Part shown: positions 1 to 64,000 of the stretch, piece after piece | Layout of the letters: every line of letters begins with the position of its first letter | Position numbering within the stretch: position 1 is the stretch's first letter | Source: Celeribacter naphthalenivorans | Lineage (GTDB): Bacteria; Pseudomonadota; Alphaproteobacteria; Rhodobacterales; Rhodobacteraceae | Length of the DNA: 64,000 nucleotides | Reading direction: 5' to 3' | NCBI RefSeq assembly: GCF_020524585.1 | Contig: NZ_JAIVLK010000005.1 | Span: 248,001 to 312,000, forward strand | Notes under the pieces: generated by a model | Database searches by the model: none | The model's input: only the letters and a program-made list of their open reading frames with translations | Told to the model about the DNA's origin: nothing | Position numbers and translations under genes: made by a program

Positions 1-321
1 TTCTCCCGCGCGATGGAAGCGGCGGCGGACGAGAGCGGCATGAAAGAGGCGTCCGAGGCGCTTAAAGGGGCCGCGAATCCGAAGAAATTCGGCCTCGATA
101 AGCTCAACGAAGCGGCAGACACCTTTGAAAAATGGGATCCGATGAAGGCCGCTGACGGCAAGGCAGCCCCGAAAACCAGCACGTTGCAAAAAGACGAGCT
201 GAGCCCGGAACGCGCCGAGGCGGCCAAGAAAATTTCTGATGCGGCGGCGCAAAAGGCGACCGAGCGGCTTCAGGCCGAATTGGACGCGGAAGCGGGCGAT
301 AAGAAGGACGGCGACGCATGA
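1..321 (+). CDS. tatB: Sec-independent protein translocase TatB, C-terminal part
   Basis: The frame is open from base 1 to the stop at 319-321, so the N-terminus lies outside the window; 106 residues are visible. They are the charged, Ala/Lys/Glu-rich, amphipathic and disordered tail expected of alphaproteobacterial TatB, beginning with a FSRAMEAAADESGMKEAS stretch typical of the segment that follows the transmembrane hairpin. TatB forms with TatC the receptor that recognises twin-arginine signal peptides at the inner membrane. The stop overlaps the tatC start (ATGA), which fixes the assignment by context. Several Tat substrates are seen in this window (NirK, SoxY, SoxB, SoxC). The membrane segment itself cannot be checked. 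Confidence 0.85.
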   Translation, partial: FSRAMEAAADESGMKEASEALKGAANPKKFGLDKLNEAADTFEKWDPMKAADGKAAPKTSTLQKDELSPERAEAAKKISDAAAQKATERLQAELDAEAGDKKDGDA

Positions 322-1208
322 GCGACAGCGATATCGAAGACAGCAGCGCGCCCTTGATCGAACATCTGGCGGAGCTGCGCACGCGGATCATTCGTGCCGT
401 GCTGGCCTTTGTCGTCGGCATGGTGATCTGTTTCGCCGTGGCCAGCCCGATCCTCGATTTCCTTCTGGTGCCAATCGAAAAGTCGATGCGCGCCTTGGGC
501 AATCCGAACCCGGTGATGCAATACACCGCGCCGCAGGAATATTTCTTTACGTTGATCCGCATTTCTATGGTCGGCGGTCTGGCGATCTCCTTTCCGGTCA
601 TTGCCTATCAGCTGTGGCGCTTTGTGGCGCCGGGGCTCTATCGCAATGAAAAGAATGCGTTTTTGCCCTTCCTGATCGCCTCTCCGGTGCTCTTCCTGAT
701 GGGCGCGGCTTTTGCGCAATATGTGGTTGTGCCTCTGGCGATGACCTTTTTCCTTGGTTTCGCCGACCTGCCGTCTTTCGTCGGCGCCTTGGTGACCAAT
801 GGGGGGGATGTGGCGGCGGCTTCGACCGACACGGGCATCGACATCGTGTTCAACGGCAAGGTCAACGAAAGCCTTGATATCACGTTGAAAATGATCGTGG
901 CCTTCGGGCTGTGTTTCCAGCTTCCGGTGCTTTTGACCTTGATGGGCAAGGCCGGTCTTGCGACGGCGCGGGGCCTGCGGGCGACGCGGAAATACGCTGT
1001 CGTGGGCATTCTGACCGTCGCCGCTCTGGTGACGCCGCCGGATGTGACGACGCAGCTGATCCTCTTCGTTGTGGTTTACGGCCTCTACGAAGTCTCGATC
1101 TTCCTCGTGGCGCGCGTGGAAAAGAAACGCACCGAAGAGCTGCGCGCCGCTGGCGTGTTGGACGAAGACGAAGACCTGTTTGCCGAGTTTGACGAAGATG
1201 ACAAGTAA
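318..1208 (+). CDS. tatC: Sec-independent protein translocase TatC
   Basis: TatC is the multi-spanning inner-membrane core of the twin-arginine translocase. The 296-residue protein begins with a short acidic leader and then the family hallmark HLAELRTRI at about residues 16-24, followed by six predicted hydrophobic segments. The C-terminus has an acidic tail (EDEDLFAEFDEDD), common in Rhodobacterales TatC and making it longer than the 250-residue enterobacterial form. The ATG overlaps the tatB stop by four bases, and the end overlaps the next gene by eleven bases, so tatB-tatC-DUF815 are probably cotranscribed. Confidence 0.97.
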   Translation: MSDSDIEDSSAPLIEHLAELRTRIIRAVLAFVVGMVICFAVASPILDFLLVPIEKSMRALGNPNPVMQYTAPQEYFFTLIRISMVGGLAISFPVIAYQLWRFVAPGLYRNEKNAFLPFLIASPVLFLMGAAFAQYVVVPLAMTFFLGFADLPSFVGALVTNGGDVAAASTDTGIDIVFNGKVNESLDITLKMIVAFGLCFQLPVLLTLMGKAGLATARGLRATRKYAVVGILTVAALVTPPDVTTQLILFVVVYGLYEVSIFLVARVEKKRTEELRAAGVLDEDEDLFAEFDEDDK

Positions 1209-2040
1209 GACCCTGAAACGCATTGCCGCGGCCCTCGAACGGATGGCCCCGGCGCCGATGGATGCGCCCGATTTCGACAGCGCCGAGGCCTATGTCTGGC
1301 ACACCGAACCGGATGCGCTGCAACCGGTCAAAACGGTGTCGCGGGTCGATATTTCACTGCTCGTCGGCGTGGATCGCTCTCGGGACACGCTTCTGGAAAA
1401 CACCCTGCAATTTGCGCGTGGCCTTCCGGCCAACAACGCGCTGTTGTGGGGGGCGCGCGGGATGGGGAAATCCTCTCTGGTCAAGTCCGTCCATGCGGCG
1501 GTGAATGCCCAAGGCCTGCCGCTCAAGATCGTCGAGATGCAGCGCGAAGACCTGCCCACCGTGGCCCGTCTTTTGAACCTCTTGCGCGGCTCCGAGCATC
1601 GCTTTCTCTTGTTCTGCGACGACCTGTCGTTCAGCCATGACGACCAGCATTACAAGTCGCTCAAAGCTGTGCTGGACGGTGGTATCGAAGGACGTCCGGA
1701 CAATGTGCTGTTCTATGCCACCTCCAATCGCCGCCACCTGATGCCGCGCGACATGATCGAAAACGAGCGCAGCTCCGCGATCAACCCGTCGGAGGCGACC
1801 GAGGAAAAGGTCTCGCTGTCGGATCGCTTCGGGCTTTGGCTTGGCTTCCACCCCTGTTCTCAGGACGAATATCTCGAGATGATCCGGGGCTATTGCAGGG
1901 AATATGGTGTCGAGATCGATGAGGAAAAGCTCCGCGCCGAGGCCATCGAATGGCAGGCGACGCGCGGCTCGCGCTCGGGCCGTGTGGCGTGGCAGTTCTT
2001 CACCGATCTGGCGGGGCGCAAGGGCGTCAAACTGGGCTGA
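1198..2040 (+). CDS. DUF815 family AAA+ ATPase
   Basis: A 280-residue cytoplasmic P-loop ATPase of the DUF815 family, whose biological role is not established. The Walker A motif GARGMGKS is at residues 85-92, and a Walker B-like FLLFCDDLSF follows about 50 residues later. The stretch LFYATSNRRHLMPR resembles a sensor 1 region. An in-frame start exists further upstream inside tatC, but the ATG at 1198, overlapping tatC by eleven bases, gives the usual family N-terminus (TLKRIAAALERM). A hairpin terminator follows, so this is the last gene of the tat transcript. Confidence 0.9.
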   Translation: MTSKTLKRIAAALERMAPAPMDAPDFDSAEAYVWHTEPDALQPVKTVSRVDISLLVGVDRSRDTLLENTLQFARGLPANNALLWGARGMGKSSLVKSVHAAVNAQGLPLKIVEMQREDLPTVARLLNLLRGSEHRFLLFCDDLSFSHDDQHYKSLKAVLDGGIEGRPDNVLFYATSNRRHLMPRDMIENERSSAINPSEATEEKVSLSDRFGLWLGFHPCSQDEYLEMIRGYCREYGVEIDEEKLRAEAIEWQATRGSRSGRVAWQFFTDLAGRKGVKLG

Positions 2041-2060
2041 ACCGACGGCTCTAAATAGCG

Positions 2061-2089
2061 AAAACGGGAAGGCAAAACCTCCCCGTTTC
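2061..2089. terminator. Hairpin terminator between converging genes
   Basis: AAACGGGAAGG and CCTCCCCGTTT form an 11-bp stem with one mismatch around a five-base CAAAA loop. It lies between the convergent DUF815 and LytM genes and probably serves both strands. The right side runs into a short dispersed motif described separately. Confidence 0.6.
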
Positions 2090-2109
2090 CTTTGCTGTCT
2101 AAATACTCA
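2085..2109 (-). repeat. Short dispersed motif, copy 1
   Basis: Read on the minus strand this is TGAGTATTT, three bases, then CAGCAAAGGAAAC. The same two blocks occur at 51002-51027 with a four-base spacer, and the TGAGTATTT part recurs at 10886-10894. In this copy it lies just beyond the stop of the LytM gene and overlaps the terminator stem. Its function is unknown; the position at gene ends suggests a role in transcript ends or a spread intergenic element. Confidence 0.5.
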
Positions 2110-2118
2110 AAAAGTCCG

Positions 2119-3309
2119 TCAGTTCAGGTAAGGCGTCGGGTCGACCGTCTGGGTGCCTTTGAACACCATGAACTGCAAGGCGTTGAATTCGTTGGCCGTC
2201 ACCTTGGCAATCGTCTGGCCGCGTTTCACGCTATCGCCTTTCTTCACCGCGATGTCGTCGATGAAGCTATAGGCCGTTTGCAAGCCGCCACCGTGATCCA
2301 CGACCATGATTTTCACGCCGTCTGCGTTGGTGGAAATCAGCTTCACTGTGCCGTCTTTCGCGGCTTTCACCGGCGTGCCGGAGGTGGCGGCGAAGAGGAT
2401 GAATTTGGATTTCGTCTTGTCGTAATCGCGGATGATCGCGCCCGAGACGGGCTTGGCCATTTCCGAGGTGGTCGAAGTTTGCGTCGCGCCGAGATCCGCC
2501 GCCGGTTTGGTCGTCGCGGGGGCGGGTTTCGCGGCATCCGGGTCGGGCAGGGGCTCGGAGGCCGAAGGCGGTGTGGGCGTCGGTGTGCCTTGGCCCGGCT
2601 GCGTCTCGGACGCTTGCGCGGTCACTTCGGAGGCTTTCACCGGGATCAGCAGGTAGCGGCCTTCCTCGACGGAGAGATCGGAATCGAGACCGTTCCAATC
2701 CGCCAGCGCACGCACGGAGATGCCGTAGGTGCGGGCGATGGAATAGGCGGTTTCGCCGCGTTTCACCTGGTGCCGCACCGGTTCCATGCCCTCAATCGGG
2801 TCGGAGGGGTTGGCCTGCGTCATCGTGGTGGTGGTCGTCGTAGTCGTCTGGCCGCTTCCGGCGTTGCTCAGCCCTTCTTCGGCCAGCGCAGTGATGTCGA
2901 TCCGCTCGCCCGAGGCGATGGTGCCTGCGCGGGTGGCCGCAGAGGTGCCGTCAACGCGGCGCGGAAGTGCGATCACTTCGCCTTCGCGCAGGGTGACGTC
3001 ATCGGTGATGCCATTGTAGCGCGCCAACTCGTTCACAGACAGGCCGGTGCGGTTCGCGACATCGGCGATGCTGTCACCCCGTTTGGCGACAGCGACCTGA
3101 TAATTCGGATAAGAGATGATGCCCTGCGCGTTGGGCGTCGGTTTCGAGATGGTCTTGGCTTCCGAGGCGGCGGGCGCTGTGGAAAACGCATCCGTCATGC
3201 CCCGCAGATCGAAATCGATCGGCTTGTCACAGGCGCTCAGCGCCAGAACGGCACAGCCCATCATCGCAAATCCGGCACGGCGGGTCTCAAACGTCGAAAA
3301 AATCGTCAT
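2119..3309 (-). CDS. LysM / degenerate LytM (M23-like) lipoprotein, NlpD type
   Basis: A 396-residue envelope protein. The N-terminus is a lipoprotein signal ending in the lipobox LSAC with Cys27. Two LysM peptidoglycan-binding domains lie at about residues 67-115 and 180-225, joined by Thr-rich and Pro/Thr-rich linkers, and the last 100 residues have the LytM (M23) fold. The zinc ligands look lost: the usual HxxxD segment reads KSKFILFAATSG, and the usual HLHF near the end reads ALQFMVFKG. Such degenerate LytM proteins (NlpD, EnvC) activate cell-wall amidases rather than cut peptidoglycan. Placement beside pcm and surE is the classic nlpD neighbourhood. Confidence 0.9.
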   Translation of the reverse strand: MTIFSTFETRRAGFAMMGCAVLALSACDKPIDFDLRGMTDAFSTAPAASEAKTISKPTPNAQGIISYPNYQVAVAKRGDSIADVANRTGLSVNELARYNGITDDVTLREGEVIALPRRVDGTSAATRAGTIASGERIDITALAEEGLSNAGSGQTTTTTTTTMTQANPSDPIEGMEPVRHQVKRGETAYSIARTYGISVRALADWNGLDSDLSVEEGRYLLIPVKASEVTAQASETQPGQGTPTPTPPSASEPLPDPDAAKPAPATTKPAADLGATQTSTTSEMAKPVSGAIIRDYDKTKSKFILFAATSGTPVKAAKDGTVKLISTNADGVKIMVVDHGGGLQTAYSFIDDIAVKKGDSVKRGQTIAKVTANEFNALQFMVFKGTQTVDPTPYLN

Positions 3310-3386
3310 CTCACTCTGTCCTCAATGGCGGGGGCATCGGTTCTCCGATCCCCGGTGCGCCTCTCTTTGCTGGAGGCCTGTATATG

Positions 3387-4028
3387 TCACTCCTGACCCA
3401 TCCCCTCGACGAGGGGCACGAAACGCACGGCGCGCAGTTCTTCGTAATCGAAACCATCCTCGAGCCGCGTCACCTTGATCAGGCTTTGCACGGCGTCGGA
3501 CTGACCGACCGGCAGGACCATGATACCGCCTGTTTTCAACTGCGCCAAGAGGGGCCCGGGAGGGTCCTCTGCGGCAGCAGTCACAAGAATGCGATCAAAA
3601 GGCGCCTGATCGGGCAGGCCGAATGAGCCGTCCGCCGACATCGAGGTGATGTTGACGATGCCCAGACGGTTAAAGATGTTCTGCGCCTCGCGCACCAGAC
3701 GGGCATAGCGATCCACCGTGTAGACCCGGCGGGCAAGCTGGCTCAGAACGGCGGCCTGATAGCCCGATCCTGTGCCGACCTCGAGCACCTTGTCGCGTGG
3801 CTGCACGTTCAAAGCCTGGGTCATCAGCCCCACCACGGAGGGTTGCGAAATGGTCTGGCCGCAGGCGATGGGCAGCGGCATGTCCTCATAAGCGCGTTCC
3901 GCAAAGAGGCCTTTGACGAAATCGCCCCGGTCGATCTTTTCCATGGCCTGAAGCGTGCGCTGATCCATCACGCCCTTGGAGCGGAGCGTGAAGAGATATT
4001 GCATTTTGGCTTCAGGGGTCATGACCAT
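3387..4028 (-). CDS. pcm: Protein-L-isoaspartate O-methyltransferase
   Basis: Repairs damaged proteins by SAM-dependent methylation of L-isoaspartyl residues in the cytoplasm. The 213-residue length is normal for the family. SAM-binding motif I is [10 protein letters not shown] at residues 81-90, preceded by the family signature [17 protein letters not shown] at about 58-74, which holds the substrate-binding loop. The start overlaps the surE stop by one base (TGATG), so pcm is translationally coupled to surE. A second ATG two codons inside (MTPEAKM) is an equally possible start. Confidence 0.96.
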
Positions 4029-4810
4029 CAGAGGGCGCGCTCCAGATCCGCAATCATGTCATGCGCGGTCAGATCGGCGCGCATCGGCGTCACCGAGATA
4101 TGGCCTTCGAGATTGGCGGTCACATCGGTGCCCTGGCCTGTATCCACAGATTGCTCGGAGCCGCGCACCCACAAAAAACGCCGCCCGGTGGGGGAAACCT
4201 GGCCCTCCATCACGAAGCCTGCGGTTTTGCGGCGGCCCTGGCGGGCGACCGTGATGTCTTTCACGTCAGAGGCCGGGATCGGCGGGAAATTCACGTTATA
4301 AAACAGGCGGTAAACGTCGTCTTCTCCCCAAGGTGCATTGTCCAGAAGATGCCGGATCACGCGGGCGCCGTGTTGGGCCGCGGCCTCGAACGGGTCTTCG
4401 GCCTCATAGTTGCGCGGGCCGAGGAACTGCGACAGGGCGATAGCTTTCACACCTTGCAACGCAGCCTCCATGGCGCCGCCGATTGTGCCGGAATACATGA
4501 CGTTTTCGCCCGCGTTGTTGCCACGATTGACGCCGGAGAGCACCAGATCGGGACGCGCGGGCAGGATGTCGTGCAGCCCCGCCAGAACGCAATCCGCAGG
4601 CGAGCCCTCGGCGGCCCAGCGGCGCGGGCCCAGTTCGGAAATCATCGTGGGGCTGGCGTAGGAAATGCAATGACCGACGCCGGATTGCTCAAACGCCGGC
4701 GCGACCACCCAGACCTCGCCCTCGGGGCCGGAGATCTCTGCCGCGATGGCCTCTAAGGTTTTCAGACCCGGCGCGTTGATGCCGTCGTCATTGGTGATCA
4801 GGATGCGCAT
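4028..4810 (-). CDS. surE: 5'/3'-nucleotidase SurE
   Basis: A metal-dependent nucleotidase and survival protein of the cytoplasm. The ATG at 4810 gives the standard N-terminus [16 protein letters not shown], in which Asp8 and Asp9 are metal ligands. The conserved [20 protein letters not shown] block, supplying Ser and Asn ligands, lies near residue 100. Length is 260 residues, as expected. The frame stays open for another 101 codons upstream, but that part has no family similarity and overlaps the divergent VOC gene, so it is not coding. Forms an operon with pcm. Confidence 0.96.
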
Positions 4811-4897
4811 GGGCTCGCTTTCTCTTGTGTTGCCTATGTCCTTAAAGCAGGCTGGGAATCGCGGCAAGTCGCCCGCCCGATCTGAGAGGAAAAACCT

Positions 4898-5287
4898 ATG
4901 GGAAAACCTGTTTTGGACGCTGTTGCGGTCACCGCGACCGATATGGAGCGGGCGATGGCGTTCTATACGCTCTTGGGGTTCGATTTCGAGGGCGGCTTTG
5001 TCACAGAGGATCACGTCGAGCCGGTGCGGGCGCCGGGAGAGCCGCGTTTGATGATCGATCATGCCAGTCTGATGGAAAAACTGACGGGCGAAGCGCCGCG
5101 CGCGCCGAACCATTCCTGCTTTGCGCTATTGTGCGACAATCCGGCGGAGGTGGATGCTCTGGCGGCCCAGATCAAAGAGGCGGGGTTTGCGGTGCTGACC
5201 CAGCCTTGGGATGCGTTTTGGGGGCAACGATATGCGACTGTGGCCGACCCGGATGGCTACCGCGTGGATTTGTTTGCGCCTCTGTGA
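4898..5287 (+). CDS. VOC (glyoxalase/bleomycin resistance) family protein
   Basis: A 129-residue single-domain protein of the vicinal oxygen chelate fold, divergent from surE. The N-terminus [22 protein letters not shown] is the typical first beta-alpha-beta module, and the C-terminus [22 protein letters not shown] is the usual closing module with the metal-ligand-type Asp-Pro-Asp-Gly turn. A purine-rich GAGAGGAAAAA precedes the ATG. Substrate cannot be told from sequence; members include dioxygenases, lyases and resistance proteins. Confidence 0.88.
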
Positions 5288-5327
5288 GGGAAGGCTTGGG
5301 GTCCAGAGGGGACAGCCCGCGCATGCT

Positions 5328-5537
5328 TCAACAGGCGAAAATTTCTGGGTCGAACTCCATGGTTGCACCTGAGAACCGCATTTTGGCGCATTCAGCATGA
5401 GATGCGATGGTTTGGGATGCGTCGGAATTACACATCAGATTTTCCAGTGTAATTTTAACTGCATGGACATCGCTTAATTGAATAGTCTCGCCGCAAAACC
5501 AACAAGTATTTTCCAATATTTGATTACCTCTCAACAC
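5328..5537 (-). CDS. Small CxxC / HxxxC protein, unknown
   Basis: A 69-residue open frame with a knuckle CWFCG at residues 12-16 and a second possible metal pair SHAEC near residue 47, arranged like a small zinc-binding protein. Base composition is clearly less GC-rich than the neighbouring genes. It lies alone between the VOC gene and an SDR gene. I do not recognise a named family, although small HxxxC/CxxC proteins of this style occur in alphaproteobacteria. No clear ribosome site was seen, so it may also be a decaying or spurious frame. Confidence 0.45.
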   Translation of the reverse strand: MLRGNQILENTCWFCGETIQLSDVHAVKITLENLMCNSDASQTIASHAECAKMRFSGATMEFDPEIFAC

Positions 5538-5599
5538 CTAAGTTCGAAATGATATCCACTTCGAGGTCGGATACAATCGTCCGCCACTATCTGAGGGCT

Positions 5600-6268
5600 T
5601 TAGAGTAGCCCCGCCTCTTTCAACAGCCGTGGGGCCTCGTCGCGCGGGTGGGTGAGTGTCGCTCTGTCCTCGCCCGGAAAGAACCGTGCGCGGGTGGCGG
5701 TGGGCATGGGGTTGGGCGACAGGATGTGGACGCGGGGGGCCTTGTCCATGGCCGCCGTCTCGGCCTGCCAGCTTTTCGCCATGGCGATCTGCGCGGCTTT
5801 CGAGGCACCGTAGGCGCCAAAGAATTTTTCGCCCGCGTGGTTGTCCTCGAAAAACAGCGCGTCACCCGGCGTATCGCCCATCGTCAACAGAGGCGAGATC
5901 ATCGGGATCAGCTTGCCGGTCGCGATGACATTGGTGTTCATCGTGCGGTCGAAATCTTTCGGATCCATGTGATCGGCAGGGGACAAAAGTTGTGCATAAA
6001 CAGCGGTATGCGCCCAGAGGTCCAAGTGACCCCAACGGTCGTAAATGCCGCGACAGAGATGCGCCATGGCGTCCGGGTTGGTGACATCCATCGGCGCCAA
6101 AGTGGCCTGACCGCCCTTGGCCTTGATCAGGTCATCGAGCTCTTCGAGCGCGCCGGTCGTCTTGGCGACGGCGACGATGTGATAGTCGGGGGCCAGAGCC
6201 TCGGCGAGGAAAAAGCCAAGGCCGCGCGAGGCGCCGGTGATGAGGGCGATTTTTGGGATCTCTGTCAT
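5600..6268 (-). CDS. Short-chain dehydrogenase/reductase
   Basis: A 222-residue NAD(P)-dependent oxidoreductase with a Rossmann fold. The cofactor motif TGASRGLG begins at residue 11, and the catalytic YGASK (Tyr-x-x-x-Lys) is at about two thirds of the length. The ATG at 6268 places the glycine motif at the normal distance; the longer open frame upstream adds 50 residues without similarity. It follows the DUF2199-like gene on the same strand with a gap of about 30 bases. Substrate unknown. Confidence 0.92.
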   Translation of the reverse strand: MTEIPKIALITGASRGLGFFLAEALAPDYHIVAVAKTTGALEELDDLIKAKGGQATLAPMDVTNPDAMAHLCRGIYDRWGHLDLWAHTAVYAQLLSPADHMDPKDFDRTMNTNVIATGKLIPMISPLLTMGDTPGDALFFEDNHAGEKFFGAYGASKAAQIAMAKSWQAETAAMDKAPRVHILSPNPMPTATRARFFPGEDRATLTHPRDEAPRLLKEAGLL

Positions 6269-6299
6269 GGGATTTGTGTGGCGCTTGCCAGAAGCCGCG

Positions 6300-6818
6300 T
6301 CAAGAGGATTTGAGCGCAGTGCGCGCGAGTGTCCCGGTGGCCTCGTAGAGATCAATGAGCTGATCGAGGGAAATGTCTTTCGCATCGGCGCTGATTGCCG
6401 CGGGCCGTGCCGTGCCATCGCCGAAATCGAGCGTCACCTGACTGCCCTGAGCTGCCAGCGGCGACAGGTCGTTGGCCAGTGTCGCGGGCGTCGTCTCGGG
6501 CACAGCGCCGCCGTCCAGAAGCTCGAGATAGGCATAGAACACCGCATGCGGCACCTCGGCCCAAAGCGCCACCATCAATGCCTCCTCGGAGCCGCGCACG
6601 GGCAGGGAGAGCGTCGCCCGCAGGAACCGCCGATCCCCGAGCCGGCACAGCTCAGAGGCCAGTTGATCGTCGCCCGCTTTGACAAAGGGGGCCTCTGCGC
6701 GCGCCTCATGCGGCCAGTCGGAGGGGTGATCGAAACCGATGTCGATCAGCCCGCCAAACGGTCCATCAGGGTCCATGAGCGCGCGCCAACGCGGGTCGAG
6801 ATCGAGAAGGGAGGCCAA
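6300..6818 (-). CDS. DUF2199-like protein
   Basis: A 172-residue cytoplasmic protein of unknown function. The central part (FLRATLSLPVRGSEEALMVALWAEVPHAVFYAYLEL) has the pattern of the DUF2199 family, in which an aromatic-rich strand is followed by WVSLS-like and F-x-R segments. The N-terminal cysteine pair found in many DUF2199 proteins is absent here. It starts four bases after purF ends and is probably cotranscribed with it. The family match is from memory of the pattern and could be wrong; the gene itself is well supported by codon use and placement. Confidence 0.7.
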   Translation of the reverse strand: MASLLDLDPRWRALMDPDGPFGGLIDIGFDHPSDWPHEARAEAPFVKAGDDQLASELCRLGDRRFLRATLSLPVRGSEEALMVALWAEVPHAVFYAYLELLDGGAVPETTPATLANDLSPLAAQGSQVTLDFGDGTARPAAISADAKDISLDQLIDLYEATGTLARTALKSS

Positions 6819-6822
6819 AGGT

Positions 6823-8328
6823 TCAGCTCGCCAGCGAGGTGGTGGCTTTCTCGACGCCCTTGTCCTTCATCTTTTCGCTCACGCGCGAAGAGGACTCCAG
6901 AGAGGCGAGGTATTCCTTTGAGACGCCCGTCACGTATTCGCCGTTGAAACAAGAGCAATCAAAGGCCTCAATGTCGGGGTTGCCCTCTTTGGCGGCCCAG
7001 ATCAGGTCTTCGAGCTTTTGATAGATCAGCCCGTCCGCGTCGAGATACTCGCAAATCTGCTCAACGCTGCGGTTGTTGGCGATCAGCTCGTGTTTCGTCG
7101 GCATGTCGATGCCGTAGACATTGGCGTATTTCACCGGCGGGGAGGCGGAGGCGATGTAGACTTTCTTGGCGCCGGCTTCGCGACACATCTGGACGATTTT
7201 CTTGATCGTATTGCCGCGCACGATGCTGTCGTCGACCAAGAGGATGTTGCGCCCCTTCATCTCCAATTCCATGGCGTTCAACTTGCGGCGCACGGATTTC
7301 TGACGTTCGCTTTGTCCCGGCATGATGAAGGTCCGGCCCACATAGCGGTTTTTCACCAGACCCTCACGGTAGCGGATGCCGGTGATGTTGGAGACCTCAA
7401 GCGCGGCAGGGCGCGCGCTGTCCGGCACCGGGATGATCGCGTCGATCTCGAACCCGCTCTCCATGATCTGTTGCGCCAGCGTCTGGCCCATGCGGAGCTG
7501 GGTTTTATAGACGGAGATGCCGTCGAGCATGCTGTCGGGACGGGCGAGATAGACATATTCAAAGATACAGGGCGTCAGCTTGCCCTCGACACATTGACGC
7601 GTGTGCATGTTGCCGTCGAGGTCGATCAGGATCGCTTCGCCCGGGGCCATGTCGCGAATTTTCTCAAAGCCGTTGATGCCAAAAGCCACGTCCTCAGACG
7701 CAAAGGAATATTCGTCACCCGCATCGGTTTCACGTTTCGCAACGGAAAGCGGACGGATGCCATGCGGGTCGCGGAAGGCCAAAAGGCCGACGCCTGCGAT
7801 CAGGCAGATCACGGAATAGGCGCCCTGCACCCGCTCCATGGTCATTTTGACACCGGCCAGAATGTTGCGCACCGGATCGTCGGTGCCGTTCACCTTGATG
7901 GCGTCGGAAACCTTGTCGGCCAGCACGTTCAACAGGATTTCACTGTCCGACGTGGTGCGCAGATGGCGGGAATATTTGCCGACCACCTTGGCGCGCTGCT
8001 CTTCGGTGTTGGTGATATTGCCGTTGTGCACGAGGTAGATGCCGTAAGGCGCGTTGACGAAGAACGGTTGGGCCTCGGCAGCGGAAAGCGAGCCCGCGGT
8101 GGGATAGCGCACATGGCCAAGCCCGAGGCGGCCCAGAAGGTTCGGCGCATCCTGCGGGCCGAACACGTCTTTCACGAGGCCGGAGCCTTTGCGTTCGCGA
8201 AAGAACTCGCCGTCATAGGTCACGATGCCCGAGGCGTCCTGGCCCCGATGCTGAAGCATCAAAAGCCCGTCGTAGAGCTCCGCAAAGACATCGTTCGTCC
8301 GGCTCGCGATCCCAAAAATCCCGCACAT
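6823..8328 (-). CDS. purF: Amidophosphoribosyltransferase
   Basis: Catalyses the first committed step of purine synthesis, making 5-phosphoribosylamine from PRPP and glutamine. The protein is 501 residues. After Met removal the N-terminal nucleophile Cys2 (MCGIFGIAS) starts the class II glutaminase domain, which carries the LQHRGQDASGI loop at about residues 26-36. The phosphoribosyltransferase half contains the PRPP loop ILLVDDSIVRGNT at about residue 370. The C-terminal cysteines (FDCSCFNGEY) resemble the iron-sulfur ligands of Bacillus-type PurF. In many alphaproteobacteria purF sits next to cvpA, as here. Confidence 0.98.
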   Translation of the reverse strand: MCGIFGIASRTNDVFAELYDGLLMLQHRGQDASGIVTYDGEFFRERKGSGLVKDVFGPQDAPNLLGRLGLGHVRYPTAGSLSAAEAQPFFVNAPYGIYLVHNGNITNTEEQRAKVVGKYSRHLRTTSDSEILLNVLADKVSDAIKVNGTDDPVRNILAGVKMTMERVQGAYSVICLIAGVGLLAFRDPHGIRPLSVAKRETDAGDEYSFASEDVAFGINGFEKIRDMAPGEAILIDLDGNMHTRQCVEGKLTPCIFEYVYLARPDSMLDGISVYKTQLRMGQTLAQQIMESGFEIDAIIPVPDSARPAALEVSNITGIRYREGLVKNRYVGRTFIMPGQSERQKSVRRKLNAMELEMKGRNILLVDDSIVRGNTIKKIVQMCREAGAKKVYIASASPPVKYANVYGIDMPTKHELIANNRSVEQICEYLDADGLIYQKLEDLIWAAKEGNPDIEAFDCSCFNGEYVTGVSKEYLASLESSSRVSEKMKDKGVEKATTSLAS

Positions 8329-8633
8329 ATCAGTCGCTCCAATTCGTCGTCGCTGCGATCTCTGCCGTCATGGTCAGAGAGGCCAATGGGGCAGGGCCCC
8401 GGTCATGGTGAGTTGAGAAGGTCTCAGTTGAGAGGGTGCACCTGTTCCGACGCAATCCAATACGCCAAGCTCAAAGGTATAGGTCTGGGGCGAAAGGCGC
8501 ATCCAGCCGGGCTCCGAATCCTGTCACGGGTGTCTTGCCCCTCCTTTAAGGCCTATCAAAGCCAGTGTCACGAAAGGATCACATAAAGCGTTTCTTAAAA
8601 ATTGCAGGGGCGTGTTGATCGTGGAGGCACAAA
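8329..8633. other. Gene-free stretch upstream of purF
   Basis: About 300 bases between purF and the cvpA terminator. I find no open frame with coding character. The segment 8583-8602 (AAAGCGTTTCTTAAAAA) resembles the left arm of the inverted repeat at 24424-24437. The purF promoter should lie here, but no convincing -35/-10 pair or riboswitch fold could be assigned by eye. Confidence 0.5.
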
Positions 8634-8663
8634 GAAAAAGGCGACCCGAAAGGCCGCCTTTGC
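8634..8663 (-). terminator. Rho-independent terminator of cvpA
   Basis: On the minus strand AAAGGCG, an 11-base loop and CGCCTTT are followed directly by a T-rich TTTTTCTTT tract. It begins about 20 bases after the cvpA stop. Confidence 0.75.
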
Positions 8664-8682
8664 AGATTTTGTGTCGCCGCGT

Positions 8683-9237
8683 TTACTGCGTGCAGGTGGA
8701 AACCAGTGCCTCGTAACGCTGCGTGATCCAATCCGGCGCATCGTCCGGCAGGCTCTCGTCGATCTTGTCTTGGGAACGGGCAAAGACCTTGGCCGTGCGG
8801 GAGTTTTCCAAGACCTCGATCGGATCACCGGTCGACACACGGTCCACCACGACCAGAGCGATGGCGACCAGAACGATGCCTCTGAGCACTCCGAACAGGA
8901 ACCCAAGCCCCTGATCGATGCCACCAAGGGCAGAGCGTTGCACGGCGGAAGAAAACAGCGGCGTGAAGACCGATACAACGATCAGCGCCAGCGCGAAAAC
9001 CGCGAAGAAGCCGGTGATCACCGACAATTCGCAAGAGCCGGTGATGTAATCGCCTAAGTACGGCACTTCTTTCACCAGCGGCACGGCTTTGGGCGCAAAC
9101 ATATAGCCCAGAATCGCCGCCACGATCCAACCGGCAATCGCCATGCCTTCGCGGACAAAACCGCGGCTATAGGCGAGAATGGCCGACACGATGATGACCA
9201 GCGCCACGATGCCGTCGATGATAGTAAAGCCTTCCAT
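8683..9237 (-). CDS. cvpA: CvpA family membrane protein
   Basis: An inner-membrane protein of 184 residues with four hydrophobic segments, named for colicin V production in E. coli and linked to envelope homeostasis. The start at 9237 gives MEGFTIIDGIVALVIIVSAI, matching the family N-terminus (D-x-x-x-x-x-x-x-S-x-x-x-G-x-x-R-G). The conserved GFVREGMAIAGWIVA loop-helix follows. A longer open frame adds 43 polar residues and is not likely translated. It lies downstream of radA on the same strand with a 195-base gap, and ends at a strong terminator. Confidence 0.93.
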   Translation of the reverse strand: MEGFTIIDGIVALVIIVSAILAYSRGFVREGMAIAGWIVAAILGYMFAPKAVPLVKEVPYLGDYITGSCELSVITGFFAVFALALIVVSVFTPLFSSAVQRSALGGIDQGLGFLFGVLRGIVLVAIALVVVDRVSTGDPIEVLENSRTAKVFARSQDKIDESLPDDAPDWITQRYEALVSTCTQ

Positions 9238-9432
9238 GGCACGTCCTTCGTCAAAACTCACTCGCCCTCCCGTCAGGAAAGGCTCGCCGGTGAAGAACCA
9301 AGTTTTGAGAATTTGTTCAACCTTTTTCCCACCTTTTTCGCCGGGTTGCGGTAAAAAAGCTGGCATGTGGGGAGGTGGCGCCCGTTTGATCCGCTTCAGA
9401 GTGTGGTTTTACCCGGCGTTTTATCCGGCGCC

Positions 9433-10803
9433 TCACCCGGCACCAAAGACCTCGCCGACAAAGCCCACGAGATCGCTCATCAACCGCATTTCCATGCCGC
9501 TTTTCTCGCCCGCTTTCGATTGCGCAGGTGCGATGGCGGAGGCAAAGCCAAGCTTCTTGGCCTCTTTCAACCGGTTCTCGGTCTGGCCCACCGGGCGGAG
9601 GCTCCCGGACAGCGACAACTCGCCGAAAACGACGCAATCCTTTGGCAAAGCCGCATCCTCACGCGCGGACAAAAGGGCTGCGGCCACGGCAAGATCGGCG
9701 GCGGGCTCCGACACCTTCATGCCGCCCGCCACGTTGAGATAGACATCCAGCCCCGCGAAGGGGATGCCACAGCGCGCTTCCAACACGGCGAGGATCATCG
9801 CCAGGCGCGATCCGTCCCAGCCCACCACCGTGCGCCGCGCCTGCGCGTGGGGTGAGGGGGCGACAAGCGCCTGAAATTCCACCAAAACCGGCCTTGTGCC
9901 CTCGATGCCCGCAAAGACCACCGAGCCGGGCGCCGGTTGATCGCGTTCGGACAGAAACAGCGCCGAAGGATTCGTCACCTCGGACAACCCGTCGCCGGTC
10001 ATCTCGAACACACCGATCTCATGCGCCGGACCGAAACGGTTCTTCACCGCGCGCAAAAGCCGGAACTGATGCCCGCGCTCGCCTTCGAAATACAAAACCG
10101 TGTCGACCATGTGCTCGACCACGCGCGGCCCGGCGAGCTGGCCCTCTTTGGTGACATGGCCCACAAGCACGACGGAGACGCCCCGTGTCTTCGCGAATGT
10201 GGTCAATTCATGCGCCGCCGCGCGCACCTGCGACACCGATCCCGGCGCGCTTTCGACGTTGTCGGCCCACATGGTCTGGATCGAGTCGATGATCACCAGA
10301 TCCGGCTCTTCCTTCTCCAAGGTCGTCAAAATATCGCGCAGATTGGTTTCGGCACCCAGTTGCACATTGGCCTCGGCCAGCCCCAGCCGCTGCGCCCGCA
10401 TCCGCACCTGCGCGCTGGCTTCCTCGCCGGAAATATAGATGACCTTAAGACCTGCGCCCGCAAACCGTGCCGCCGCCTGCAACAAAAGCGTCGATTTGCC
10501 GATCCCCGGATCGCCGCCGACCAAAATGGCCGAGGCAGGCACAAGGCCGCCGCCCAGCACCCGGTCGAATTCCTCAAGACCCGAAGAGGTGCGCGGCGGC
10601 GGGCTTTCCTTGGTCGAAAGCTTCGAGAGCGGAATTTCCTTGCCCCGCATCCCGCCCAGCGTCTTTTTTGCAGGCCCCGCAGCAGAAAGCGGCTGTTCCT
10701 CGACAATCGTGTTCCACTCTCCACAGCCATCACAGCGCCCCGACCATTTGGTCGTCACCGCCCCGCAATTGGAGCACACGAAATTCTTCTGCGCCTTGGC
10801 CAT
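9433..10803 (-). CDS. radA: DNA repair protein RadA
   Basis: A RecA-related ATPase acting in homologous recombination and branch migration. The 456-residue protein starts with a C4 zinc finger (CSNCG ... CDGCG) within the first 30 residues. The RecA-like domain has Walker A GGDPGIGKST and the RadA-specific KNRFG motif (VKNRFGPAHEIGVFEM). A Lon-like C-terminal domain follows. The start at 10803 puts the zinc finger at the normal position, and the frame extending upstream overlaps the intergenic region and pqiA. Members of the minus-strand run alr-mlaE-mlaF-pqiA-radA-cvpA. Confidence 0.98.
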   Translation of the reverse strand: MAKAQKNFVCSNCGAVTTKWSGRCDGCGEWNTIVEEQPLSAAGPAKKTLGGMRGKEIPLSKLSTKESPPPRTSSGLEEFDRVLGGGLVPASAILVGGDPGIGKSTLLLQAAARFAGAGLKVIYISGEEASAQVRMRAQRLGLAEANVQLGAETNLRDILTTLEKEEPDLVIIDSIQTMWADNVESAPGSVSQVRAAAHELTTFAKTRGVSVVLVGHVTKEGQLAGPRVVEHMVDTVLYFEGERGHQFRLLRAVKNRFGPAHEIGVFEMTGDGLSEVTNPSALFLSERDQPAPGSVVFAGIEGTRPVLVEFQALVAPSPHAQARRTVVGWDGSRLAMILAVLEARCGIPFAGLDVYLNVAGGMKVSEPAADLAVAAALLSAREDAALPKDCVVFGELSLSGSLRPVGQTENRLKEAKKLGFASAIAPAQSKAGEKSGMEMRLMSDLVGFVGEVFGAG

Positions 10804-10865
10804 TCTGCTGCCTCTAAGTTGTTCTTGCTTCGTTCTAGTCTGCCGCGCGGGGTCTCCGCAAGCAC

Positions 10866-11300
10866 TCAGATCTTCTTCTTGGCCAAAATACTCAAGCCCA
10901 AGCTCACAAGCACGCAAAACGTAAACAGATAAAGCCCCCAGCCCACCTCAAGCCGTCCAACCCCGATGCCCTTCGCGACCGTGATATAGATCGCGATCAG
11001 GAACACATCGGTCATCGCCAACCGCCCAAGGTGATAGAGCCAAGGTTTCACGCGTTCTGGCAGGCGGCCAGACAGCAGGCCCTCCATCGCCAAAACTTTC
11101 CCAATTGGTGCCAAAATCGCGAAAAATACCACGATAAGGGCCAAAAACTTGTCCTTTTCCCACAATGCCCCGATGCCGGAGAGAACCGAGATTTCCGACA
11201 GGGAAAACAGCGGCAAAAGCCCCGCTTTCATCAACGGTGCAGCCCAGGCGATGGGGAAGAGGATCACGAGCGACAGGTTGAGAAGGCGCAGCTTGCTCAT
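10866..11300 (-). CDS. PqiA-like (paraquat-inducible protein A) membrane protein
   Basis: A 144-residue inner-membrane protein with four hydrophobic segments and the PqiA-domain pattern. It overlaps mlaF by four bases (ATGA), so it belongs to the same lipid-transport operon; PqiA-domain proteins work with MCE transport systems. It is a half-length, single-domain version compared with the two-domain E. coli PqiA and lacks its zinc-ribbon cysteines. The C-terminal codons (ILAKKKI) contain the TGAGTATTT motif also found in two intergenic regions. Confidence 0.85.
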   Translation of the reverse strand: MSKLRLLNLSLVILFPIAWAAPLMKAGLLPLFSLSEISVLSGIGALWEKDKFLALIVVFFAILAPIGKVLAMEGLLSGRLPERVKPWLYHLGRLAMTDVFLIAIYITVAKGIGVGRLEVGWGLYLFTFCVLVSLGLSILAKKKI

Positions 11301-12046
11301 CGCAGCGTTTCAATCGGCCCCTCTGCGGAGCCGGTGATGAACTGTTTGAGATAGGGATCGTCCGCGCTGTCCATCTCGGCGACGGGCCCGAACCAGCGGA
11401 TTTTGCCCCGGTGCAGCATCGCGACCTTGTCGGCAATCGCGCGCACGGAGGTCATGTCATGGGTGATCGTCACGGCGGTTGCGCCCATTTCGACGACGAT
11501 CTCGCGGATCAATTCGTTGATCACACCCGCCATGATCGGGTCGAGGCCCGTTGTCGGTTCGTCAAAGAAGATGATCTCAGGATCGGCGGCGATGGCACGC
11601 GCCAGCCCCACACGTTTCTGCATCCCGCCCGACAGTTCGGCGGGGAAAAGATCGGCCACATCTGGGCCAAGCCCCACGCGGCGTAGCTTTTCGATGGCGA
11701 TCTCGCGGGCCTCAGATTTCGGACGCTTGAGCGAGCCGCGTAAGAGGCGAAAGGCGACGTTCTGCCAGACCGGAAGACTGTCGAACAACGCAGCCCCTTG
11801 GAACAACATGCCGAACCGGGCCAAAAAAGCATCGCGGTCGCCGGTGGCGGTGATGTCTTCGCCGCCCACTTTGATCGTGCCTTGATCCGGCGAGATCAGC
11901 CCGAGGATACATTTCAGCGTCACCGATTTTCCGGTGCCCGAGCCGCCGATGATGACACAGCTTTCGCCACGCGCGACATTCAGGTCAACACCGCGCAAAA
12001 TCTCTTTGGAGCCAAAGGCTTTATGGACATTCTCTAAGCTGATCAT
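11297..12046 (-). CDS. mlaF: MlaF-type ABC transporter ATP-binding protein
   Basis: The cytoplasmic ATPase of an MCE/Mla-type phospholipid transporter that moves lipids between the membranes. In 249 residues it shows Walker A GGSGTGKSV, the signature LSGGMQKRVGLARA and Walker B IIFFDEPTTGLD, the GGMQKRV form being characteristic of MlaF. The start at 12046 overlaps mlaE by four bases; a longer upstream frame adds 43 unrelated residues. No MCE-domain (mlaD) gene is next to it, so the substrate-binding component must be encoded elsewhere. Confidence 0.93.
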   Translation of the reverse strand: MISLENVHKAFGSKEILRGVDLNVARGESCVIIGGSGTGKSVTLKCILGLISPDQGTIKVGGEDITATGDRDAFLARFGMLFQGAALFDSLPVWQNVAFRLLRGSLKRPKSEAREIAIEKLRRVGLGPDVADLFPAELSGGMQKRVGLARAIAADPEIIFFDEPTTGLDPIMAGVINELIREIVVEMGATAVTITHDMTSVRAIADKVAMLHRGKIRWFGPVAEMDSADDPYLKQFITGSAEGPIETLR

Positions 12047-12831
12047 GTGCTGAAAAACGCCTGCGTCAAAAGGAAGTTGGCCGCGAGGATCAGGACGGCT
12101 GCGGCCACCACGGAGGATTTCGTCGCCCGCCCCACGCCTTGTGCGCCTCGGCCCGAGTTCATGCCGAAATAGCACCCCATCAGGGTCGCGATCACGCCAA
12201 AGGCTGCGCCCTTGACGAGCGAGGAGATGATGTCGGAGGCCTCAAGAAAATCTATGGTGTTCTTGAGGTAGGTCGCCGGATTGAACCCCAGCGATTGCGT
12301 CGAGACGAACCAGCCGCCGAAGACGCCGATGGTGTCGCCCACGGCCACGAGCAAAGGCACGGTGACCAGACCGGCAAAGACGCGCGGCGCGGTGAGATAT
12401 TTCATCGGATCGGTCGAGAGCGTGACCAATGCGTCGATCTGTTCGGTGACCTTCATCGTGGCGATCTCGGCGGCAATCGACGAGGTCACGCGCGCAGCCA
12501 TCATCAGGCCGACCATGACGGGACCAAGCTCGCGGACAACACCCAAGGCGACGATCTGCGGCACGACCTGTTCGGCGGAGAAGCGCGAACCACCTGCATA
12601 GATTTGCAACGCCAGAGCCCCGCCGGTGAAAATCGCGGTCAGCCCCACGACGGGCAGCGACAGATAGCCCACAGTCATCAAAGCATGCAGGAATTCGCGG
12701 CCGTAGAACGGCGGCGTGATGATGTGGCGAAAGGCCGAAAGCGCAAACATGGCCACCCGCCCGACGCTGGCCAATGCGGCCAGCACCATAGCCCCGAGCG
12801 CGGCCAGAGGGCGGGTCACAAGCGCGGTCAT
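12043..12831 (-). CDS. mlaE: MlaE-type ABC transporter permease
   Basis: The membrane subunit of the MCE/Mla lipid transporter, 262 residues, with five to six hydrophobic segments. The motifs [25 protein letters not shown] and the [10 protein letters not shown] stretch are the well-known MlaE signature. It overlaps alr upstream (4 bases) and mlaF downstream (4 bases), giving a tight alr-mlaE-mlaF-pqiA chain. Confidence 0.95.
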
Positions 12832-13868
12832 CCGATGTAGCGGCGCTGATACCGCGCGCCCAGAGAGGTCAGGATTTCATAGCCGATGGTCTGTCCGATG
12901 GTGGCCAGATCGTCCGGCGTCTGATGCGCGCACAACAGATCGAGCGCGCGCGGTACATGATCGAGATGGGTGATGTCCACGGTGATCAGGTCCATCGACA
13001 CACGGCCCACGAGCGGGCAGGGGATCGATCCGTCAAACAGAACCGCCTTGTTGGAAATCAACCGGGTGATGCCGTCGGCATAGCCCGCCGAGACGGTGGC
13101 GATGCGCGAGGGCACGTCTGCGGTCCAGCTGTTCGAATAGCCGACCGTTTCACCGGGCATGACGTCACGGGTCTGGATCACCGGGCATTCAAGTTTCACG
13201 ACCGGTTTGCCGTCCTCATAGGGAAAGCCGCCATAAAGCCCGATGCCGGGGCGCACGAGGTCGAAATGATAGTCAGGCCCCAACAACAACCCGCCGGTCG
13301 CGGAGAGCGCACGGGGCACCTTGACCCCGTCGGTCATCTCGCGAAATGCCGCCAATTGCTGGGCATTCATCGGATGATCTGGTTCGTCGGAGCAGGCCAG
13401 ATGGCTCATGATCAGATCGGGATTTGCCTTGAGGACCAATGCTTTGACCGCATCCCATTCGGCGGATTCAAGACCAAGCCGGTTCATGCCTGTGTCGAGC
13501 TGAATGCCGAAAGGCGCGCCGGGCAGGGCCTCGAAATGGCGGGTGATCTGGTCGAGCGAGTTGAGCATCGGCACCAGACTCATGTCGCCGATCATGTCGG
13601 TGTCGCCCGCCATATGGCCGGAGAAAACGCCGATCCACGGCGTTGGTCCTACGGCCTGACGCAGAGTCACGCCTTCTTCAGCGGCGGCCACGAAAAACTT
13701 TTTCACGCCGGCTTTCATCAAGGCCCGCGCGGCCTTCGCGACACCCAATCCATAGGCGTCGGCCTTCACGACGGCGGCGGTTTCCACCGCGTCGGAGGAG
13801 AGCTTGTCGAGGGCGCGCCAATTGTCGGCCAGAGCCCCGAGATCGATTTGTAGAACTGAAGTACCCAT
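12828..13868 (-). CDS. alr: Alanine racemase
   Basis: A PLP enzyme that supplies D-alanine for peptidoglycan. The protein is 346 residues long. The PLP lysine is Lys35 in [11 protein letters not shown], the standard spacing when the ATG at 13868 is used. The C-terminal catalytic tyrosine lies in [10 protein letters not shown], and the substrate-side motif [11 protein letters not shown] follows. The open frame continues upstream into the dnaB end but without similarity. The stop overlaps mlaE by four bases, linking cell-wall precursor and lipid-transport genes in one transcript. Confidence 0.97.
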
Positions 13869-13942
13869 GTCGATGTATTTGACGGCGTGCGCCGAGAGTC
13901 GCAAGGCGAAAGGACGCGAGCCTAACCTTTTACACGTTGAAT

Positions 13943-15499
13943 TTATTCGTAATCGTAGTTGTTGTAGCGGTCGGCGGCGAGGTTGCCAAAGCGGGTGAAC
14001 TCCGCCTCGAAACTCAATTCGACCGTGCCGATCGGACCGTGACGCTGCTTGCCGAGGATGACCTCGGCCTTGGCGTGCAGGCGCTCCATATCGGCCATCC
14101 ACTTTTCCATCGCCTCGAGGTTGTCGTCATCGGGCTTTTCGCGCTCTTTATAATATTCGCCACGGTAGACGAACATCACCACGTCGGCGTCCTGCTCGAT
14201 GGAGCCGGATTCGCGCAAATCCGACAGCTGCGGGCGTTTGTCGTCGCGGGATTCCACCGTCCGCGAGAGCTGTGACAGCGCGATCACCGGGATGTTCAAC
14301 TCTTTCGCGATGGCCTTGAGGCCCATGGAAATCTCGCCGATCTCCTGCACCCGGTTGCCCTCGGTCCGCGAGGTGCCGCGCACAAGTTGCAGATAGTCGA
14401 CGATCAACAGATCAAGCCCATGGGTTCGCTGCAAACGGCGGGCGCGGGCCGCGAGCTGCGAGATCGGGATCGAAGGCGTGTCATCAATATAAAGCGGGCA
14501 GCTTTCCAGCGTCTTGGCGGCATCGACGAAGCGGCGGAATTCCTCCTCGGTCATGTCACCTTGGCGGATCTTGTGCGAGGAAATCTCGGAGGCCTCGGCG
14601 AGAATACGCGCCGCCAACTGTTCGGCGCTCATCTCGAGCGAGTAGAAGCCCACAACGCCGCCCTCGACGGCGCCTTGGCGACCGTCGGGCAGTTGCCCCT
14701 TTTTGTAGGACTTGGCGATGTTGAAGGCGATGTTGGTCGCCAGCGAGGTTTTCCCCATCGAGGGACGCCCCGCAAGAATGATCAAGTCGGAAGGGTGAAG
14801 GCCCCCCATTTTCTTATCGAGATCAACGAGTTTCGTCGCGACCCCGGCCATGCCGCCGCCGCGCTCATAGGCGGCGTTGGCGTTCAAAACGGCCTGGGTG
14901 ACAGCGGAGAGGAAGGAGGTAAATCCGGTCTCGCCCTTGCCCTGTTCGGCGAGGCCGTAGAGCTTTTGTTCGGCGGCGACGATCTGTTCACTCGGGTCGC
15001 GTGTGTCAGAACCTGAAGAGGCCGCGCCCGCGATTTCATTGCCGAGCTCAATGAGCTGACGGCGCAGGAACAGATCGTAGATCAGCTGGGCATAGTCGCG
15101 CACCGCATAGGTCGAGATAGCCGAAGCGGCGAGACGTGCGAGATAGGCTGTGCCGCCCAGCTCCTGAAGGCCGACGTGGTCCTCCATATAGGCCTTGAGC
15201 GTCACCGGCGAGGCGAGCATGTTTTTCGAAATGCGCTCGGAGGCTTTATCGAAAATATCTTTGTGGACCGGGTCGTAGAAATGATCCGGCGCGATGATCG
15301 ACACGATCTTGTCGAAAACATCGTTGTTGGTCAGAAGCGCACCCAGAAGCTGTTGTTCCGCCTCGATATTATGTGGTGCGGCACCCGCGTAAGAGGTGAT
15401 CAAAGAGGCGCCATTGCCGCCAGTCTCCGTGCCCGATGCGGCCTCGGCATCGGCGGATTTCTCACCGCGATGGCTGTCGAGTTTGGCGATTTCACTCAT
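13943..15499 (-). CDS. dnaB: Replicative DNA helicase DnaB
   Basis: The hexameric 5'-3' helicase of the replication fork, 518 residues. An N-terminal primase-interacting domain ([13 protein letters not shown] ...) is followed by the RecA-type motor with Walker [12 protein letters not shown], Walker [10 protein letters not shown] and the downstream ALSQLSR and [11 protein letters not shown] motifs. An unusually long polar leader of about 40 residues precedes the helicase domain. The start at 15499 is favoured over an upstream extension of 46 residues that lacks similarity. No intein is present. Confidence 0.98.
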
Positions 15500-15595
15500 T
15501 TTGTTCTGCCCTCTTTTATGACCCGCGAGTCGCGTGTTGCTCTCGGATTTGAGTGTCTTAGACCACTCGGGCGGGGCATCGCAAAGTGTATATTT

Positions 15596-15604
15596 TGTGG
15601 ATAA
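15596..15604 (-). promoter_or_regulatory. Consensus DnaA box upstream of dnaB
   Basis: TGTGGATAA on the plus strand is an exact match to the DnaA-binding consensus TTATCCACA on the minus strand. It sits about 95 bases upstream of the dnaB start, between the pyrE terminator and dnaB. A single nine-base match can arise by chance, but the position in front of a replication gene is suggestive of DnaA control. Confidence 0.4.
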
Positions 15605-15635
15605 CTCCGCGGGTCGGGCTAAGCCTGCGGGATGC

Positions 15636-15666
15636 AAAGAAAAACGCCGCCCTCTCGAGCGGCGTT
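15636..15666 (-). terminator. Rho-independent terminator of pyrE
   Basis: On the minus strand AACGCCGC, an eight-base loop and GCGGCGTT are followed by TTTCTTT. It starts about 35 bases after the pyrE stop and separates pyrE from dnaB. Confidence 0.8.
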
Positions 15667-15701
15667 CAAATTTTGGGCATGAGGTCTAGGGCTCTTCGAG
15701 C

Positions 15702-16382
15702 TCAGTCTTTCTTGTGCTTTTCCTGCCAGGCGCGCGGTGCGCCGAGGAAATGTTCGACCTCGGCCAGCGTGCCGGCGTCGAAGATTTTCTGTTTCTTCGC
15801 CTCGGCCAGAACGTCCCACCAGGTGCACAGGCTGATGAGGTTCACCCCATGATCGCCCAGTGTCTTTTCCGTCTCCGGGAAGATGCCGTAGTAGAAAATC
15901 ACAGCGGTCCAGCCACAGCTCGCGCCGGTTTCACGGATCGCATCGACGAAGGACAGTTTCGAGCCGCCGTCGGTGGTCAGATCCTCGACCAAAAGCACGC
16001 GCTCGCCCTCAGACATTGCGCCTTCGATCCGGGCGTTGCGGCCGTAGCCTTTCGGTTTTTTGCGCACGTAAGACATCGGCAGGCCAAGACGTTCGGCCAC
16101 CATGGCGGCGAACGGAATGCCAGCGGTTTCGCCCCCGGCGATGTTGTCAAAGGCCTCGAAACCGGCCTGACGCATGATCTGCACCGCCATGAAATCCATC
16201 AGCGTCGAGCGGATGCGCGGGTAGGAGATCAGTTTGCGGCAGTCGATATAGGTGGGCGAGGGCAGGCCGGAGGCGAGGATATAGGGGTCCTCGGGGCGGA
16301 AATTCACCGCGCCGATTTCCAACAGCATGCGCGCCGTCAGCCGGGCGATTTCGGTCTCATCGGGGAAGGACGAAGGGATCAT
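15702..16382 (-). CDS. pyrE: Orotate phosphoribosyltransferase
   Basis: Transfers phosphoribose from PRPP to orotate in pyrimidine synthesis. The protein has 226 residues. The PRPP-binding loop [15 protein letters not shown] lies near residue 130, and the N-terminal [18 protein letters not shown] segment is family-typical. It lies 13 bases after pyrC and forms a pyrCE operon with its own terminator. Confidence 0.97.
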
Positions 16383-16395
16383 GGTCAGTCTCTCT

Positions 16396-17436
16396 TTAGG
16401 CCTCTACGCTCCAGTGGAGCGGCATTTGCGGGTCGAACACCGTCACCGGCCCGTTGGGGGTGTCGATTTTCGTGGGATATTGCACCGGCGTGCCTTTGCG
16501 CAGGGTGATCGTCGCCTCATTGAGCGGCAGCCCGTAGAAATTCGGCCCGTTCATCGAGGTGAAGGCCTCAAGCTTGTCCAGCGCGCCCTCGGCCTCAAAC
16601 ACTTCGGCGAGGATCGACATGGTGTTGGTCGCGGTGAAACAACCGGCACAGCCGCAGGCGCTCTCTTTGTCGCCATCGAGATGCGGCGCGCTGTCGGTGC
16701 CCAGGAAATAGCTCGGATCACCCGAGGTCGCGGCCTCGACCAGCGCCAGACGATGGGTCTCGCGTTTCGCCACCGGCAGGCAGTAGTAATGCGGCTTGAT
16801 CCCGCCCACGAGGATGTGGTTGCGGTTGATCACCAGATGGTGCGTCGTGATCGTCGCGCCAAGGTTTGCGCCGCCTTCGCGGGCATAGTCCGCGCCCTCT
16901 TTCGTGGTGATATGCTCCATCACCACCTTGAGGCCGGGGGTCGAGGTGCGGATCGGGTCCAGCACCGTGTCGATGAAGACTTTCTCGCGGTCGAAAATAT
17001 CCACGTCGCCATGCACCACCTCGCCGTGAACGCAAAGCGGCAGGCCGATCTCCGCCATTTTTTCCAACACAGGCCGCACCTTATCGAAATGCGTGACGCC
17101 AGAGGCGGAGTTGGTCGTGGCGCCTGCCGGATAAAGCTTCACCGCTTTCACCAGACCCGAGGCATGCGCCAAAGCCACGTCGTCGGGGTCGGTTTGTTCG
17201 GTGAGATAGAGCGTCATCAGCGGGTCGAACTGGCCCTTGCGCGGGTTCGCCTTGAGGATGCGTTCGCGGTAGGCGCTTGCATCATCCATGGTGACCACCG
17301 GCGGCACGAGGTTCGGCATCACGATGGCGCGGGCGAAATGGCGCGTGGTTTCGGGCAGGACGGCCTCCAGCATCGCGCCATCGCGCAGATGCAGGTGCCA
17401 GTCGTCGGGGCGGCGGATGGTGAGAGTCTCGGTCAT
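16396..17436 (-). CDS. pyrC: Dihydroorotase
   Basis: Zinc enzyme that interconverts carbamoyl-aspartate and dihydroorotate. The 346-residue length and the N-terminal metal site DWHLHLRDG (His14, His16) identify the E. coli-like class II form. The carboxylated-lysine segment is [13 protein letters not shown] near residue 100, followed by HGEV, the EHITT histidine motif and the catalytic GTDSAPH. Operon partner of pyrE. Confidence 0.97.
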
Positions 17437-17610
17437 GCGCTTGGATTACCTCTTTCCGAAGAAAAGCGCCAGAGAGAGCGATGGTCTGGCATGCGCTTAT
17501 TTTTTGAGCGTTTGGTTGGTTTTTGGGAGCTTTCATTTGTGAAGCGCCGGTTGTGGGATTGAAGCTGGTCGCCGGGTGCCGCTAGTCTCGGCACGACTTG
17601 GAGGACCCGA

Positions 17611-18477
17611 ATGCTGGACACGCGGCGCACAGATGAGACTTTGCAGGCGGCGGCGACGCCCGTCGCGACGCAGGTCGAGCACCCTGTGATGCAGCGGGTT
17701 CGGGGCCGTGCCCATGTGGTGATGGGGCCGAAAGGTCTGCGCGATCTGCACCAATCCGGCTCCGCGAAAGCGATGATGCCAAAGGTGCATTCCGCTGTGC
17801 CCGAAGTGGTTTTTCTCAATACATCCGGGGGGTTGACCGCTGGAGACCGGTTGGACTACCGGCTTGAGGTTCAATGTGGCGGGCGCCTCATCGGCACCAC
17901 GCAAACCGCCGAACGGGCTTATGCTTCGGTTGAGGGCGGCGCCGATGCGGAGGTGTCCGTGTCCTTGATTGCGGGGGCAGGGGCGTCTTTGGAGTGGTTG
18001 CCGCAGGAAACCATTCTGTTCGAAAAATCCCGCCTGTCGCGCCGGACATCTGCCGAGATCGCGGGCGACGCGCGGTTTCTTTTTGTCGAGAGCCTCGTGT
18101 TGGGCCGCGCTGCCATGGGCGAGGTGATTGAGACGCTGCATCTGACGGATCGTCGCGACATTCGTCGCGCCGGGCGGCTGGAATTTCTTGAGCCCTTGGA
18201 AATCGACGCGGGGCTTTTGGCGACCCGCGACCATGCCGCCACGCTTGGCGGCGCGCGCGCCATTGCCACCATCGGGCTCTTTGCCCAAGGTGCGGAGGCG
18301 CAGGCCGAGCTGATCAAACAGATCACCCAAGACGGCGTCACGGCAGGGGTCTCCGGCTGGAACGGCAAGCTGGTGATCCGGGCGATGGCCGGGGATGGCT
18401 ATCCATTGCGCCGCTATGTGGCGCAGGTTTTGAAGACGATCAGACAGGCGGATGTGCCGCGAGTCTGGCAAATGTGA
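17611..18477 (+). CDS. ureD: Urease accessory protein UreD
   Basis: UreD (UreH) binds apo-urease and with UreF and UreG guides nickel insertion. The 288-residue protein has the family signature VVFLNTSGGLTAGDRLDYRLEVQCGGRLIGTTQTAERAY split over residues 68-108, and WLPQETILFEKSRL further on. A GGAGGA box precedes the ATG. It is the first gene of a ureDAB-lprI-ureC run, divergent from pyrC. Confidence 0.96.
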   Translation: MLDTRRTDETLQAAATPVATQVEHPVMQRVRGRAHVVMGPKGLRDLHQSGSAKAMMPKVHSAVPEVVFLNTSGGLTAGDRLDYRLEVQCGGRLIGTTQTAERAYASVEGGADAEVSVSLIAGAGASLEWLPQETILFEKSRLSRRTSAEIAGDARFLFVESLVLGRAAMGEVIETLHLTDRRDIRRAGRLEFLEPLEIDAGLLATRDHAATLGGARAIATIGLFAQGAEAQAELIKQITQDGVTAGVSGWNGKLVIRAMAGDGYPLRRYVAQVLKTIRQADVPRVWQM

Positions 18478-18490
18478 ATGAGGGACGACG

Positions 18491-18793
18491 ATGAACCTGA
18501 CGCCCAGGGAAAAAGACAAGCTTTTGGTCTCGCTCGCCGCCATGGTGGCGCGGGGCCGGTTGGAGCGGGGTGTGAAACTGAACCACCCGGAGGCGATCGC
18601 GCTGATCACCGATTTCGTGGTCGAGGGCGCGCGTGACGGCAAAATGGTGTCCGAATTGATGCAAACGGCGGCGCATGTGGTGACGAAAGACATGTGCATG
18701 GAGGGGATCGCGGAGATGATCCACGAGGTGCAGGTCGAGGCGACGTTCCCCGATGGCACCAAGCTTGTCACCGTTCACCATCCCATTCGCTAA
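18491..18793 (+). CDS. ureA: Urease subunit gamma
   Basis: The 100-residue small subunit of urease. The N-terminus [20 protein letters not shown] and the segment [20 protein letters not shown] are characteristic. It lies 13 bases after ureD and 10 bases before ureB. Separate ureA and ureB genes are the usual bacterial arrangement. Confidence 0.98.
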
Positions 18794-18803
18794 GGAGCAG
18801 GTC

Positions 18804-19109
18804 ATGATACCCGGAGAATATTTCATCCAAGATGGTGAGATCGAGCTGAATGCAGGCGCCGAAGTGACGACGCTGACCGTGTCCAATACCGGCGATCGTC
18901 CGGTGCAGGTCGGCTCGCATTATCATTTCTACGAAACGAACGTGGGGCTCGCATTCGACCGTGAGGCGGCAAAGGGCAAACGTCTCGATATCGCCGCGGG
19001 GACTGCGGTGCGGTTCGAGCCGGGTCAGACGCGGGAGGTCGACCTCGTGCCTTTGTCGGGCGCGCGTGAGGTTTACGGCTTCAACCAGAAAGTGATGGGT
19101 CAGCTGTGA
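18804..19109 (+). CDS. ureB: Urease subunit beta
   Basis: The 101-residue beta subunit of urease, starting with [18 protein letters not shown] and containing the signature [11 protein letters not shown] and [14 protein letters not shown]. The start at 18804 is preceded by AGGAG; an upstream in-frame ATG overlaps ureA and is unlikely. The stop overlaps the start of the next small gene by one base. Confidence 0.98.
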
Positions 19110-19480
19110 TGCGCAAGGCCCTCTTATCTTTGGCCTTTATTGTGCCATTCGGGGCATCTGCGCAGGCGCTCGATTGCGACGATGCGATGACGCAATCCGC
19201 CATGAATGCATGTGCCCAAGAGGCTTGGGTGAAGGCGGATGAGGATCTGAATGACACCTACGCTTGGGCCATGGATCGGGCGAAAAGCATGAGCGAAGAG
19301 ACCGCCGAGGCGCTGCGGACGGCGCAGCGCGCGTGGATTCCGTATCGCGATGCCGCCTGCGAGGCTGAGGGCATCCTGTTCGAGGGCGGCTCGATCCAGC
19401 CGCTGATCGTCTACACCTGTTTGGAACATTTGACGCGCCAGCGCACCGAAGAGATGCGCGCCGTCTACGAGATGAATTGA
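19109..19480 (+). CDS. LprI-like (DUF1311) secreted protein inside the urease operon
   Basis: A 123-residue protein with a cleavable signal peptide (RKALLSLAFIVPFGASAQA) and a DUF1311 / lysozyme-inhibitor LprI-like domain. The diagnostic stretch is ALRTAQRAWIPYRDAACEAE, and four cysteines can form two disulfides in the periplasm. The ATG overlaps the ureB stop (TGATG) and ureC starts 12 bases after its stop, so it is translated as part of the urease operon. Urease itself is cytoplasmic, so the periplasmic partner is unexpected. LprI inhibits lysozyme in mycobacteria; function here is unproven. Confidence 0.85.
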   Translation: MRKALLSLAFIVPFGASAQALDCDDAMTQSAMNACAQEAWVKADEDLNDTYAWAMDRAKSMSEETAEALRTAQRAWIPYRDAACEAEGILFEGGSIQPLIVYTCLEHLTRQRTEEMRAVYEMN

Positions 19481-19492
19481 GAGGGTTAACAC

Positions 19493-21235
<1,743 letters not shown>

Positions 21236-21388
21236 TGGTTCTGCGAGCAGACGACCTGTACGATGCGGCTTTTCGCGGCGTCGTGCGGGCTTTGGCGTGA
21301 GTGAAGCGGGTGTTGCATTGTGTGTTCACCCCTTTGGTCTACCCTGAAATTATAGGGAGGAAACCGTCCATCAGAGAGGTTTCCAGAC

Positions 21389-21613
21389 ATGCAGCATGTC
21401 GCCAATATCGCCATTCTCACGCCAAGCCTCAGAGCGCGGCTCGATCTGTTCTTTGCCACATTGGGGCAAGGGGTGAACGCCTATGCCGTCCGGCGCAAAC
21501 GTTTGGGCGAACTTGCGCGCCTCGACGCGATGAGCGATGCCGAGTTGTTGAAGCTCGGGATCACCCGCGACCGCATCCCGCATTACGTGTTTCGCGACCT
21601 GTTTTCCGTCTAG
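21389..21613 (+). CDS. DUF1127 small protein
   Basis: A 74-residue protein ending in the DUF1127 (YjiS-like) Arg-rich helix and the pattern ELARLDAMSDAELLKLGITRDRIPHYVFRD. Members are small, often stress- or nutrient-regulated proteins in alphaproteobacteria, some linked to RNA handling and phosphate or carbon metabolism. The gene stands alone between ureC and an opposite-strand gene pair, with a 150-base leader and an AT-rich promoter-like stretch near 21335-21360. Confidence 0.85.
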   Translation: MQHVANIAILTPSLRARLDLFFATLGQGVNAYAVRRKRLGELARLDAMSDAELLKLGITRDRIPHYVFRDLFSV

Positions 21614-21672
21614 CGGGCGCTGATACGCGGCGCATCGGTTCGGCGCGTCGGGCGGCGCAGGTTGCTCCGCGT

Positions 21673-21999
21673 TCAAAGGTGTTCGAGCACTTGAAACTCG
21701 TCCGGCCCGCCGAGCATGATCACGGCGTCGCTTTCATCGCGGTCTTCGATGCGGATCGAGGTGACATGTTTGGTTGCGTAATAGCGGTCGTCGTTCAGGA
21801 TGTGCTGCGGCAGTTTGGAAATGTCGAAGACCTGATAGGCGGTGCGAGACACGACAACATCACAACTGTAGCCGGGAAAACGGCCCGTGTCGTTGCCTTC
21901 GATAAAGCGGGCTTCAAGGGCAGCCTCGCGGGCGCGCAGCTCGGCGATTTTTGCGCGGAGCCGGGCAAGTTCGTCAACGGGCGAGCGGGTCATGTACAT
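21673..21999 (-). CDS. Unknown coiled-coil protein, short paralogue of the next gene
   Basis: A 108-residue protein of no family I recognise. An N-terminal charged helix (DELARLRAKIAELRAREAALEARF) is probably a coiled coil. It is followed by a small domain ending with DISKLPQHILNDDRYYATKHVTSIRI. This matches the first 90 residues of the neighbouring protein, where the same place reads DPAKLPHAILSDPHFFATEEETVVLL. The start at 21999 has the ribosome site AAGGAG seven bases before it. Both genes interrupt the urease locus on the opposite strand. The shared domain may recognise a small molecule or partner protein, but nothing proves this. Confidence 0.75.
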   Translation of the reverse strand: MYMTRSPVDELARLRAKIAELRAREAALEARFIEGNDTGRFPGYSCDVVVSRTAYQVFDISKLPQHILNDDRYYATKHVTSIRIEDRDESDAVIMLGGPDEFQVLEHL

Positions 22000-22055
22000 T
22001 GTGTCTCTCCTTCTGGATCGAATTGGGCGCAATTGATGTCTTTGGGACCCGAGGG

Positions 22056-23138
22056 TCAGGTTTCTCCACCCACGGCGATGCGACGGGATGAAAAGGCGGT
22101 GGCTGGCATGAGGTCGTTGCCCTCGAAATCGGTGGTGACGGAGGCGCGCGGGGGCTGTGCGACATCTGAGGGCAGATCGGCAAGCTGGTCCGCCTGGGCT
22201 TCCAGAGCCTGTGCGATGTCCAAGGCGTCCGGCAGGGTCGCGGGCGCGAGCATGTCTTCGGTTTCAGGGGTCATTTGCGCCACATCTTCGTCCGGCAAAC
22301 CGGCAAGCGGTTGCAAATGGGCATGTTCGGTCGGGCGCAAATCCTTTGGCGTTTCGCCTTCTACGGCACCATGGGCATCGATCAGTGGCATGTCCGCTGC
22401 CATGACGGCCTCCTGTGAAGAGGCCGCTTTCAAACCGAAAGGATCATCGGCATTGACGAAGGCGTCTGGGGCAACGTTGACCTCGGGCATTGCGGGATCG
22501 ACAGGGGGGCTGTCGTCCGATGCGGCCAAGACCGTCTCTTCGACGTCGTACATCTCTGTGACCGGATCATCCTTCTCCTCAAGCGGAACGCCGATGGTGC
22601 GCATCTCCACAGCGGTGGTGTCTGTGACATCCTTAAGGGGTATTTCGACCGGGTCAGGTTCGGCGACGCCCAGAGAAATATCTTTACTCGGAAAGGCTTC
22701 CTCGTGGTCTGGACCCTCGAATGCTTCGGTTTCATCCGCCATGATGTCTGGGGCGGTCGCCTCAATCTCTTGGGGAGATTGGATTGCAGACTCCTCCTTT
22801 ATCGGCACAGACGGCACCACAGGCGCGGAGATCGCTGCCTGCGCCACCGCGGGCCGTGGCCAGAGCAGCACGACGGTTTCCTCTTCGGTGGCAAAAAAAT
22901 GCGGATCACTCAGAATTGCATGCGGCAGCTTGGCGGGATCGACCCGCGTCGGTGTCCGGGTTTCGATCACGGCGACACGGGTTGCTCCAAAAATCTTTTC
23001 CTCACCGTTTTCTGTCGCAAAGCTGCGGATTTCATCGCAAAGTTCGGCCTCGAGATCGCGCAGCCGCGCCATTTGCGCGCGCAGCTCAAAGAGCGCATCG
23101 ACAGCATCGAGTGGGGTGTGATCATGCATGGACGTCAT
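22056..23138 (-). CDS. Unknown acidic protein, long paralogue with coiled-coil N-terminus
   Basis: A 360-residue protein. The first 95 residues (DALFELRAQMARLRDLEAEL ... TRVDPAKLPHAILSDPHFF) are homologous to the short gene next to it. The remaining 260 residues are strongly acidic, rich in Asp, Glu, Pro and Ala, with little predicted order and no cysteine pairs or membrane segment. I chose the ATG at 23138 because AAGGAG lies nine bases before it; a start eight codons upstream is possible. The two genes are 56 bases apart and likely one transcript. Function unknown. Confidence 0.75.
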   Translation of the reverse strand: MTSMHDHTPLDAVDALFELRAQMARLRDLEAELCDEIRSFATENGEEKIFGATRVAVIETRTPTRVDPAKLPHAILSDPHFFATEEETVVLLWPRPAVAQAAISAPVVPSVPIKEESAIQSPQEIEATAPDIMADETEAFEGPDHEEAFPSKDISLGVAEPDPVEIPLKDVTDTTAVEMRTIGVPLEEKDDPVTEMYDVEETVLAASDDSPPVDPAMPEVNVAPDAFVNADDPFGLKAASSQEAVMAADMPLIDAHGAVEGETPKDLRPTEHAHLQPLAGLPDEDVAQMTPETEDMLAPATLPDALDIAQALEAQADQLADLPSDVAQPPRASVTTDFEGNDLMPATAFSSRRIAVGGET

Positions 23139-23212
23139 GGGCAGGGTCTCCTTGCCTTCCATTTGGGGGCGAGTCGGTTAAGAAAGTCCCAATTCCTGAC
23201 AGGAGGAGTAAA

Positions 23213-23788
23213 ATGAGCAAAAAAGCCTATGAAATTTGCAAGGGCTGTGGCGCGAAAGCCAAGGATTTTGTGGCGCTGACCTATGATCAGCGGCTGCTGC
23301 GGCGCAAGAAACTGACGAGTGAGGCGGGCGTGTCGATCTTTGTCGATTTGCCGCAGACGGTTTCTATTGCCGAGGGCGACGGGTTTGCCTGCGATGACGG
23401 CACGGTGATCGGGGTGCGCGCCGCCGAGGAAGAGCTTTTTGCCATCACGGGCGAGACGGTGACGCGCTATGCCTGGCATATCGGCAACCGGCACACGCCC
23501 TGTGAAATCGCGGCCGACCGGCTTGTGATCCAACGCGATCCGGTGCTCAAGGCGATGCTGGAACAGCTTGGCGCAGAGGTAACCGCGATCATGGCGCCGT
23601 TCAGCCCCGAAGGTGGGGCATATGGCCATGGCCGCACGATGGGGCATGATCATGGGGGACATGATCACGGGGGGCACGATCATGGACATAGCCATGACCA
23701 CAGCCATGATCACGGGCACAGCCAGGAACATGATCATTCCCATGATCACGACCAGGGGCACTCTCACCACCACCATCACCATGACTGA
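23213..23788 (+). CDS. ureE: Urease accessory protein UreE
   Basis: The nickel metallochaperone for urease. The 191-residue protein has the UreE peptide-binding N-domain (LTYDQRLLRRKKLTSEAG) and the metal-binding C-domain with the conserved histidine in YAWHIGNRHTPCEI. About two dozen histidines fill the last 53 residues, a nickel-storing tail like that of Klebsiella UreE. The ATG at 23213 follows a strong AGGAGGAG site. Its stop lies eight bases inside ureF, so UreF is translationally coupled. An N-terminal CKGCG pair is an unusual addition. Confidence 0.96.
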   Translation: MSKKAYEICKGCGAKAKDFVALTYDQRLLRRKKLTSEAGVSIFVDLPQTVSIAEGDGFACDDGTVIGVRAAEEELFAITGETVTRYAWHIGNRHTPCEIAADRLVIQRDPVLKAMLEQLGAEVTAIMAPFSPEGGAYGHGRTMGHDHGGHDHGGHDHGHSHDHSHDHGHSQEHDHSHDHDQGHSHHHHHHD

Positions 23789-24419
23789 TCCGCACGCGCT
23801 TTTGACCCTGACTCAATGGCTCTCGCCCTCCTTTCCCTTGGGCGCCTTTGCCTATTCGCATGGGCTGGAACTGGCGATTTCCGACGGCCATGTCCGCGAT
23901 GCGGCGGGGCTTGAAAGCTGGCTCCGTGTGATCCTGACGCGGGGTGGCGGGCAAGTGGACGCCTGCCTTTTGGCGATGGTCCTTCAAGGTGCCGATGCGC
24001 AAGAGATGGGCGATCTGGCGGAGGCTCTGGCGGGCTCGAAAGAGCGCTGGGCGGAGACCTTTGAGCAGGGGCAGGCCTTTGTCGCGACTGTGGCGCAGAT
24101 GGGCGGCCCCGCACGACCCGCGCGCGCCTTGCCGGTCGCGGTGGGGGAGGCAGCGCGGGATCTGGACCTGCCTGCGAAAACTGTGATTGCGCTTTATCTT
24201 CATAGCTTTACCTCGAATCTTGTGTCGGCTGGCGTGCGGTTCATCCCGCTGGGCCAAGCGGCGGGGCAGACGGTGTTGTCGCAGCTTCACACAGAGATCG
24301 AACAGGTGGCCGAGGTGGCCCTGACCGCCACGCCCGAGAGCCTCACAACCGGCGCCTTTGCCGCCGATTTGAACGCGGCGCGCCATGAGGATATGGACGT
24401 CAGAATTTTCAAGACCTGA
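23781..24419 (+). CDS. ureF: Urease accessory protein UreF
   Basis: A 212-residue all-helical protein that works with UreD and UreG to insert nickel into urease and controls the UreG GTPase. Family motifs are LTLTQWLSPSFPLGAFAYSHGLE at residues 7-29 (read in two parts because of length) and a LYLHSFTSNLVSAGVRFIPLGQ block near residue 145. The true start overlaps the end of the ureE His tail; the apparent longer frame is an antisense-like reading of His codons. Confidence 0.96.
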   Translation: MTDPHALLTLTQWLSPSFPLGAFAYSHGLELAISDGHVRDAAGLESWLRVILTRGGGQVDACLLAMVLQGADAQEMGDLAEALAGSKERWAETFEQGQAFVATVAQMGGPARPARALPVAVGEAARDLDLPAKTVIALYLHSFTSNLVSAGVRFIPLGQAAGQTVLSQLHTEIEQVAEVALTATPESLTTGAFAADLNAARHEDMDVRIFKT

Positions 24420-24423
24420 GCAA

Positions 24424-24467
24424 AGCGTTTCTCAAAAAACTTGAGGCACTCAATTTTGAGAAATGCT
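24424..24467. repeat. Inverted repeat between ureF and ureG
   Basis: AGCGTTTCTCAAAA (24424-24437) and TTTTGAGAAATGCT (24454-24467) pair over 14 bases with one G-T, around a 16-base spacer. The stem begins four bases after the ureF stop. It is not followed by a T-run, so a regulator site, mRNA processing site or attenuator is as likely as a terminator. Confidence 0.6.
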
Positions 24468-24523
24468 GCAATATCAATTCAGTGTGGCAACGTTTTTCGC
24501 TCAGTCTGATTCAGATGAAACGA

Positions 24524-24533
24524 AAAGCGCTTT
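24524..24533. promoter_or_regulatory. AAAGCGCTTT palindrome before ureG
   Basis: A perfect ten-base palindrome of the kind bound by LacI-family repressors lies 15 bases before the ureG start, inside the leader. It could be an operator for ureG alone. Palindromes this short also occur by chance, so this is a weak call. Confidence 0.3.
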
Positions 24534-24548
24534 AGACAGGAGACAAAA

Positions 24549-25163
24549 ATGGCATCACCAAACGGACCTTTGCGTGTGGGGATCGGTGGCCCGGTGGGCG
24601 CCGGGAAAACCACGCTAACGGGGGTGCTGGCCAAGGCGCTGTCGGAAAAATACTCCATCGCGGTCATCACCAATGACATCTACACGCGCGAGGATGCCGA
24701 GGCCCTGATGCGCCAGCAAATCCTGCCGATGGAGCGCATTCGCGGCGTCGAAACCGGGGGCTGTCCGCATACGGCGATCCGCGAAGATGCCTCGATCAAC
24801 CTCGCGGCTGTGGCCGATCTGTCCGAAAAATTTCCCGATCTCGATGTGATCCTGATCGAGAGCGGTGGCGACAATCTGGCCGCGACGTTTTCGCCGGAAT
24901 TGGCCGACCTGACAATCTATGTGATCGACACAGCGGCCGGTCAGGACATCCCGCGCAAACGTGGCCCCGGCGTGACGCGTTCGGATATGTTGGTGGTCAA
25001 TAAGGTCGATCTGGCGCCTTATGTGGGGGTCGATCCGGTGCTCTTGGAAGAGGACACGAAACGCGCGCGCGGCACCAATGCCTATGTCATGGCGGCGCTG
25101 CGCCACGGCAAGGGCGTCGAAGAGGTCGTGCGCTTTGTCGAGGAAGAGGGCGGGCTCGCCTGA
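24549..25163 (+). CDS. ureG: Urease accessory GTPase UreG
   Basis: The SIMIBI-class GTPase that drives nickel delivery to urease. In 204 residues it has Walker [12 protein letters not shown], the metal motif [17 protein letters not shown] (Cys-Pro-His), [17 protein letters not shown] and the guanine-specificity motif [11 protein letters not shown]. It is separated from ureF by 129 bases with two palindromic elements, so it may be regulated separately. Ends the urease locus. Confidence 0.98.
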
Positions 25164-25189
25164 GCCCCCCTTTTATCTCACGCGGTCTT

Positions 25190-26209
25190 TCAAGCCGTCT
25201 CGTTTTTGGCCTTTGCCGCCGGTTGTGCGGGCGGCAGGGCCTTGCCCTCACCTTCGAGCACTTCCATCGCCAAATCGTAAGCCCGGCGGAAACGCGGGGC
25301 ATTGCGGCGCTGGCGCAGCACGTAGCGACAGAACAGCGCTGTCTGATAGGGGCGAGAACTGGGGGCCAGTTCCGCCAACAGACGGCGCTGATAGCCCATG
25401 TGCGACCGGCGCTTGCGCAGGGCCTGAGTGATCACGCGCTGGGTGAGGCGGCTCTGCATCGCGGCCTCGAGGATCGGCGCCAGCGCGTTGATCTCCATGA
25501 TCTCATATTCCGGATCGATGCCGAACAGGCGGCAGGGCACGCGGGTGATATGCGGCGCGTTGAACAGCGCGGCATGCATGGCGTCGGCCTCGACCTTGGG
25601 GTCGTAGAGCACATAGGCCTTTTCCGCGCCCTCCAACATGTCGGGCGCGAACCCGTAGCGCGTGGTGAAATCCATGCGCCGGGTTTTCGGAAAACGCGCG
25701 TCCCAAGACGCCAGACGTCCGTTCAGCGTGGCCTGAGGCGCGACGGCGATCACCGTGGCGCCGGGGGCCACGACGGAATAGGCCGCCGCCGCATAGCCAC
25801 AGGCGCCCGCGCCGTAGAACACCACCTGGTCGAAATCTTCGAAAAAGCCTTCGTCCACGAGGCGGTCGAAATAGCGGTAGATATGTTTCGAGCGGAACCA
25901 ATCGCCGGTCTCGTCGGGGCCGTGGGAGATCAGCGTCAGAGACGACCAGCCGTGCTCACCCGCCAAAGACATGCCGATGGGATAGCCTTTTTCGGTGCGC
26001 TCCGTGGTGCGCTCATAGCTTTCGAAAGTGACGAGCAGCCGGGGTTTTTCGTCGAGAAAGGCCACGCTGTGATGCTCGCCCAGCGGTTCGAAATAGCCAA
26101 GCTCTTCGCTTAAGCCTTCGATCGCTTCGCACCATTCATCACGCGGGAAATCGGAAATATCCTCGATCCCCTTCATGGCCTTTTGCAGTTCAGTCTCCTG
26201 CTCACTCAT
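25190..26209 (-). CDS. Alpha/beta-hydrolase-like protein, unknown
   Basis: A 339-residue cytoplasmic protein. The centre VVFYGAGACGYAAAAYSVVAPGATVIAVAPQATL looks like the nucleophile elbow and following helix of an alpha/beta hydrolase, but the elbow reads GAGACG, without the usual Ser, so catalysis by a classic triad is doubtful. The protein starts with an acidic helix and ends with a basic Ala/Lys tail. I chose the ATG at 26209; an earlier ATG lies ten codons upstream. It sits alone between ureG and a small membrane protein. Annotation pipelines may give such proteins misleading names. Confidence 0.65.
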   Translation of the reverse strand: MSEQETELQKAMKGIEDISDFPRDEWCEAIEGLSEELGYFEPLGEHHSVAFLDEKPRLLVTFESYERTTERTEKGYPIGMSLAGEHGWSSLTLISHGPDETGDWFRSKHIYRYFDRLVDEGFFEDFDQVVFYGAGACGYAAAAYSVVAPGATVIAVAPQATLNGRLASWDARFPKTRRMDFTTRYGFAPDMLEGAEKAYVLYDPKVEADAMHAALFNAPHITRVPCRLFGIDPEYEIMEINALAPILEAAMQSRLTQRVITQALRKRRSHMGYQRRLLAELAPSSRPYQTALFCRYVLRQRRNAPRFRRAYDLAMEVLEGEGKALPPAQPAAKAKNETA

Positions 26210-26452
26210 CTGACATCTCCCCAAGTCATTGTGCGTCACGCTCCGACACCGGCCTTCTCGTCTTGCGCGCTTGTTGTCACCGCGCTGAGACCAAGTAGGC
26301 GTAAAATGGTTAATCGCCTGTGATCCAGATAGGGCTTTTGCGCGGCGGGCAAAAGGATTTCCAGCTTTTCTTTTGTCACTGTCTCTGGAGGGGAAACGAT
26401 GCGCGTATCTTTGCCGGTTTGATGTGAAATTGCCGTGAGAATGCGCAAAATG

Positions 26453-26475
26453 AAACGGGCCGAAAGGGCCCGTTT
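26453..26475 (-). terminator. Terminator after the 71-residue membrane protein
   Basis: AAACGGGCC and GGCCCGTTT form a perfect nine-base stem with a GAAAG loop, 50 bases downstream of the minus-strand small gene. On that strand it is followed by CATTTTGC, a modest T-rich tail. Confidence 0.7.
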
Positions 26476-26525
26476 GAGTGGTGGGACGCGCGCGCCGCGA
26501 GTCGGGATGTCCACGGGTGGGGCAA

Positions 26526-26741
26526 TCAGCCGAGAATGATTCCGATCGTGACGGCGCCCAAGCCCATGGCGGAGATCAGAAGCGCAACGAGATTGAGCGC
26601 CACGACCTTTTGCAGACGCGCGCGGATGTCTTCATCCGTGCCGCCGGCTTTCTTGGCCTTCAACGCGGCCATGATGCAATAGCCCAACAAAGCCACCCCC
26701 GCCAAAGTCAGCGCCACACCGCCCCAGATCAATGCGTCCAT
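26526..26741 (-). CDS. Small two-helix membrane protein, conserved in Rhodobacterales
   Basis: A 71-residue protein with two hydrophobic helices (LIWGGVALTLAGVALLGYCIM and NLVALLISAMGLGAVTIGIILG) joined by a charged loop with ALKAKKAGGTDEDIRARLQK. The same layout is familiar from small Rhodobacterales inner-membrane proteins of unknown function. The start at 26741 has GAGGGA six bases upstream; the far longer open frame running upstream has no similarity and overlaps the pxpB leader. Confidence 0.75.
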   Translation of the reverse strand: MDALIWGGVALTLAGVALLGYCIMAALKAKKAGGTDEDIRARLQKVVALNLVALLISAMGLGAVTIGIILG

Positions 26742-26909
26742 CGTCAGTCCCTCGTTTTTCATTTCGCCTGCTTGATACAGAACTGGCCCGCGCAAGCAAG
26801 CATTTGCGCGTATGAATGGCTTTCCTGGAGGCCAAGTCATTGAAAAAAGGGCCAGGGTTTGGGATGAGTTTGGAATGAGTAACGGACGCATGATCCCAAC
26901 AGGCCCAAA

Positions 26910-27680
26910 ATGACCGTCGATCAGATGAACCAGCTTTCGACTTCGCAGGACGGCGGACCAGAGATTTTGCCTTTGGGACGTGACGGTTGGCTGGTGCGCT
27001 TTGCCTTGACGCCTGAGCCTTGGGCGATGGCGGCGGTGCAAAGGCTGCATGCTTTGGGCAGGGCTTCTGTGCTTCCGGGCGTGACGCGTGTGGCGCCGAG
27101 CCTGACGTCCGTGCTGTTTTCCTATGATCCCGATGGCACCGACCGTTCGGTCCTGCGGGCACAGATCGCGCGGCTTCTGGAGGGCGAAGACTGGCACCAC
27201 GCCACGCCTGAACCTGCCACGCGGGTCTGGCAGGTGCCGGTGAGTTTTGGCGGGGATCATGGCCCTGATCTGGCGGAGGTGGCGGGGATGACGGGGCTGA
27301 GCCCCGAGCAGGTGATCCGTGAGATCACCCAAACGCCCCTCAGGGTTCTGGCCATCGGCTTTGCTCCCGGTCAGCCCTATCTCGGCCTCTTGCCCGAAGC
27401 CTTCGATCTGCCGCGGATGACATCGCTCAACCCGCAGGTGCCGCAGGGCGCGATCGCTTTGGCGGTGCGCCAGATCGTGCTCTTTGCCAATGCGTCGCCG
27501 ACCGGCTGGCGTCAGGTCGCGCGCACGGCGTTTCGGGTGTTTCGACCTGACAGCGACACGCCCTTGCCGCTGAGCGCGAGCGATGAAATGCGGCTGGTGC
27601 CGGTGTCTGGGGCGGAGATGGACGGGCTATTGGCCTCGGGCGACCCGAGCGGTGGTGCCAAGCTGGAGCTGCGGTCATGA
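26910..27680 (+). CDS. pxpB: 5-oxoprolinase subunit PxpB
   Basis: One of three subunits of the widespread ATP-dependent 5-oxoprolinase that recycles pyroglutamate to glutamate; older names are KipI and allophanate hydrolase subunit 1. The 256 residues carry the carboxyltransferase C/D (KipI-like) domain with LAIGFAPGQPYLGLLP, PQVPQGAIALAVRQIVLFANASPTGWRQ patterns. The N-terminus is not certain; several Met codons lie within the first ten residues. The stop overlaps the pxpC start by four bases. Confidence 0.93.
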   Translation: MTVDQMNQLSTSQDGGPEILPLGRDGWLVRFALTPEPWAMAAVQRLHALGRASVLPGVTRVAPSLTSVLFSYDPDGTDRSVLRAQIARLLEGEDWHHATPEPATRVWQVPVSFGGDHGPDLAEVAGMTGLSPEQVIREITQTPLRVLAIGFAPGQPYLGLLPEAFDLPRMTSLNPQVPQGAIALAVRQIVLFANASPTGWRQVARTAFRVFRPDSDTPLPLSASDEMRLVPVSGAEMDGLLASGDPSGGAKLELRS

Positions 27681-28690
27681 GTGAAGTGATCGTCCTGAAG
27701 GCAGGGCCGGGTCTGACCGTGCAAGACCTCGGCCGCCCCGGCAGGGCCCATCTGGGTCTGTCGCGTGGCGGCGCGGCTGATCCCGTGGCACTTTATGAAG
27801 CGGCGGCGTTACTGTCGCAGAGCACCCCGCAAGCCGCCATGGAGATGGCCGGGATGGGCGGCACGTTTGAAGTCACGGCGCCCACGCGCATCGCACTCAC
27901 CGGCGCGCCGATGCGGGCCAGTGTCGGTACGCAGGCGTTGCGTTGGAACGCCACACATCTCTTGTCCCCCGGTGAGCACCTGACCATCGGCGCGGCGGAG
28001 CGCGGAAACTATGGCTATCTGAGTTTCGCGGGTGGGATCGAGACGCCGGAGGTGCTGTCGAGTCGCGCAACCCATGTGACGGCGGGCCTCGGCGCGGCGC
28101 TCAAAGAGGGCACGCGCCTATCCTTGGGGGCGGACCCTGATCCGGGCGCGGCCTCGGTCGGCCTGCCGCTCGACACACGCTTTTCTGGCGGTGACATTCG
28201 CTACATAGCCGGGCCGCAGACGGCGCTCTTCGCACCCGAGGTTCTGGCCGAATTCGAGGCCACGCGGTTCACCCGCTCCGCCACCGCCAACCGCCAAGGT
28301 GTGCGGCTCGAGGCCGAGGCGCGGTTTCCGTCGCAGGCGCCTTCCGGGCTGGCCTCTGATTTCATCCTTGAGGGCGACCTTCAGATGACCGGCGACGGCT
28401 TGCCCTATGTGCTTTTGTGCGAATGCCAGACCATCGGCGGCTATCCCCGGATCGGGACGGTGATTGCGGCGGACCTGCCCGTGGTGGCGCAGGCGGGGCA
28501 GGGGGCGGAGCTTCGGTTTCGGCAGATTTCTTTGGATGAGGCGGATCGGATTGCGCGCGCCCATGACGCGCGGCTCAAGGCGTTGCGCACGGCGGTTCAG
28601 CCGCTCATTCGCGACCCGTCCTTGATCCACGATCTATTGAGCTATCAACTGATCAGCGGCGTGACAGCCGGTGATGAATTGGAAGGATAA
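27677..28690 (+). CDS. pxpC: 5-oxoprolinase subunit PxpC
   Basis: The second large subunit of the same enzyme (KipA, carboxyltransferase A/B domain), 337 residues. Recognisable blocks are GLTVQDLGRPGRAHLGLSRGGAADP near the N-terminus and PYVLLCECQTIGGYPRIGTVI in the second half. It is coupled by overlaps to pxpB and lies three bases before pxpA. Confidence 0.95.
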   Translation: MSEVIVLKAGPGLTVQDLGRPGRAHLGLSRGGAADPVALYEAAALLSQSTPQAAMEMAGMGGTFEVTAPTRIALTGAPMRASVGTQALRWNATHLLSPGEHLTIGAAERGNYGYLSFAGGIETPEVLSSRATHVTAGLGAALKEGTRLSLGADPDPGAASVGLPLDTRFSGGDIRYIAGPQTALFAPEVLAEFEATRFTRSATANRQGVRLEAEARFPSQAPSGLASDFILEGDLQMTGDGLPYVLLCECQTIGGYPRIGTVIAADLPVVAQAGQGAELRFRQISLDEADRIARAHDARLKALRTAVQPLIRDPSLIHDLLSYQLISGVTAGDELEG

Positions 28691-28693
28691 AAC

Positions 28694-29449
28694 ATGCTGA
28701 AAGCCGATCTGAATTCCGACATTGGCGAGGGCTTTGGCGATTGGACCAAGGGCGACGATGCCGCGCTGATGCAGGTGATCACCTCGGCCAATGTCGCCTG
28801 TGGCTTTCATGCGGGCGACCCGGACGTCATGGCGCGTACGATGAAATTGGCGGTGCAGAATGGCGTTGGCATCGGCGCGCATCCGGGCTTTGCCGATCTC
28901 AAAGGCTTCGGGCGGCGTCGCTTGCCCCTGAGCCATGAGGAAATCGCCAATCTCGTGACTTACCAACTGGGCGCGGCGCAGGCGATGGCGCGGGCGGCGG
29001 GCGGTCAGGTCCGGCATCTGAAACTGCACGGGGCGCTGGCGAATATGGCCTCCGAGGATGCTGATCTCGCGCGGGTCTGTTTCGAGGCGGCGCTCAAGGT
29101 CCAGCCCGACATCGTGATCATGGTGCTCGCCGCCACCGCGATGGAAAAGGCCGCGCGGGATTTGAACTGTGCTTGGGCAGGGGAGATTTTCGCGGATCGC
29201 GCCTATAATGACGACGCCACGCTGGTGGATCGCCGCCAACCCGGCGCGGTGCTGCATGATCCGGCGGTGATCTCCACGCGCATTCTTGAGATGCTCAAAG
29301 TGGGGGCGATCATCACGGAAAGTGGCAAACATATTCCGTGCAAAATCGACACGATTTGCGTGCATGGCGACACGGAGGGCGCGCTGGCCATGACCACGGC
29401 GCTCAAGACCGGGTTGCAGGCGGCGGGGGTCGAGATTGCCAAGCTCTGA
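28694..29449 (+). CDS. pxpA: 5-oxoprolinase subunit PxpA (LamB/YcsF family)
   Basis: The 251-residue subunit that binds oxoproline. The start MLKADLNSDIGEGFGDWTKGDDAAL and the metal-site-like CGFHAGDP, IGAHPGFADL and RHLKLHGAL motifs identify the LamB/YcsF family. It completes the pxpBCA operon, which here is not linked to glutathione genes. Confidence 0.96.
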   Translation: MLKADLNSDIGEGFGDWTKGDDAALMQVITSANVACGFHAGDPDVMARTMKLAVQNGVGIGAHPGFADLKGFGRRRLPLSHEEIANLVTYQLGAAQAMARAAGGQVRHLKLHGALANMASEDADLARVCFEAALKVQPDIVIMVLAATAMEKAARDLNCAWAGEIFADRAYNDDATLVDRRQPGAVLHDPAVISTRILEMLKVGAIITESGKHIPCKIDTICVHGDTEGALAMTTALKTGLQAAGVEIAKL

Positions 29450-29580
29450 GCCCGCAATCATATCGGCGAAATCCGTCGCATTGGGCTGGGTCCGAGGCTT
29501 GCCATGACGTCGCTTGCCGGGTAGGGATCGGGGCTTGAGAAGAGCAAAAATATCCCACTACCCCTGAGGAAGGTTTCCCC

Positions 29581-29865
29581 ATGATGGACGACGATATCGA
29601 ATCCGGCCACAGCTCCGGCCCCGACGCCTCCTACCGCGTGACTGCCGACGAGCTGCGCCAGTTCGTGGAGCGCTTTGAGCGGCTGGAACTTGAGAAAAAA
29701 GACATCGCGGATCAGCAAAAAGAGGTGATGGCCGAGGCGAAAGGCCGTGGCTACGACACCAAAGCGATGCGCAAACTCATCGCGCTGCGTAAGAAAACCG
29801 CCGATGAGATCGCCGAAGAAGAGGCGATTTTGGACATGTATAAGGAAGCTCTGGGCATGCGCTGA
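29581..29865 (+). CDS. GapR-like (DUF2312) DNA-binding protein
   Basis: A 94-residue protein of the DUF2312 family, whose Caulobacter member GapR tracks overtwisted DNA and helps replication. The region YRVTADELRQFVERFERLELEKKDIADQQKEVMAEAKGRGYDTKAMRKLIALRKK matches the GapR coiled-coil and the basic DNA-contact region (quoted here in meaning only up to key residues K-x-x-x-R). A GGAAGG site lies seven bases before the ATG at 29581; the next codon is also ATG. Confidence 0.9.
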   Translation: MMDDDIESGHSSGPDASYRVTADELRQFVERFERLELEKKDIADQQKEVMAEAKGRGYDTKAMRKLIALRKKTADEIAEEEAILDMYKEALGMR

Positions 29866-29888
29866 GGCGCCTGTTCTGAGCTTGCCGG

Positions 29889-30566
29889 ATGAGCCGTCGC
29901 ACCCGTCATCGCCTTGCCGTATCTGCCCTCGCGCTCGCTTTGGGCTTTGGCCTTGGGCTGATGCTTTTGGGCCTGTCGCCGGTTCTGGCGGGCGTTTGCC
30001 CCGGTTGTTTCGGGTTTAAAAAAGTGGCGCCGCAGGTCTATTCCGAACTGCGGGGCCCGACCACCTCGAAAGAGATGCTGCGCCGACTGGCCTTGGCCGA
30101 AGAACGCGTCGAGGCCGTGTTCGGGCCTCAGGAGCGTCCGCGCATTCTGATTTGCTACACGGCGACCTGTAACAGTGTCATGGGCGGCATGACGGCGCGG
30201 GCGATGACCTATGGCACTCATCTGTTTTATCTGACGCCGCGTGGCCATGACACAGAGATCATCGCCCATGAGCTGACCCATGTGGCGCTGCACCGCCAGA
30301 TCGGGCTCAGCGCCCAGCGGCAGTTTCCGGCCTGGCTCGATGAGGGCATTGCAACCTATGTATCGCGCGATCCGCGGTTCGATCTCAATCCTGACACCTG
30401 TGATCCGGGGGCGGGGGATTTGCCGATGCAGGCCCACGACTGGCGCCATTCCGAGGCCGCCCGCAACGCCAGCGCCTATGCGCAGGCTGGCTGCCGTGTG
30501 GCGCAATGGGCCAAGGCGCATCCGGTGAGCGGCATCGAGGGGCTGATTGCGGGGGCTTTGGAGTGA
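29889..30566 (+). CDS. HELTH-motif metallopeptidase-like protein
   Basis: A 225-residue protein with an N-terminal membrane anchor or signal (LAVSALALALGFGLGLMLLGL). The zinc motif HELTH is at residues 127-131 and the third ligand is likely Glu152 in WLDEGIA, the pattern of gluzincin (peptidase MA-like) proteins. Six or more cysteines suggest an oxidised periplasmic domain. The active-site residues all appear intact. No ribosome site is obvious, and the start is 23 bases after the GapR-like gene, so the two may be cotranscribed. Substrate unknown. Confidence 0.8.
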   Translation: MSRRTRHRLAVSALALALGFGLGLMLLGLSPVLAGVCPGCFGFKKVAPQVYSELRGPTTSKEMLRRLALAEERVEAVFGPQERPRILICYTATCNSVMGGMTARAMTYGTHLFYLTPRGHDTEIIAHELTHVALHRQIGLSAQRQFPAWLDEGIATYVSRDPRFDLNPDTCDPGAGDLPMQAHDWRHSEAARNASAYAQAGCRVAQWAKAHPVSGIEGLIAGALE

Positions 30567-30571
30567 GGGAA

Positions 30572-30599
30572 GCGTTTGGTTAAACGCAATAATTTTTGA
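30572..30599 (+). terminator. Weak terminator hairpin after the peptidase gene
   Basis: GCGTTT-GGTT-AAACGC forms a six-base stem, six bases after the stop, followed by AATAATTTTT. It would end the transcript of the HELTH protein. Confidence 0.45.
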
Positions 30600-30609
30600 G
30601 AACAGAATT

Positions 30610-31266
30610 TTACTCTGCTGGCCAAGGTAAGCCGAAGTCTTGTTCTTTCATTGAATTCCAAAGGGCTTCAGGAGTGTGTTTTGCTTCTTCTTCATCCATT
30701 GCATTCATTCGATACCTATAGATCAGGCCCGTCAGGTTAGCTTTTGTAAGGCCTCCTGTTTCCTTGCTGCCGACTTGAGCAATGTATGTAGCTGTATATA
30801 AGGACCAGTCTTCATAGACTTGGCCTTCAAATGCATAGTTGCTGTAAATTACGAGGGGTATTTCACCCTCGGATATGCTTACATATCCGTCTAACGCAGG
30901 GGTGTTTTTCCAAATGTGTTGTTCAATATTGGCCATAATAGACCCCATCCATCGTACATGGCCCTTGGAATCAATGGGGACCGCCCTATCGATAATTTCA
31001 TTTGGGAAATATGCGTATCCTTGTAGAAACCTCATTCCTTGTTGGAGTGGTGCGATGGTGAGGCTATCCTCCTGAGAACCCGTATCGCCTTCTAAAACAA
31101 TGGAGCGGCGACTGTTTTCGAGGTTTTCTGTGTAAGTTTGTGCTCGGTCTGCGATCGAAACCCCAAATGCAGAGAACACGAATGAAAAAATTGCGATAAT
31201 CAAAGAAAGAACGTTAAGAATTCGATCGCCGTTCAATTTTGGAAAGAACTTAAATTTCCTATTCAT
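30610..31266 (-). CDS. Unknown membrane-anchored protein in a low-GC patch
   Basis: A 218-residue protein with one N-terminal transmembrane helix (LSLIIAIFSFVFSAFGVSI) after a short basic leader, so the bulk should face the periplasm. No catalytic motif or known domain is recognised. Codon use is markedly less GC-rich than surrounding genes and the flanks are also AT-rich, which suggests recent acquisition. It has no neighbour on the same strand close enough for an operon. Confidence 0.65.
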   Translation of the reverse strand: MNRKFKFFPKLNGDRILNVLSLIIAIFSFVFSAFGVSIADRAQTYTENLENSRRSIVLEGDTGSQEDSLTIAPLQQGMRFLQGYAYFPNEIIDRAVPIDSKGHVRWMGSIMANIEQHIWKNTPALDGYVSISEGEIPLVIYSNYAFEGQVYEDWSLYTATYIAQVGSKETGGLTKANLTGLIYRYRMNAMDEEEAKHTPEALWNSMKEQDFGLPWPAE

Positions 31267-31551
31267 GAATTATTTATTCGCCTTCATTTTTGTAATCTAA
31301 AAGTTCCAATTTGTCGGTCTCTTTAATCTATTACTAACTTCTCGCATTCGAACTAAAGAAGAATTTTACGGGGTGTACGCAACACTTGGATTTGTATTGA
31401 TTGACAATGGAGGGCTAAATGGGCGTCAGATTACTCGATCCCCTCCATTCTAAAAAGCTTGTATACCAGCATTCGTGCACTGCGTGTGACGGCTATGCAA
31501 ATGAGACTTTGAATAGGGAAGCGTGATTGATTTTCGATCTAAATGTCGTCC

Positions 31552-32430
31552 TCAAGGCGCGATAAACCGCACGCCCTCCATCTCTTCGATCTTTTCCAAG
31601 TCCTCTTCATAGGCCTCGGTCAACCGCTCCACCAAGGCGTCGTCCCAGCCGGGCAGGTCGATCTCTTCTTCCAACGCGTCTTCGTCGACATATTTATCGA
31701 GAAAGGCCTGGAGAATGCGGCGGCGCTGTTCTTCGGTCTGGGGGCGGTGGGTGTGCAGATAGGTGCGCAGCCGCTTCATCCCCTCGCGTTTCATGATCGT
31801 CGCCAGAATGTCGAGCCCGCCGGACATCGGCACCATCTGCCCGACCCCGGTCATGTCACGCATCACCTGCGACCAGGTCAGCGGCGTGTCCTCATAGGCG
31901 AAACAGGTGAGACGCGCGTCGGGGCAGACCGTGCGGATGCGCAGCAAAAGCTCAGACCAGCGAAGGGCCTCAACGTCGACCCCATGGAGAAACCCCTCGA
32001 AACTCACGCTCGGCCCACAAAAGGAAAAGGCCTCCGGCACAAAGGTCGCCGGGTTGCGGATGCCGATGAAGAATTCCATCTCGTGATCGGCGAAAACATT
32101 GCGCAGCCACGGCAGTTTGAAATTCGCCTTCTCGTAGAACCCGCCCTTTTCGAAGATGAACGGATGCATGCAGATCACGTCTTCGTAGCTCAAGACCATG
32201 CGCGCGCAGTCGTCGATGTCGAGCATATGATCGAGCAACATTTCCTGCGTCTCGGGGGTGGCGCGTTCGCTTTTCACCTTTTTCATGATCTGCGGCAGCA
32301 TATCGCGATAATACGCGAGGGGCGGCACCGCGACGCCTTGTTCGGCCAGCACGGCCTTATTCTTCAAAAGCCCGCGCATGAGCTGCGCGCCATTGGTGCA
32401 ATGGGCGCCGATATGCATTGAGATGATCAT
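31552..32430 (-). CDS. Sulfotransferase-like family protein
   Basis: A 292-residue cytoplasmic protein starting MIISMHIGAHCTNGAQLMRG, which resembles the PAPS-binding loop of sulfotransferases (HIGxxKTGTTS). Here the loop reads AHCTNG and lacks the usual lysine, so donor binding may be changed. A later segment FFIGIRNPATFVPEAFSF matches the 3'-phosphate-binding region (IRNP). The C-terminus is strongly acidic. The ATG at 32430 gives the natural start; the open frame of 124 further codons is non-coding. Similar proteins are common in roseobacters with unknown acceptors. Confidence 0.7.
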   Translation of the reverse strand: MIISMHIGAHCTNGAQLMRGLLKNKAVLAEQGVAVPPLAYYRDMLPQIMKKVKSERATPETQEMLLDHMLDIDDCARMVLSYEDVICMHPFIFEKGGFYEKANFKLPWLRNVFADHEMEFFIGIRNPATFVPEAFSFCGPSVSFEGFLHGVDVEALRWSELLLRIRTVCPDARLTCFAYEDTPLTWSQVMRDMTGVGQMVPMSGGLDILATIMKREGMKRLRTYLHTHRPQTEEQRRRILQAFLDKYVDEDALEEEIDLPGWDDALVERLTEAYEEDLEKIEEMEGVRFIAP

Positions 32431-32621
32431 GGTCGGGTCTTTCTCTGGCCTGGCGACGGTCTGGCAGCGGTCTTCTTGTCTCTTGGTGCCCCACTTATGC
32501 CTCTGTGAGACAAGAAGGTTAAGGGGGGATTTACCATATGTGCTTTTGACAGCTGGGCAAGCCTGCTTTGATCGCGCGGGTTTCTCTTCACCTCGCTTGC
32601 AAAAGCCTCTATGTCGGATGA

Positions 32622-34337
32622 ATGACCGACCAAATCTCTCAGACACCGGCCTGCGAGGCCTCTGGCGGCTCAAGTGCCGCGCGCCGTCATGGCGGTTTGG
32701 CCCGCGTGTCGCGTCTGTCGCCCTGGTCGGCGGGGGCCTTTGTGATCGCGGGGCTGGTGTTGATGCCACTGATCGCCGTGGTCTGGATCGCCTTTCACCC
32801 AAGCGAAAACATCTGGCCGCATCTCATGGCCACCACCTTGCCACGCTACATGAAAACCACCGCGTTTCTGGCCTTTGGCGTCGCGGGATTGGCGGCCTGT
32901 GTCGGCACCGGATCGGCCTGGCTCGTCACCATGTACCGCTTTCCCTTGTCGAAGGCGCTGGAGTGGCTTTTGCTTTTGCCTTTGGCGATCCCGGCCTATG
33001 TCGGCGCCTATGCTTTGGTCGATTTTCTGGAATATGCCGGACCGGTGCAGGGCGGCTTGCGGCAGGTTTTCGGCTGGCAGAGCGCGCGCGACTATTGGTT
33101 CCCGGAAATCCGCTCTCTCGGCTCCGCCATCGTCGTTCTGGCCGCCGCGCTCACGCCCTATGTCTTCCTTTTGACCCGCGCCGCCTTTCGCGAACAATCC
33201 GGTTCCGTCTATGAGACCGCCCGCGCGCTGGGCGCCGGACCTTTTGAGCGGTTTTGGCGCGTCGGCCTGCCGCTCGCGCGCCCTGCCATTGCGGCGGGTA
33301 CGGCGATTGTGATGATGGAAGCCGTCTCGGATTATGGCACCGTGTCCTATTTCGCGGTCCAGACCCTCACCACCGGCATTTTCTCCACCTGGCTCGAAGG
33401 CGGCAACGCCGGCGGCGCGGCGCAGATCGCCTCCGTCGTTCTGGTCGTGGTGCTCCTCTTGGTGGCCTTCGAAAAAGCCTCGCGCGGCCGCGCCCGGTTC
33501 CACCAGAGCGCGCGCCAAACCCGCCCGATCGCGCCCATTCGCCTCACCGGCTGGCAGGGGCTTTTAGCGCTGGCTTTATGCGCGGTGCCCTTCCTCGTGG
33601 GCTTTGTCTTGCCGGTCTCGGTGATCTCCTACCACGCCTTGGGTGAGCCGGAGCAATGGGCCGTTCCCGGTCTGATCACAGCGTTGAAAAACACACTCAC
33701 TGTGGCGGGAATGGCGGCGATTTTTACGGTTCTGGCCGCACTCTTCATGGTCTACGGCGTGCGTCTCACGGGCCGCAAGCTGCCGCGTCTGATCCTGCCC
33801 TTCACGACCTTGGGCTATGCTGCGCCAGGCGCCGTTTTGGGCCTCGGCATCCTGTTTCCTCTGGCTGGTCTCGACCATGTTCTGGCCGATGCCATCGCGG
33901 CGCTGACCGGCTCTGATCCGGGTCTTTTGCTCACCGGATCTGCCTTCGCCATCATCCTGGCCTACGTGGTCCGCTTCTTCGCCATCGCCCAAGGCGCGAC
34001 CGACGCCGCATTGGGCCGCGTTTCCCCGTCGCTGCCCATGGCGGCGCGCTCCTTGGGGCAAAGCTTGGGCGGCACACTGCGCCGGGTCTATGTCCCTCTG
34101 ATCCGCGGCTCTGTTGGAACGGCGCTTTTGCTGGTCTTTGTGGATTGCGTGAAGGAACTGCCCGCGACCCTGCTGCTTCGCCCGTTCAACTACAACACGC
34201 TGGCGACACGGGTCTACGACAAGGCCTCGCTCGAACAGCTCGAACAGGCCTCCCCGGCAGCGCTTCTGGTGATCGGCGTCGGCCTCGTGGCCGTGATCCT
34301 CATGGCCCGCTCCGAGAATGCGGCAGACCTGAGCTAA
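32622..34337 (+). CDS. Iron(III)-type ABC transporter permease
   Basis: A 571-residue inner-membrane permease with two repeated binding-protein-dependent transport domains, the fused FbpB (SfuB) layout. Each half has an EAA-type loop: ETARALGAGPFERFWRVGLPLARPAI at about residue 190-215 and AARSLGQSLGGTLRRVYVPLIRG near residue 475. About twelve hydrophobic helices are seen. No periplasmic binding protein or ATPase gene is adjacent, so the partners are encoded elsewhere. Substrate is likely ferric iron, but this is by family only. Confidence 0.9.
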   Translation: MTDQISQTPACEASGGSSAARRHGGLARVSRLSPWSAGAFVIAGLVLMPLIAVVWIAFHPSENIWPHLMATTLPRYMKTTAFLAFGVAGLAACVGTGSAWLVTMYRFPLSKALEWLLLLPLAIPAYVGAYALVDFLEYAGPVQGGLRQVFGWQSARDYWFPEIRSLGSAIVVLAAALTPYVFLLTRAAFREQSGSVYETARALGAGPFERFWRVGLPLARPAIAAGTAIVMMEAVSDYGTVSYFAVQTLTTGIFSTWLEGGNAGGAAQIASVVLVVVLLLVAFEKASRGRARFHQSARQTRPIAPIRLTGWQGLLALALCAVPFLVGFVLPVSVISYHALGEPEQWAVPGLITALKNTLTVAGMAAIFTVLAALFMVYGVRLTGRKLPRLILPFTTLGYAAPGAVLGLGILFPLAGLDHVLADAIAALTGSDPGLLLTGSAFAIILAYVVRFFAIAQGATDAALGRVSPSLPMAARSLGQSLGGTLRRVYVPLIRGSVGTALLLVFVDCVKELPATLLLRPFNYNTLATRVYDKASLEQLEQASPAALLVIGVGLVAVILMARSENAADLS

Positions 34338-34435
34338 GTCTCAACGCCTCGCTGTCGAAGGCTTTCCGGATTTGACATCCCTCTACGATAAACCACTTGC
34401 GCACAAGTCCGTCACCGCGTAAACGACGCCCGAGT

Positions 34436-34511
34436 GCCCCTATAGCTCAGCTGGTAGAGCAACTGATTTGTAATCAGTAGGTCCGCGGTTCGAGTCCGTG
34501 TGGGGGCACCA
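34436..34511 (+). tRNA. tRNA-Thr (anticodon UGU)
   Basis: All arms fold: acceptor GCCCCTA with TGGGGGC, D arm around AGCTCAGCTGGTAGAGC, anticodon stem ACTGA/TCAGT with loop TTTGTAA (anticodon TGT, reading ACA), and T arm GCGGTTCGAGTCCGT. The 73-base body ends at 34508 and CCA is encoded (34509-34511). A TTGACA lies at 34372-34377, about 60 bases upstream. Confidence 0.97.
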
Positions 34512-34816
34512 TAAAATCAATAAAATCAAAAAATGCACGATTTTCCGCGTTTGCGTTTGTTCCGTTTTGAAAAACGGAAGCAATACGGAAGCACACGGAG
34601 GGAAGAACCTGTGTGTGCTTTGTCGGCAATAAACGCGCAAAAGCAGCGGCGCGCTCTGCGATACGTTACGTCAGGAAAGTTAAGCAATTTCGCTGTGCTG
34701 AAACGTAGCAATAATCGCGTGTCTCATAGGGTCAATGTCTCCGAGGATCATTCGTAGGGTTGCCACAGTTGCGCATATCCTGAATGTTGCGCGAAAGGCA
34801 TTTAAAGGGGATGACG
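34512..34816. other. Gene-free low-GC stretch after tRNA-Thr
   Basis: About 300 bases with reduced GC content. A near-perfect palindrome TTCCGTTTT-GA-AAAACGGAA lies at 34560-34579, without a T-run. Overlapping short frames on both strands show no coding bias. The 3' end of a tRNA gene is a common integration site, but I found no duplicated tRNA tail. Confidence 0.5.
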
Positions 34817-35221
34817 ATGTTACGGGCTATCGGGTTGGCAGGGATGTTTTCGCTTGCTGCAATATCTGTTCAGGCAGATGATCTTTCATTCTTATTTTGC
34901 GAATATGAAAGCCTTGCCGACGATCCGATTTCAAAAAGCCAGTCCATCCCATTATATTATGAAGATGGACAGTTGGTTGCTGCTGGTAAACGATCGCATT
35001 GCGTCGATGAACCACAGTTTTACATCACTGATACACATGCCACGTGGCACTGCGTCACTGCGCTGAATGCAGACAAAACACCGGCTCGCTCGGTCTATGT
35101 CGAAATACATCGCTTTACTGGACGATATCACCGCAATGATTTTGACGGCGTCCTCGATATGGGAAATGTTACGGAAAGCTGGCATGGGGTCTGCACGGCC
35201 CATAGTGAGCCGCAGTTCTGA
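34817..35221 (+). CDS. Secreted protein of unknown function
   Basis: A 134-residue protein with a clean signal peptide (LRAIGLAGMFSLAAISVQA). The mature part has four cysteines and many aromatic residues, with the segment ATWHCVTALNADKTPARSVYVEIHRFTGRY near the middle. I do not recognise a family. I chose the ATG at 34817 because AAAGGGG lies six bases before it, rather than the ATG two codons earlier, which directly abuts the purine run. Base composition is lower in GC than neighbouring genes, again suggesting acquisition next to the tRNA. Confidence 0.65.
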   Translation: MLRAIGLAGMFSLAAISVQADDLSFLFCEYESLADDPISKSQSIPLYYEDGQLVAAGKRSHCVDEPQFYITDTHATWHCVTALNADKTPARSVYVEIHRFTGRYHRNDFDGVLDMGNVTESWHGVCTAHSEPQF

Positions 35222-35285
35222 TTGTGTTGGGGCGCACCGAATTGGGTAGGCCCTTTTGGGGTAGATGACATGAAGTGGGGGCTCA

Positions 35286-35948
35286 TCAGAGCACTGAGAT
35301 GCCCGCGATATAGCTGTGGGTCAAAACCAGACCGCAATAGGCCAAACCTCCTAAGACGCAGCGTTTCAGATCGCCTCTTTGCAGCACCGTAAGCAACGGC
35401 GCGCGCCGAGTTTGGGCGCGTAGAGCCTGCCACGCTTCGCGTCCGATCTCTTTTTGCCGCCGCCGGTCGATCAGGCGCATACCCAAAAGCGCAAAGCCGC
35501 CCAGCGGGCCAAATAGAACCACATGCGCCAAATCGCCATTGGGCAGCAGATGCAGCCCGGCCCAAAGTGCCAGCCCCAGCAAAAGCGGATGGCGATGGAG
35601 CCGTACGATGCCAGGCTGTGCCGGATCGAACCGCTCATTCTTGGCCCCGCCGAAGGAGAACGGGTTTGGCCGCCCGATCGCCAGCGCGAAAATCAGACAG
35701 ACACCCAGCATGCCGATCCGTGTGACAGTTCGTGTCAGCGCGGTCTGAGGCCAGAGAAAAATCGGCTCCGGCCATGTGGCCGCGCGGATCAGCATGAGCA
35801 GCATGGCCAGCGACAGGAGCGAATAGAGCATGGTAAAACCGCGTGTTCCGATCCTTGCCACCGCCCGGCGTTTGATCCCCGGGCGTGTCGGCAGGGAATG
35901 GCTGATGAGAAACAGCCCGAACATCGCCGCATATGCAAACCAGCTCAT
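35286..35948 (-). CDS. nnrU: NnrU family membrane protein
   Basis: A 220-residue inner-membrane protein of the NnrU family, first found to be needed for nitrite/NO reduction in Rhodobacter sphaeroides. Five to six hydrophobic segments and the conserved RLHRHPLLLGLALWAGLHLLPNGD histidine-rich block identify it, a heme- or lipid-modifying type of fold (related to isoprenylcysteine methyltransferase-like proteins). The start at 35948 follows nnrS by 11 bases. It ends the nor-nnr transcript. Confidence 0.9.
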   Translation of the reverse strand: MSWFAYAAMFGLFLISHSLPTRPGIKRRAVARIGTRGFTMLYSLLSLAMLLMLIRAATWPEPIFLWPQTALTRTVTRIGMLGVCLIFALAIGRPNPFSFGGAKNERFDPAQPGIVRLHRHPLLLGLALWAGLHLLPNGDLAHVVLFGPLGGFALLGMRLIDRRRQKEIGREAWQALRAQTRRAPLLTVLQRGDLKRCVLGGLAYCGLVLTHSYIAGISVL

Positions 35949-35959
35949 TTTGTTCGTCC

Positions 35960-37156
35960 TCAATTGGGTCGTTTCGCGGACCAAAGCATCGGGCCATATA
36001 CTGCGGCAAAGCCGAGAAACGCCATGATCCAGAAGCCACCAGAGAGATGATAGAGCACGCTCAGCGGCACAAATCCGGCCGACAGGCGCACCGCCGTCGC
36101 GGTGAAAATCGCGCCATAGATCGCCACGGTCCCGCGACCGGCATGGAGCGCGCGTCCGGTATGCCCCAAAGAAGCACGGCTCATCACCGCCAATGTCATC
36201 CCGCCGACCACGCCTGCGGTCCACAGATGCAGGGCCGCGGGGGGCGCAAGCAGTTCCGGCCAAAGGATCGACAGGCTCACAGCCAAGGCGCCGAGAGGCA
36301 GGCACAGATAGCTCACATGCAGCACCAAAAGCAGCGGCTCACGGCGCGTCAGCCCGCCTTTCCACCGCGCCAGACGGATCAGGTGCAAAACGCCAGCCAT
36401 GGCCAGCATTCCCGCCGTGAGCCGATGCGTCGGAGATGCGGCCCATGCCAAAAGAGCCAGAGCGACGATGACCAATGCCGCCTTGTCAAAGCGCTGCATC
36501 GGTGGGGCCGGGCGAGCGCTTTGGCCTGTTTTCACCAACCAATTCCGGGTGAAAGACGGGATGATCCGCCCGCCGATCAGCGCCACCATCATCACGGCGG
36601 AACCAAGCCCCAGCCGCAACCCGAGACCGCCTGCGGCATAGCCTCCGCGCCCGGCGTCTAAAAGGAACAGCAGGTCTGAAAGGGTAAAGATCGCGAGCAG
36701 CACCAGCACCGGCAGATTGCGCCAGTTCTTGCCCGACAAAATCTCGCGCAACAGAAAGGCGCCGAGGAGGAGAGGAAAGGCGAGATCCATCGTTGCGGCC
36801 AAGGCAAAAGGAATGATTCCGGAGATCAGCAAGGCGATGCGCCCGGCCCCCCAAAGTGCAAAAAGCCCGATCAATTGCGTGCCAACAACCGGCAGGCGTC
36901 CGGTCCAATTCGGCACGGCGGTGAGCAGAAAGCCTGCGATGGCGGCTCCGAGGTAGCCGAAGAGGAAAGCATGGGTGTGCCAGCTCACTGGATCGAGCCG
37001 CGAAGGCAGGCTGATCTGCCCGGACAGTGCCAGAATCCACAGCACCATCGCCACCCCGGCCCACACCGCGCCAAAGAAAAAGAACGGGCGAAAGCCGTAG
37101 GAAAACAGGGCAGGGCCGGTCCAACGGCGCATCTGTTCGGTCGAGGAGAGGGTCAT
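35960..37156 (-). CDS. nnrS: NnrS family protein
   Basis: A 398-residue inner-membrane protein with about twelve helices. NnrS contains heme and copper and helps cells withstand nitric oxide; it is regulated with denitrification genes. The N-terminal LFSYGFRPFFFFGAVWAG and LSRASLGHTGRALHAGRG motifs are characteristic. I place the start at the ATG at 37156, which has AAAGGA eight bases upstream; the two residues before it would require a TTG start. It lies between a 77-residue membrane protein and nnrU. Confidence 0.95.
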   Translation of the reverse strand: MTLSSTEQMRRWTGPALFSYGFRPFFFFGAVWAGVAMVLWILALSGQISLPSRLDPVSWHTHAFLFGYLGAAIAGFLLTAVPNWTGRLPVVGTQLIGLFALWGAGRIALLISGIIPFALAATMDLAFPLLLGAFLLREILSGKNWRNLPVLVLLAIFTLSDLLFLLDAGRGGYAAGGLGLRLGLGSAVMMVALIGGRIIPSFTRNWLVKTGQSARPAPPMQRFDKAALVIVALALLAWAASPTHRLTAGMLAMAGVLHLIRLARWKGGLTRREPLLLVLHVSYLCLPLGALAVSLSILWPELLAPPAALHLWTAGVVGGMTLAVMSRASLGHTGRALHAGRGTVAIYGAIFTATAVRLSAGFVPLSVLYHLSGGFWIMAFLGFAAVYGPMLWSAKRPN

Positions 37157-37169
37157 GTTCAATATCCTT

Positions 37170-37403
37170 TCACGCGTCGGCCTGATCCATCAGACGGCGG
37201 ATATGGCGGGCAAAGGCATAGGTGGCAGGCACCGCGATCAGGGCGCCAAGCCCAAGTGCAACCGGCGTCGTTGCGACGGGAAAACCGACCCATGAGCCGA
37301 TGAGCGAGGCGAAAAACACATTCACAGCAAAAGCGCCCCAGCCAAAGGGGTAGAGGAGCACCGCGATCCGGGTCGCGGACCACTGTCTGCCTGTGACGCT
37401 CAT
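37170..37403 (-). CDS. Small two-helix membrane protein of the nor operon
   Basis: A 77-residue protein with two hydrophobic segments (VLLYPFGWGAFAVNVFFASL and VALGLGALIAVPATYAFA). Size and place between norD and nnrS recall the short NorF-type proteins of Paracoccus, though I cannot show homology. The start is inside the end of the preceding 57-residue gene, overlapping by four bases, and nnrS follows after about 13 bases, so it is part of the operon. Function unknown. Confidence 0.7.
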   Translation of the reverse strand: MSVTGRQWSATRIAVLLYPFGWGAFAVNVFFASLIGSWVGFPVATTPVALGLGALIAVPATYAFARHIRRLMDQADA

Positions 37404-37573
37404 CGCCGGGCCACAACGCGGGCCACCACGGCCAAGGCGGCGATCAACGCCAGCGTTGCCAGAAAGAACCAGAATTCGGCGGTGGCGGATTGGGCCTGTG
37501 GGATCGGGCGGTCGAAAGTTTCGGCGACGGCGGGCGAGGCCAAAAAGAGCGGAAGAAGGGGGAGAAAACGCAT
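37400..37573 (-). CDS. 57-residue signal/anchor protein of the nor operon (NnrT-like)
   Basis: MRFLPLLPLFLASPAVAETF is a signal peptide, followed by DRPIPQAQSATAEFWFFLAT and one transmembrane helix with a basic end. The protein begins two bases after norD stops. R. sphaeroides has a small gene nnrT at the same place between norD and nnrU, so this is probably its counterpart; the comparison rests on position and size, not on alignment. The longer open frame upstream lies inside norD. Confidence 0.65.
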   Translation of the reverse strand: MRFLPLLPLFLASPAVAETFDRPIPQAQSATAEFWFFLATLALIAALAVVARVVARR

Positions 37574-37574
37574 A

Positions 37575-39464
37575 TCAACTCTCCTGTGTGAGGCTGCGGT
37601 AAATATCGGGAAGCGCGCGCAAAAGGCGCTCGGGATGGGGCAAAAGCGTAAATCCGCCCCGGCCAAAGATGCGGGCGAACCAATCCTGCCCATCCTCATC
37701 GATGATCACGCCATGAAGCGTCAGTCCGGCGCGTCGGGCCTCGCGGACGGCCATGTGGCTGTCTTCGATGCCGTGCTGGCCTTCGTAATGATCGAGATCG
37801 TTGGGCTTGCCATCGGTGAGCACGATCAACAGCTTTCGGCTGGCGGTCTGCTCGGCCAGTTGCGTCGTGACATGGCGGATGGCGGCGCCCAGCCGGGTGA
37901 AATGGCCGGGTTTCAAGGCGGCGATATTCTCTTCGATCTTATGGTCCATCGGGTCGGCAAAGCTTTTGATCCGCGACACGAACACCCGGTCCCGGCGCAG
38001 CGAGGAAAAGCCCCAGATGCCAAAGCGGTCGCCAGCGGCATCAATCCCGGCGCTGAGCGCCAGCATGGCCTCGCGCGCCACGTTGATCACGGAGGTGTCG
38101 CCAATCGCGGCCTCGGTCGAACGCGAGGTGTCGATCAGAAAGGCCACGGCCAGATCGCGATCCACCTTGCGGGCCTGTTGCCAGATCCGGTCCGATCCGC
38201 GCCCGGTGGCGATGAGATCGGCGCGGGTGCAGATCACCGCTTCGAGATCGAGCTCTTCGCCATCCACCTGACGCGGGCGCAGCAGGCGTTTCGGGCGCAG
38301 CGCCTCGAATTGCCGCCGCACGGCACGGATATGACGGGGATCGGGACGAAACCCATCGCCCGCGCCGGGCACCACAGGGGCCTCAAGCACCCGGCAATGC
38401 CCCTCCATATAGCTGCGGGTGCGGTGGTTCCATTCGGGATAGACATGCGTGCCCGCGAGGCGTTCATGTTCGGCGTCACTGGGCGAGAGATCGAGATGCA
38501 GACGCAGGCGCGTGGCGGCTTTGCGGTTGTGTTTGCTGAGCGTGATCCGGTCCTGATCGTCTGCGGCCTTGGCGGCGTTTTCGTCGTCGTCATCGACGGA
38601 ACGGTTGATGTTCATCGCCTCGACCCAGGACAGGATCGATTCAAAACGGTGAATGATAAAGCTGTCGCGCCGCTGGGTCTGATCGAGATCGCGCCGCTCG
38701 CCAAGCTTGCGTTTCGATTGTGCGGCGGCGGGGGCGGGGGCGCTTTGTGGCTCTTGCATGTCGCTGGCGCCTTGCCCCGATCTGGGGCGTTCGAACCGAA
38801 GCCAGATCGGCACAGGCGCGAGCGGCATGTAGCCGTTTGCGGCCTCCGGCAGCACGAGGTTTTGCGTCTCTCCGCCAAGCTGATCGCGCACCGCCTGTTC
38901 CAGAATGGTCTCCGCCTGCGGGCGCATAAGATTGCCGCGCCGCGCCGCGCAAAGAGCCGCCAATTCACGATAGGCGGGGCGCAAACCGGGACAGGTCAGA
39001 TAGGCCTGATCGCAGGCCCGGGCATTGGCGCGGATTTGGGCACAGTCCATCTCCGGGCCGTCTTCTGCGGCAGGCAACTCAGGGGCTGCGTCGCCCTGAC
39101 TGGCCGCCAGAGCGATCAGCCAGAAATAGGCAGCCCGGTTGAGCCGGGCCTCCGGGAAAACCTCCATCACCGGCGGCAGGCGCAGGTGTTCCGTGTCGAA
39201 ACTGGCCACATGTTCCGTCTCGCGCGCCGCCCCGAGCCTGCGCCGCAGCGCGGTGCGGTGACGGACCGGCGTGGGGGCCGCTTCGACGATCTCGACGCCT
39301 GCGCCACCGCCCAAGGCCCGAAAGAGCAACGAGAGCGAGGGACGCAGATCGGCAAGCGTGACGGCGGCCTCGGGAAAGCGGCTGTCGGCGCCGATGTCCT
39401 TGGCCAGATCGTGCCAGAGATTGCCCACCGTTTCCTCGGGTTCCATCAGGTCCATCAAGCGCAT
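37575..39464 (-). CDS. norD: Nitric oxide reductase activation protein NorD
   Basis: A 629-residue cytoplasmic protein needed to make active nitric oxide reductase together with NorQ. The C-terminal third is a von Willebrand A domain with the metal-site motif DTSRST in LAVAFLIDTSRSTEAAIGD and the later TDGKPNDLDHYEG. The middle is rich in charged residues. The start at 39464 lies ten bases after norQ. It belongs to the MoxR-VWA chaperone type, in which the AAA+ partner (NorQ) remodels a metalloenzyme. Confidence 0.95.
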   Translation of the reverse strand: MRLMDLMEPEETVGNLWHDLAKDIGADSRFPEAAVTLADLRPSLSLLFRALGGGAGVEIVEAAPTPVRHRTALRRRLGAARETEHVASFDTEHLRLPPVMEVFPEARLNRAAYFWLIALAASQGDAAPELPAAEDGPEMDCAQIRANARACDQAYLTCPGLRPAYRELAALCAARRGNLMRPQAETILEQAVRDQLGGETQNLVLPEAANGYMPLAPVPIWLRFERPRSGQGASDMQEPQSAPAPAAAQSKRKLGERRDLDQTQRRDSFIIHRFESILSWVEAMNINRSVDDDDENAAKAADDQDRITLSKHNRKAATRLRLHLDLSPSDAEHERLAGTHVYPEWNHRTRSYMEGHCRVLEAPVVPGAGDGFRPDPRHIRAVRRQFEALRPKRLLRPRQVDGEELDLEAVICTRADLIATGRGSDRIWQQARKVDRDLAVAFLIDTSRSTEAAIGDTSVINVAREAMLALSAGIDAAGDRFGIWGFSSLRRDRVFVSRIKSFADPMDHKIEENIAALKPGHFTRLGAAIRHVTTQLAEQTASRKLLIVLTDGKPNDLDHYEGQHGIEDSHMAVREARRAGLTLHGVIIDEDGQDWFARIFGRGGFTLLPHPERLLRALPDIYRSLTQES

Positions 39465-39474
39465 GGTGGGTCTC

Positions 39475-40281
39475 CTAACCGTAGATCGTCGAGACCAGAT
39501 CGCGCAGCGCTTGCTGCACGTCGGGCTCGTCGGTGAGCGGTTCGATGATGGCGACCTGAAGCGCCTGATCGACGCCCATCCCCCCCGCCATGAGCCGCGC
39601 GGCATAGGTCAGAAGGCGGGTGGAGACGCCTTCTTCGAGGTCCATGCCGGAAAGCGCGCGGATGTGCCCGGCCAGCCGCACCAGAGGCGCCACGCGGCCC
39701 GGCTCCAGCCCGCTTTCCTGACTGACCACGGCGATCTCAAGATCGGGTTTCGGGAAGTCGAAGGAGAGCGACAGGAAGCGTTGCCGGGTCGAAGGTTTCA
39801 GCCGTTTGAGCACGTTTTGATAGCCGGGGTTGTAGGAGGCGACGAGCATAAATCCCGGCGGCGCGACAAGCTCCTCGCCGGTGCGGTCGATCATCAGGGT
39901 ACGGCGACTGTCGGTGAGCGGGTGCAGCACCACCGTGACGTCCTTGCGCGCTTCGACCACCTCATCGAGGTAACAGATCGCGCCCTCGCGCACGGCACGG
40001 GTCAGCGGCCCGTCCACCCATTCGGTTTCGCCGCCTTTCAACAGGTAACGTCCGATGAGATCGGCGGCGGACAGGTCATCGTGACAGGCCACCGTATAGA
40101 GCGGTTTGCCGAGACGCGCCGCCATATGTTCGACAAAGCGGGTTTTGCCGCAGCCGGTCGGCCCCTTCAAAAGAAGGGGCAAACCGTTGTCATGGGCCGT
40201 CTCGAACAGATCGCATTCCAGGCCCGTGGGCTGATAGAATGGCAGGTCGGCTGCGAGATCGGGAGAGAGATCGAGGGTCAT
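39475..40281 (-). CDS. norQ: Nitric oxide reductase activation ATPase NorQ
   Basis: A 268-residue MoxR-class AAA+ ATPase that works with NorD on the NorCB complex. Walker A is GPTGCGKTRF near residue 42, Walker B is ICYLDEVVEARKD, and the sensor region ASYNPGYQ follows. The ATG at 40281 is preferred because AGGAG lies seven bases before it; the ATG at 40287 has almost no spacing. The start is two bases from the norB stop. Confidence 0.96.
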   Translation of the reverse strand: MTLDLSPDLAADLPFYQPTGLECDLFETAHDNGLPLLLKGPTGCGKTRFVEHMAARLGKPLYTVACHDDLSAADLIGRYLLKGGETEWVDGPLTRAVREGAICYLDEVVEARKDVTVVLHPLTDSRRTLMIDRTGEELVAPPGFMLVASYNPGYQNVLKRLKPSTRQRFLSLSFDFPKPDLEIAVVSQESGLEPGRVAPLVRLAGHIRALSGMDLEEGVSTRLLTYAARLMAGGMGVDQALQVAIIEPLTDEPDVQQALRDLVSTIYG

Positions 40282-40283
40282 GG

Positions 40284-41633
40284 TCATTCTCCTGCGATGG
40301 GCTGGGCCGGGCCGGGTTCGATGACTTCGCGTTTGCGCACCACCACCAGCGAATAGATGAAGATGAGTGCGCCCACGACCACCGCCGCACCTGCGCCGAA
40401 CCGCATCAGGTAGAAGACGGAGAGGCTGTCCTGGACCTCCATGTAATAGGAGCCGAGCACGCGTTGCATATGGGTCTGGATGGTGCCCGCGAAGGTCAGA
40501 ACAAAGGTCATGAAGGCCATGCCGCCGGTCATCAGCCAGAAAGAGGTCATGTTGAGCACTTGGTTGTAGGGATCACGTCCGCGCAGCATCGGCATGGCAT
40601 AGGTGAAGACCGCGAGATTCAGGGCGACATAGGCGCCGTAGAAGGCGAGGTGGCCGTGGGCGGCGGTGATTTGGGTGCCATGGGAGTAGAAGTTCACCCC
40701 ATGCAGCGTGTGCAGGAAACCCCAGACGCCCGCGCCGAAGAAAGCCACCGTGGAGGAGCCCAAGGACCACAGGAGCGCGGCCTTGTTCGGGTGGTTCTTG
40801 CGGCCCTTCCAGACCATGACGAAGGCGAAGGACATCATCAGGAAGAAGGGGATAACCTCAAAGGTCGAGAAAACGGAGCCGATCCACTGCCAGTAGCCCG
40901 GCGTGCCGATCCAGTAGAAATGGTGGCCGGTGCCGAGGATGCCGGAGAACAGCGCGGTGGCGACGATGACATAGAGCCATTTTTCCACCACCTCGCGGTC
41001 GACGCCCGTGAGTTTCAGCATCAGGTAGCCAAGGATTGCCGCCATCACGAGTTCCCATGTGGCCTCGACCCAAAGGTGCACGACCATCCACCAGTACATT
41101 TTATCCAGGCTGAGGTTTTCCGGGTTGATGAAGGCGAAAACCCACAAAAGGCACAAAAGCCAGAGCCCCATCAACAGCACATTGGTGATCGCGGTTTTGC
41201 GCCCCGCGAGCACGGTCATCGAGATGTTCACAAGGAAAATCACCGCCGCGACGAGAATGCCGAATTTGACCCAGAGCGGTTGTTCGAGGAATTCGCGCCC
41301 GCCGTGGATGCCCACGAGGTAGGAGCCGACCGCGCCGAGCGTGCCGACCATCAGAAGGATCAATTGCAGATAGGCCAGTTTGACCGAGAACAGCTCGCGC
41401 TCCGCCTCTTCGGGCACAAGGAAATAGGCGGCGCCGAAAAAGCCCAAGAGGAGCCAGACGATCAGCGCATTGGTGTGGATCATGCGGATCACGTTGAAGG
41501 GCAGGATCTCGGAGAGCGTGTTGGGCGAGACATAGATCCACCCGGCCAGAAGCCCGCCCAGCACCTGAACGCCGAACAGCGCCATCGCGCAGTAGAAATA
41601 GGCTTTCGCCACGGATTGGGATTGGTATTTCAT
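40284..41633 (-). CDS. norB: Nitric oxide reductase large subunit NorB
   Basis: The 449-residue catalytic subunit of the cytochrome c-dependent NO reductase, with twelve membrane helices. Heme and iron ligands are visible: MIHTNALIVWLLLGFFGA, HLWVEATWELVMAAILGYL, GTGHHFYWIGTP and HGHLAFYGAYVALNLAV. It reduces two NO to N2O. Translation of norQ is coupled at its end. The short N-terminus shows this is the cNor form, not the quinol-using qNor. Confidence 0.98.
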   Translation of the reverse strand: MKYQSQSVAKAYFYCAMALFGVQVLGGLLAGWIYVSPNTLSEILPFNVIRMIHTNALIVWLLLGFFGAAYFLVPEEAERELFSVKLAYLQLILLMVGTLGAVGSYLVGIHGGREFLEQPLWVKFGILVAAVIFLVNISMTVLAGRKTAITNVLLMGLWLLCLLWVFAFINPENLSLDKMYWWMVVHLWVEATWELVMAAILGYLMLKLTGVDREVVEKWLYVIVATALFSGILGTGHHFYWIGTPGYWQWIGSVFSTFEVIPFFLMMSFAFVMVWKGRKNHPNKAALLWSLGSSTVAFFGAGVWGFLHTLHGVNFYSHGTQITAAHGHLAFYGAYVALNLAVFTYAMPMLRGRDPYNQVLNMTSFWLMTGGMAFMTFVLTFAGTIQTHMQRVLGSYYMEVQDSLSVFYLMRFGAGAAVVVGALIFIYSLVVVRKREVIEPGPAQPIAGE

Positions 41634-41645
41634 CTGAATATCTCC

Positions 41646-42098
41646 TTAGCCCGCGTCGTTCGGCGGCCAGCCTTGGGTGTCGGTTTGATCGGCCCAGCGC
41701 AGAAACTCCGCGAGGGCGCGCATCTCTTCCTCGGTGATCTCGAAATGCGGCATCTGGCGACGGCCTTCGATGCCGGAGGGCTGCGCCTGCATCCAGCCGT
41801 CGAGCACCTCATAGGCGCCCTCAGGATCGTCTGCGACGCCCCAGCGGGTCATGACATTGCCCAGTTCGGGCGCGAAATAGGCGCCTTCGCCATGCAGCGT
41901 GTGACAGTTGATGCAGGAATTTCTCTCCCAGACATGTTTGCCCAGCGCGACCTCTTCGGTCAGCGGCATGCCTGCGGTGGAGCTGTCGACAATATAACGG
42001 TGGCTTTGTGCGGTCAGCGCGATGAACACCACGACGAAGAAGATGGATCCTCCGTAAAAGATGTTGCGCGCCCGCGTCTTGGTCAGAATTTCAGCCAT
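41646..42098 (-). CDS. norC: Nitric oxide reductase cytochrome c subunit NorC
   Basis: The 150-residue c-type cytochrome subunit of NO reductase. An N-terminal anchor helix (NIFYGGSIFFVVVFIALTA) is followed by the heme site CINCH near residue 62, and the methionine ligand is likely in GRRQMPHFEITEEE. First gene of the minus-strand operon norCBQD-(57 aa)-(77 aa)-nnrS-nnrU, with an NnrR-type box upstream. Confidence 0.98.
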   Translation of the reverse strand: MAEILTKTRARNIFYGGSIFFVVVFIALTAQSHRYIVDSSTAGMPLTEEVALGKHVWERNSCINCHTLHGEGAYFAPELGNVMTRWGVADDPEGAYEVLDGWMQAQPSGIEGRRQMPHFEITEEEMRALAEFLRWADQTDTQGWPPNDAG

Positions 42099-42161
42099 GG
42101 TGGGCCTCTCTTTGGGGTCACTTGATGTCCCCAGAGCTAGCCGCCCTGAAATGCCCGAAGT

Positions 42162-42175
42162 TTGCGCCAGCGCAA
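42162..42175. promoter_or_regulatory. NnrR/FNR-type box between norC and the DUF1858 gene
   Basis: TTGCGCCAGCGCAA is a perfect palindrome of form TTGCG-N4-CGCAA, the reported NnrR target in Rhodobacter. Its centre is about 70 bases before norC and 55 bases before the DUF1858 start, so it may serve both divergent transcripts. Confidence 0.85.
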
Positions 42176-42223
42176 CGTTCAGACATATTCAGCGATTTAG
42201 ATTGATCGTCGAAAGGACATGCC

Positions 42224-42481
42224 ATGCCCCTGACACGTATTTCCGATCCCGATTTGACATTGAATGATCTTATGACCACCTGGCCTGCGACGATCGACGT
42301 CTTTCTGCGCCATAAGATGCTATGCGTTGGCTGTCTCGTGACGCCGTTTCACACCGTCGAAGATGCCTGTGCGGAATACCGTCTCGATCAGGACAGTTTC
42401 TTAGGCGAATTGCGCGCCGCGATTAATTCGCCGCCACACCCCGGCACAGCAGCACCAGACGATGTGGGTCGGTCACTGTGA
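42224..42481 (+). CDS. DUF1858 domain protein
   Basis: An 85-residue protein of the DUF1858 type, with the diagnostic HKMLCVGCLVTPFHTVEDACAEY pattern in which CxxC-like cysteines follow a short helix. Such proteins accompany NO/nitrite-related and hybrid-cluster genes and are related to the N-terminal part of ScdA iron-sulfur repair proteins. The last 59 bases overlap the end of the convergent nnrR gene. Transcription from the shared NnrR box is likely. Confidence 0.85.
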   Translation: MPLTRISDPDLTLNDLMTTWPATIDVFLRHKMLCVGCLVTPFHTVEDACAEYRLDQDSFLGELRAAINSPPHPGTAAPDDVGRSL

Positions 42482-43145
42482 TCCGCTTGCGCTTGCTGGA
42501 CACAAGGCCCTGTTTTTCCCAGGCGCTCAACAGGCGCGAGACGGTGTGCAACGTGGTGGCGGTCATTTCCGACAGGTCCTGACGGGTGATCGGAAAGTCG
42601 ATCTCGATGCCGCCCTCGACCTTGCGCCCGGTCTGGTTGATCAGCCGTAACAGCGCATTCGCCACCCGTTGTTCGACCTGCTGTGTCGCCATTTCGACGA
42701 TCCGGTTGTTCATCTCACCGATCCGCTGCCCCACGGTCTTATAGGTCTCGGAGGCAAAGCCGTCATAGCGCACGGCGAATTCGTCCCAGACCCGCATCGG
42801 CCAGCTCAGGATGATCGCCTCTGAGGCGGTGACAGATGTGGCCGGATAGGTGTCCCGTCCGATGGCTTTGGCGATGCCGAACAATTGGCCCGAGGGAATA
42901 TGGAGCGCGATCACCTGCTCGCCGGCCGGCGTGATCCGCATCACCCGGATATACCCGTCGAGCAACATGAAGAATCGCTCCGCAGGCGCGCCCTCTTCGA
43001 ACACGGCCACGCCTTCGCCGAGGCGGCGCACGCTGGCGACATCGAGAATCTCGCGAATCTGCCGTTTGTCCAGCTTTGAAAAGGGCGGAACATGGCTCAG
43101 CAAGCTCTCGTCGAGGCGCGGCATTGTTTTGGGTGTGTCCTCCAT
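42423..43145 (-). CDS. nnrR: NnrR-type Crp/Fnr regulator of denitrification
   Basis: A 240-residue Crp/Fnr-family activator that responds to nitric oxide. A cyclic-nucleotide-like sensing domain (VFEEGAPAERFFMLLDGYIRVMRI) is followed by a helix-turn-helix (ITRQDLSEMTATTLHTVSRLLSAWE) in which the recognition helix contains T-x-x-T-V-S-R. No N-terminal cysteine cluster is present, so it is not an oxygen-sensing FNR. It lies between the nor and nir promoters, both of which have TTGCG-N4-CGCAA boxes. Confidence 0.9.
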   Translation of the reverse strand: MEDTPKTMPRLDESLLSHVPPFSKLDKRQIREILDVASVRRLGEGVAVFEEGAPAERFFMLLDGYIRVMRITPAGEQVIALHIPSGQLFGIAKAIGRDTYPATSVTASEAIILSWPMRVWDEFAVRYDGFASETYKTVGQRIGEMNNRIVEMATQQVEQRVANALLRLINQTGRKVEGGIEIDFPITRQDLSEMTATTLHTVSRLLSAWEKQGLVSSKRKRITVTDPHRLVLLCRGVAAN

Positions 43146-43235
43146 TGGGCCTTCTAAGCACAGGTTTGTGCTTTAATCCAAGTGCTGTTGTTCGAATTGT
43201 TTTTTGTCCCGCCGGTCCGAAAATTTCTCAGAAGT

Positions 43236-43249
43236 TTGCGCCATCGCAA
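43236..43249. promoter_or_regulatory. NnrR/FNR-type box between nnrR and pseudoazurin
   Basis: TTGCGCCATCGCAA is again a TTGCG-N4-CGCAA palindrome. Its centre is about 69 bases before the pseudoazurin start and about 97 before nnrR, consistent with activation of the nir genes and possible autocontrol. Confidence 0.85.
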
Positions 43250-43311
43250 ATTCCGGTCACGAAACCGTGTCTACAAGGAGGGCGAAAACAGACAAACCGA
43301 AAGGACAGACA

Positions 43312-43740
43312 ATGTTTCGCCCCCTGATCTCCGCTTTGGCCCTCGCTGCGCTGTTTGGAACAGCGGCCCACGCCGAAGTGTTCGAGGTGCACATGCTCAA
43401 CAAAAATGGCGATGAACGCATGGTTTTTGAGCCTGATTTTGTACAAATCGCACCTGGTGACACGGTGAAGTTCATCCCCACGGACAAAAGCCACAACGCC
43501 CAAAGCATCGACGAAATGATGCCTGAAGGCGCGGCCTCCTTTGTCGGCAAGATCAATCAAGAACTGGATGTCACCTTCGACGTCGAAGGGCTCTATGCCG
43601 TGAAATGCAACCCGCATTACGCCATGGGCATGGTGATGACCGTCGCCGTGGGCGAGACCACGGTTCCCGAAGGCTTCCTCGAAGGCCGTGTGCCGAAAAA
43701 AGCCAAAGAGCGGTTCGAAGCCCAGCTCGGCAATCTCTGA
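43312..43740 (+). CDS. Pseudoazurin
   Basis: A 142-residue type 1 copper protein of the periplasm that passes electrons to NirK or other reductases. A signal peptide (LISALALAALFGTAAHA) precedes the cupredoxin domain. Copper ligands are the histidine in DKSHNAQS, then Cys, His and Met in KCNPHYAMGM. The start at 43312 has AAGGAC upstream; the frame extended earlier covers the NnrR box and is not coding. First gene of the nirK transcript. Confidence 0.97.
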   Translation: MFRPLISALALAALFGTAAHAEVFEVHMLNKNGDERMVFEPDFVQIAPGDTVKFIPTDKSHNAQSIDEMMPEGAASFVGKINQELDVTFDVEGLYAVKCNPHYAMGMVMTVAVGETTVPEGFLEGRVPKKAKERFEAQLGNL

Positions 43741-43816
43741 AATATCAACGATAACAAAGAATAACGACCCGACGCACAAGACAACAAAAAAACTCTAAAA
43801 ATTCTTGGAGGGTCAC

Positions 43817-45037
43817 ATGACCAATTACATCAACCCCGGTCTCGTCAAAACCAACCGTCGCAACGTGCTGCGCGGCTCGCTTCTTGCTGGTGCTGCTGCC
43901 GCTGTCGGCGGAGCTGCCGCCGCCACGCCTGTGCGCAAATCCGCACCGCTGGCCGCGCCGCGCGCCGCCGCGCCGAAATTCATTCAGGCCGAGGCTCAGG
44001 CGCAGGCCGCCGCTCCGAAAGTCGATCTCTCCGGCTACACTCGCGTGAAACAGGAGCTTGTCGCCCCGCCGTTTGCCCCCGAACACGAACAGGTCGCCAC
44101 GGGTGGACCGAAGATTGTCGAGATCACGATGGAGACCAAAGAGATGCTTCTGACGGTGGACGAAGACACGGGCGCGGAAATCTGGGCGCTGACCTATAAC
44201 GGTTCCGTCCCCGGCCCGCTGATCATCGTGCATGAGGGCGATTATGTCGAACTCACTCTGCGCAACCCGACGGATTCGATGATGGAACACAACATCGACT
44301 TCCACGCCTCCACGGGCGCGCTGGGCGGCGGTGGCCTGACCCATGTCTTCCCGGGCGAGGAAACCGTGCTGCGCTGGAAAGCCACGAAACCGGGCTGCTT
44401 CACCTATCACTGTGCGCCGGGCGGGGCGATGATCCCCTATCACGTGACCCATGGCATGAACGGTGCGGTGATGGTCTTGCCGCGGGACGGTCTGAAAGAC
44501 CGCGATGGAAATCCGCTGAAATACGACAGCATCGCCTATATCGGCGAACAGGATTTCTATCTGCCGGTCGACGACAATGGCGACTACAAAACCTATGAGG
44601 CCGCCGGGGACGATTACGCCGACAGTCTTGACGCTATGCGGACGCTGGTTCCGACCCATGAGGTGTTCAACGGCTCCGTTGGTGCGCTGACCGGTGAGAA
44701 TGCGCTGAAGGCGAAAGTCGGCGACACGGTTCTGATGATCCACAACCAGGCGAACCGCGACACCCGTCCGCACCTCATTGGCGGCCATGGCGATTATGTC
44801 TGGGAGGCAGGGTCCTTCTCTGACGCGCCGCAAACCGGTCTTGAGAGCTGGTTCATCCGGGGCGGCTCGGCGGGCGCTGCGATGTATACTTTCATGCAGC
44901 CGGGGGTCTACGCCTATGTGAACCACAACCTGATCGAAGCTGCTTTGCTCGGGGCCACCGCTCACTTCGTGGTGGAAGGGGAGTGGAACAACGCCCTGAT
45001 GGAACAGGTCGTCGCCCCGAAAAGCATTGAGGCCTGA
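43817..45037 (+). CDS. nirK: Copper-containing nitrite reductase NirK
   Basis: Reduces nitrite to nitric oxide in the periplasm. The 406-residue precursor has a twin-arginine signal ([17 protein letters not shown]), then two cupredoxin domains. Copper ligands are visible in [24 protein letters not shown] and [10 protein letters not shown] in domain one and in [11 protein letters not shown] of domain two. The ATG at 43817 follows TGGAGGG by four bases; a start four codons earlier is weaker. It lies 76 bases after pseudoazurin without a terminator. Confidence 0.98.
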
Positions 45038-45051
45038 CGGAGGCTGAACCG

Positions 45052-45822
45052 ATGACCGGCACCACATCTCATACGATCTGGACGTCCCTTCCAAAGATCA
45101 TGGCAGGTGTAGTGACGGTCGCGATTATCGGGGGCGCGTGGGGAATGCTGCGCGGCCCCGATCTGACCTATGTGCCTGAAATGGCCGAACATCCGGTGGT
45201 GTTGCCGGACCACCGCAACCTGTACGTTCAGAAATTCGAAGTCACCGTGGCGGAATGGAATGCGTGCCATGCCGATGGGGCCTGTGATCTGGAACTGCGT
45301 GCACCTGCAGGCGAAGACCCGACACTTATTCCCGCCACCGGCCTCAATTTTGTCGATGTGAGCCAGTATCTCGACTGGATCAATCGCCGTGCCCGGCACG
45401 AGTTTCGCCTGCCCACGATGGAAGAATGGGAATTCATGGCGAAGGATGTCCTGCCCGAGGAACCCGATCCGATTTTCACCGATCCGGAGCTGAGCTGGGC
45501 CTCGGCCTATCTGACCGAAGGCCTCGCCCCCCGGCGCCTGATGCAGCGGGGCAGTTTTTCGGTCAGCGCAGAAGGCATTGTCGATCTCGATGGCTCGGTC
45601 TGGGAATGGACCGAGGATTGTTACGCGGGCGACGGCGGTGTGCCCATCGACCGCGACCGCTGCCCGGCGTTTTTTGCCGCGGGCGAACATATCGCCGCCA
45701 TCCCTTACCTCGTCCGCGACCCGGCGCGCGGCGGCTGCGCCGTAGGAAGCCCGCCCGCGCATCTGGGACTCAGACTGGTGTCGGAGAAGGGCGTCGCAAC
45801 GCGCTTTTTGAGGCGTTGGTGA
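45052..45822 (+). CDS. nirV: NirV, FGE-sulfatase (SUMF1) domain protein
   Basis: A 256-residue protein with an N-terminal membrane anchor and a formylglycine-generating-enzyme-like fold. Recognisable pieces are YVQKFEVTVAEWNACHADGAC and RLPTMEEWEFMAKDV, plus a C-terminal VWEWTEDCYAG. In Rhodobacter and other bacteria nirV follows nirK and belongs to the same regulon, but is not essential for nitrite reduction and its reaction is unknown. The FGE copper cysteines are not clearly present. Confidence 0.92.
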   Translation: MTGTTSHTIWTSLPKIMAGVVTVAIIGGAWGMLRGPDLTYVPEMAEHPVVLPDHRNLYVQKFEVTVAEWNACHADGACDLELRAPAGEDPTLIPATGLNFVDVSQYLDWINRRARHEFRLPTMEEWEFMAKDVLPEEPDPIFTDPELSWASAYLTEGLAPRRLMQRGSFSVSAEGIVDLDGSVWEWTEDCYAGDGGVPIDRDRCPAFFAAGEHIAAIPYLVRDPARGGCAVGSPPAHLGLRLVSEKGVATRFLRRW

Positions 45823-45944
45823 GAGGCGGCGCGTGTCTTAGGGGCTTTGATGCCGATCCGCTCTTGCCAGGACAAAAGGTAAAAGGCGCAGGCCATCTGC
45901 GATAGAGAAGGGGCCGAAGAGGTGAACTTGCACCGCCCAGCTGT

Positions 45945-46335
45945 TTGGCCGAAGTGTCAAATTCCGCGCGCCTGCACGCTGCGCATCTCGAAGGCTACGC
46001 CGTCGTGCCCTCGTCTGTCCGACCGGAGGACGGGGCGTCAGAGGCGGCTTTGGCGCTATTGTATGGCTCTGCCGGTTGCCGATCTGTCCGAAGTCGAAGA
46101 TCGCCCGCTGTCCTATGCGCGGTCTCTGTTCGATCACTTCGGCTATTTTCCGCCCGGGCGTGATGGCGGCTCAGCAAGCCTGTTCAACGCCCGTTTGCTC
46201 AACAAGGTCGAACTGGCGACAGATGCGGCGGCTGATCTGATCTATTCCTTCGCCTCCGACCCGCAAACGGCGGAAGGTGCGCTGCGACAACATGCTCAAA
46301 CGCCGCAAGAGAAAGGACATTTGCGGCACTTGAGG
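45945..46335 (+). pseudogene. Possible frameshifted gene remnant after nirV
   Basis: The 588 bases from 45823 to 46410 contain no intact gene. Coding-like codon use runs in one frame from 45945 to about 46060 (AHLEGYAVVPSSVRPEDGA) and continues in the next frame to about 46335 (LSYARSLFDHFGYFPPG). The switch at about 46062 looks like a single frameshift within one former gene of about 130 residues. I know no homologue. Sequencing error or two small unrelated frames are alternatives. Confidence 0.4.
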
Positions 46336-46410
46336 CGGCGGGCTAGGGCGGTGCACGTCACATGAATTTTGTGTTTCATCTGTCGTGAAAAAGGCTTTTA
46401 AAATGGGCCT

Positions 46411-47460
46411 ATGAGCATGGCTTTTTCTTCTGTGACGGATGTTTTGAACGCGGGTTTCGACACGGTCATTGACGTGCGCGCGCCCTCGGAATTTGCCGAG
46501 GATCACATTCCCGGCGCGATCAACCTGCCGGTGCTGAGTGACGTGGAACGCGCGCGTGTCGGCACGATCTACACGCAGCAATCGCCCTTTCTGGCGCGCA
46601 AGCTCGGCGCCGCTTTGGTGGCGCGCAATGCCGCCACGCATATCGAGGGGCCTCTGGCCGAGAAAGAGGGCGGCTGGCGGCCTTTGGTCTATTGCTGGCG
46701 GGGCGGGCAGCGGTCGAATTCCTTCGCGATCATCCTGCGGCAGATCGGCTGGCGGGTGGAGGTTCTGGACGGCGGCTATAAGACGTGGCGGCGGCTGGTG
46801 ATCGGCATGTTGCATGACACGCCCTTGCCGCATCGGCTCGTTTTGCTCGACGGCAACACCGGCACGGCGAAGACCGATCTTTTGCAGCGGGTGCGGGCGC
46901 TGGGTGGGCAGGTGCTCGATCTCGAAGGTCTGGCGCAGCATCGCGGATCTATTTTCGGCCCGATGGGCGATCAACCGGCGCAGAAGGGGTTCGAAAGCAA
47001 GTTGGCGGAGGCTTTGAGCCGTCTCGACCCCGCGCGGCCCGTTTTGGTGGAGGCGGAAAGCTCGCGCATCGGCGAGGTCACGATCCCGGCGCGGCTTTGG
47101 CAGGCGATGTGTGCCGCGCCTCGGATTGACGTGACGGCCGGTTTGCCCGCGCGGGCGCGCTATCTGGCGGAGGCCTATGCCGATCTGACCGAGGATGTCC
47201 CAAAGATGCAGGCGCGTCTGGATCAGCTGATCCCGCTTCAGGGCCATGAGCGGGTCAAGACTTGGCGCGAGATGGCCGAAGAGGGGGCTTTTGCTGCGCT
47301 GGCCGAGGCGCTGATGGGCCAGCATTACGACCCGCGCTACGAGAAAGCCCGCGCCCGCCATGCGCCTGATGTGATTGCAGGGTTTGATCTTGGCGATCTG
47401 AGCGTCGGCGCGCGTGACGATGTGGTAGGACGGATCGTCAGCCTGTTGAAAACGCGCTGA
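46411..47460 (+). CDS. mnmH: tRNA 2-selenouridine synthase MnmH (SelU)
   Basis: Converts 2-thiouridine in the wobble position of certain tRNAs to 2-selenouridine via a geranylated intermediate. An N-terminal rhodanese domain (TVIDVRAPSEFAEDHIPGA) carries the active cysteine in VYCWRGGQRS near residue 97, and a P-loop domain (LLDGNTGTAKTDLL) follows. The P-loop reads GNTGTAKT. The gene meets selD tail to tail, two bases apart; SelD makes its selenophosphate substrate. Confidence 0.95.
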   Translation: MSMAFSSVTDVLNAGFDTVIDVRAPSEFAEDHIPGAINLPVLSDVERARVGTIYTQQSPFLARKLGAALVARNAATHIEGPLAEKEGGWRPLVYCWRGGQRSNSFAIILRQIGWRVEVLDGGYKTWRRLVIGMLHDTPLPHRLVLLDGNTGTAKTDLLQRVRALGGQVLDLEGLAQHRGSIFGPMGDQPAQKGFESKLAEALSRLDPARPVLVEAESSRIGEVTIPARLWQAMCAAPRIDVTAGLPARARYLAEAYADLTEDVPKMQARLDQLIPLQGHERVKTWREMAEEGAFAALAEALMGQHYDPRYEKARARHAPDVIAGFDLGDLSVGARDDVVGRIVSLLKTR

Positions 47461-47462
47461 AA

Positions 47463-49643
47463 TTACGTTTCGACGGTCAAATGCGGCGGGCCTTCGGTGA
47501 TCTCTCCAATGATGGCCGCCTCATACCCTGCCTCACGGAGCGCCGTCAGACATTTTTCCGCCCGCATCGGCGAGACAGCGGCCAAAAGCCCGCCCGCCGT
47601 TTGCGGGTCGAACAACAGGTCGGTCTCTGGCGTCTCCGGTCCGTCGAATTCGGCGGCATAGGCGCGGTTGGCCGGGAAAATCGTCGAGCGCAGGCCAGTT
47701 TCGGCAAGCGCCAGAGCGCCTGGCAAAATGGGCACATCTTTCGGGCGGATCACGGCCCCCACCTCAGAGGCGCGGCATATCCCCAAGAGATGCCCGGCCA
47801 ATCCGAAGCCCGTGACATCGGTCATCGCATGCGTAGTGTTCAAAATCCGCGCCGCCTCGCCGGAGCTTTGCACCATAAAGGCATAGGCCCGTTCCAGATC
47901 ACGTCCGTTGGCCTTCATCTCCATCTCGCCCGCCAGCATCACGCCGGCGCCGATGGGTTTTGTGAGTAAAATTCGATCCCCGGCCCGCGCGCCCTTGAGC
48001 GTGATCGGCTGATCCAACAGCCCGGTGACCGTAAACCCTATGGCCAGTTCCGCCCCCATCGCGGTGTGCCCGCCGATGATCTCCGCGCCTTCGGCCTCAA
48101 AGACGTCGCGGGCGGCCTCCATGATCTCCGTGAGCCAGCTTTCCTGCAGGGCTTCGCTCATGTTCGGGAGCGTCACGGTGGCGAGTGCGGCTTGGGGTGC
48201 CGCGCCCATTGCCCAGATGTCGCCAAGCGCGTGAATGGCGGTGATCCGTGTCATCAACACGGGGTCTTCGACAAAGGCGCGCAGGTGATCGACAGAGGCC
48301 ACCTGCCAGGTGTCGCCATGGGTCAAAAGCGCCGCGTCATCGCCCGCGAGATGCAGCACATCGCGCCGCTTCGGGCCGGGATGCGCGCTCAACACCCGGT
48401 GGAGAATATCGCCGCCGACCTTGGCGCCGCAGCCCCCGCACATGGGCTTTTTGCCCTCGACCTCCTCGCGCAGCCCTTCGGCCACGGTGTCCGGCAAGGG
48501 CGGCGGTGGCATGGCGGGCAAGTCCTTGAGTTTGCGCATGAAGGCCCGGTCGATGTGGTCTTTCCAACGCCACATGAGCGGACCTTTGAGGCGCAGGCCG
48601 GATTTGTCCGCGAGCGCCGCCTTACCGCCCAGAGAGATCAGTTTGAGGTAGTCCTTTTGCGGATGATAAGTGCGCAGCCTTGCGGCTGATCCTGCGCTCA
48701 GGCTCCGACGCAGATTGTCGAACAACACGGGCGCTTCGCGCACCGCATAGACCCCGGCTTTCGGACGTGGATCATGGGACAGATGGGCGCAATCGCCGGC
48801 GGCAAAAATGCGCGGGTCGGAGCATTGCAGCGTCTCAGTCACGGTGATGAACCCTTCGGTCAGGTCCAACCCGGTGTCTTTCAGCCAGCCATAAGGCCGC
48901 GCCCCTGCCGCGCCCAAGGTGAAGTGCGACGACAGGGTGGTGCCATCGGCAAAAAGCACCTCATCGGCGCGGACCTCGATAACCTGCGACTGCGGGCGCA
49001 GTTTGACACCAGCCTCCGCCAGCGCGCCCATCACCGCATCGCGCGTGGCGGGGCGCATCTCGGTGAGGATCTCGCCATGATCAATGAGAGAGACCTGCGT
49101 GTTCGGGATCGTCTTGAGGCTCTGCGCCATGGCCATCGCCAGTTCTGCCCCCGCGACCCCGCCGCCGATCACGGCCACCTCGGGCGCGATCTCTCCGGCC
49201 AAGGCCTCTTTGCGAAACTGGTCCCAGCGACTGGCAAAGGCCTCGAGCGGCTTGGCGGGGATGCCGTGCTCCGTGAAGCCTGTGAGATCCGGCATGGCGG
49301 AGGTGATGCCGATGTCGATGGAGGCGATGTCATAGCGGACCGGCGGGCGGCCTTCGACATGGATCAGCCGCGCCTCCCGGTCGATCCCCGTGGCGCGTCC
49401 CAAGACCGCCCGCGCGCCCGCGAAACGTGCCAGCCGCAGGAGGTCCAATTCCAAGTCTTCGCGGACATAATGCCCCGCCACAAATCCCGGCAGCATCCCG
49501 GAATAGGCGGCTACGGCACCCGGGTTGATCACCGTCACCCGCACACCCGGCAGATGCCGCATGCCCCAGCGTTTCAGGATCAGCGCATGGCTGTGCCCAC
49601 CGCCGATCAGGACAAGCTCTCGGGTCAGGGGCAGGGGGTGCAT
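47463..49643 (-). CDS. selD: Selenide, water dikinase fused to NADH-dehydrogenase-like flavoprotein
   Basis: A 726-residue fusion. The first 370 residues are a pyridine-nucleotide-disulfide-oxidoreductase-like flavoprotein (LVLIGGGHSHALILKRWG and IFAAGDCAHLSHDPRPKAG). The rest is SelD, which makes selenophosphate from selenide and ATP: CGGCGAKVGGDIL holds the catalytic Cys of the glycine-rich loop and DDAALLTHGDTWQVASVD is the ATP/metal loop. The first SelD cysteine is Cys and not selenocysteine. The start at 49643 is chosen over an upstream extension. Such fusions occur in roseobacters and may tie selenide use to redox state. Confidence 0.95.
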   Translation of the reverse strand: MHPLPLTRELVLIGGGHSHALILKRWGMRHLPGVRVTVINPGAVAAYSGMLPGFVAGHYVREDLELDLLRLARFAGARAVLGRATGIDREARLIHVEGRPPVRYDIASIDIGITSAMPDLTGFTEHGIPAKPLEAFASRWDQFRKEALAGEIAPEVAVIGGGVAGAELAMAMAQSLKTIPNTQVSLIDHGEILTEMRPATRDAVMGALAEAGVKLRPQSQVIEVRADEVLFADGTTLSSHFTLGAAGARPYGWLKDTGLDLTEGFITVTETLQCSDPRIFAAGDCAHLSHDPRPKAGVYAVREAPVLFDNLRRSLSAGSAARLRTYHPQKDYLKLISLGGKAALADKSGLRLKGPLMWRWKDHIDRAFMRKLKDLPAMPPPPLPDTVAEGLREEVEGKKPMCGGCGAKVGGDILHRVLSAHPGPKRRDVLHLAGDDAALLTHGDTWQVASVDHLRAFVEDPVLMTRITAIHALGDIWAMGAAPQAALATVTLPNMSEALQESWLTEIMEAARDVFEAEGAEIIGGHTAMGAELAIGFTVTGLLDQPITLKGARAGDRILLTKPIGAGVMLAGEMEMKANGRDLERAYAFMVQSSGEAARILNTTHAMTDVTGFGLAGHLLGICRASEVGAVIRPKDVPILPGALALAETGLRSTIFPANRAYAAEFDGPETPETDLLFDPQTAGGLLAAVSPMRAEKCLTALREAGYEAAIIGEITEGPPHLTVET

Positions 49644-49761
49644 CGGCTCAGTCCTGTTGCGGCAAAAGGATATTGGCGAAAACCTGACCCGAAGTCCGCC
49701 AGTTGGCAAGGGGGGGCAAGGGTGCTGGACGCCGCATGCTGCACATGCCAAGATTGCGACC

Positions 49762-50997
49762 ATGTTACGCACATCCTCCCCGTTTGAAGCGATGCGTGCC
49801 CAAGCGCGTCAGATTTTCCTCCAAGGCGTCGAGGCTGCCGATCCGGCCCATGCGGTCGAGGCGGCCTTGAAAGGGCGCCAATTCACCGATCCGCTGATCA
49901 TCGCCGTCGGCAAAGCCGCGCGCACCATGGCAGAGGCGGCGATGAAACATGTGCCTGCTGAAACCGTGATCGTGGTCACCAATTACGAAAACGCCAAACC
50001 CTTGGAGGGCGCCGAAGTCCGCGCCGCGGGTCACCCTGTGCCCGATGCCGAAGGGGCGCGCGCAGCACTCCGTGTCGAAGAGGCGCTGTCGCACGCCAAG
50101 GGCGATGTGATCGCGTTGATTTCGGGCGGCGGCTCCGCGCTTTTGCCTGCGCCGGTGGTGGGTGTTTCCTTGGAGGACAAGGCTGAGGTCAACCGGCTTT
50201 TGCTTGCCTCGGGGGCCGACATCGTGACGATGAATCTCGTGCGCCAACAGCTCTCGCGCCTCAAGGGCGGCGGGTTGTTGCGGGCGGCCGCACCCGCGAA
50301 AGTGACGGCTTTGCTTTTGTCCGATGTGGTCTCTGACGATCTGCGCGCGATTGCCTCCGGGCCGACGGTTTCACCCATCGGCACCCGCGAAGAGGCCGCG
50401 AAGGTGCTGCAAGACCTCGGGCTTTGGGAGAAACTGCCGCATTCCGTCTCCGCCTATCTGGCGCGCCCGCAGGCCGATCTGGGCGCATTGCCCGACAGCG
50501 ATGTCGCTCTCATCGGCTCGAACAAAATTTCCGTTGCGGCCATGGCCCGTACGGCGGGGCCTGAGGCGCAGGTCGATGAAACGCCTTTGGAGGGCGATGT
50601 GGCCGAGGCCGCGCAGTTTATTATGGATCGCGCACTTGCGGGCGGCGCGGGGACCTATCTGTTCGGGGGCGAAACCACGGTGAAACTCGTGGGCGACGGC
50701 ATGGGCGGGCGTAATCAGGAGTTGGCGCTGCGTGTTGCGATGCTGGCCGAAAAGGCCGGGCTCACGGAGTTCGCCTTCCTCTCGGGTGGCACCGACGGGC
50801 GCGATGGGCCGACGGATGCGGCGGGTGGTCTGGTCGACCCCGGCACGCTGGACCGGATGCGCGCCGTGGGGCTTGACCCCAATGAGGTGGTGGGGCGCAA
50901 CGACAGCTATCACGGGCTTCAGGCCGCCGGAGATTTGCTCCAGATCGGCGCGACGGGGACGAATGTGGCGGACCTTCAGGTCTTGATCCGCGCCTAA
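49762..50997 (+). CDS. Glycerate 2-kinase (GckA/TtuD type, DUF4147)
   Basis: A 411-residue cytoplasmic kinase of the MOFRL-DUF4147 family that phosphorylates D-glycerate, mostly at C2. The motif IALISGGGSALLPAP is typical of the N-terminal DUF4147 domain and LFGGETTVKLVGDGMGGRNQELALRVA of the MOFRL domain. The ATG at 49762 is preferred to an earlier in-frame start that overlaps selD. It is divergent from selD with 118 bases between. Confidence 0.92.
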   Translation: MLRTSSPFEAMRAQARQIFLQGVEAADPAHAVEAALKGRQFTDPLIIAVGKAARTMAEAAMKHVPAETVIVVTNYENAKPLEGAEVRAAGHPVPDAEGARAALRVEEALSHAKGDVIALISGGGSALLPAPVVGVSLEDKAEVNRLLLASGADIVTMNLVRQQLSRLKGGGLLRAAAPAKVTALLLSDVVSDDLRAIASGPTVSPIGTREEAAKVLQDLGLWEKLPHSVSAYLARPQADLGALPDSDVALIGSNKISVAAMARTAGPEAQVDETPLEGDVAEAAQFIMDRALAGGAGTYLFGGETTVKLVGDGMGGRNQELALRVAMLAEKAGLTEFAFLSGGTDGRDGPTDAAGGLVDPGTLDRMRAVGLDPNEVVGRNDSYHGLQAAGDLLQIGATGTNVADLQVLIRA

Positions 50998-51001
50998 AGC
51001 T

Positions 51002-51027
51002 GTTTCCTTTGCTGCGAAAAATACTCA
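51002..51027 (-). repeat. Short dispersed motif, copy 2
   Basis: On the minus strand TGAGTATTT, four bases, then CAGCAAAGGAAAC, nearly identical to the copy at 2085-2109. It lies between the glycerate kinase and soxT stops. Confidence 0.5.
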
Positions 51028-51044
51028 CATTTCACCGCACGAAT

Positions 51045-52100
51045 TCAACGCGCGAATGAGAAGCCGTAGATCAGTTGACGCAGGCCCAAGGCGGCGCCTG
51101 CGATGATCGCGGCCACGGTCACCGGCGCCGAATAGGCGAGGAGGGAAAAAGCCGACAGTCCCTGTCCGACCGTGCAGCCAAAGGCCACCACGGCGCCGAC
51201 GCCCATAAGCGCGGCGCCCATGATCTGACGTTTCAATTCGCGCGGGTCTTCGCAGGCTTCCCAACGAAAATGGCCTTTGATCAGCGAGCCGATCGCTGCG
51301 CCCGCAAGCACGCCAATGACGGAGCCGACGCCAAAGCCGGGCGAGGTGGCAGAGGAGGTCATGAGGTAGAAAAGCGTGTCTCCGATGGGCGCCGCGAAGG
51401 TGTGGGAGGCGACCTGCGTGGCCTCGAATGTCGCCTCGGACAACCACGCCGTGCCCGCCCAGCCGGAGGTGACGGCGAGGCCGACGGCCACGCCCCAGAG
51501 GATGAGTTTGCGTTCTGCGCGAAAGGCGCGGGACGACAGCGCCACGGCCAGAAAGAGCACACCGAAGCCGAGGCCGGTGGCGACGATGGGTAGGCCGAGG
51601 CTTTGGCCCAAACCATGCGCCAGACCGGGTAGGGGGCCTTCGGCGGGACGGGGCGGGAAGAGTGTGACGCGCAGCGCGGCCAGTGGGCCGTTCAGTGTGA
51701 TGTATGAGGTGAGGCCCAAGACGAGAACGATGACGAAATTGCGCAGGTCACCACCGCCCAGACGCGCCAGCGCGCCAAAGCCGCAATTGCCCGCGAGCGC
51801 CATGCCGTAGCCGAACACAAGCCCGCCGAAGATCGAGGCCATGGGCGACCATGCCAGCGCGAGGTAGGGCGTTTTGGTCGGATCGAAAAGGCCAAATCCC
51901 ATGAGGCTGAAACTGCCAATGAGCGCCACGCCCAAGGCCACGCCCCATTGCCGGGCGCGCAGATCAGAGCCTTGATAGAGCGCGTCTTCGATGGCGCCCA
52001 TGGAGCAAAACCGCCCCAGACGGGCGGCAAGTCCGAGGACCAGACCTCCAAACAGACCGATCAGGGCCGCAAGCAGCCCCGGTGCAACTGTGTCGAGCAT
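51045..52100 (-). CDS. soxT: YeeE/YedE sulfur-transport membrane protein (SoxT-like)
   Basis: A 351-residue inner-membrane protein with about nine helices. Conserved cysteines appear in GRFCSMGAIEDA, AGNCGFGALARLGGGD and FGCTVGQGLSAFS, the pattern of TsuA/YeeE thiosulfate carriers. In Pseudaminobacter the cluster order soxSRT includes this type of gene, where it is needed for sulfur oxidation. Here it is last in the minus-strand group soxS-HbpS-soxR-soxT. GGAGGAG lies directly before the ATG at 52100. Confidence 0.85.
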   Translation of the reverse strand: MLDTVAPGLLAALIGLFGGLVLGLAARLGRFCSMGAIEDALYQGSDLRARQWGVALGVALIGSFSLMGFGLFDPTKTPYLALAWSPMASIFGGLVFGYGMALAGNCGFGALARLGGGDLRNFVIVLVLGLTSYITLNGPLAALRVTLFPPRPAEGPLPGLAHGLGQSLGLPIVATGLGFGVLFLAVALSSRAFRAERKLILWGVAVGLAVTSGWAGTAWLSEATFEATQVASHTFAAPIGDTLFYLMTSSATSPGFGVGSVIGVLAGAAIGSLIKGHFRWEACEDPRELKRQIMGAALMGVGAVVAFGCTVGQGLSAFSLLAYSAPVTVAAIIAGAALGLRQLIYGFSFAR

Positions 52101-52140
52101 GTCTCCTCCCCTGATGCCCGGCGCGTCTCTGTCTTGGGGG

Positions 52141-52467
52141 TCAGGCTTTTTTCGGGCCACCATTCCCCGAACAGAACATGTCGTAGATCACTTCGAGGAT
52201 GCGTTTCGGGCGGTCATCCGTCAAAGAGTAGTAGATTGCCTTGCCTTCGCGGCGCGGCGTCACAAGACCCTCAAGGCGTAGCCGGGCGAGCTGTTGGCTC
52301 ACCGCGGCCTGACGCGCGGACAGAAGGTCTTCGAGTTCCGTGACGGATTTCTCGCCGGTCACCAGATGACACAGGATCATCAGCCGCCCCTCATGCGAGA
52401 GGGCTTTCAAAAGCTGCGATGCGTCGCAGGCGCTTGACATCATCACATCCAGGTCCTCTTCGGACAT
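52141..52467 (-). CDS. soxR: SoxR, ArsR-family repressor of sox genes
   Basis: A 108-residue winged-helix regulator of the ArsR family, subgroup BigR/SqrR/SoxR, which senses sulfane sulfur. It has cysteines at 14, 33 (RLMILCHLVTG) and 99 (IYDMFCSGNG). Cys33 and Cys99 are 66 residues apart, the spacing of the sensing pair in SqrR. The helix-turn-helix is VTELEDLLSARQAAVSQQLARL. I use the ATG at 52467; a GTG 14 codons upstream would add a short tail. Likely binds the ATTC-N8-GAAT sites described below. Confidence 0.9.
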   Translation of the reverse strand: MSEEDLDVMMSSACDASQLLKALSHEGRLMILCHLVTGEKSVTELEDLLSARQAAVSQQLARLRLEGLVTPRREGKAIYYSLTDDRPKRILEVIYDMFCSGNGGPKKA

Positions 52468-52540
52468 GTTTTCCGTGACGATTGGTAAAGGCGAATTCAC
52501 TTTGTCCACCCCATGTTCCTCAAAGATATGACTCCCGTCT

Positions 52541-53053
52541 CTAAAAGGCGATTTGATCCATGATGGCGTCGATGCCTGCCTGCGCGCAGTCGGCATCGAG
52601 GTCCGGTCCGGGAGCGCCTGAGACTCCGATACCTGCTACTATAGAGCCTGACGCCTCAATCACAAGACCGCCTCCAAGGGCCAGAGGTTCGCTCAGCTCC
52701 CGGATGCCTGCCATCATCTCGCCCGGCGCGGTCAATTCGCCCAAGGACAGCGTGTCGGTGCGAAATGACACAGCGGTCCAGGCCTTGCGACGGGCGGTCT
52801 CGAAGACGTGAAGCCCGGCGAAGCGGTCGCGCACATAGACCTGCGGGATGCCGAAGCGGTCGACCACCATGACGCCGACCTGATAGCCCGCCTCGCGGCA
52901 GCTTTCCATTGCGGCGATGGCGGCGGTTTGGGCCACTTCGGGTTTCAGCACCTGAAAGGTGACGAAGGCATCGTCGTCTTGTGCGACGGCGGGTGTTGCC
53001 AAAGCTGCGGCGCCCATAGTGGCGCTTAGCGCCATGATTTTAAACAGTTTCAT
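52541..53053 (-). CDS. Secreted HbpS/GlcG-type (DUF336) protein
   Basis: A 170-residue protein with a signal peptide (LSATMGAAALATPAVA) and the HbpS-like (DUF336) fold. The conserved ALGGGLVIEASGSIVAGIGVSGAPGPDLDADCAQAGID segment is typical of the family. Members bind heme or cofactors; in sox clusters they are found next to soxR and soxS. A GGAGG box precedes the ATG at 53053. Periplasmic location fits a role with SoxS or Sox electron transfer, but this is inference. Confidence 0.85.
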   Translation of the reverse strand: MKLFKIMALSATMGAAALATPAVAQDDDAFVTFQVLKPEVAQTAAIAAMESCREAGYQVGVMVVDRFGIPQVYVRDRFAGLHVFETARRKAWTAVSFRTDTLSLGELTAPGEMMAGIRELSEPLALGGGLVIEASGSIVAGIGVSGAPGPDLDADCAQAGIDAIMDQIAF

Positions 53054-53085
53054 TTTTTCCTCCCTTGAATGTCCCTTATGTCCTG

Positions 53086-53499
53086 TCACCCGCCCGGCTG
53101 GACCTCCTGCACCGGGGCACCCGTCGTGATCTCTTTGAAATCCGAATGATCGCGCAGCACCATGGTCAGCATGGTCCAGAACAATTCATCACCCGCGTAG
53201 CCTTCGATCCGGCCCTGTTCCATCCCGTCCTCCACGAGAATGAAGGTGGGCGTAAAGATCACCGGGCCTTTGAACGACAAGTCCTCCGGCATCGGCGCGC
53301 GCAGGTCCACCCGGCGCAGGGGCGCATAGGCGCCCTCCGGCGTTTTCGGGTAAATCTCCGCGATCTCCGCGTTCCAGCGGGCGCAATAGGCACAGCCGTC
53401 TTGTTCCACCATCACCAGTTCCATCGAAGGCTCACAGGCGGAGGCGGGGAGAATCAGGGCAAAGAGGGTGGCCAGTGTGACCAGGATTCGTGTCAACAT
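53086..53499 (-). CDS. soxS: SoxS, periplasmic thioredoxin-like protein
   Basis: A 137-residue exported thioredoxin-fold protein. The signal peptide ends at LILPASA; the redox site is CAYC in DGCAYCARWN and a cis-Pro region follows in VIFTPTFILVEDG. SoxS of Paracoccus reactivates SoxY by reducing blocked cysteine. The ATG at 53499 gives the proper signal peptide. First gene of the minus-strand soxS-HbpS-soxR-soxT transcript, divergent from soxV. Confidence 0.92.
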   Translation of the reverse strand: MLTRILVTLATLFALILPASACEPSMELVMVEQDGCAYCARWNAEIAEIYPKTPEGAYAPLRRVDLRAPMPEDLSFKGPVIFTPTFILVEDGMEQGRIEGYAGDELFWTMLTMVLRDHSDFKEITTGAPVQEVQPGG

Positions 53500-53536
53500 A
53501 TCTCTACCGATTGACGGGTGCGACATAATCTACATA

Positions 53537-53552
53537 ATTTGAATATATGAAT
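53537..53552. promoter_or_regulatory. Putative SoxR operator, soxS/soxV gap
   Basis: ATTTGAATATATGAAT matches ATTC-N8-GAAT with one mismatch (ATTT). It lies 38 bases before soxS and 116 before soxV, in the region reported to be bound by SoxR in Pseudaminobacter. Confidence 0.6.
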
Positions 53553-53667
53553 GACACAAGCTTTGAGGCAATCACCAGAGGGTGACAGGCGCAAAGCTTG
53601 CGGGGAAGAGGAGCCCCGTCCGGAGGCGCAGGGATGCGCACACTGGGGGTCGATTTGGGAGGACCAT

Positions 53668-54423
53668 ATGCTGGACGTGACTTTTATTTCTGCCCTTTTG
53701 GGCGGGTTGGTGGTATTTTTCTCCCCCTGCATTTTGCCGATCGTGCCGTTTTACCTGTCCTATATGGCGGGCACCTCGATGGCCGACATCAACGCCGAGG
53801 GCGAATTGGCGCCGGGCGCGCGCAAACGGGCGGTGATCTCGTCGGTGATGTTCTCTTTGGGGATCATCACAGTGTTTGTCCTTCTGGGCGCGGCGGCGTT
53901 TTCGCTGTCTCAGGCGTTCCGCAGCCATCAGGACATCTTTCGCATCGCGTCGGCCGCCATCGTCTTTGTCATGGGGCTGCATTTTCTGGGCGTGATCCGC
54001 ATTGGCTTTCTCAATCGCCAGTTCCAGATGCAGGCGGGCGACACGCGCAATATGACCGTGTGGTCGTCCTACATCGTCGGCCTCGCCTTCGCCGCCGGAT
54101 GGACGCCCTGCGTCGGCGGCGTCTTGGTCGGCGTGGTGATGATGGCGTCGAATGAGGCGACCGCGATGCGCGGGCTGATCATGATGGTGGTCTTCGGCAT
54201 CGGCATGACCGCGCCCTTCGTGGTGGCCGCCGTGTTTATCAAACCCTTCCTCAAATTTGCGGCCAAATTCCGCCGCCATTTGCCGAAGGTCGAAAAGGTG
54301 ATGGGGCTTTTCCTCATCCTCTTCGCTATATTGATCGTCACCAATTCGGTGAACGTGATTGCGGCGTGGATGTTGGAGACCTTCCCCTCTTTCGCGAACA
54401 TCGGATCAAACGGGAGCCTGTAA
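53668..54423 (+). CDS. soxV: SoxV, CcdA-type membrane electron carrier
   Basis: A 251-residue inner-membrane protein of the CcdA/DsbD family with six helices. It passes electrons from cytoplasmic thioredoxin to the periplasmic SoxW. Two conserved proline-cysteine sites are FSPCILPIVPFYLS near residue 20 and AGWTPCVGGVLVG near residue 147. A GGGAGGACC run lies five bases before the ATG at 53668; the upstream frame covers the operator. First gene of the soxVWXYZ run. Confidence 0.96.
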   Translation: MLDVTFISALLGGLVVFFSPCILPIVPFYLSYMAGTSMADINAEGELAPGARKRAVISSVMFSLGIITVFVLLGAAAFSLSQAFRSHQDIFRIASAAIVFVMGLHFLGVIRIGFLNRQFQMQAGDTRNMTVWSSYIVGLAFAAGWTPCVGGVLVGVVMMASNEATAMRGLIMMVVFGIGMTAPFVVAAVFIKPFLKFAAKFRRHLPKVEKVMGLFLILFAILIVTNSVNVIAAWMLETFPSFANIGSNGSL

Positions 54424-54425
54424 AA

Positions 54426-55022
54426 ATGTTTAAACTCGCACGACGTACGCTTTTGTCTCTGGGTCTCGCTGCCTTTGCCTTTCCCGCGCTGGCGGTGGAA
54501 ATGGGCGATGACGGGCTACATAAAACCGCCTGGCAGCGCGACACCTTCAAGGACCTGCGCGAGGATTTGGCCGAGGCCAATGCAGAAGGGAAGCGCTTGC
54601 TCGTGATGGTCGAGCAGCGCGGCTGTATCTATTGCACCAAGATGCACGAAGAGGTCTATCCGGATCCGGAGATCACAAAGATGATCGAAGACAATTTCTT
54701 TGTCATCCAGATCAACATGTTCGGCGATGTCGAGGTGACGGATTTCGATGGCGAGAGCCTGCCGGAAAAAGACATGGTGCAGAAATGGGGCGCGCTGTTC
54801 ACGCCGACGAATCTCTATTTCCCCGAAGAGGTGGCCGAAGATGTCTCCGCCAAGGACGCAGCAGTGGCCACAGTGCCCGGCGCCTTTGGAAAGCTGACGA
54901 CCTACAACATGATGCAATGGGTGTTGGGGCATGGCTATGAGGGCGAGGAGCCGTTTCAAAAATACCATGCGCGCCAAGTGGTTATGCAGCAAGAGCAGGG
55001 GAAGCTTAAGGTTGGCGAGTGA
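54426..55022 (+). CDS. soxW: SoxW, periplasmic thioredoxin
   Basis: A 198-residue exported thioredoxin-like protein, partner of SoxV. A signal peptide (ARRTLLSLGLAAFAFPALA) precedes the CxxC site CIYC in EQRGCIYCTKMHEE. The start at 54426 is two bases after the soxV stop. The frame begins with an earlier ATG inside soxV, which is less likely. Confidence 0.95.
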   Translation: MFKLARRTLLSLGLAAFAFPALAVEMGDDGLHKTAWQRDTFKDLREDLAEANAEGKRLLVMVEQRGCIYCTKMHEEVYPDPEITKMIEDNFFVIQINMFGDVEVTDFDGESLPEKDMVQKWGALFTPTNLYFPEEVAEDVSAKDAAVATVPGAFGKLTTYNMMQWVLGHGYEGEEPFQKYHARQVVMQQEQGKLKVGE

Positions 55023-55058
55023 TATATGTTCGCGTATAGGTAACGCTGCGGTGCAGAA

Positions 55059-55078
55059 AAATTCAAGTATTTGAATTT
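55059..55078. promoter_or_regulatory. SoxR operator, soxW/soxX gap
   Basis: AAATTCAA-GTAT-TTGAATTT is a perfect 20-base palindrome containing ATTC-N8-GAAT at 55061-55076. It lies 37 bases after soxW and about 95 before soxX, where SoxR is known to bind in Pseudaminobacter. Confidence 0.8.
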
Positions 55079-55172
55079 GTCTCTTGCTCTGCGACATAAT
55101 GGCGCGCTACGCTCTTTAAAACAAACACCGCAGATATGCGGAAATGTAAGCACAGTCTTTTAGGGAGGAGAC

Positions 55173-55649
55173 ATGAAACGCATCGCAACCTGTCTTGTTG
55201 CACTCGGTCTGAGCACCGGCGCAGCATTGGCCGAAACGGCTCCGGGCGACGTTCAGTTCGACGACTACGGCGCGATTGAGGCCTCTCTGACCGGCACGCC
55301 GGGCAACGCGGAAGAAGGGCGCAAGATCCTGACCACGAAATCCATGGGCAACTGTGTGTCCTGCCATGCCGCCGACGCCTATGCCGATGTGCCGTTCCAC
55401 GGCGAGGTCGGCCCTTGGCTCGATGGCGCGGGCTCGCGCTGGTCTGCGGCCGAGTTGCGTGGCCTTGTGGTCAACGCCAAGATGACCTTTGAGGGCACTG
55501 TGATGCCGGCCTTTTACAAGGTCGACGGTTTCACCCGTCCGGGTGATGCTTACACGGGCAAGGCCGCGCCGGCCGATCTGCCGCCGATCCTCTCGGCCCA
55601 GCAGGTCGAGGATGTGGTCGCCTATCTTATGACGCTGACGGACGAGTGA
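55173..55649 (+). CDS. soxX: SoxX, cytochrome c subunit
   Basis: The 158-residue monoheme subunit of the SoxXA complex that couples thiosulfate to SoxY. The signal peptide ends ALSTGAALA; the heme site is CVSCH in MGNCVSCHAAD and the axial methionine is probably in GTVMPAFYKV. A GGGAGGAG site precedes the ATG. Confidence 0.97.
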   Translation: MKRIATCLVALGLSTGAALAETAPGDVQFDDYGAIEASLTGTPGNAEEGRKILTTKSMGNCVSCHAADAYADVPFHGEVGPWLDGAGSRWSAAELRGLVVNAKMTFEGTVMPAFYKVDGFTRPGDAYTGKAAPADLPPILSAQQVEDVVAYLMTLTDE

Positions 55650-55690
55650 TCTCCCGTCGGATCCTGACACTTAGAACTTAGGAGCAAACC

Positions 55691-56107
55691 ATGAATCTCA
55701 CACGACGTGACGCTCTGGCTCTGGGCCTTGGTGCGACTGCGGCGGCGTTTATGCCGCTGAGTGCGACCGCCGCTGCCGAAGACGCCATCGCCGCATTCAC
55801 CGGGGGTGCCGAGGCGGGCGCGGGCGATCTAAGCCTGACCGCGCCGGAGATCGCCGAAAACGGCAACACCGTGCCGATCGCTGTCAATGCGCCGGGCGCC
55901 ACGGCCATCGCGGTGTTCGCCACCGGCAACCCGACGCCTGAAGTGGTGGTGTTCAACTTCGGTCCGCTGGCAGGCAGCCAGGCGGCCTCCACCCGCATCC
56001 GTCTCGCTGGCACGCAAGACGTTGTGGCGGTTGCGAAAATGGCCGATGGCTCTTTCGTCCAAACCTCCGCCACGGTCAAAGTGACTATCGGCGGCTGCGG
56101 CGGCTAA
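55691..56107 (+). CDS. soxY: SoxY, substrate carrier
   Basis: The 138-residue sulfur-substrate carrier. A twin-arginine signal (TRRDALALGLGATAA) precedes the domain, and the sequence ends GGCGG, in which the Cys covalently holds the sulfur intermediate. It forms the SoxYZ heterodimer with the next gene, 25 bases downstream. Confidence 0.98.
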   Translation: MNLTRRDALALGLGATAAAFMPLSATAAAEDAIAAFTGGAEAGAGDLSLTAPEIAENGNTVPIAVNAPGATAIAVFATGNPTPEVVVFNFGPLAGSQAASTRIRLAGTQDVVAVAKMADGSFVQTSATVKVTIGGCGG

Positions 56108-56132
56108 CCCGATTTTTTAGGAGACAAAGACA

Positions 56133-56462
56133 ATGGCATCTGGTGTCAAACCCCGCGTGAAAGTCCCTAAATCGGCCTCTGCCGGTGAGGTGATCACGAT
56201 CAAAACCCTCATTTCCCACCCGATGGAATCCGGCCAGCGCAAAGACAGCGACGGCAACGTCATTCCGCGCTCGATCATCAACCGTTTCACCTGTGAATTT
56301 AATGGGCAGAGCGTGGTCGATGTGACGCTGGAACCGTCGATTTCGACCAACCCCTATATCGAATTCGATGCGACTGTGCCCGAGGCCGGTGAATTCAAAT
56401 TCACCTGGTACGATGACGACGGCTCCGTCTACGAGGATGCAAAAGCGATCGAAATCGCCTGA
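56133..56462 (+). CDS. soxZ: SoxZ, carrier partner
   Basis: The 109-residue cofactor-free partner of SoxY, without its own signal peptide; the dimer is exported by the SoxY Tat signal. Typical pieces are GVKPRVKVPKSASAGEVITI and a FTWYDDDGSVYEDAKAIEIA end. AGGAGAC precedes the ATG. Confidence 0.98.
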   Translation: MASGVKPRVKVPKSASAGEVITIKTLISHPMESGQRKDSDGNVIPRSIINRFTCEFNGQSVVDVTLEPSISTNPYIEFDATVPEAGEFKFTWYDDDGSVYEDAKAIEIA

Positions 56463-56531
56463 TCCAAGACCGCAAGCGCGTCCCGCCAAAGATGCGGGGC
56501 GCGCCAGCCAACTCTAGGGAGGAGATAACGC

Positions 56532-57386
56532 ATGAAAATCAATAAAATGCTCAGCACTGCGGCGGCTTTGACGGCGTTTGTGATCGCAACACCTGTGCTG
56601 GCGGATGAAGACGCAGAGCTGGTGATCAACGGCGAGATCGAGATCGTGACCAAGACGGCTGCGCCCGCGCATCTCGACGGTCACCTGAGCGAGATCATGT
56701 CCGGCTGGCGCTTCCGTTCGGATGACACGCAGGCCATGGAGATGGACGATTTCGACAATCCCGGGATGCTGGGGGCCGAAGCCGGGTTCGAACAGTTCGA
56801 GACCGTGATGGGGTCCGAGGGCAAATCCTGCATGGATTGCCACGACGGCGTCGAAAGCCTCGCGAATGTGCGTCCGACCTATCCGAAATGGAACGACGAC
56901 AAAGAACAGGTTTACACCATCCAGATGCAGATCAACGACTGTCTGACAGAGCGGATGGGGGCCGATGCGCAGAAATACGACAACAGCACCATGCTGAACT
57001 TCGAGGCGGCTTTGGCCTCTGTGTCGCGTGGCATGCCGGTGAATGTCGCCATCGACGGTCCCGCCCAATCCACTTGGGAGCAGGGCAAGGAGATGTATTA
57101 CACCCGCTACGGTCAGCTCGATCTGTCCTGTGCCAACTGCCACGAGCAAAACTACGGCAACATGATCCGCGCAGATCACCTGTCTCAGGGTCAGATCAAC
57201 GCCTTCCCGGCCTACCGTCTGAAGAACGCGCAACTGAATGGCGCGCATAGCCGGTTCAAGGGCTGTATCCGCGATACCCGTGGTGAGACGTTCAACGCGG
57301 GCTCGCCGGAATTTGTGGCGCTTGAGCTTTATGTGGCGTCGCGTGGCAACGGCCTCTCGGTCGAGGGCCCCTCTGTCCGCAACTGA
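56532..57386 (+). CDS. soxA: SoxA, diheme cytochrome c
   Basis: The 284-residue diheme subunit of SoxXA. After a signal peptide (TAAALTAFVIATPVLA), two heme sites are present: CMDCH and CANCH. The catalytic cysteine that binds sulfur is in FKGCIRDTRGE near residue 245. Having two heme sites distinguishes it from single-heme SoxA. The ATG follows AGGGAGGAG; a terminator lies just beyond its stop. Confidence 0.98.
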   Translation: MKINKMLSTAAALTAFVIATPVLADEDAELVINGEIEIVTKTAAPAHLDGHLSEIMSGWRFRSDDTQAMEMDDFDNPGMLGAEAGFEQFETVMGSEGKSCMDCHDGVESLANVRPTYPKWNDDKEQVYTIQMQINDCLTERMGADAQKYDNSTMLNFEAALASVSRGMPVNVAIDGPAQSTWEQGKEMYYTRYGQLDLSCANCHEQNYGNMIRADHLSQGQINAFPAYRLKNAQLNGAHSRFKGCIRDTRGETFNAGSPEFVALELYVASRGNGLSVEGPSVRN

Positions 57387-57397
57387 TCTTTGACGGG

Positions 57398-57426
57398 GCC
57401 CCGCTTGGCGACGAGCGGGGCTTTGT
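57398..57426 (+). terminator. Hairpin between soxA and soxB
   Basis: GCCCCGCT and AGCGGGGC form an eight-base stem with an eight-base loop, followed by TTTGTT. It starts 12 bases after soxA and may attenuate read-through into soxB. Confidence 0.65.
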
Positions 57427-57505
57427 TCCTCTCAATACATTCAAATTTGCGCATGAAACCTTTGGAAATGCTCAGGTTTTCTGCGTCCGACAACGGAGTT
57501 TCCGC

Positions 57506-59203
57506 ATGATTTCACGTCGTGATTTCCTTCAGGTGTCCATGGCTGCTTCGGCTATGGTGGGCGCCTCCGGCTTTGGCAACTGGGCGCGTCTCGCGGCGCA
57601 ACAGGCGCTGACGCAGGACCAGCTTTTGGAGTTCGACACGTTCGGCAACGTCTCTCTGATCCATGTCACCGACATTCATGCGCAATTGAAACCGATCTAT
57701 TTCCGCGAGCCGGAGATCAACATTGGCGTGGGCGACAACAAGGGCGCAGTGCCGCATGTGACGGGCGCGGAGTTCCGCAAACTTTACGGTATCGAGGACA
57801 ATTCCCCTTCGGCTTATGCGTTGAGCTACAATGATTTTTCCGCCTTGGGAAAAGCTTACGGCAAGGTTGGGGGCCTCGACCGGGTCGCCACCGTGATCAA
57901 CTCGATCCGCGCCGCACGCCCCGATGCGCTTTTGCTCGATGGCGGCGACACATGGCACGGCTCCTACACCTGCTACCACACGCAGGGTCAGGACATGGTC
58001 AATGTGATGAACGCACTGAAACCCGATGCAATGACCTTCCACTGGGAGTTCACGCTTGGCTCTGATCGGGTGCGCGAAGTGGTGGCCGATCTGCCCTTTG
58101 CGGCTCTGGGCGCCAATATCTATGACGCCGAATGGGACGAACCGGCGGAGGATTTCGCGCCCTATAAGTTCTTTGAACGTGGCGGGGTGAAGATCGCCGT
58201 CATCGGCCAAGCCTTCCCATATATGCCCATCGCCAACCCCGGCTGGATGTTCCCGGAATACTCCTTTGGCATTCGCACCGAGCGGATGCAGGAGGTCGTC
58301 GACGAGGTGCGCGGCATGGGCGCAGAACTGGTCGTTTTGCTGTCGCACAACGGGTTCGACGTCGACAAGAAGATGGCGTCGCTGGTGAGTGGCATCGACG
58401 TTGTGCTTTCCGGCCACACCCATGACGCGCTGCCGGAACCTGTGCTGGTGGGCGAGACGATCATCATTGCCTCGGGGTCCAACGGCAAATTTGTTTCGCG
58501 TGTGGATTTGGACGTGCGCGATGGCCGCATGATGGGCTTCCGCCACAAATTGATCCCCATCTTCTCCGACGTAATCGAGCCAGACAAAGAGGTCTCGGCG
58601 CTGATCAACGAACAACGCGCGCCTTACGAGGAGGCGATGGGCGAGGTGATCGGTCAGACCGACAGCCTCTTGTACCGTCGCGGCAACTTCAACGGCACTT
58701 GGGATGATCTGATCTGTGACGCGCTGTTGAGCGAGCGTGAGGCGGATATCGCGATGTCGCCGGGCGTGCGTTGGGGGCCGAGCCTCCTGCCGGGGGACAA
58801 TATCACCCGCGAGGACATCTGGAACGCCACCTCGATGACCTACGGCAAGGCGTATCGGAGCGAGATGACCGGCGAGTTCATCCATACGATTATGGAAGAC
58901 GTGGCCGACAACATCTTTAACCCCGATCCCTATTACCAGCAGGGCGGCGACATGGTGCGGATGGGCGGTCTTGGCTATCGCATCGACATCACCAAGCCGC
59001 AGGGCGAGCGGATTTCGGAGCTGACGCTTTTGAAAACCGGCGAAAAACTCGACCCGGCGAAAAACTACGTCGTGGCGGGCTGGGCCTCTGTGAATGAGGG
59101 CACCGAAGGGCCGCAGATCTGGGATGTGGTGGAGGATCACATCCGCAAACAAGGCACCGTCACGGTCGCGCCGAACACCTCGGTCGAGGTCATCGGCGCC
59201 TGA
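57506..59203 (+). CDS. soxB: SoxB, sulfate thiohydrolase
   Basis: The 565-residue dimanganese enzyme that releases sulfate from SoxY-bound sulfonate. A twin-arginine signal (SRRDFLQVSMAASAMVGASG) is followed by 5'-nucleotidase-type motifs: LIHVTDIHAQLKP, LLLDGGDTWHGS, FHWEFTLG and SGHTHDALPEPV. About 120 bases with a terminator and a weak operator half-site (57439-57449) separate it from soxA. Confidence 0.98.
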   Translation: MISRRDFLQVSMAASAMVGASGFGNWARLAAQQALTQDQLLEFDTFGNVSLIHVTDIHAQLKPIYFREPEINIGVGDNKGAVPHVTGAEFRKLYGIEDNSPSAYALSYNDFSALGKAYGKVGGLDRVATVINSIRAARPDALLLDGGDTWHGSYTCYHTQGQDMVNVMNALKPDAMTFHWEFTLGSDRVREVVADLPFAALGANIYDAEWDEPAEDFAPYKFFERGGVKIAVIGQAFPYMPIANPGWMFPEYSFGIRTERMQEVVDEVRGMGAELVVLLSHNGFDVDKKMASLVSGIDVVLSGHTHDALPEPVLVGETIIIASGSNGKFVSRVDLDVRDGRMMGFRHKLIPIFSDVIEPDKEVSALINEQRAPYEEAMGEVIGQTDSLLYRRGNFNGTWDDLICDALLSEREADIAMSPGVRWGPSLLPGDNITREDIWNATSMTYGKAYRSEMTGEFIHTIMEDVADNIFNPDPYYQQGGDMVRMGGLGYRIDITKPQGERISELTLLKTGEKLDPAKNYVVAGWASVNEGTEGPQIWDVVEDHIRKQGTVTVAPNTSVEVIGA

Positions 59204-59260
59204 AATCGGGCCTGACATCTGCCGCTCTGACCCTCGTTGGAGCGGTTTTTCTACAATGAA

Positions 59261-59282
59261 TTCATTCACATAAGAGAATGAA
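59261..59282. promoter_or_regulatory. Putative SoxR operator before soxC
   Basis: TTCATTC-ACATAAGA-GAATGAA is a seven-base inverted repeat and contains a perfect ATTC-N8-GAAT at 59264-59279. It lies 47 bases before the soxC start. Confidence 0.65.
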
Positions 59283-59325
59283 AGAATTCATGCAAAGCAT
59301 GCACATCGGAAGGGAGACACGAGAG

Positions 59326-60624
59326 ATGAGTGAGACCCAAAACGACAATCGGAGCACCGGTCAGGGAACAAGCCGTCGCGCGTTTCTACGCGGCGCGGCT
59401 GCCACGGGCGTGGGACTGGCGGCGAGTCAGGCTGCCGCCGATGGCCCCGATCCGCTGATCACGGAAAAGCAAGATTGGGCGATGAGCCTCGGCGAAGGGG
59501 TCGATGAAACGCCCTATGGTCTGCCGATCAAATACGAGAGCGATGTCATTCGCCGCAATGTGCCGTGGCTGACCGCCGATCCGATCTCTTCGATCAACTT
59601 CACGCCGATCCATGCGCTCGACGGGACGATCACGCCGCAGGGCTGTGCCTTTGAGCGGCACCACTCCGGCGCGATTGAGTTGAAAAAGGAAGACTACCGC
59701 CTGATGATCAACGGGCTGGTCGATACGCCGCTGGTCTTCACCTACGAAGACCTCGAACGCTTCCCGCGGGTGAACAAGACCTTTTTCCTCGAATGTGCGG
59801 CCAACACCGGCATGGAATGGGCTGGCGCGCAGCTCAATGGCTCGCAATTCACCCATGGCATGATCCACAACATGGAATACACCGGCGTCACGCTGCGCAC
59901 TCTGTTGGAAGAGGCGGGGCTGGGGGCTGCGGGAGATCTCGCGGACAAATGGGTCTATGTCGAGGGCGCGGATGCGTCTTCAAACGGGCGGTCTATTCCG
60001 ATGGAAAAGGCGCTCGATGATTGCATGATTGCGTTTAAGGCCAATGGCGAAGCGCTGCGCATGGAGCATGGCTATCCGGTGCGTCTGGTCGTGCCCGGTT
60101 GGGAAGGCAACATGTGGGTGAAATGGCTGCGCCGTATCGAAGTGACCGCGCAAGCCATTGAATCGCGTGAAGAAACATCGAAATACACCGACACTTTGGC
60201 GGATGGCACCTCGCGCAAATGGACCTGGGTCATGGATGCGAAATCGGTGGTGACCTCGCCCAGCCCGCAGATGCCGATCACGCATGGCAAGGGGCCTTTG
60301 GTGATCACAGGTCTGGCTTGGTCGGGACGTGGCGCCATCACCGGCGTCGATGTGTCGAAAGACGGTGGCAAGACTTGGGAGAAGGCCCGTCTGGCCAATC
60401 CGGGCGCACCGATGGCGCTGACGCGGTTCTATCTTGATATCACTTGGGACGGTGAGGAAATGCTCCTGCAGAGCCGTGCCCATGATGACACGGGCTATGT
60501 TCAGCCGACCAAAGCGCAGCTCAGAGAGGTGCGCGGCGAGAACTCCGTTTATCACAACAACTGTATCCAAACCTGGCATGTCAAATCGAACGGGGAGGCG
60601 GAAAATGTCGAAGTTTCTTCCTAA
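59326..60624 (+). CDS. soxC: SoxC, molybdopterin sulfane dehydrogenase subunit
   Basis: The 432-residue molybdenum-cofactor subunit of SoxCD, which oxidises the sulfane sulfur on SoxY. A Tat signal (SRRAFLRGAAATGVGLAAS) precedes a sulfite-oxidase-like domain with FFLECAANTGMEW, in which Cys is the likely molybdenum ligand, and VPGWEGNMWVKWLRRIEV. The ATG at 59326 has GGGAG nine bases before it; the open frame upstream runs over the operator. Confidence 0.97.
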   Translation: MSETQNDNRSTGQGTSRRAFLRGAAATGVGLAASQAAADGPDPLITEKQDWAMSLGEGVDETPYGLPIKYESDVIRRNVPWLTADPISSINFTPIHALDGTITPQGCAFERHHSGAIELKKEDYRLMINGLVDTPLVFTYEDLERFPRVNKTFFLECAANTGMEWAGAQLNGSQFTHGMIHNMEYTGVTLRTLLEEAGLGAAGDLADKWVYVEGADASSNGRSIPMEKALDDCMIAFKANGEALRMEHGYPVRLVVPGWEGNMWVKWLRRIEVTAQAIESREETSKYTDTLADGTSRKWTWVMDAKSVVTSPSPQMPITHGKGPLVITGLAWSGRGAITGVDVSKDGGKTWEKARLANPGAPMALTRFYLDITWDGEEMLLQSRAHDDTGYVQPTKAQLREVRGENSVYHNNCIQTWHVKSNGEAENVEVSS

Positions 60625-61672
60625 ACTGATCCTCACCACGGCTCTCTCCGCGACATTGGCGATGCCGGCTTTCGCGGAGAAATTCGGTCTCGGTCGCGCG
60701 GCTCTGCCCGAAGAAATCGCCGCCTGGAACCACGATATTTCGCCCAATGGTGACGGCTTGCCGATTGGCTCCGGCTCGGTCGAAGATGGCGAGATGATCT
60801 TTTCCGAGAACTGCGCCGTCTGTCACGGCGAATTCGCGGAAGGTGTTGATAACTGGCCCAAATTGGCGGGTGGCGATGGCACTCTGGCCGACAAAGATCC
60901 GCTCAAGACCGTGGGCTCTTACTGGCCCTATCTGTCCACTGTTTACGACTATGTGCGTCGCTCCATGCCCTTCGGCGCGGCGCAGACCATGACGGATGAC
61001 GATGTCTACGCGATCACGGCCTATATCCTCTATTCGAACTACATCGTTGAGGATGATTTCGTGCTCTCGAACGAGAATTTCCTCGAGGTCGAGATGCCGA
61101 ATGCCGAGGGCTTCATCACCGATGATCGCGCCGAGACGGAATACACGATCTTTACTGAAGAAAACGCCTGTTACGAGAACTGTAAGGAGGTGGTCGAGAT
61201 CACCAAACGGGCGACCGTTCTGGATGTGACGCCGGAGGAGACGACGGAAGCTGCCGCCGAGCCTGTCGCGGAAGAGACAGTTCAGGTCGCGGTGGCGGAA
61301 GAGGCCCCCGCAGAGGAAGCACCGGTTGAGGTCGCAGCAGCCGCATTTGACGAGGCGCTGGCCGCCGAGGGCGAGAGCGTGTTCAAGAAGTGCAAAGCCT
61401 GTCACCAAGTGGGCGAGGGCGCCAAGAACCGCACCGGTCCGGTCCTCAACGGGGTGCTCGGAGCCACCATCGGTCATGTGGAAGATTTCAAATATTCCAA
61501 TGACTTCCTGGATGCGCGTGAGGAAGGGTTCACCTGGACCGAAGAGAACCTGATTGCCTATTTGCATAGGCCGAAGGCGATGTTCCCGCGGACCAAAATG
61601 TCCTTCGCCGGTTTGAAAAGCGACGACGATATTGCGGCGGTGATCGAATATCTGAAGGCCACGACGCAGTAG
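60605..61672 (+). CDS. soxD: SoxD, diheme cytochrome c subunit
   Basis: The 355-residue diheme partner of SoxC. A signal peptide (LILTTALSATLAMPAFA) precedes a first cytochrome domain with CAVCH. An Ala/Glu/Pro-rich linker of about 60 residues leads to a second class I cytochrome with CKACH and the Met ligand region RTKMSFAGLK. The start overlaps soxC by 20 bases. Having SoxCD means complete oxidation of thiosulfate without stored sulfur. Confidence 0.97.
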   Translation: MSKFLPKLILTTALSATLAMPAFAEKFGLGRAALPEEIAAWNHDISPNGDGLPIGSGSVEDGEMIFSENCAVCHGEFAEGVDNWPKLAGGDGTLADKDPLKTVGSYWPYLSTVYDYVRRSMPFGAAQTMTDDDVYAITAYILYSNYIVEDDFVLSNENFLEVEMPNAEGFITDDRAETEYTIFTEENACYENCKEVVEITKRATVLDVTPEETTEAAAEPVAEETVQVAVAEEAPAEEAPVEVAAAAFDEALAAEGESVFKKCKACHQVGEGAKNRTGPVLNGVLGATIGHVEDFKYSNDFLDAREEGFTWTEENLIAYLHRPKAMFPRTKMSFAGLKSDDDIAAVIEYLKATTQ

Positions 61673-61691
61673 GCGCGACCAAGTCTCAAAG

Positions 61692-61717
61692 AGGGCGGCT
61701 ATCGGGCCGCCCTTTTC
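61692..61717 (+). terminator. Terminator of the sox operon
   Basis: AGGGCGGC-TATCGG-GCCGCCCT forms an eight-base stem followed by TTTC, 20 bases after soxD. Confidence 0.8.
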
Positions 61718-61750
61718 TCGGGTAGGATGAAAACCGGGAGGATGTTCACT

Positions 61751-62188
61751 ATGAAAACATTGTTCAAAACTGTCGCGCTCGCCTTGGTTTGTGCCACGCC
61801 AGCCTTGGCAAACGATCAGGCGATCACCTTTGACTATGACGGCACCTTCGAGGATGCGACCTTCGCGGTCGAGGATGCCATCGTCTCCAAAGGCCTCGTG
61901 ATCGACTACCGCTCGCACACTGGCGAGATGCTGGAGCGCACGAAAGCGGATGTCGGCTCCGAGGTGACGATTTTCGACGCGGCGGATGTGTTTCTGTTCT
62001 GCTCGGCGGTTGTGTCGCGGCAAGTGATGGAGGCTGATCCCGGCAATATCGTGCATTGCCCCTATTCGATCTACGTCGCGGATCGTGAAGGCAAGGTCAC
62101 GATCGGGTTCCGCGATTATCCCGACGGCCCGATGCAGGCGGTCGAAGATTTGCTGACAGAGATTGTCGAAGAGGCCACGAGCTTTTAA
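61751..62188 (+). CDS. DUF302 secreted protein
   Basis: A 145-residue protein with a signal peptide (LFKTVALALVCATPALA) and a DUF302 domain (ITFDYDGTFEDATFAVEDAIVSKG). The segment VFLFCSAVVSRQVMEADPGNIVHCPYSIYV contains two cysteines. DUF302 proteins often accompany sulfur or heavy-metal genes; the reaction is unknown. GGGAGG lies nine bases before the ATG at 61751. Likely cotranscribed with the next regulator. Confidence 0.88.
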   Translation: MKTLFKTVALALVCATPALANDQAITFDYDGTFEDATFAVEDAIVSKGLVIDYRSHTGEMLERTKADVGSEVTIFDAADVFLFCSAVVSRQVMEADPGNIVHCPYSIYVADREGKVTIGFRDYPDGPMQAVEDLLTEIVEEATSF

Positions 62189-62219
62189 ATATTCCTTCGG
62201 ACGATGGAAGGGATAAAAG

Positions 62220-62876
62220 ATGGATTGGATCGACCGGTTTGCGGGGCTCTCGACACTTGAGCCCAAGGTGCGCGCGCGTCTCGTGGCGCAGTCGCAGATC
62301 ATTCATCTGCCCGCTGGAACAATTTTGTTCGGCCCCGGAAAAAGCCCCGAAAACCTTTTGATGCTGATCGAGGGCACGGTGCGGGTGCAGCAGACCACCG
62401 AAGCGGGGCGCGAGATTGTGCTTTACCGGGTGCATGCTGGGGAGAGCTGTGTGATGACCACGGCCTGCCTGCTGGCCTATGAAGATTATAGCGCCGAGGG
62501 TATTGCCGAGACTGAAATCGACGCCGTCGCCATCCCGCGCCGGGTGTTCGACGATCTGGTCGCCACCTCGCAGAGCTTTCGCAATTTCGTGTTCTCCGCC
62601 TATTCGCGCCGGATCACCGATCTGTTCCATGTGATCGAAGAGATTGCGTTTCAAAAGATCGATATTCGGCTGGCGCAGAAGCTGTTGGAGCTGACCAACG
62701 GCGGGCCTGTGCTTAAGGCGACGCATGCGCAACTGGCCGCAGAACTGGGGTCAGCGCGCGAGGTGATTTCGCGTCAGTTGCAGGAATTCCAACGCCGCGG
62801 ATGGGTTCAAACCGCCCGCGGCGAGGTCAAGCTGACGGATCGCGAGGCGCTGGACGCGCTCGCGCATTCCGCCTGA
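62220..62876 (+). CDS. Crp/Fnr-family regulator
   Basis: A 218-residue activator or repressor with a cNMP-type domain (LPAGTILFGPGKSPENLLMLIEGTVRV) and a C-terminal winged helix (HAQLAAELGSAREVISRQLQEFQRRGW) carrying E-x-x-S-R in its recognition helix, the FNR pattern. Two cysteines only (GESCVMTTAC) rule out a four-cysteine iron-sulfur FNR. It meets the DUF2892 gene head-on with no gap. It may control the DUF302/DUF2892 pair. Confidence 0.92.
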   Translation: MDWIDRFAGLSTLEPKVRARLVAQSQIIHLPAGTILFGPGKSPENLLMLIEGTVRVQQTTEAGREIVLYRVHAGESCVMTTACLLAYEDYSAEGIAETEIDAVAIPRRVFDDLVATSQSFRNFVFSAYSRRITDLFHVIEEIAFQKIDIRLAQKLLELTNGGPVLKATHAQLAAELGSAREVISRQLQEFQRRGWVQTARGEVKLTDREALDALAHSA

Positions 62877-63077
62877 TTATTTCATCTTGCAGGTGTTGAT
62901 TCCGAAGATCGAATAGAGCGGGCAAGAGGACATCAGCCCGGTCACCAGCGGGATGATCCCGATCAAATAGAGCCAGCGCAGCGAGGCGTCGGCGTTCAGG
63001 AAGAACCCGAGGATGAGCGCAAGGCCGACAACGATGCGCAGGATGCGGTCAAGGCCGCCGACATTTTTTTTGAGCAT
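62877..63077 (-). CDS. DUF2892 inner-membrane protein
   Basis: A 66-residue protein of the DUF2892 type (YgaP transmembrane-domain-like): KKNVGGLDRILRIVVGLALI, a second helix WLYLIGIIPLVTGLMSSCPLYSIFGINTC with the family CPLY motif. The ATG at 63077 has GGAGG five bases upstream; that box itself follows a possible earlier ATG. Many DUF2892 proteins are fused to or lie near rhodaneses or sulfide genes. Confidence 0.9.
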   Translation of the reverse strand: MLKKNVGGLDRILRIVVGLALILGFFLNADASLRWLYLIGIIPLVTGLMSSCPLYSIFGINTCKMK

Positions 63078-63214
63078 GGAACCCTCCATTGGTGAACCTA
63101 TGGGTAAGCTACGGCTCCGCGCGCCCGCCTGTCTGTAACAAACTCACATCCAGCGCATAGGCTCGACGGTTTTTCTCATAAGAAAGAGAAGCGGGGTAAA
63201 TGTTCGATTTGTAC

Positions 63215-63247
63215 AAAAAGAAAGCGGGGCCTCGTGTGAGACCCCGC
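63215..63247 (-). terminator. Terminator of the mmsA gene
   Basis: On the minus strand GCGGGGTCTC-ACAC-GAGGCCCCGC (one mismatch) is followed by TTTCTTTTT, about 25 bases after the stop. Confidence 0.8.
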
Positions 63248-63270
63248 CAAATGGTTCGAAAAGAGATGGT

Positions 63271-64000
63271 TTAGTCCATCGCTTTGAAGTTCAAAGCAAC
63301 CCCGTCCTTGATGCCGGAGAACCAGCGGGCGGTGACTTTTTTCGTCTTGGTGTAGAATTTGAACGCGTCGGGCCCGTATTGGTCGAGATCGCCAAAGGCG
63401 GATTTTTTCCAGCCGCCGAAGGAGAAATAGGACAGCGGCACAGGGATCGGGAAGTTGATGCCGACCATGCCCACATCGACACGGGCGGCAAAATCCCGCG
63501 CGGTGTCGCCATCGGCGGTGTAGATCGCGGTGCCGTTGCCATATTGGTTGTCGAGAATGAGGTTGAGCGCGTCCTCATAGCTGTCCATCCGCACGGTGGA
63601 GAGCACCGGGCCGAAGACCTCTTCCTTATAGATGTCCATGTCCGGGGTGACGTTGTCAAAGAGCGTCGGGCCGACGAAATAGCCATTCTCATAGCCCTGG
63701 ATTTTCATGCCGCGGCCATCGGTCAAAAGCGTCGCGCCCTGATCGACACCGGCGGTGATGAGGCTCTCGATGCGCTCTTTGGCCTGCGCGGTGATCACCG
63801 GGCCGTAGTCCGTGTCCTCGCCTGCGGTGTAGGGGGCCACTTTGAGCTTTTCGATCTTCGGCACCAGCTTTTCGATCAGGCGATCTGCGGTTTCCTTGCC
63901 CACCGGCACGGCGACGGACACGGCCATGCAGCGTTCGCCAGCGGCACCAAACCCGGCCCCGACCAGCGCGTCGGCGGCCTTATCGAGATCGGCGTCGGGC
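63271..64000 (-). CDS. mmsA: Methylmalonate-semialdehyde dehydrogenase (acylating), C-terminal part
   Basis: A CoA-acylating aldehyde dehydrogenase of valine and propionate breakdown, running off the right edge; about 243 C-terminal residues are visible. The catalytic cysteine is in FGAAGERCMAVS near the edge, and EEVFGPVLS and NGTAIYTADGDTARDFAARVDVGMVGIN follow in the standard order. The final WFSGIKDG is typical of MmsA rather than other aldehyde dehydrogenases. Confidence 0.93.
   Translation of the reverse strand, partial: PDADLDKAADALVGAGFGAAGERCMAVSVAVPVGKETADRLIEKLVPKIEKLKVAPYTAGEDTDYGPVITAQAKERIESLITAGVDQGATLLTDGRGMKIQGYENGYFVGPTLFDNVTPDMDIYKEEVFGPVLSTVRMDSYEDALNLILDNQYGNGTAIYTADGDTARDFAARVDVGMVGINFPIPVPLSYFSFGGWKKSAFGDLDQYGPDAFKFYTKTKKVTARWFSGIKDGVALNFKAMD

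Follow-up and report, generated by a model that had tools for sequence, protein, structure and literature searches.

Predicted SoxR operators at segment boundaries point to a modular sox gene cluster in Celeribacter naphthalenivorans

The SoxR repressor of Pseudaminobacter is reported to bind the gap between soxS and soxV and the gap between soxW and soxX. For the circuit associated with Rother 2005 and Mandal 2007, excerpts of two sources place an ArsR-type SoxR within the sox cluster of Paracoccus pantotrophus and Pseudaminobacter salicylatoxidans, together with a divergent soxS/soxV region and SoxR-controlled promoters (PMC10451225, PMC5748708). SqrR of Rhodobacter capsulatus has the deduced site ATTC-N8-GAAT, quoted in excerpts of PMC9774250, and governs sqr and sulfide-dependent photosynthesis. 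Of five probes tested with the two-cysteine SoxR of Hyphomicrobium denitrificans, which polysulfide releases, four were shifted; the Sox system of this organism is truncated, lacks SoxCD and has its genes in a different order (excerpts of PMC10451225 and PMC12423496), and the main text on this SoxR in PMC10451225 contains no ATTC motif. BigR of Xylella and Agrobacterium controls a sulfur dioxygenase operon, and YgaV of E. coli controls ygaVP (excerpts of PMC5823870 and PMC9774250).

The locus described here lies in the window, a stretch of 64,000 nucleotides of the C. naphthalenivorans genome. As far as the excerpts describe these systems, it shares with Paracoccus and Pseudaminobacter the ArsR-type SoxR in the sox cluster and the divergent soxS/soxV region with predicted SoxR-controlled promoters, with Hyphomicrobium the pair of SoxR cysteines, and with SqrR the sensing cysteines and an identical DNA word, ATTC-N8-GAAT (the word), although the sites considered here lie in the sox cluster. 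It differs from the Paracoccus and Pseudaminobacter circuit in that predicted operators also precede soxB and soxC, both of them following a hairpin of terminator type. For operators at these two genes, no report was found in searches of an open-access library. The features are as follows, with operators named after the flanking genes.

51045-52163, leftward: YeeE-like gene, grouped with soxS, the HbpS-like gene and soxR
52141-52467, minus strand: soxR, ArsR-type repressor of the SqrR/BigR type, 108 amino acids from the ATG chosen here
52541-53053, leftward, same group: HbpS-like gene
53086-53499, minus strand: soxS, thioredoxin-like, with a Thioredoxin_2 match below its cut-off
53511-53538, plus strand: sigma-70-like promoter towards soxV, TTGACG-16-CATAAT (promoter scan)
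53537-53552, plus strand: predicted S-V operator ATTTGAATATATGAAT, word with one mismatch, matrix rank 4
53668-55022, plus strand: soxV (53668-54423) and soxW (54426-55022)
55061-55076, plus strand: predicted W-X operator ATTCAAGTATTTGAAT, exact word, matrix rank 1
55173-57386, plus strand: soxX, soxY, soxZ and soxA
57392-57427, plus strand: hairpin of terminator type following soxA (folded piece, -28.8 kcal/mol)
57439-57454, plus strand: predicted A-B operator ATTCAAATTTGCGCAT before soxB, one mismatch, matrix rank 6
57506-59203, plus strand: soxB, thiosulfohydrolase (TIGR04486, 835 bits)
59221-59246, plus strand: intrinsic-terminator-like hairpin and T run after soxB, -16.9 kcal/mol for the folded piece
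59261-59282 (core 59264-59279), plus strand: predicted B-C operator TTCATTC-N8-GAATGAA before soxC, exact word, matrix rank 2
59326-61672, plus strand: soxC (TIGR04555) and soxD (by position and cytochrome c matches), behind the B-C operator
61751-62188, downstream of soxD: DUF302 gene (Pfam)
62220-62876, after the DUF302 gene: Crp/Fnr-type regulator (Pfam)

The name soxS follows common usage and was given from gene position. The genes from soxC and soxD onwards presumably form one transcript.

SoxR matches the HTH_5 family (PF01022) with 36.3 bits against a cut-off of 22 and the sequence group of PDB 6o8l with an E value of 6e-38; we take this entry, whose listing names just an ArsR-family regulator, to be SqrR. 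In the alignment the helix-turn-helix segment is identical to that of 6o8l at 20 of its 21 positions, and Cys33 and Cys99 stand against the cysteines of 6o8l and 3pqj in the two sensing-cysteine columns, outside which the third cysteine, Cys14, falls. Judged by the NCBIfam BigR equivalog score (NF040642, 97 bits, below the cut-off of 155), the protein is classed as a relative and not as BigR itself. The genome holds one SoxR-like repressor of the SqrR/BigR type; the two other ArsR matches, with E values of 0.001 or below, have 27% and 35% identity. This SoxR is predicted to bind the listed sites, and by analogy with its relatives, for which release is reported, it would leave them upon contact with sulfane sulfur.

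The original prediction had placed ATTC-N8-GAAT repeats at 53537-53552 (one mismatch), 55061-55076 and 59264-59279 (both exact), and the letters at all three are as described, as are the seven-base arms TTCATTC/GAATGAA of the soxC site at 59261-59282. The perfect 20-base palindrome ascribed to 55059-55078 pairs at nine of ten positions. The proposed three-site set grows to at least four, with soxB having its own site, and soxXYZAB is no longer readily treated as one unit, given a terminator-like hairpin between soxA and soxB too.

Ranking of the sites relied on a weight matrix trained solely on soxW-soxX sites of 61 other genera. Within the 64 kb, the W-X operator scores first, B-C second, S-V fourth and A-B sixth, the last with a low score of 7.9, and two unrelated places, 31255 and 38639, are also among the top six. 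The match at 38639 lies inside long open reading frames on both strands. That at 31255 has a score of 15.8 and overlaps the start of an open reading frame on the minus strand (30610-31266). The share of 20,000 shuffled and 20,000 first-order Markov gaps reaching the best matrix score of the real gap was 0.0001 and 0.0013 for S-V, zero in both for W-X, 0.003 and 0.010 for A-B, and 0.0006 and 0.0014 for B-C.

Counts of the bare word carry less weight. The exact word occurs four times in the window against 1.4 expected, a count reached by 4 of 100 shuffles, and because the one-mismatch word is not enriched (21 matches against 26.1 expected), the bare count was abandoned and the argument built on position and conservation instead. 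One exact word, which follows the Crp/Fnr gene at 62899, scores 1.5 with the matrix (rank 19) and was set aside. A genome-wide scan for exact words, which the original prediction had proposed as a check, returned 40 places: 4 in the window, 35 scored with a crude coding-sequence test, and one at a contig end (C13:132). At such a frequency the word by itself is weak evidence, and it is position and conservation that support the sites.

Conservation was surveyed across the family, where SoxB is present in at least 246 of 394 genomes. The survey used 109 genera, with 29 automatic loci and 80 fetched ones, of which 60 came from the upper part of a score-sorted list and 20 from the lower; two upper rows with SoxB at a contig end were skipped. 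As most loci came from the upper part of that list, the sample is biased in favour of the window's relatives. Gaps were excluded when a gene was missing, on the other strand or more than 700 nt away, and short-flank loci lack the W-X or S-V gap, so that denominators vary between gaps. Start codons were chosen by script, and some gap ends move.

The exact word is found in 61 of 72 W-X gaps of other genera and in all 16 of Celeribacter; soxR was found in 8 of the 11 loci without it, compared with 57 of the 61 with it. S-V gaps contain the site in 18 of 71 cases by word and in 45 of 71 by a matrix score of 8 or more. What had been described as a half-site at 57439 is a full degenerate site at 57439-57454 that fits a block found upstream of soxB. 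With one mismatch allowed, 84 of 108 genera and all 16 Celeribacter loci have this block; the 84 comprise 50 cases of ATTC-N8-GCAT, 32 of exact ATTC-N8-GAAT and 2 left-half variants. B-C gaps of other genera have the word in 27 of 99 (24 exact, one mismatch allowed). In the same genera the word is absent from the X-Y (0/78), Y-Z (0/105) and Z-A (0/106) gaps, together 289 gaps and 10.6 kb. As controls, the word read backwards occurs in no gap, and five permuted dyads taken together hit two S-V gaps in Celeribacter and, in other genera, one S-V gap and one B-C gap. A separate set of 80 titled loci, including two of Celeribacter and overlapping in genera with the main sample, has the exact word in 50 of 70 W-X gaps, 21 of 78 A-B gaps (52 with G[AC]AT) and 7 of 74 B-C gaps, the B-C word being rarer there than in the 109-genus sample. 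The survey yields a testable rule: operator words stand at segment boundaries, none were seen inside segments, and those at soxB hold a nearly constant spacing from a terminator.

The soxC site stands apart from the S-V and W-X sites, as originally proposed, and its presence is patchy. Seven of 16 Celeribacter loci hold the B-C operator, each with an intrinsic terminator after soxB, and nine have neither; the site is likewise missing in 72 of 99 other genera and so is not general. Since the nearest named relatives (L016 and L017, probably among the nine site-less Celeribacter loci) lack it, soxCD works without the site. This absence, together with the 40 exact words in the genome, would suit a chance match or relic that does nothing in the window strain. 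We regard that account as very improbable: the site is second-best in 64 kb by a matrix trained on other sites, in all seven Celeribacter loci that have it the arms are unchanged and the spacer is partly variable, a terminator always lies upstream there, and the 27 other genera have the word at a similar distance from soxC. Matrix rank and conservation at sox boundaries make it very probable that the soxC site is a genuine, though labile, SoxR operator. B-C operators occur solely in gaps longer than 50 nt (27 of 47, compared with 0 of 52 shorter ones), a restriction that is partly trivial because short gaps have no room. Clustering of the trait on the tree is weak: 34 of 112 are positive and need no fewer than 24 changes, where shuffling gives 29 on average and 22 at the lowest, so a single origin cannot be claimed. 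Within Celeribacter, the window strain and genome G016 are nested among site-less species (pair support 0.83), and the history of the site may have involved loss and regain, repeated loss, or recombination.

The hairpins after soxA and soxB both consist of a GC hairpin followed by a T run, according to our own scan and folding; an independent terminator scan lists the soxB hairpin and omits the soxA one, and its total for the region is 8 hairpins against 9.4 in shuffles. A hairpin after soxA recurs in 90 of 108 genera, compared with 2.0 in shuffled gaps. Termination at both hairpins is predicted, and that after soxB would cut soxB off from soxCD. Outside Celeribacter, the link between a terminator and the B-C operator is only loose (6 of 27 versus 4 of 72; Fisher p 0.023, with genera treated as independent, which they are not).

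The spacing invites a different explanation for the A-B and B-C sites, namely that they cover no promoter and that SoxR, bound ∼17 nt beyond the hairpin, would stop polymerase on the T tract and render termination efficient, its release permitting read-through into soxB or soxCD. The distance from hairpin to operator is 16-18 nt in 61 of 80 A-B gaps, varying less than that from operator to start codon (trimmed SD 1.2 versus 5.8), and 17-18 nt in all seven Celeribacter B-C gaps. The operators begin a median of just 45 nt (A-B) and 41 nt (B-C) before the start codons, and the promoter scan lists no sigma-70-like site before soxB or soxC. Such a mechanism is nonetheless unlikely. Read-through past the soxA hairpin would be poor without some antitermination because that hairpin is strong; only 9 of 16 Celeribacter A-B gaps have a qualifying hairpin, at 11-18 nt; and in B-C gaps of other genera the spacing is not fixed, the hairpin lying 7-43 nt away (24 of 27 have one), while a T-rich stretch keeps to 12-15 nt upstream, which fits a promoter element equally well. 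If true, the balance between the sulfur-carrier half of the pathway and the half made up of hydrolase and dehydrogenase would depend on sulfane sulfur, and gain or loss of the terminator-operator module would let bacteria adjust it.

Candidate promoters of sigma-70 type are listed by the scan at the S-V and W-X sites. The S-V operator overlaps the last two bases of the putative soxV -10 element and a weak leftward -10 (53542-53547); TTGAC is present in all 16 Celeribacter S-V gaps, and in 15 of these it extends to TTGACG. The right arm of the W-X operator overlaps the -35 of a promoter-like site at 55071-55100 (TTGAAT-18-CATAAT). The scan total for the region, five against 3.1 in shuffles, is not significant. 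Naming -10 and -35 boxes by eye at A-B and B-C gave no result. Local promoters under these two operators are presumed in the segmental model, and the earlier notion of a third promoter before soxC stays a proposal because the scan recognized none before soxB or soxC.

Another regulator might act at some sites: at A-B, a protein that recognizes the overlapping ACACATGCGCATGTGT dyad, and at B-C the Crp/Fnr-type protein (62220-62876), encoded behind soxD, or another ArsR protein. In other genera the A-B sites do have two centres of dyad symmetry (0.57 and 0.55), the second lying 4 nt downstream. The B-C and W-X sites, however, have one dominant centre (0.68 and 0.70), the Celeribacter A-B sites contain no complete second dyad by eye, and the word is the deduced SqrR site in the excerpt of PMC9774250, all of which makes this alternative rather improbable.

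Beyond the sox cluster, the word precedes a persulfide dioxygenase gene (ETHE1/Blh-type) exactly in 7 and with one mismatch in 1 of 10 Celeribacter matches, and a YgaP-like transmembrane gene exactly in 11 and with one mismatch in 2 of 13. These genes parallel the targets of the related BigR/Blh and YgaV, as far as excerpts describe them, with the difference that here they and the repressor gene are on separate contigs, the latter being part of the sox cluster. The pattern suggests one repressor with a small regulon of sox, dioxygenase and YgaP-like genes. RegPrecise may have a SoxR regulog.

The reading we favour, and hold to be likely, is that the sox cluster is split into several SoxR-controlled segments and that a terminator-operator module is gained or lost; overall, this would probably be a modular extension of the known SoxR circuit. 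Each segment (divergent soxS/soxV, soxXYZA, soxB and soxCD) would open with an operator of the ATTC-N8-GAAT type. Without sulfur substrate, a SoxR dimer would occupy all four operators; sulfane sulfur derived from thiosulfate would bridge two SoxR cysteines, upon which SoxR would leave and the segments would be expressed. At soxB and soxC the operator would follow an intrinsic terminator, and because the distance is near-constant, the pair may be a module that gene boundaries can acquire or lose, its loss merging soxB with soxCD.

Two of the four sites closely follow the predicted stop signals that precede soxB and soxC; individual portions of the pathway may therefore be under separate control, and soxCD in particular would be expressed on its own. 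Sister species with and without the soxC module offer a natural comparison. SoxCD decides the fate of the SoxY sulfane sulfur, full oxidation to sulfate or other routes (excerpt of PMC10451225), and a separate soxCD switch could therefore change the end result of thiosulfate oxidation in a common group of marine bacteria.

The sox cluster in the window is complete and belongs to a 4.36-Mb genome in 29 contigs. The genome groups with Celeribacter: among titled relatives, its SoxB is closest to that of C. ethanolicus, at 96%, followed by C. baekdonensis, at 93%. A YeeE-like transporter gene, soxR, an HbpS-like gene, and soxS run leftward, while soxV, W, X, Y, Z, A, B, C, and D, followed by a DUF302 gene and a Crp/Fnr-type regulator gene, run rightward. 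In each of the 16 Celeribacter sox loci examined, the HbpS-like gene (52541-53053 in the window) separates soxR from soxS, and the available text of PMC11034169 places a heme-binding orf at the corresponding position in a Sulfitobacter. The regulator gene (62220-62876), downstream of soxD and the DUF302 gene, is possibly a member of the soxCD unit. In another Celeribacter genome, G003, soxB is broken into two overlapping open frames (L114, L119) by a frameshift or an assembly error.

Predicted operators of SoxR, the ArsR-type repressor of the cluster, are recognized by the inverted repeat ATTC-N8-GAAT (the word) or a near-variant. The bare word is no more than chance in the window, with 4 exact matches against 1.4 expected and 21 one-mismatch matches against 26.1. 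The genome-wide scan proposed in the original prediction finds the exact word at 40 places in all, those in the window included. Position and conservation were therefore tested instead, using a weight matrix trained solely on 61 soxW-soxX sites from other genera.

Highest matrix scores in the window, by rank
Rank 1: 55061-55076, operator in the soxW-soxX gap, score 29.2
Rank 2: 59261-59282, operator in the soxB-soxC gap, score 16.6
Rank 3: 31255-31270, TTTCCTATTCATGAAT, overlapping the start of the minus-strand ORF 30610-31266, score 15.8
Rank 4: 53537-53552, operator in the soxS-soxV gap, score 14.5
Rank 5: 38639, score 11.9
Rank 6: 57439-57454, operator in the soxA-soxB gap, score 7.9

The three sites originally claimed are present, and the 7-base arms of the soxC site extend over 59261-59282 as described; the supposedly perfect 20-base palindrome at 55059-55078 pairs at 9 of 10 positions. 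When each gap was randomised 20,000 times by shuffling and 20,000 times with a Markov model, the soxB-soxC score was reached in 0.06% and 0.14% of the versions, and the soxA-soxB score in 0.3% and 1.0%, respectively.

The survey covered 109 genera of the family, with one species per genus. The exact word is present in 61/72 soxW-soxX gaps. What had been called a half-site before soxB is a predicted operator, and it is more common than the other extra one, before soxC, with the word in 84/108 soxA-soxB gaps (50 GCAT, 32 exact, and 2 left-half variants) against 27/99 soxB-soxC gaps (24 exact). The soxS-soxV sites, in which the left half is degenerate, are detected in 18/71 gaps by the word and in 45/71 by matrix score. 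No word occurs in the internal soxX-soxY (0/78), soxY-soxZ (0/105), and soxZ-soxA (0/106) gaps of the sampled genera, 10.6 kb in total. A set of 80 titled loci has the exact word in 50/70 soxW-soxX, 21/78 soxA-soxB, and 7/74 soxB-soxC gaps; the nearest named relatives (L016, L017) lack it before soxC. Outside Celeribacter, the soxA-soxB gaps (L144-L252) show a further dyad that shares bases with the operator and has its centre 4 nt downstream; its consensus is ACACATGCGCATGTGT, and another factor may bind it. In the soxB-soxC gaps of other genera, the stretch from the operator to the soxC ribosome-binding site contains a conserved block with the consensus ATGATCTGA.

The genome encodes one SoxR-like regulator, the next ArsR matches being 27% and 35% identical. 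In an alignment to PDB 6o8l, both of its sensing cysteines are matched and the helix-turn-helix segment is almost the same, and ATTC-N8-GAAT is the deduced recognition sequence of SqrR as quoted in the accessible portion of PMC9774250. H. denitrificans SoxR is reported to be released by a sulfur bridge joining two cysteines (PMC10451225 and PMC12423496, in the sections available), and the SoxR here is assumed to behave likewise.

Our own scan and folding place terminator-like hairpins 3' of soxA and of soxB; an independent scan lists the soxB hairpin, does not list the soxA hairpin, and yields no overall excess of hairpins across the region (8 versus 9.4 in shuffles). Counted by genera, a hairpin follows soxA in 90/108 versus 2.0 in shuffled gaps, and soxB in 7/53 gaps longer than 40 nt versus 1.2. 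Terminator and operator at the soxB-soxC boundary are both present in seven Celeribacter loci and both absent from nine. Of 82 soxA-soxB operators examined, 80 lie in gaps with a hairpin, and in 61 of these the operator starts 16-18 nt from the hairpin end; the trimmed SD is 1.2 for this distance versus 5.8 for that to the start codon. The distance before soxC is 17-18 nt in 7/7 Celeribacter gaps. Just 9/16 Celeribacter soxA-soxB gaps have a qualifying hairpin, at 11-18 nt. In the soxB-soxC gaps of other genera, this distance ranges from 7 to 43 nt (24/27 with a hairpin), and it is a T-rich stretch 12-15 nt upstream of the operator that is kept. A tight geometry is thus evident at soxA-soxB family-wide and at soxB-soxC within Celeribacter, but not at soxB-soxC in other genera.

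The soxS-soxV operator begins where the predicted soxV -10 element ends, and the right arm of the soxW-soxX operator overlaps a predicted -35; an independent promoter scan lists no such promoter at soxA-soxB or soxB-soxC. In other genera the median distance from the beginning of these operators to the start codon is 45 nt for soxB and 41 nt for soxC, so that there is room solely for a transcription start near the operator. SoxR could act here as a block just beyond the terminator, as the near-fixed hairpin-operator spacing would suit, but the soxA hairpin is strong, and such a block seems the less likely of two readings. Because of that strength, the favoured reading is a weak or unusual promoter that would lie beneath each operator.

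Operators before soxC occur solely in gaps longer than 50 nt (27/47 versus 0/52 in the rest), partly because of room. With genera treated as independent, soxB's own operator is missing in 11/27 cases with the soxC operator versus 9/71 others (p 0.004), and the soxA terminator in 9/27 versus 7/71 (p 0.011), as if the boundary had shifted. The trait requires at least 24 changes on a 112-locus tree; within Celeribacter it is present in early branches, absent from a large clade, and present again in two members of that clade, G016 and the window strain. These patterns are evidence that the terminator-operator module comes and goes.

Outside the window, the top two exact words without an overlying coding-like ORF both precede sulfane-sulfur genes. 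One (C1:194898, L003:1501-1516, ATTCAATATATTGAAT, score 28.6) starts 74 nt upstream of the gene for a 68-aa YgaP-like transmembrane protein; the word there is exact in 11 and has one mismatch in 2 of the 13 Celeribacter genomes with the gene. The other, a CATATTC-N8-GAATATG dyad (C8:193080, L268:1501-1516, score 16.9), starts 38 nt upstream of an ETHE1/Blh-type dioxygenase gene, whose top NCBIfam match is Blh (424 bits, under the full-length cut-off of 625). Among ten Celeribacter matches, the word is exact in 7 and has one mismatch in 1, with varied spacers, and is missing in the two least similar (57%). The non-coding words that rank after these (L005, 15.0; L259, 14.7) have no visible sulfur link, judged from their ORFs; two words of comparable score lie within coding-like sequence (L015, 18.9; L262, 16.9).

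The available parts of PMC5748708 and PMC3797975 describe promoters under SoxR control in the soxS-soxV gap and a sox cluster made up of several transcription units. Searches of an open-access library, outside which the original SoxR studies fall, gave no description of an operator ahead of soxB or soxC. The repressor and the word are known, and the predicted positions, the terminator-operator module, and its coming and going appear to be new. With confidence slightly lowered because the general scan gave no promoter or hairpin excess in the region, we consider it probable that the sox cluster consists of several predicted SoxR-controlled segments, with a terminator-operator module at soxB and soxC.
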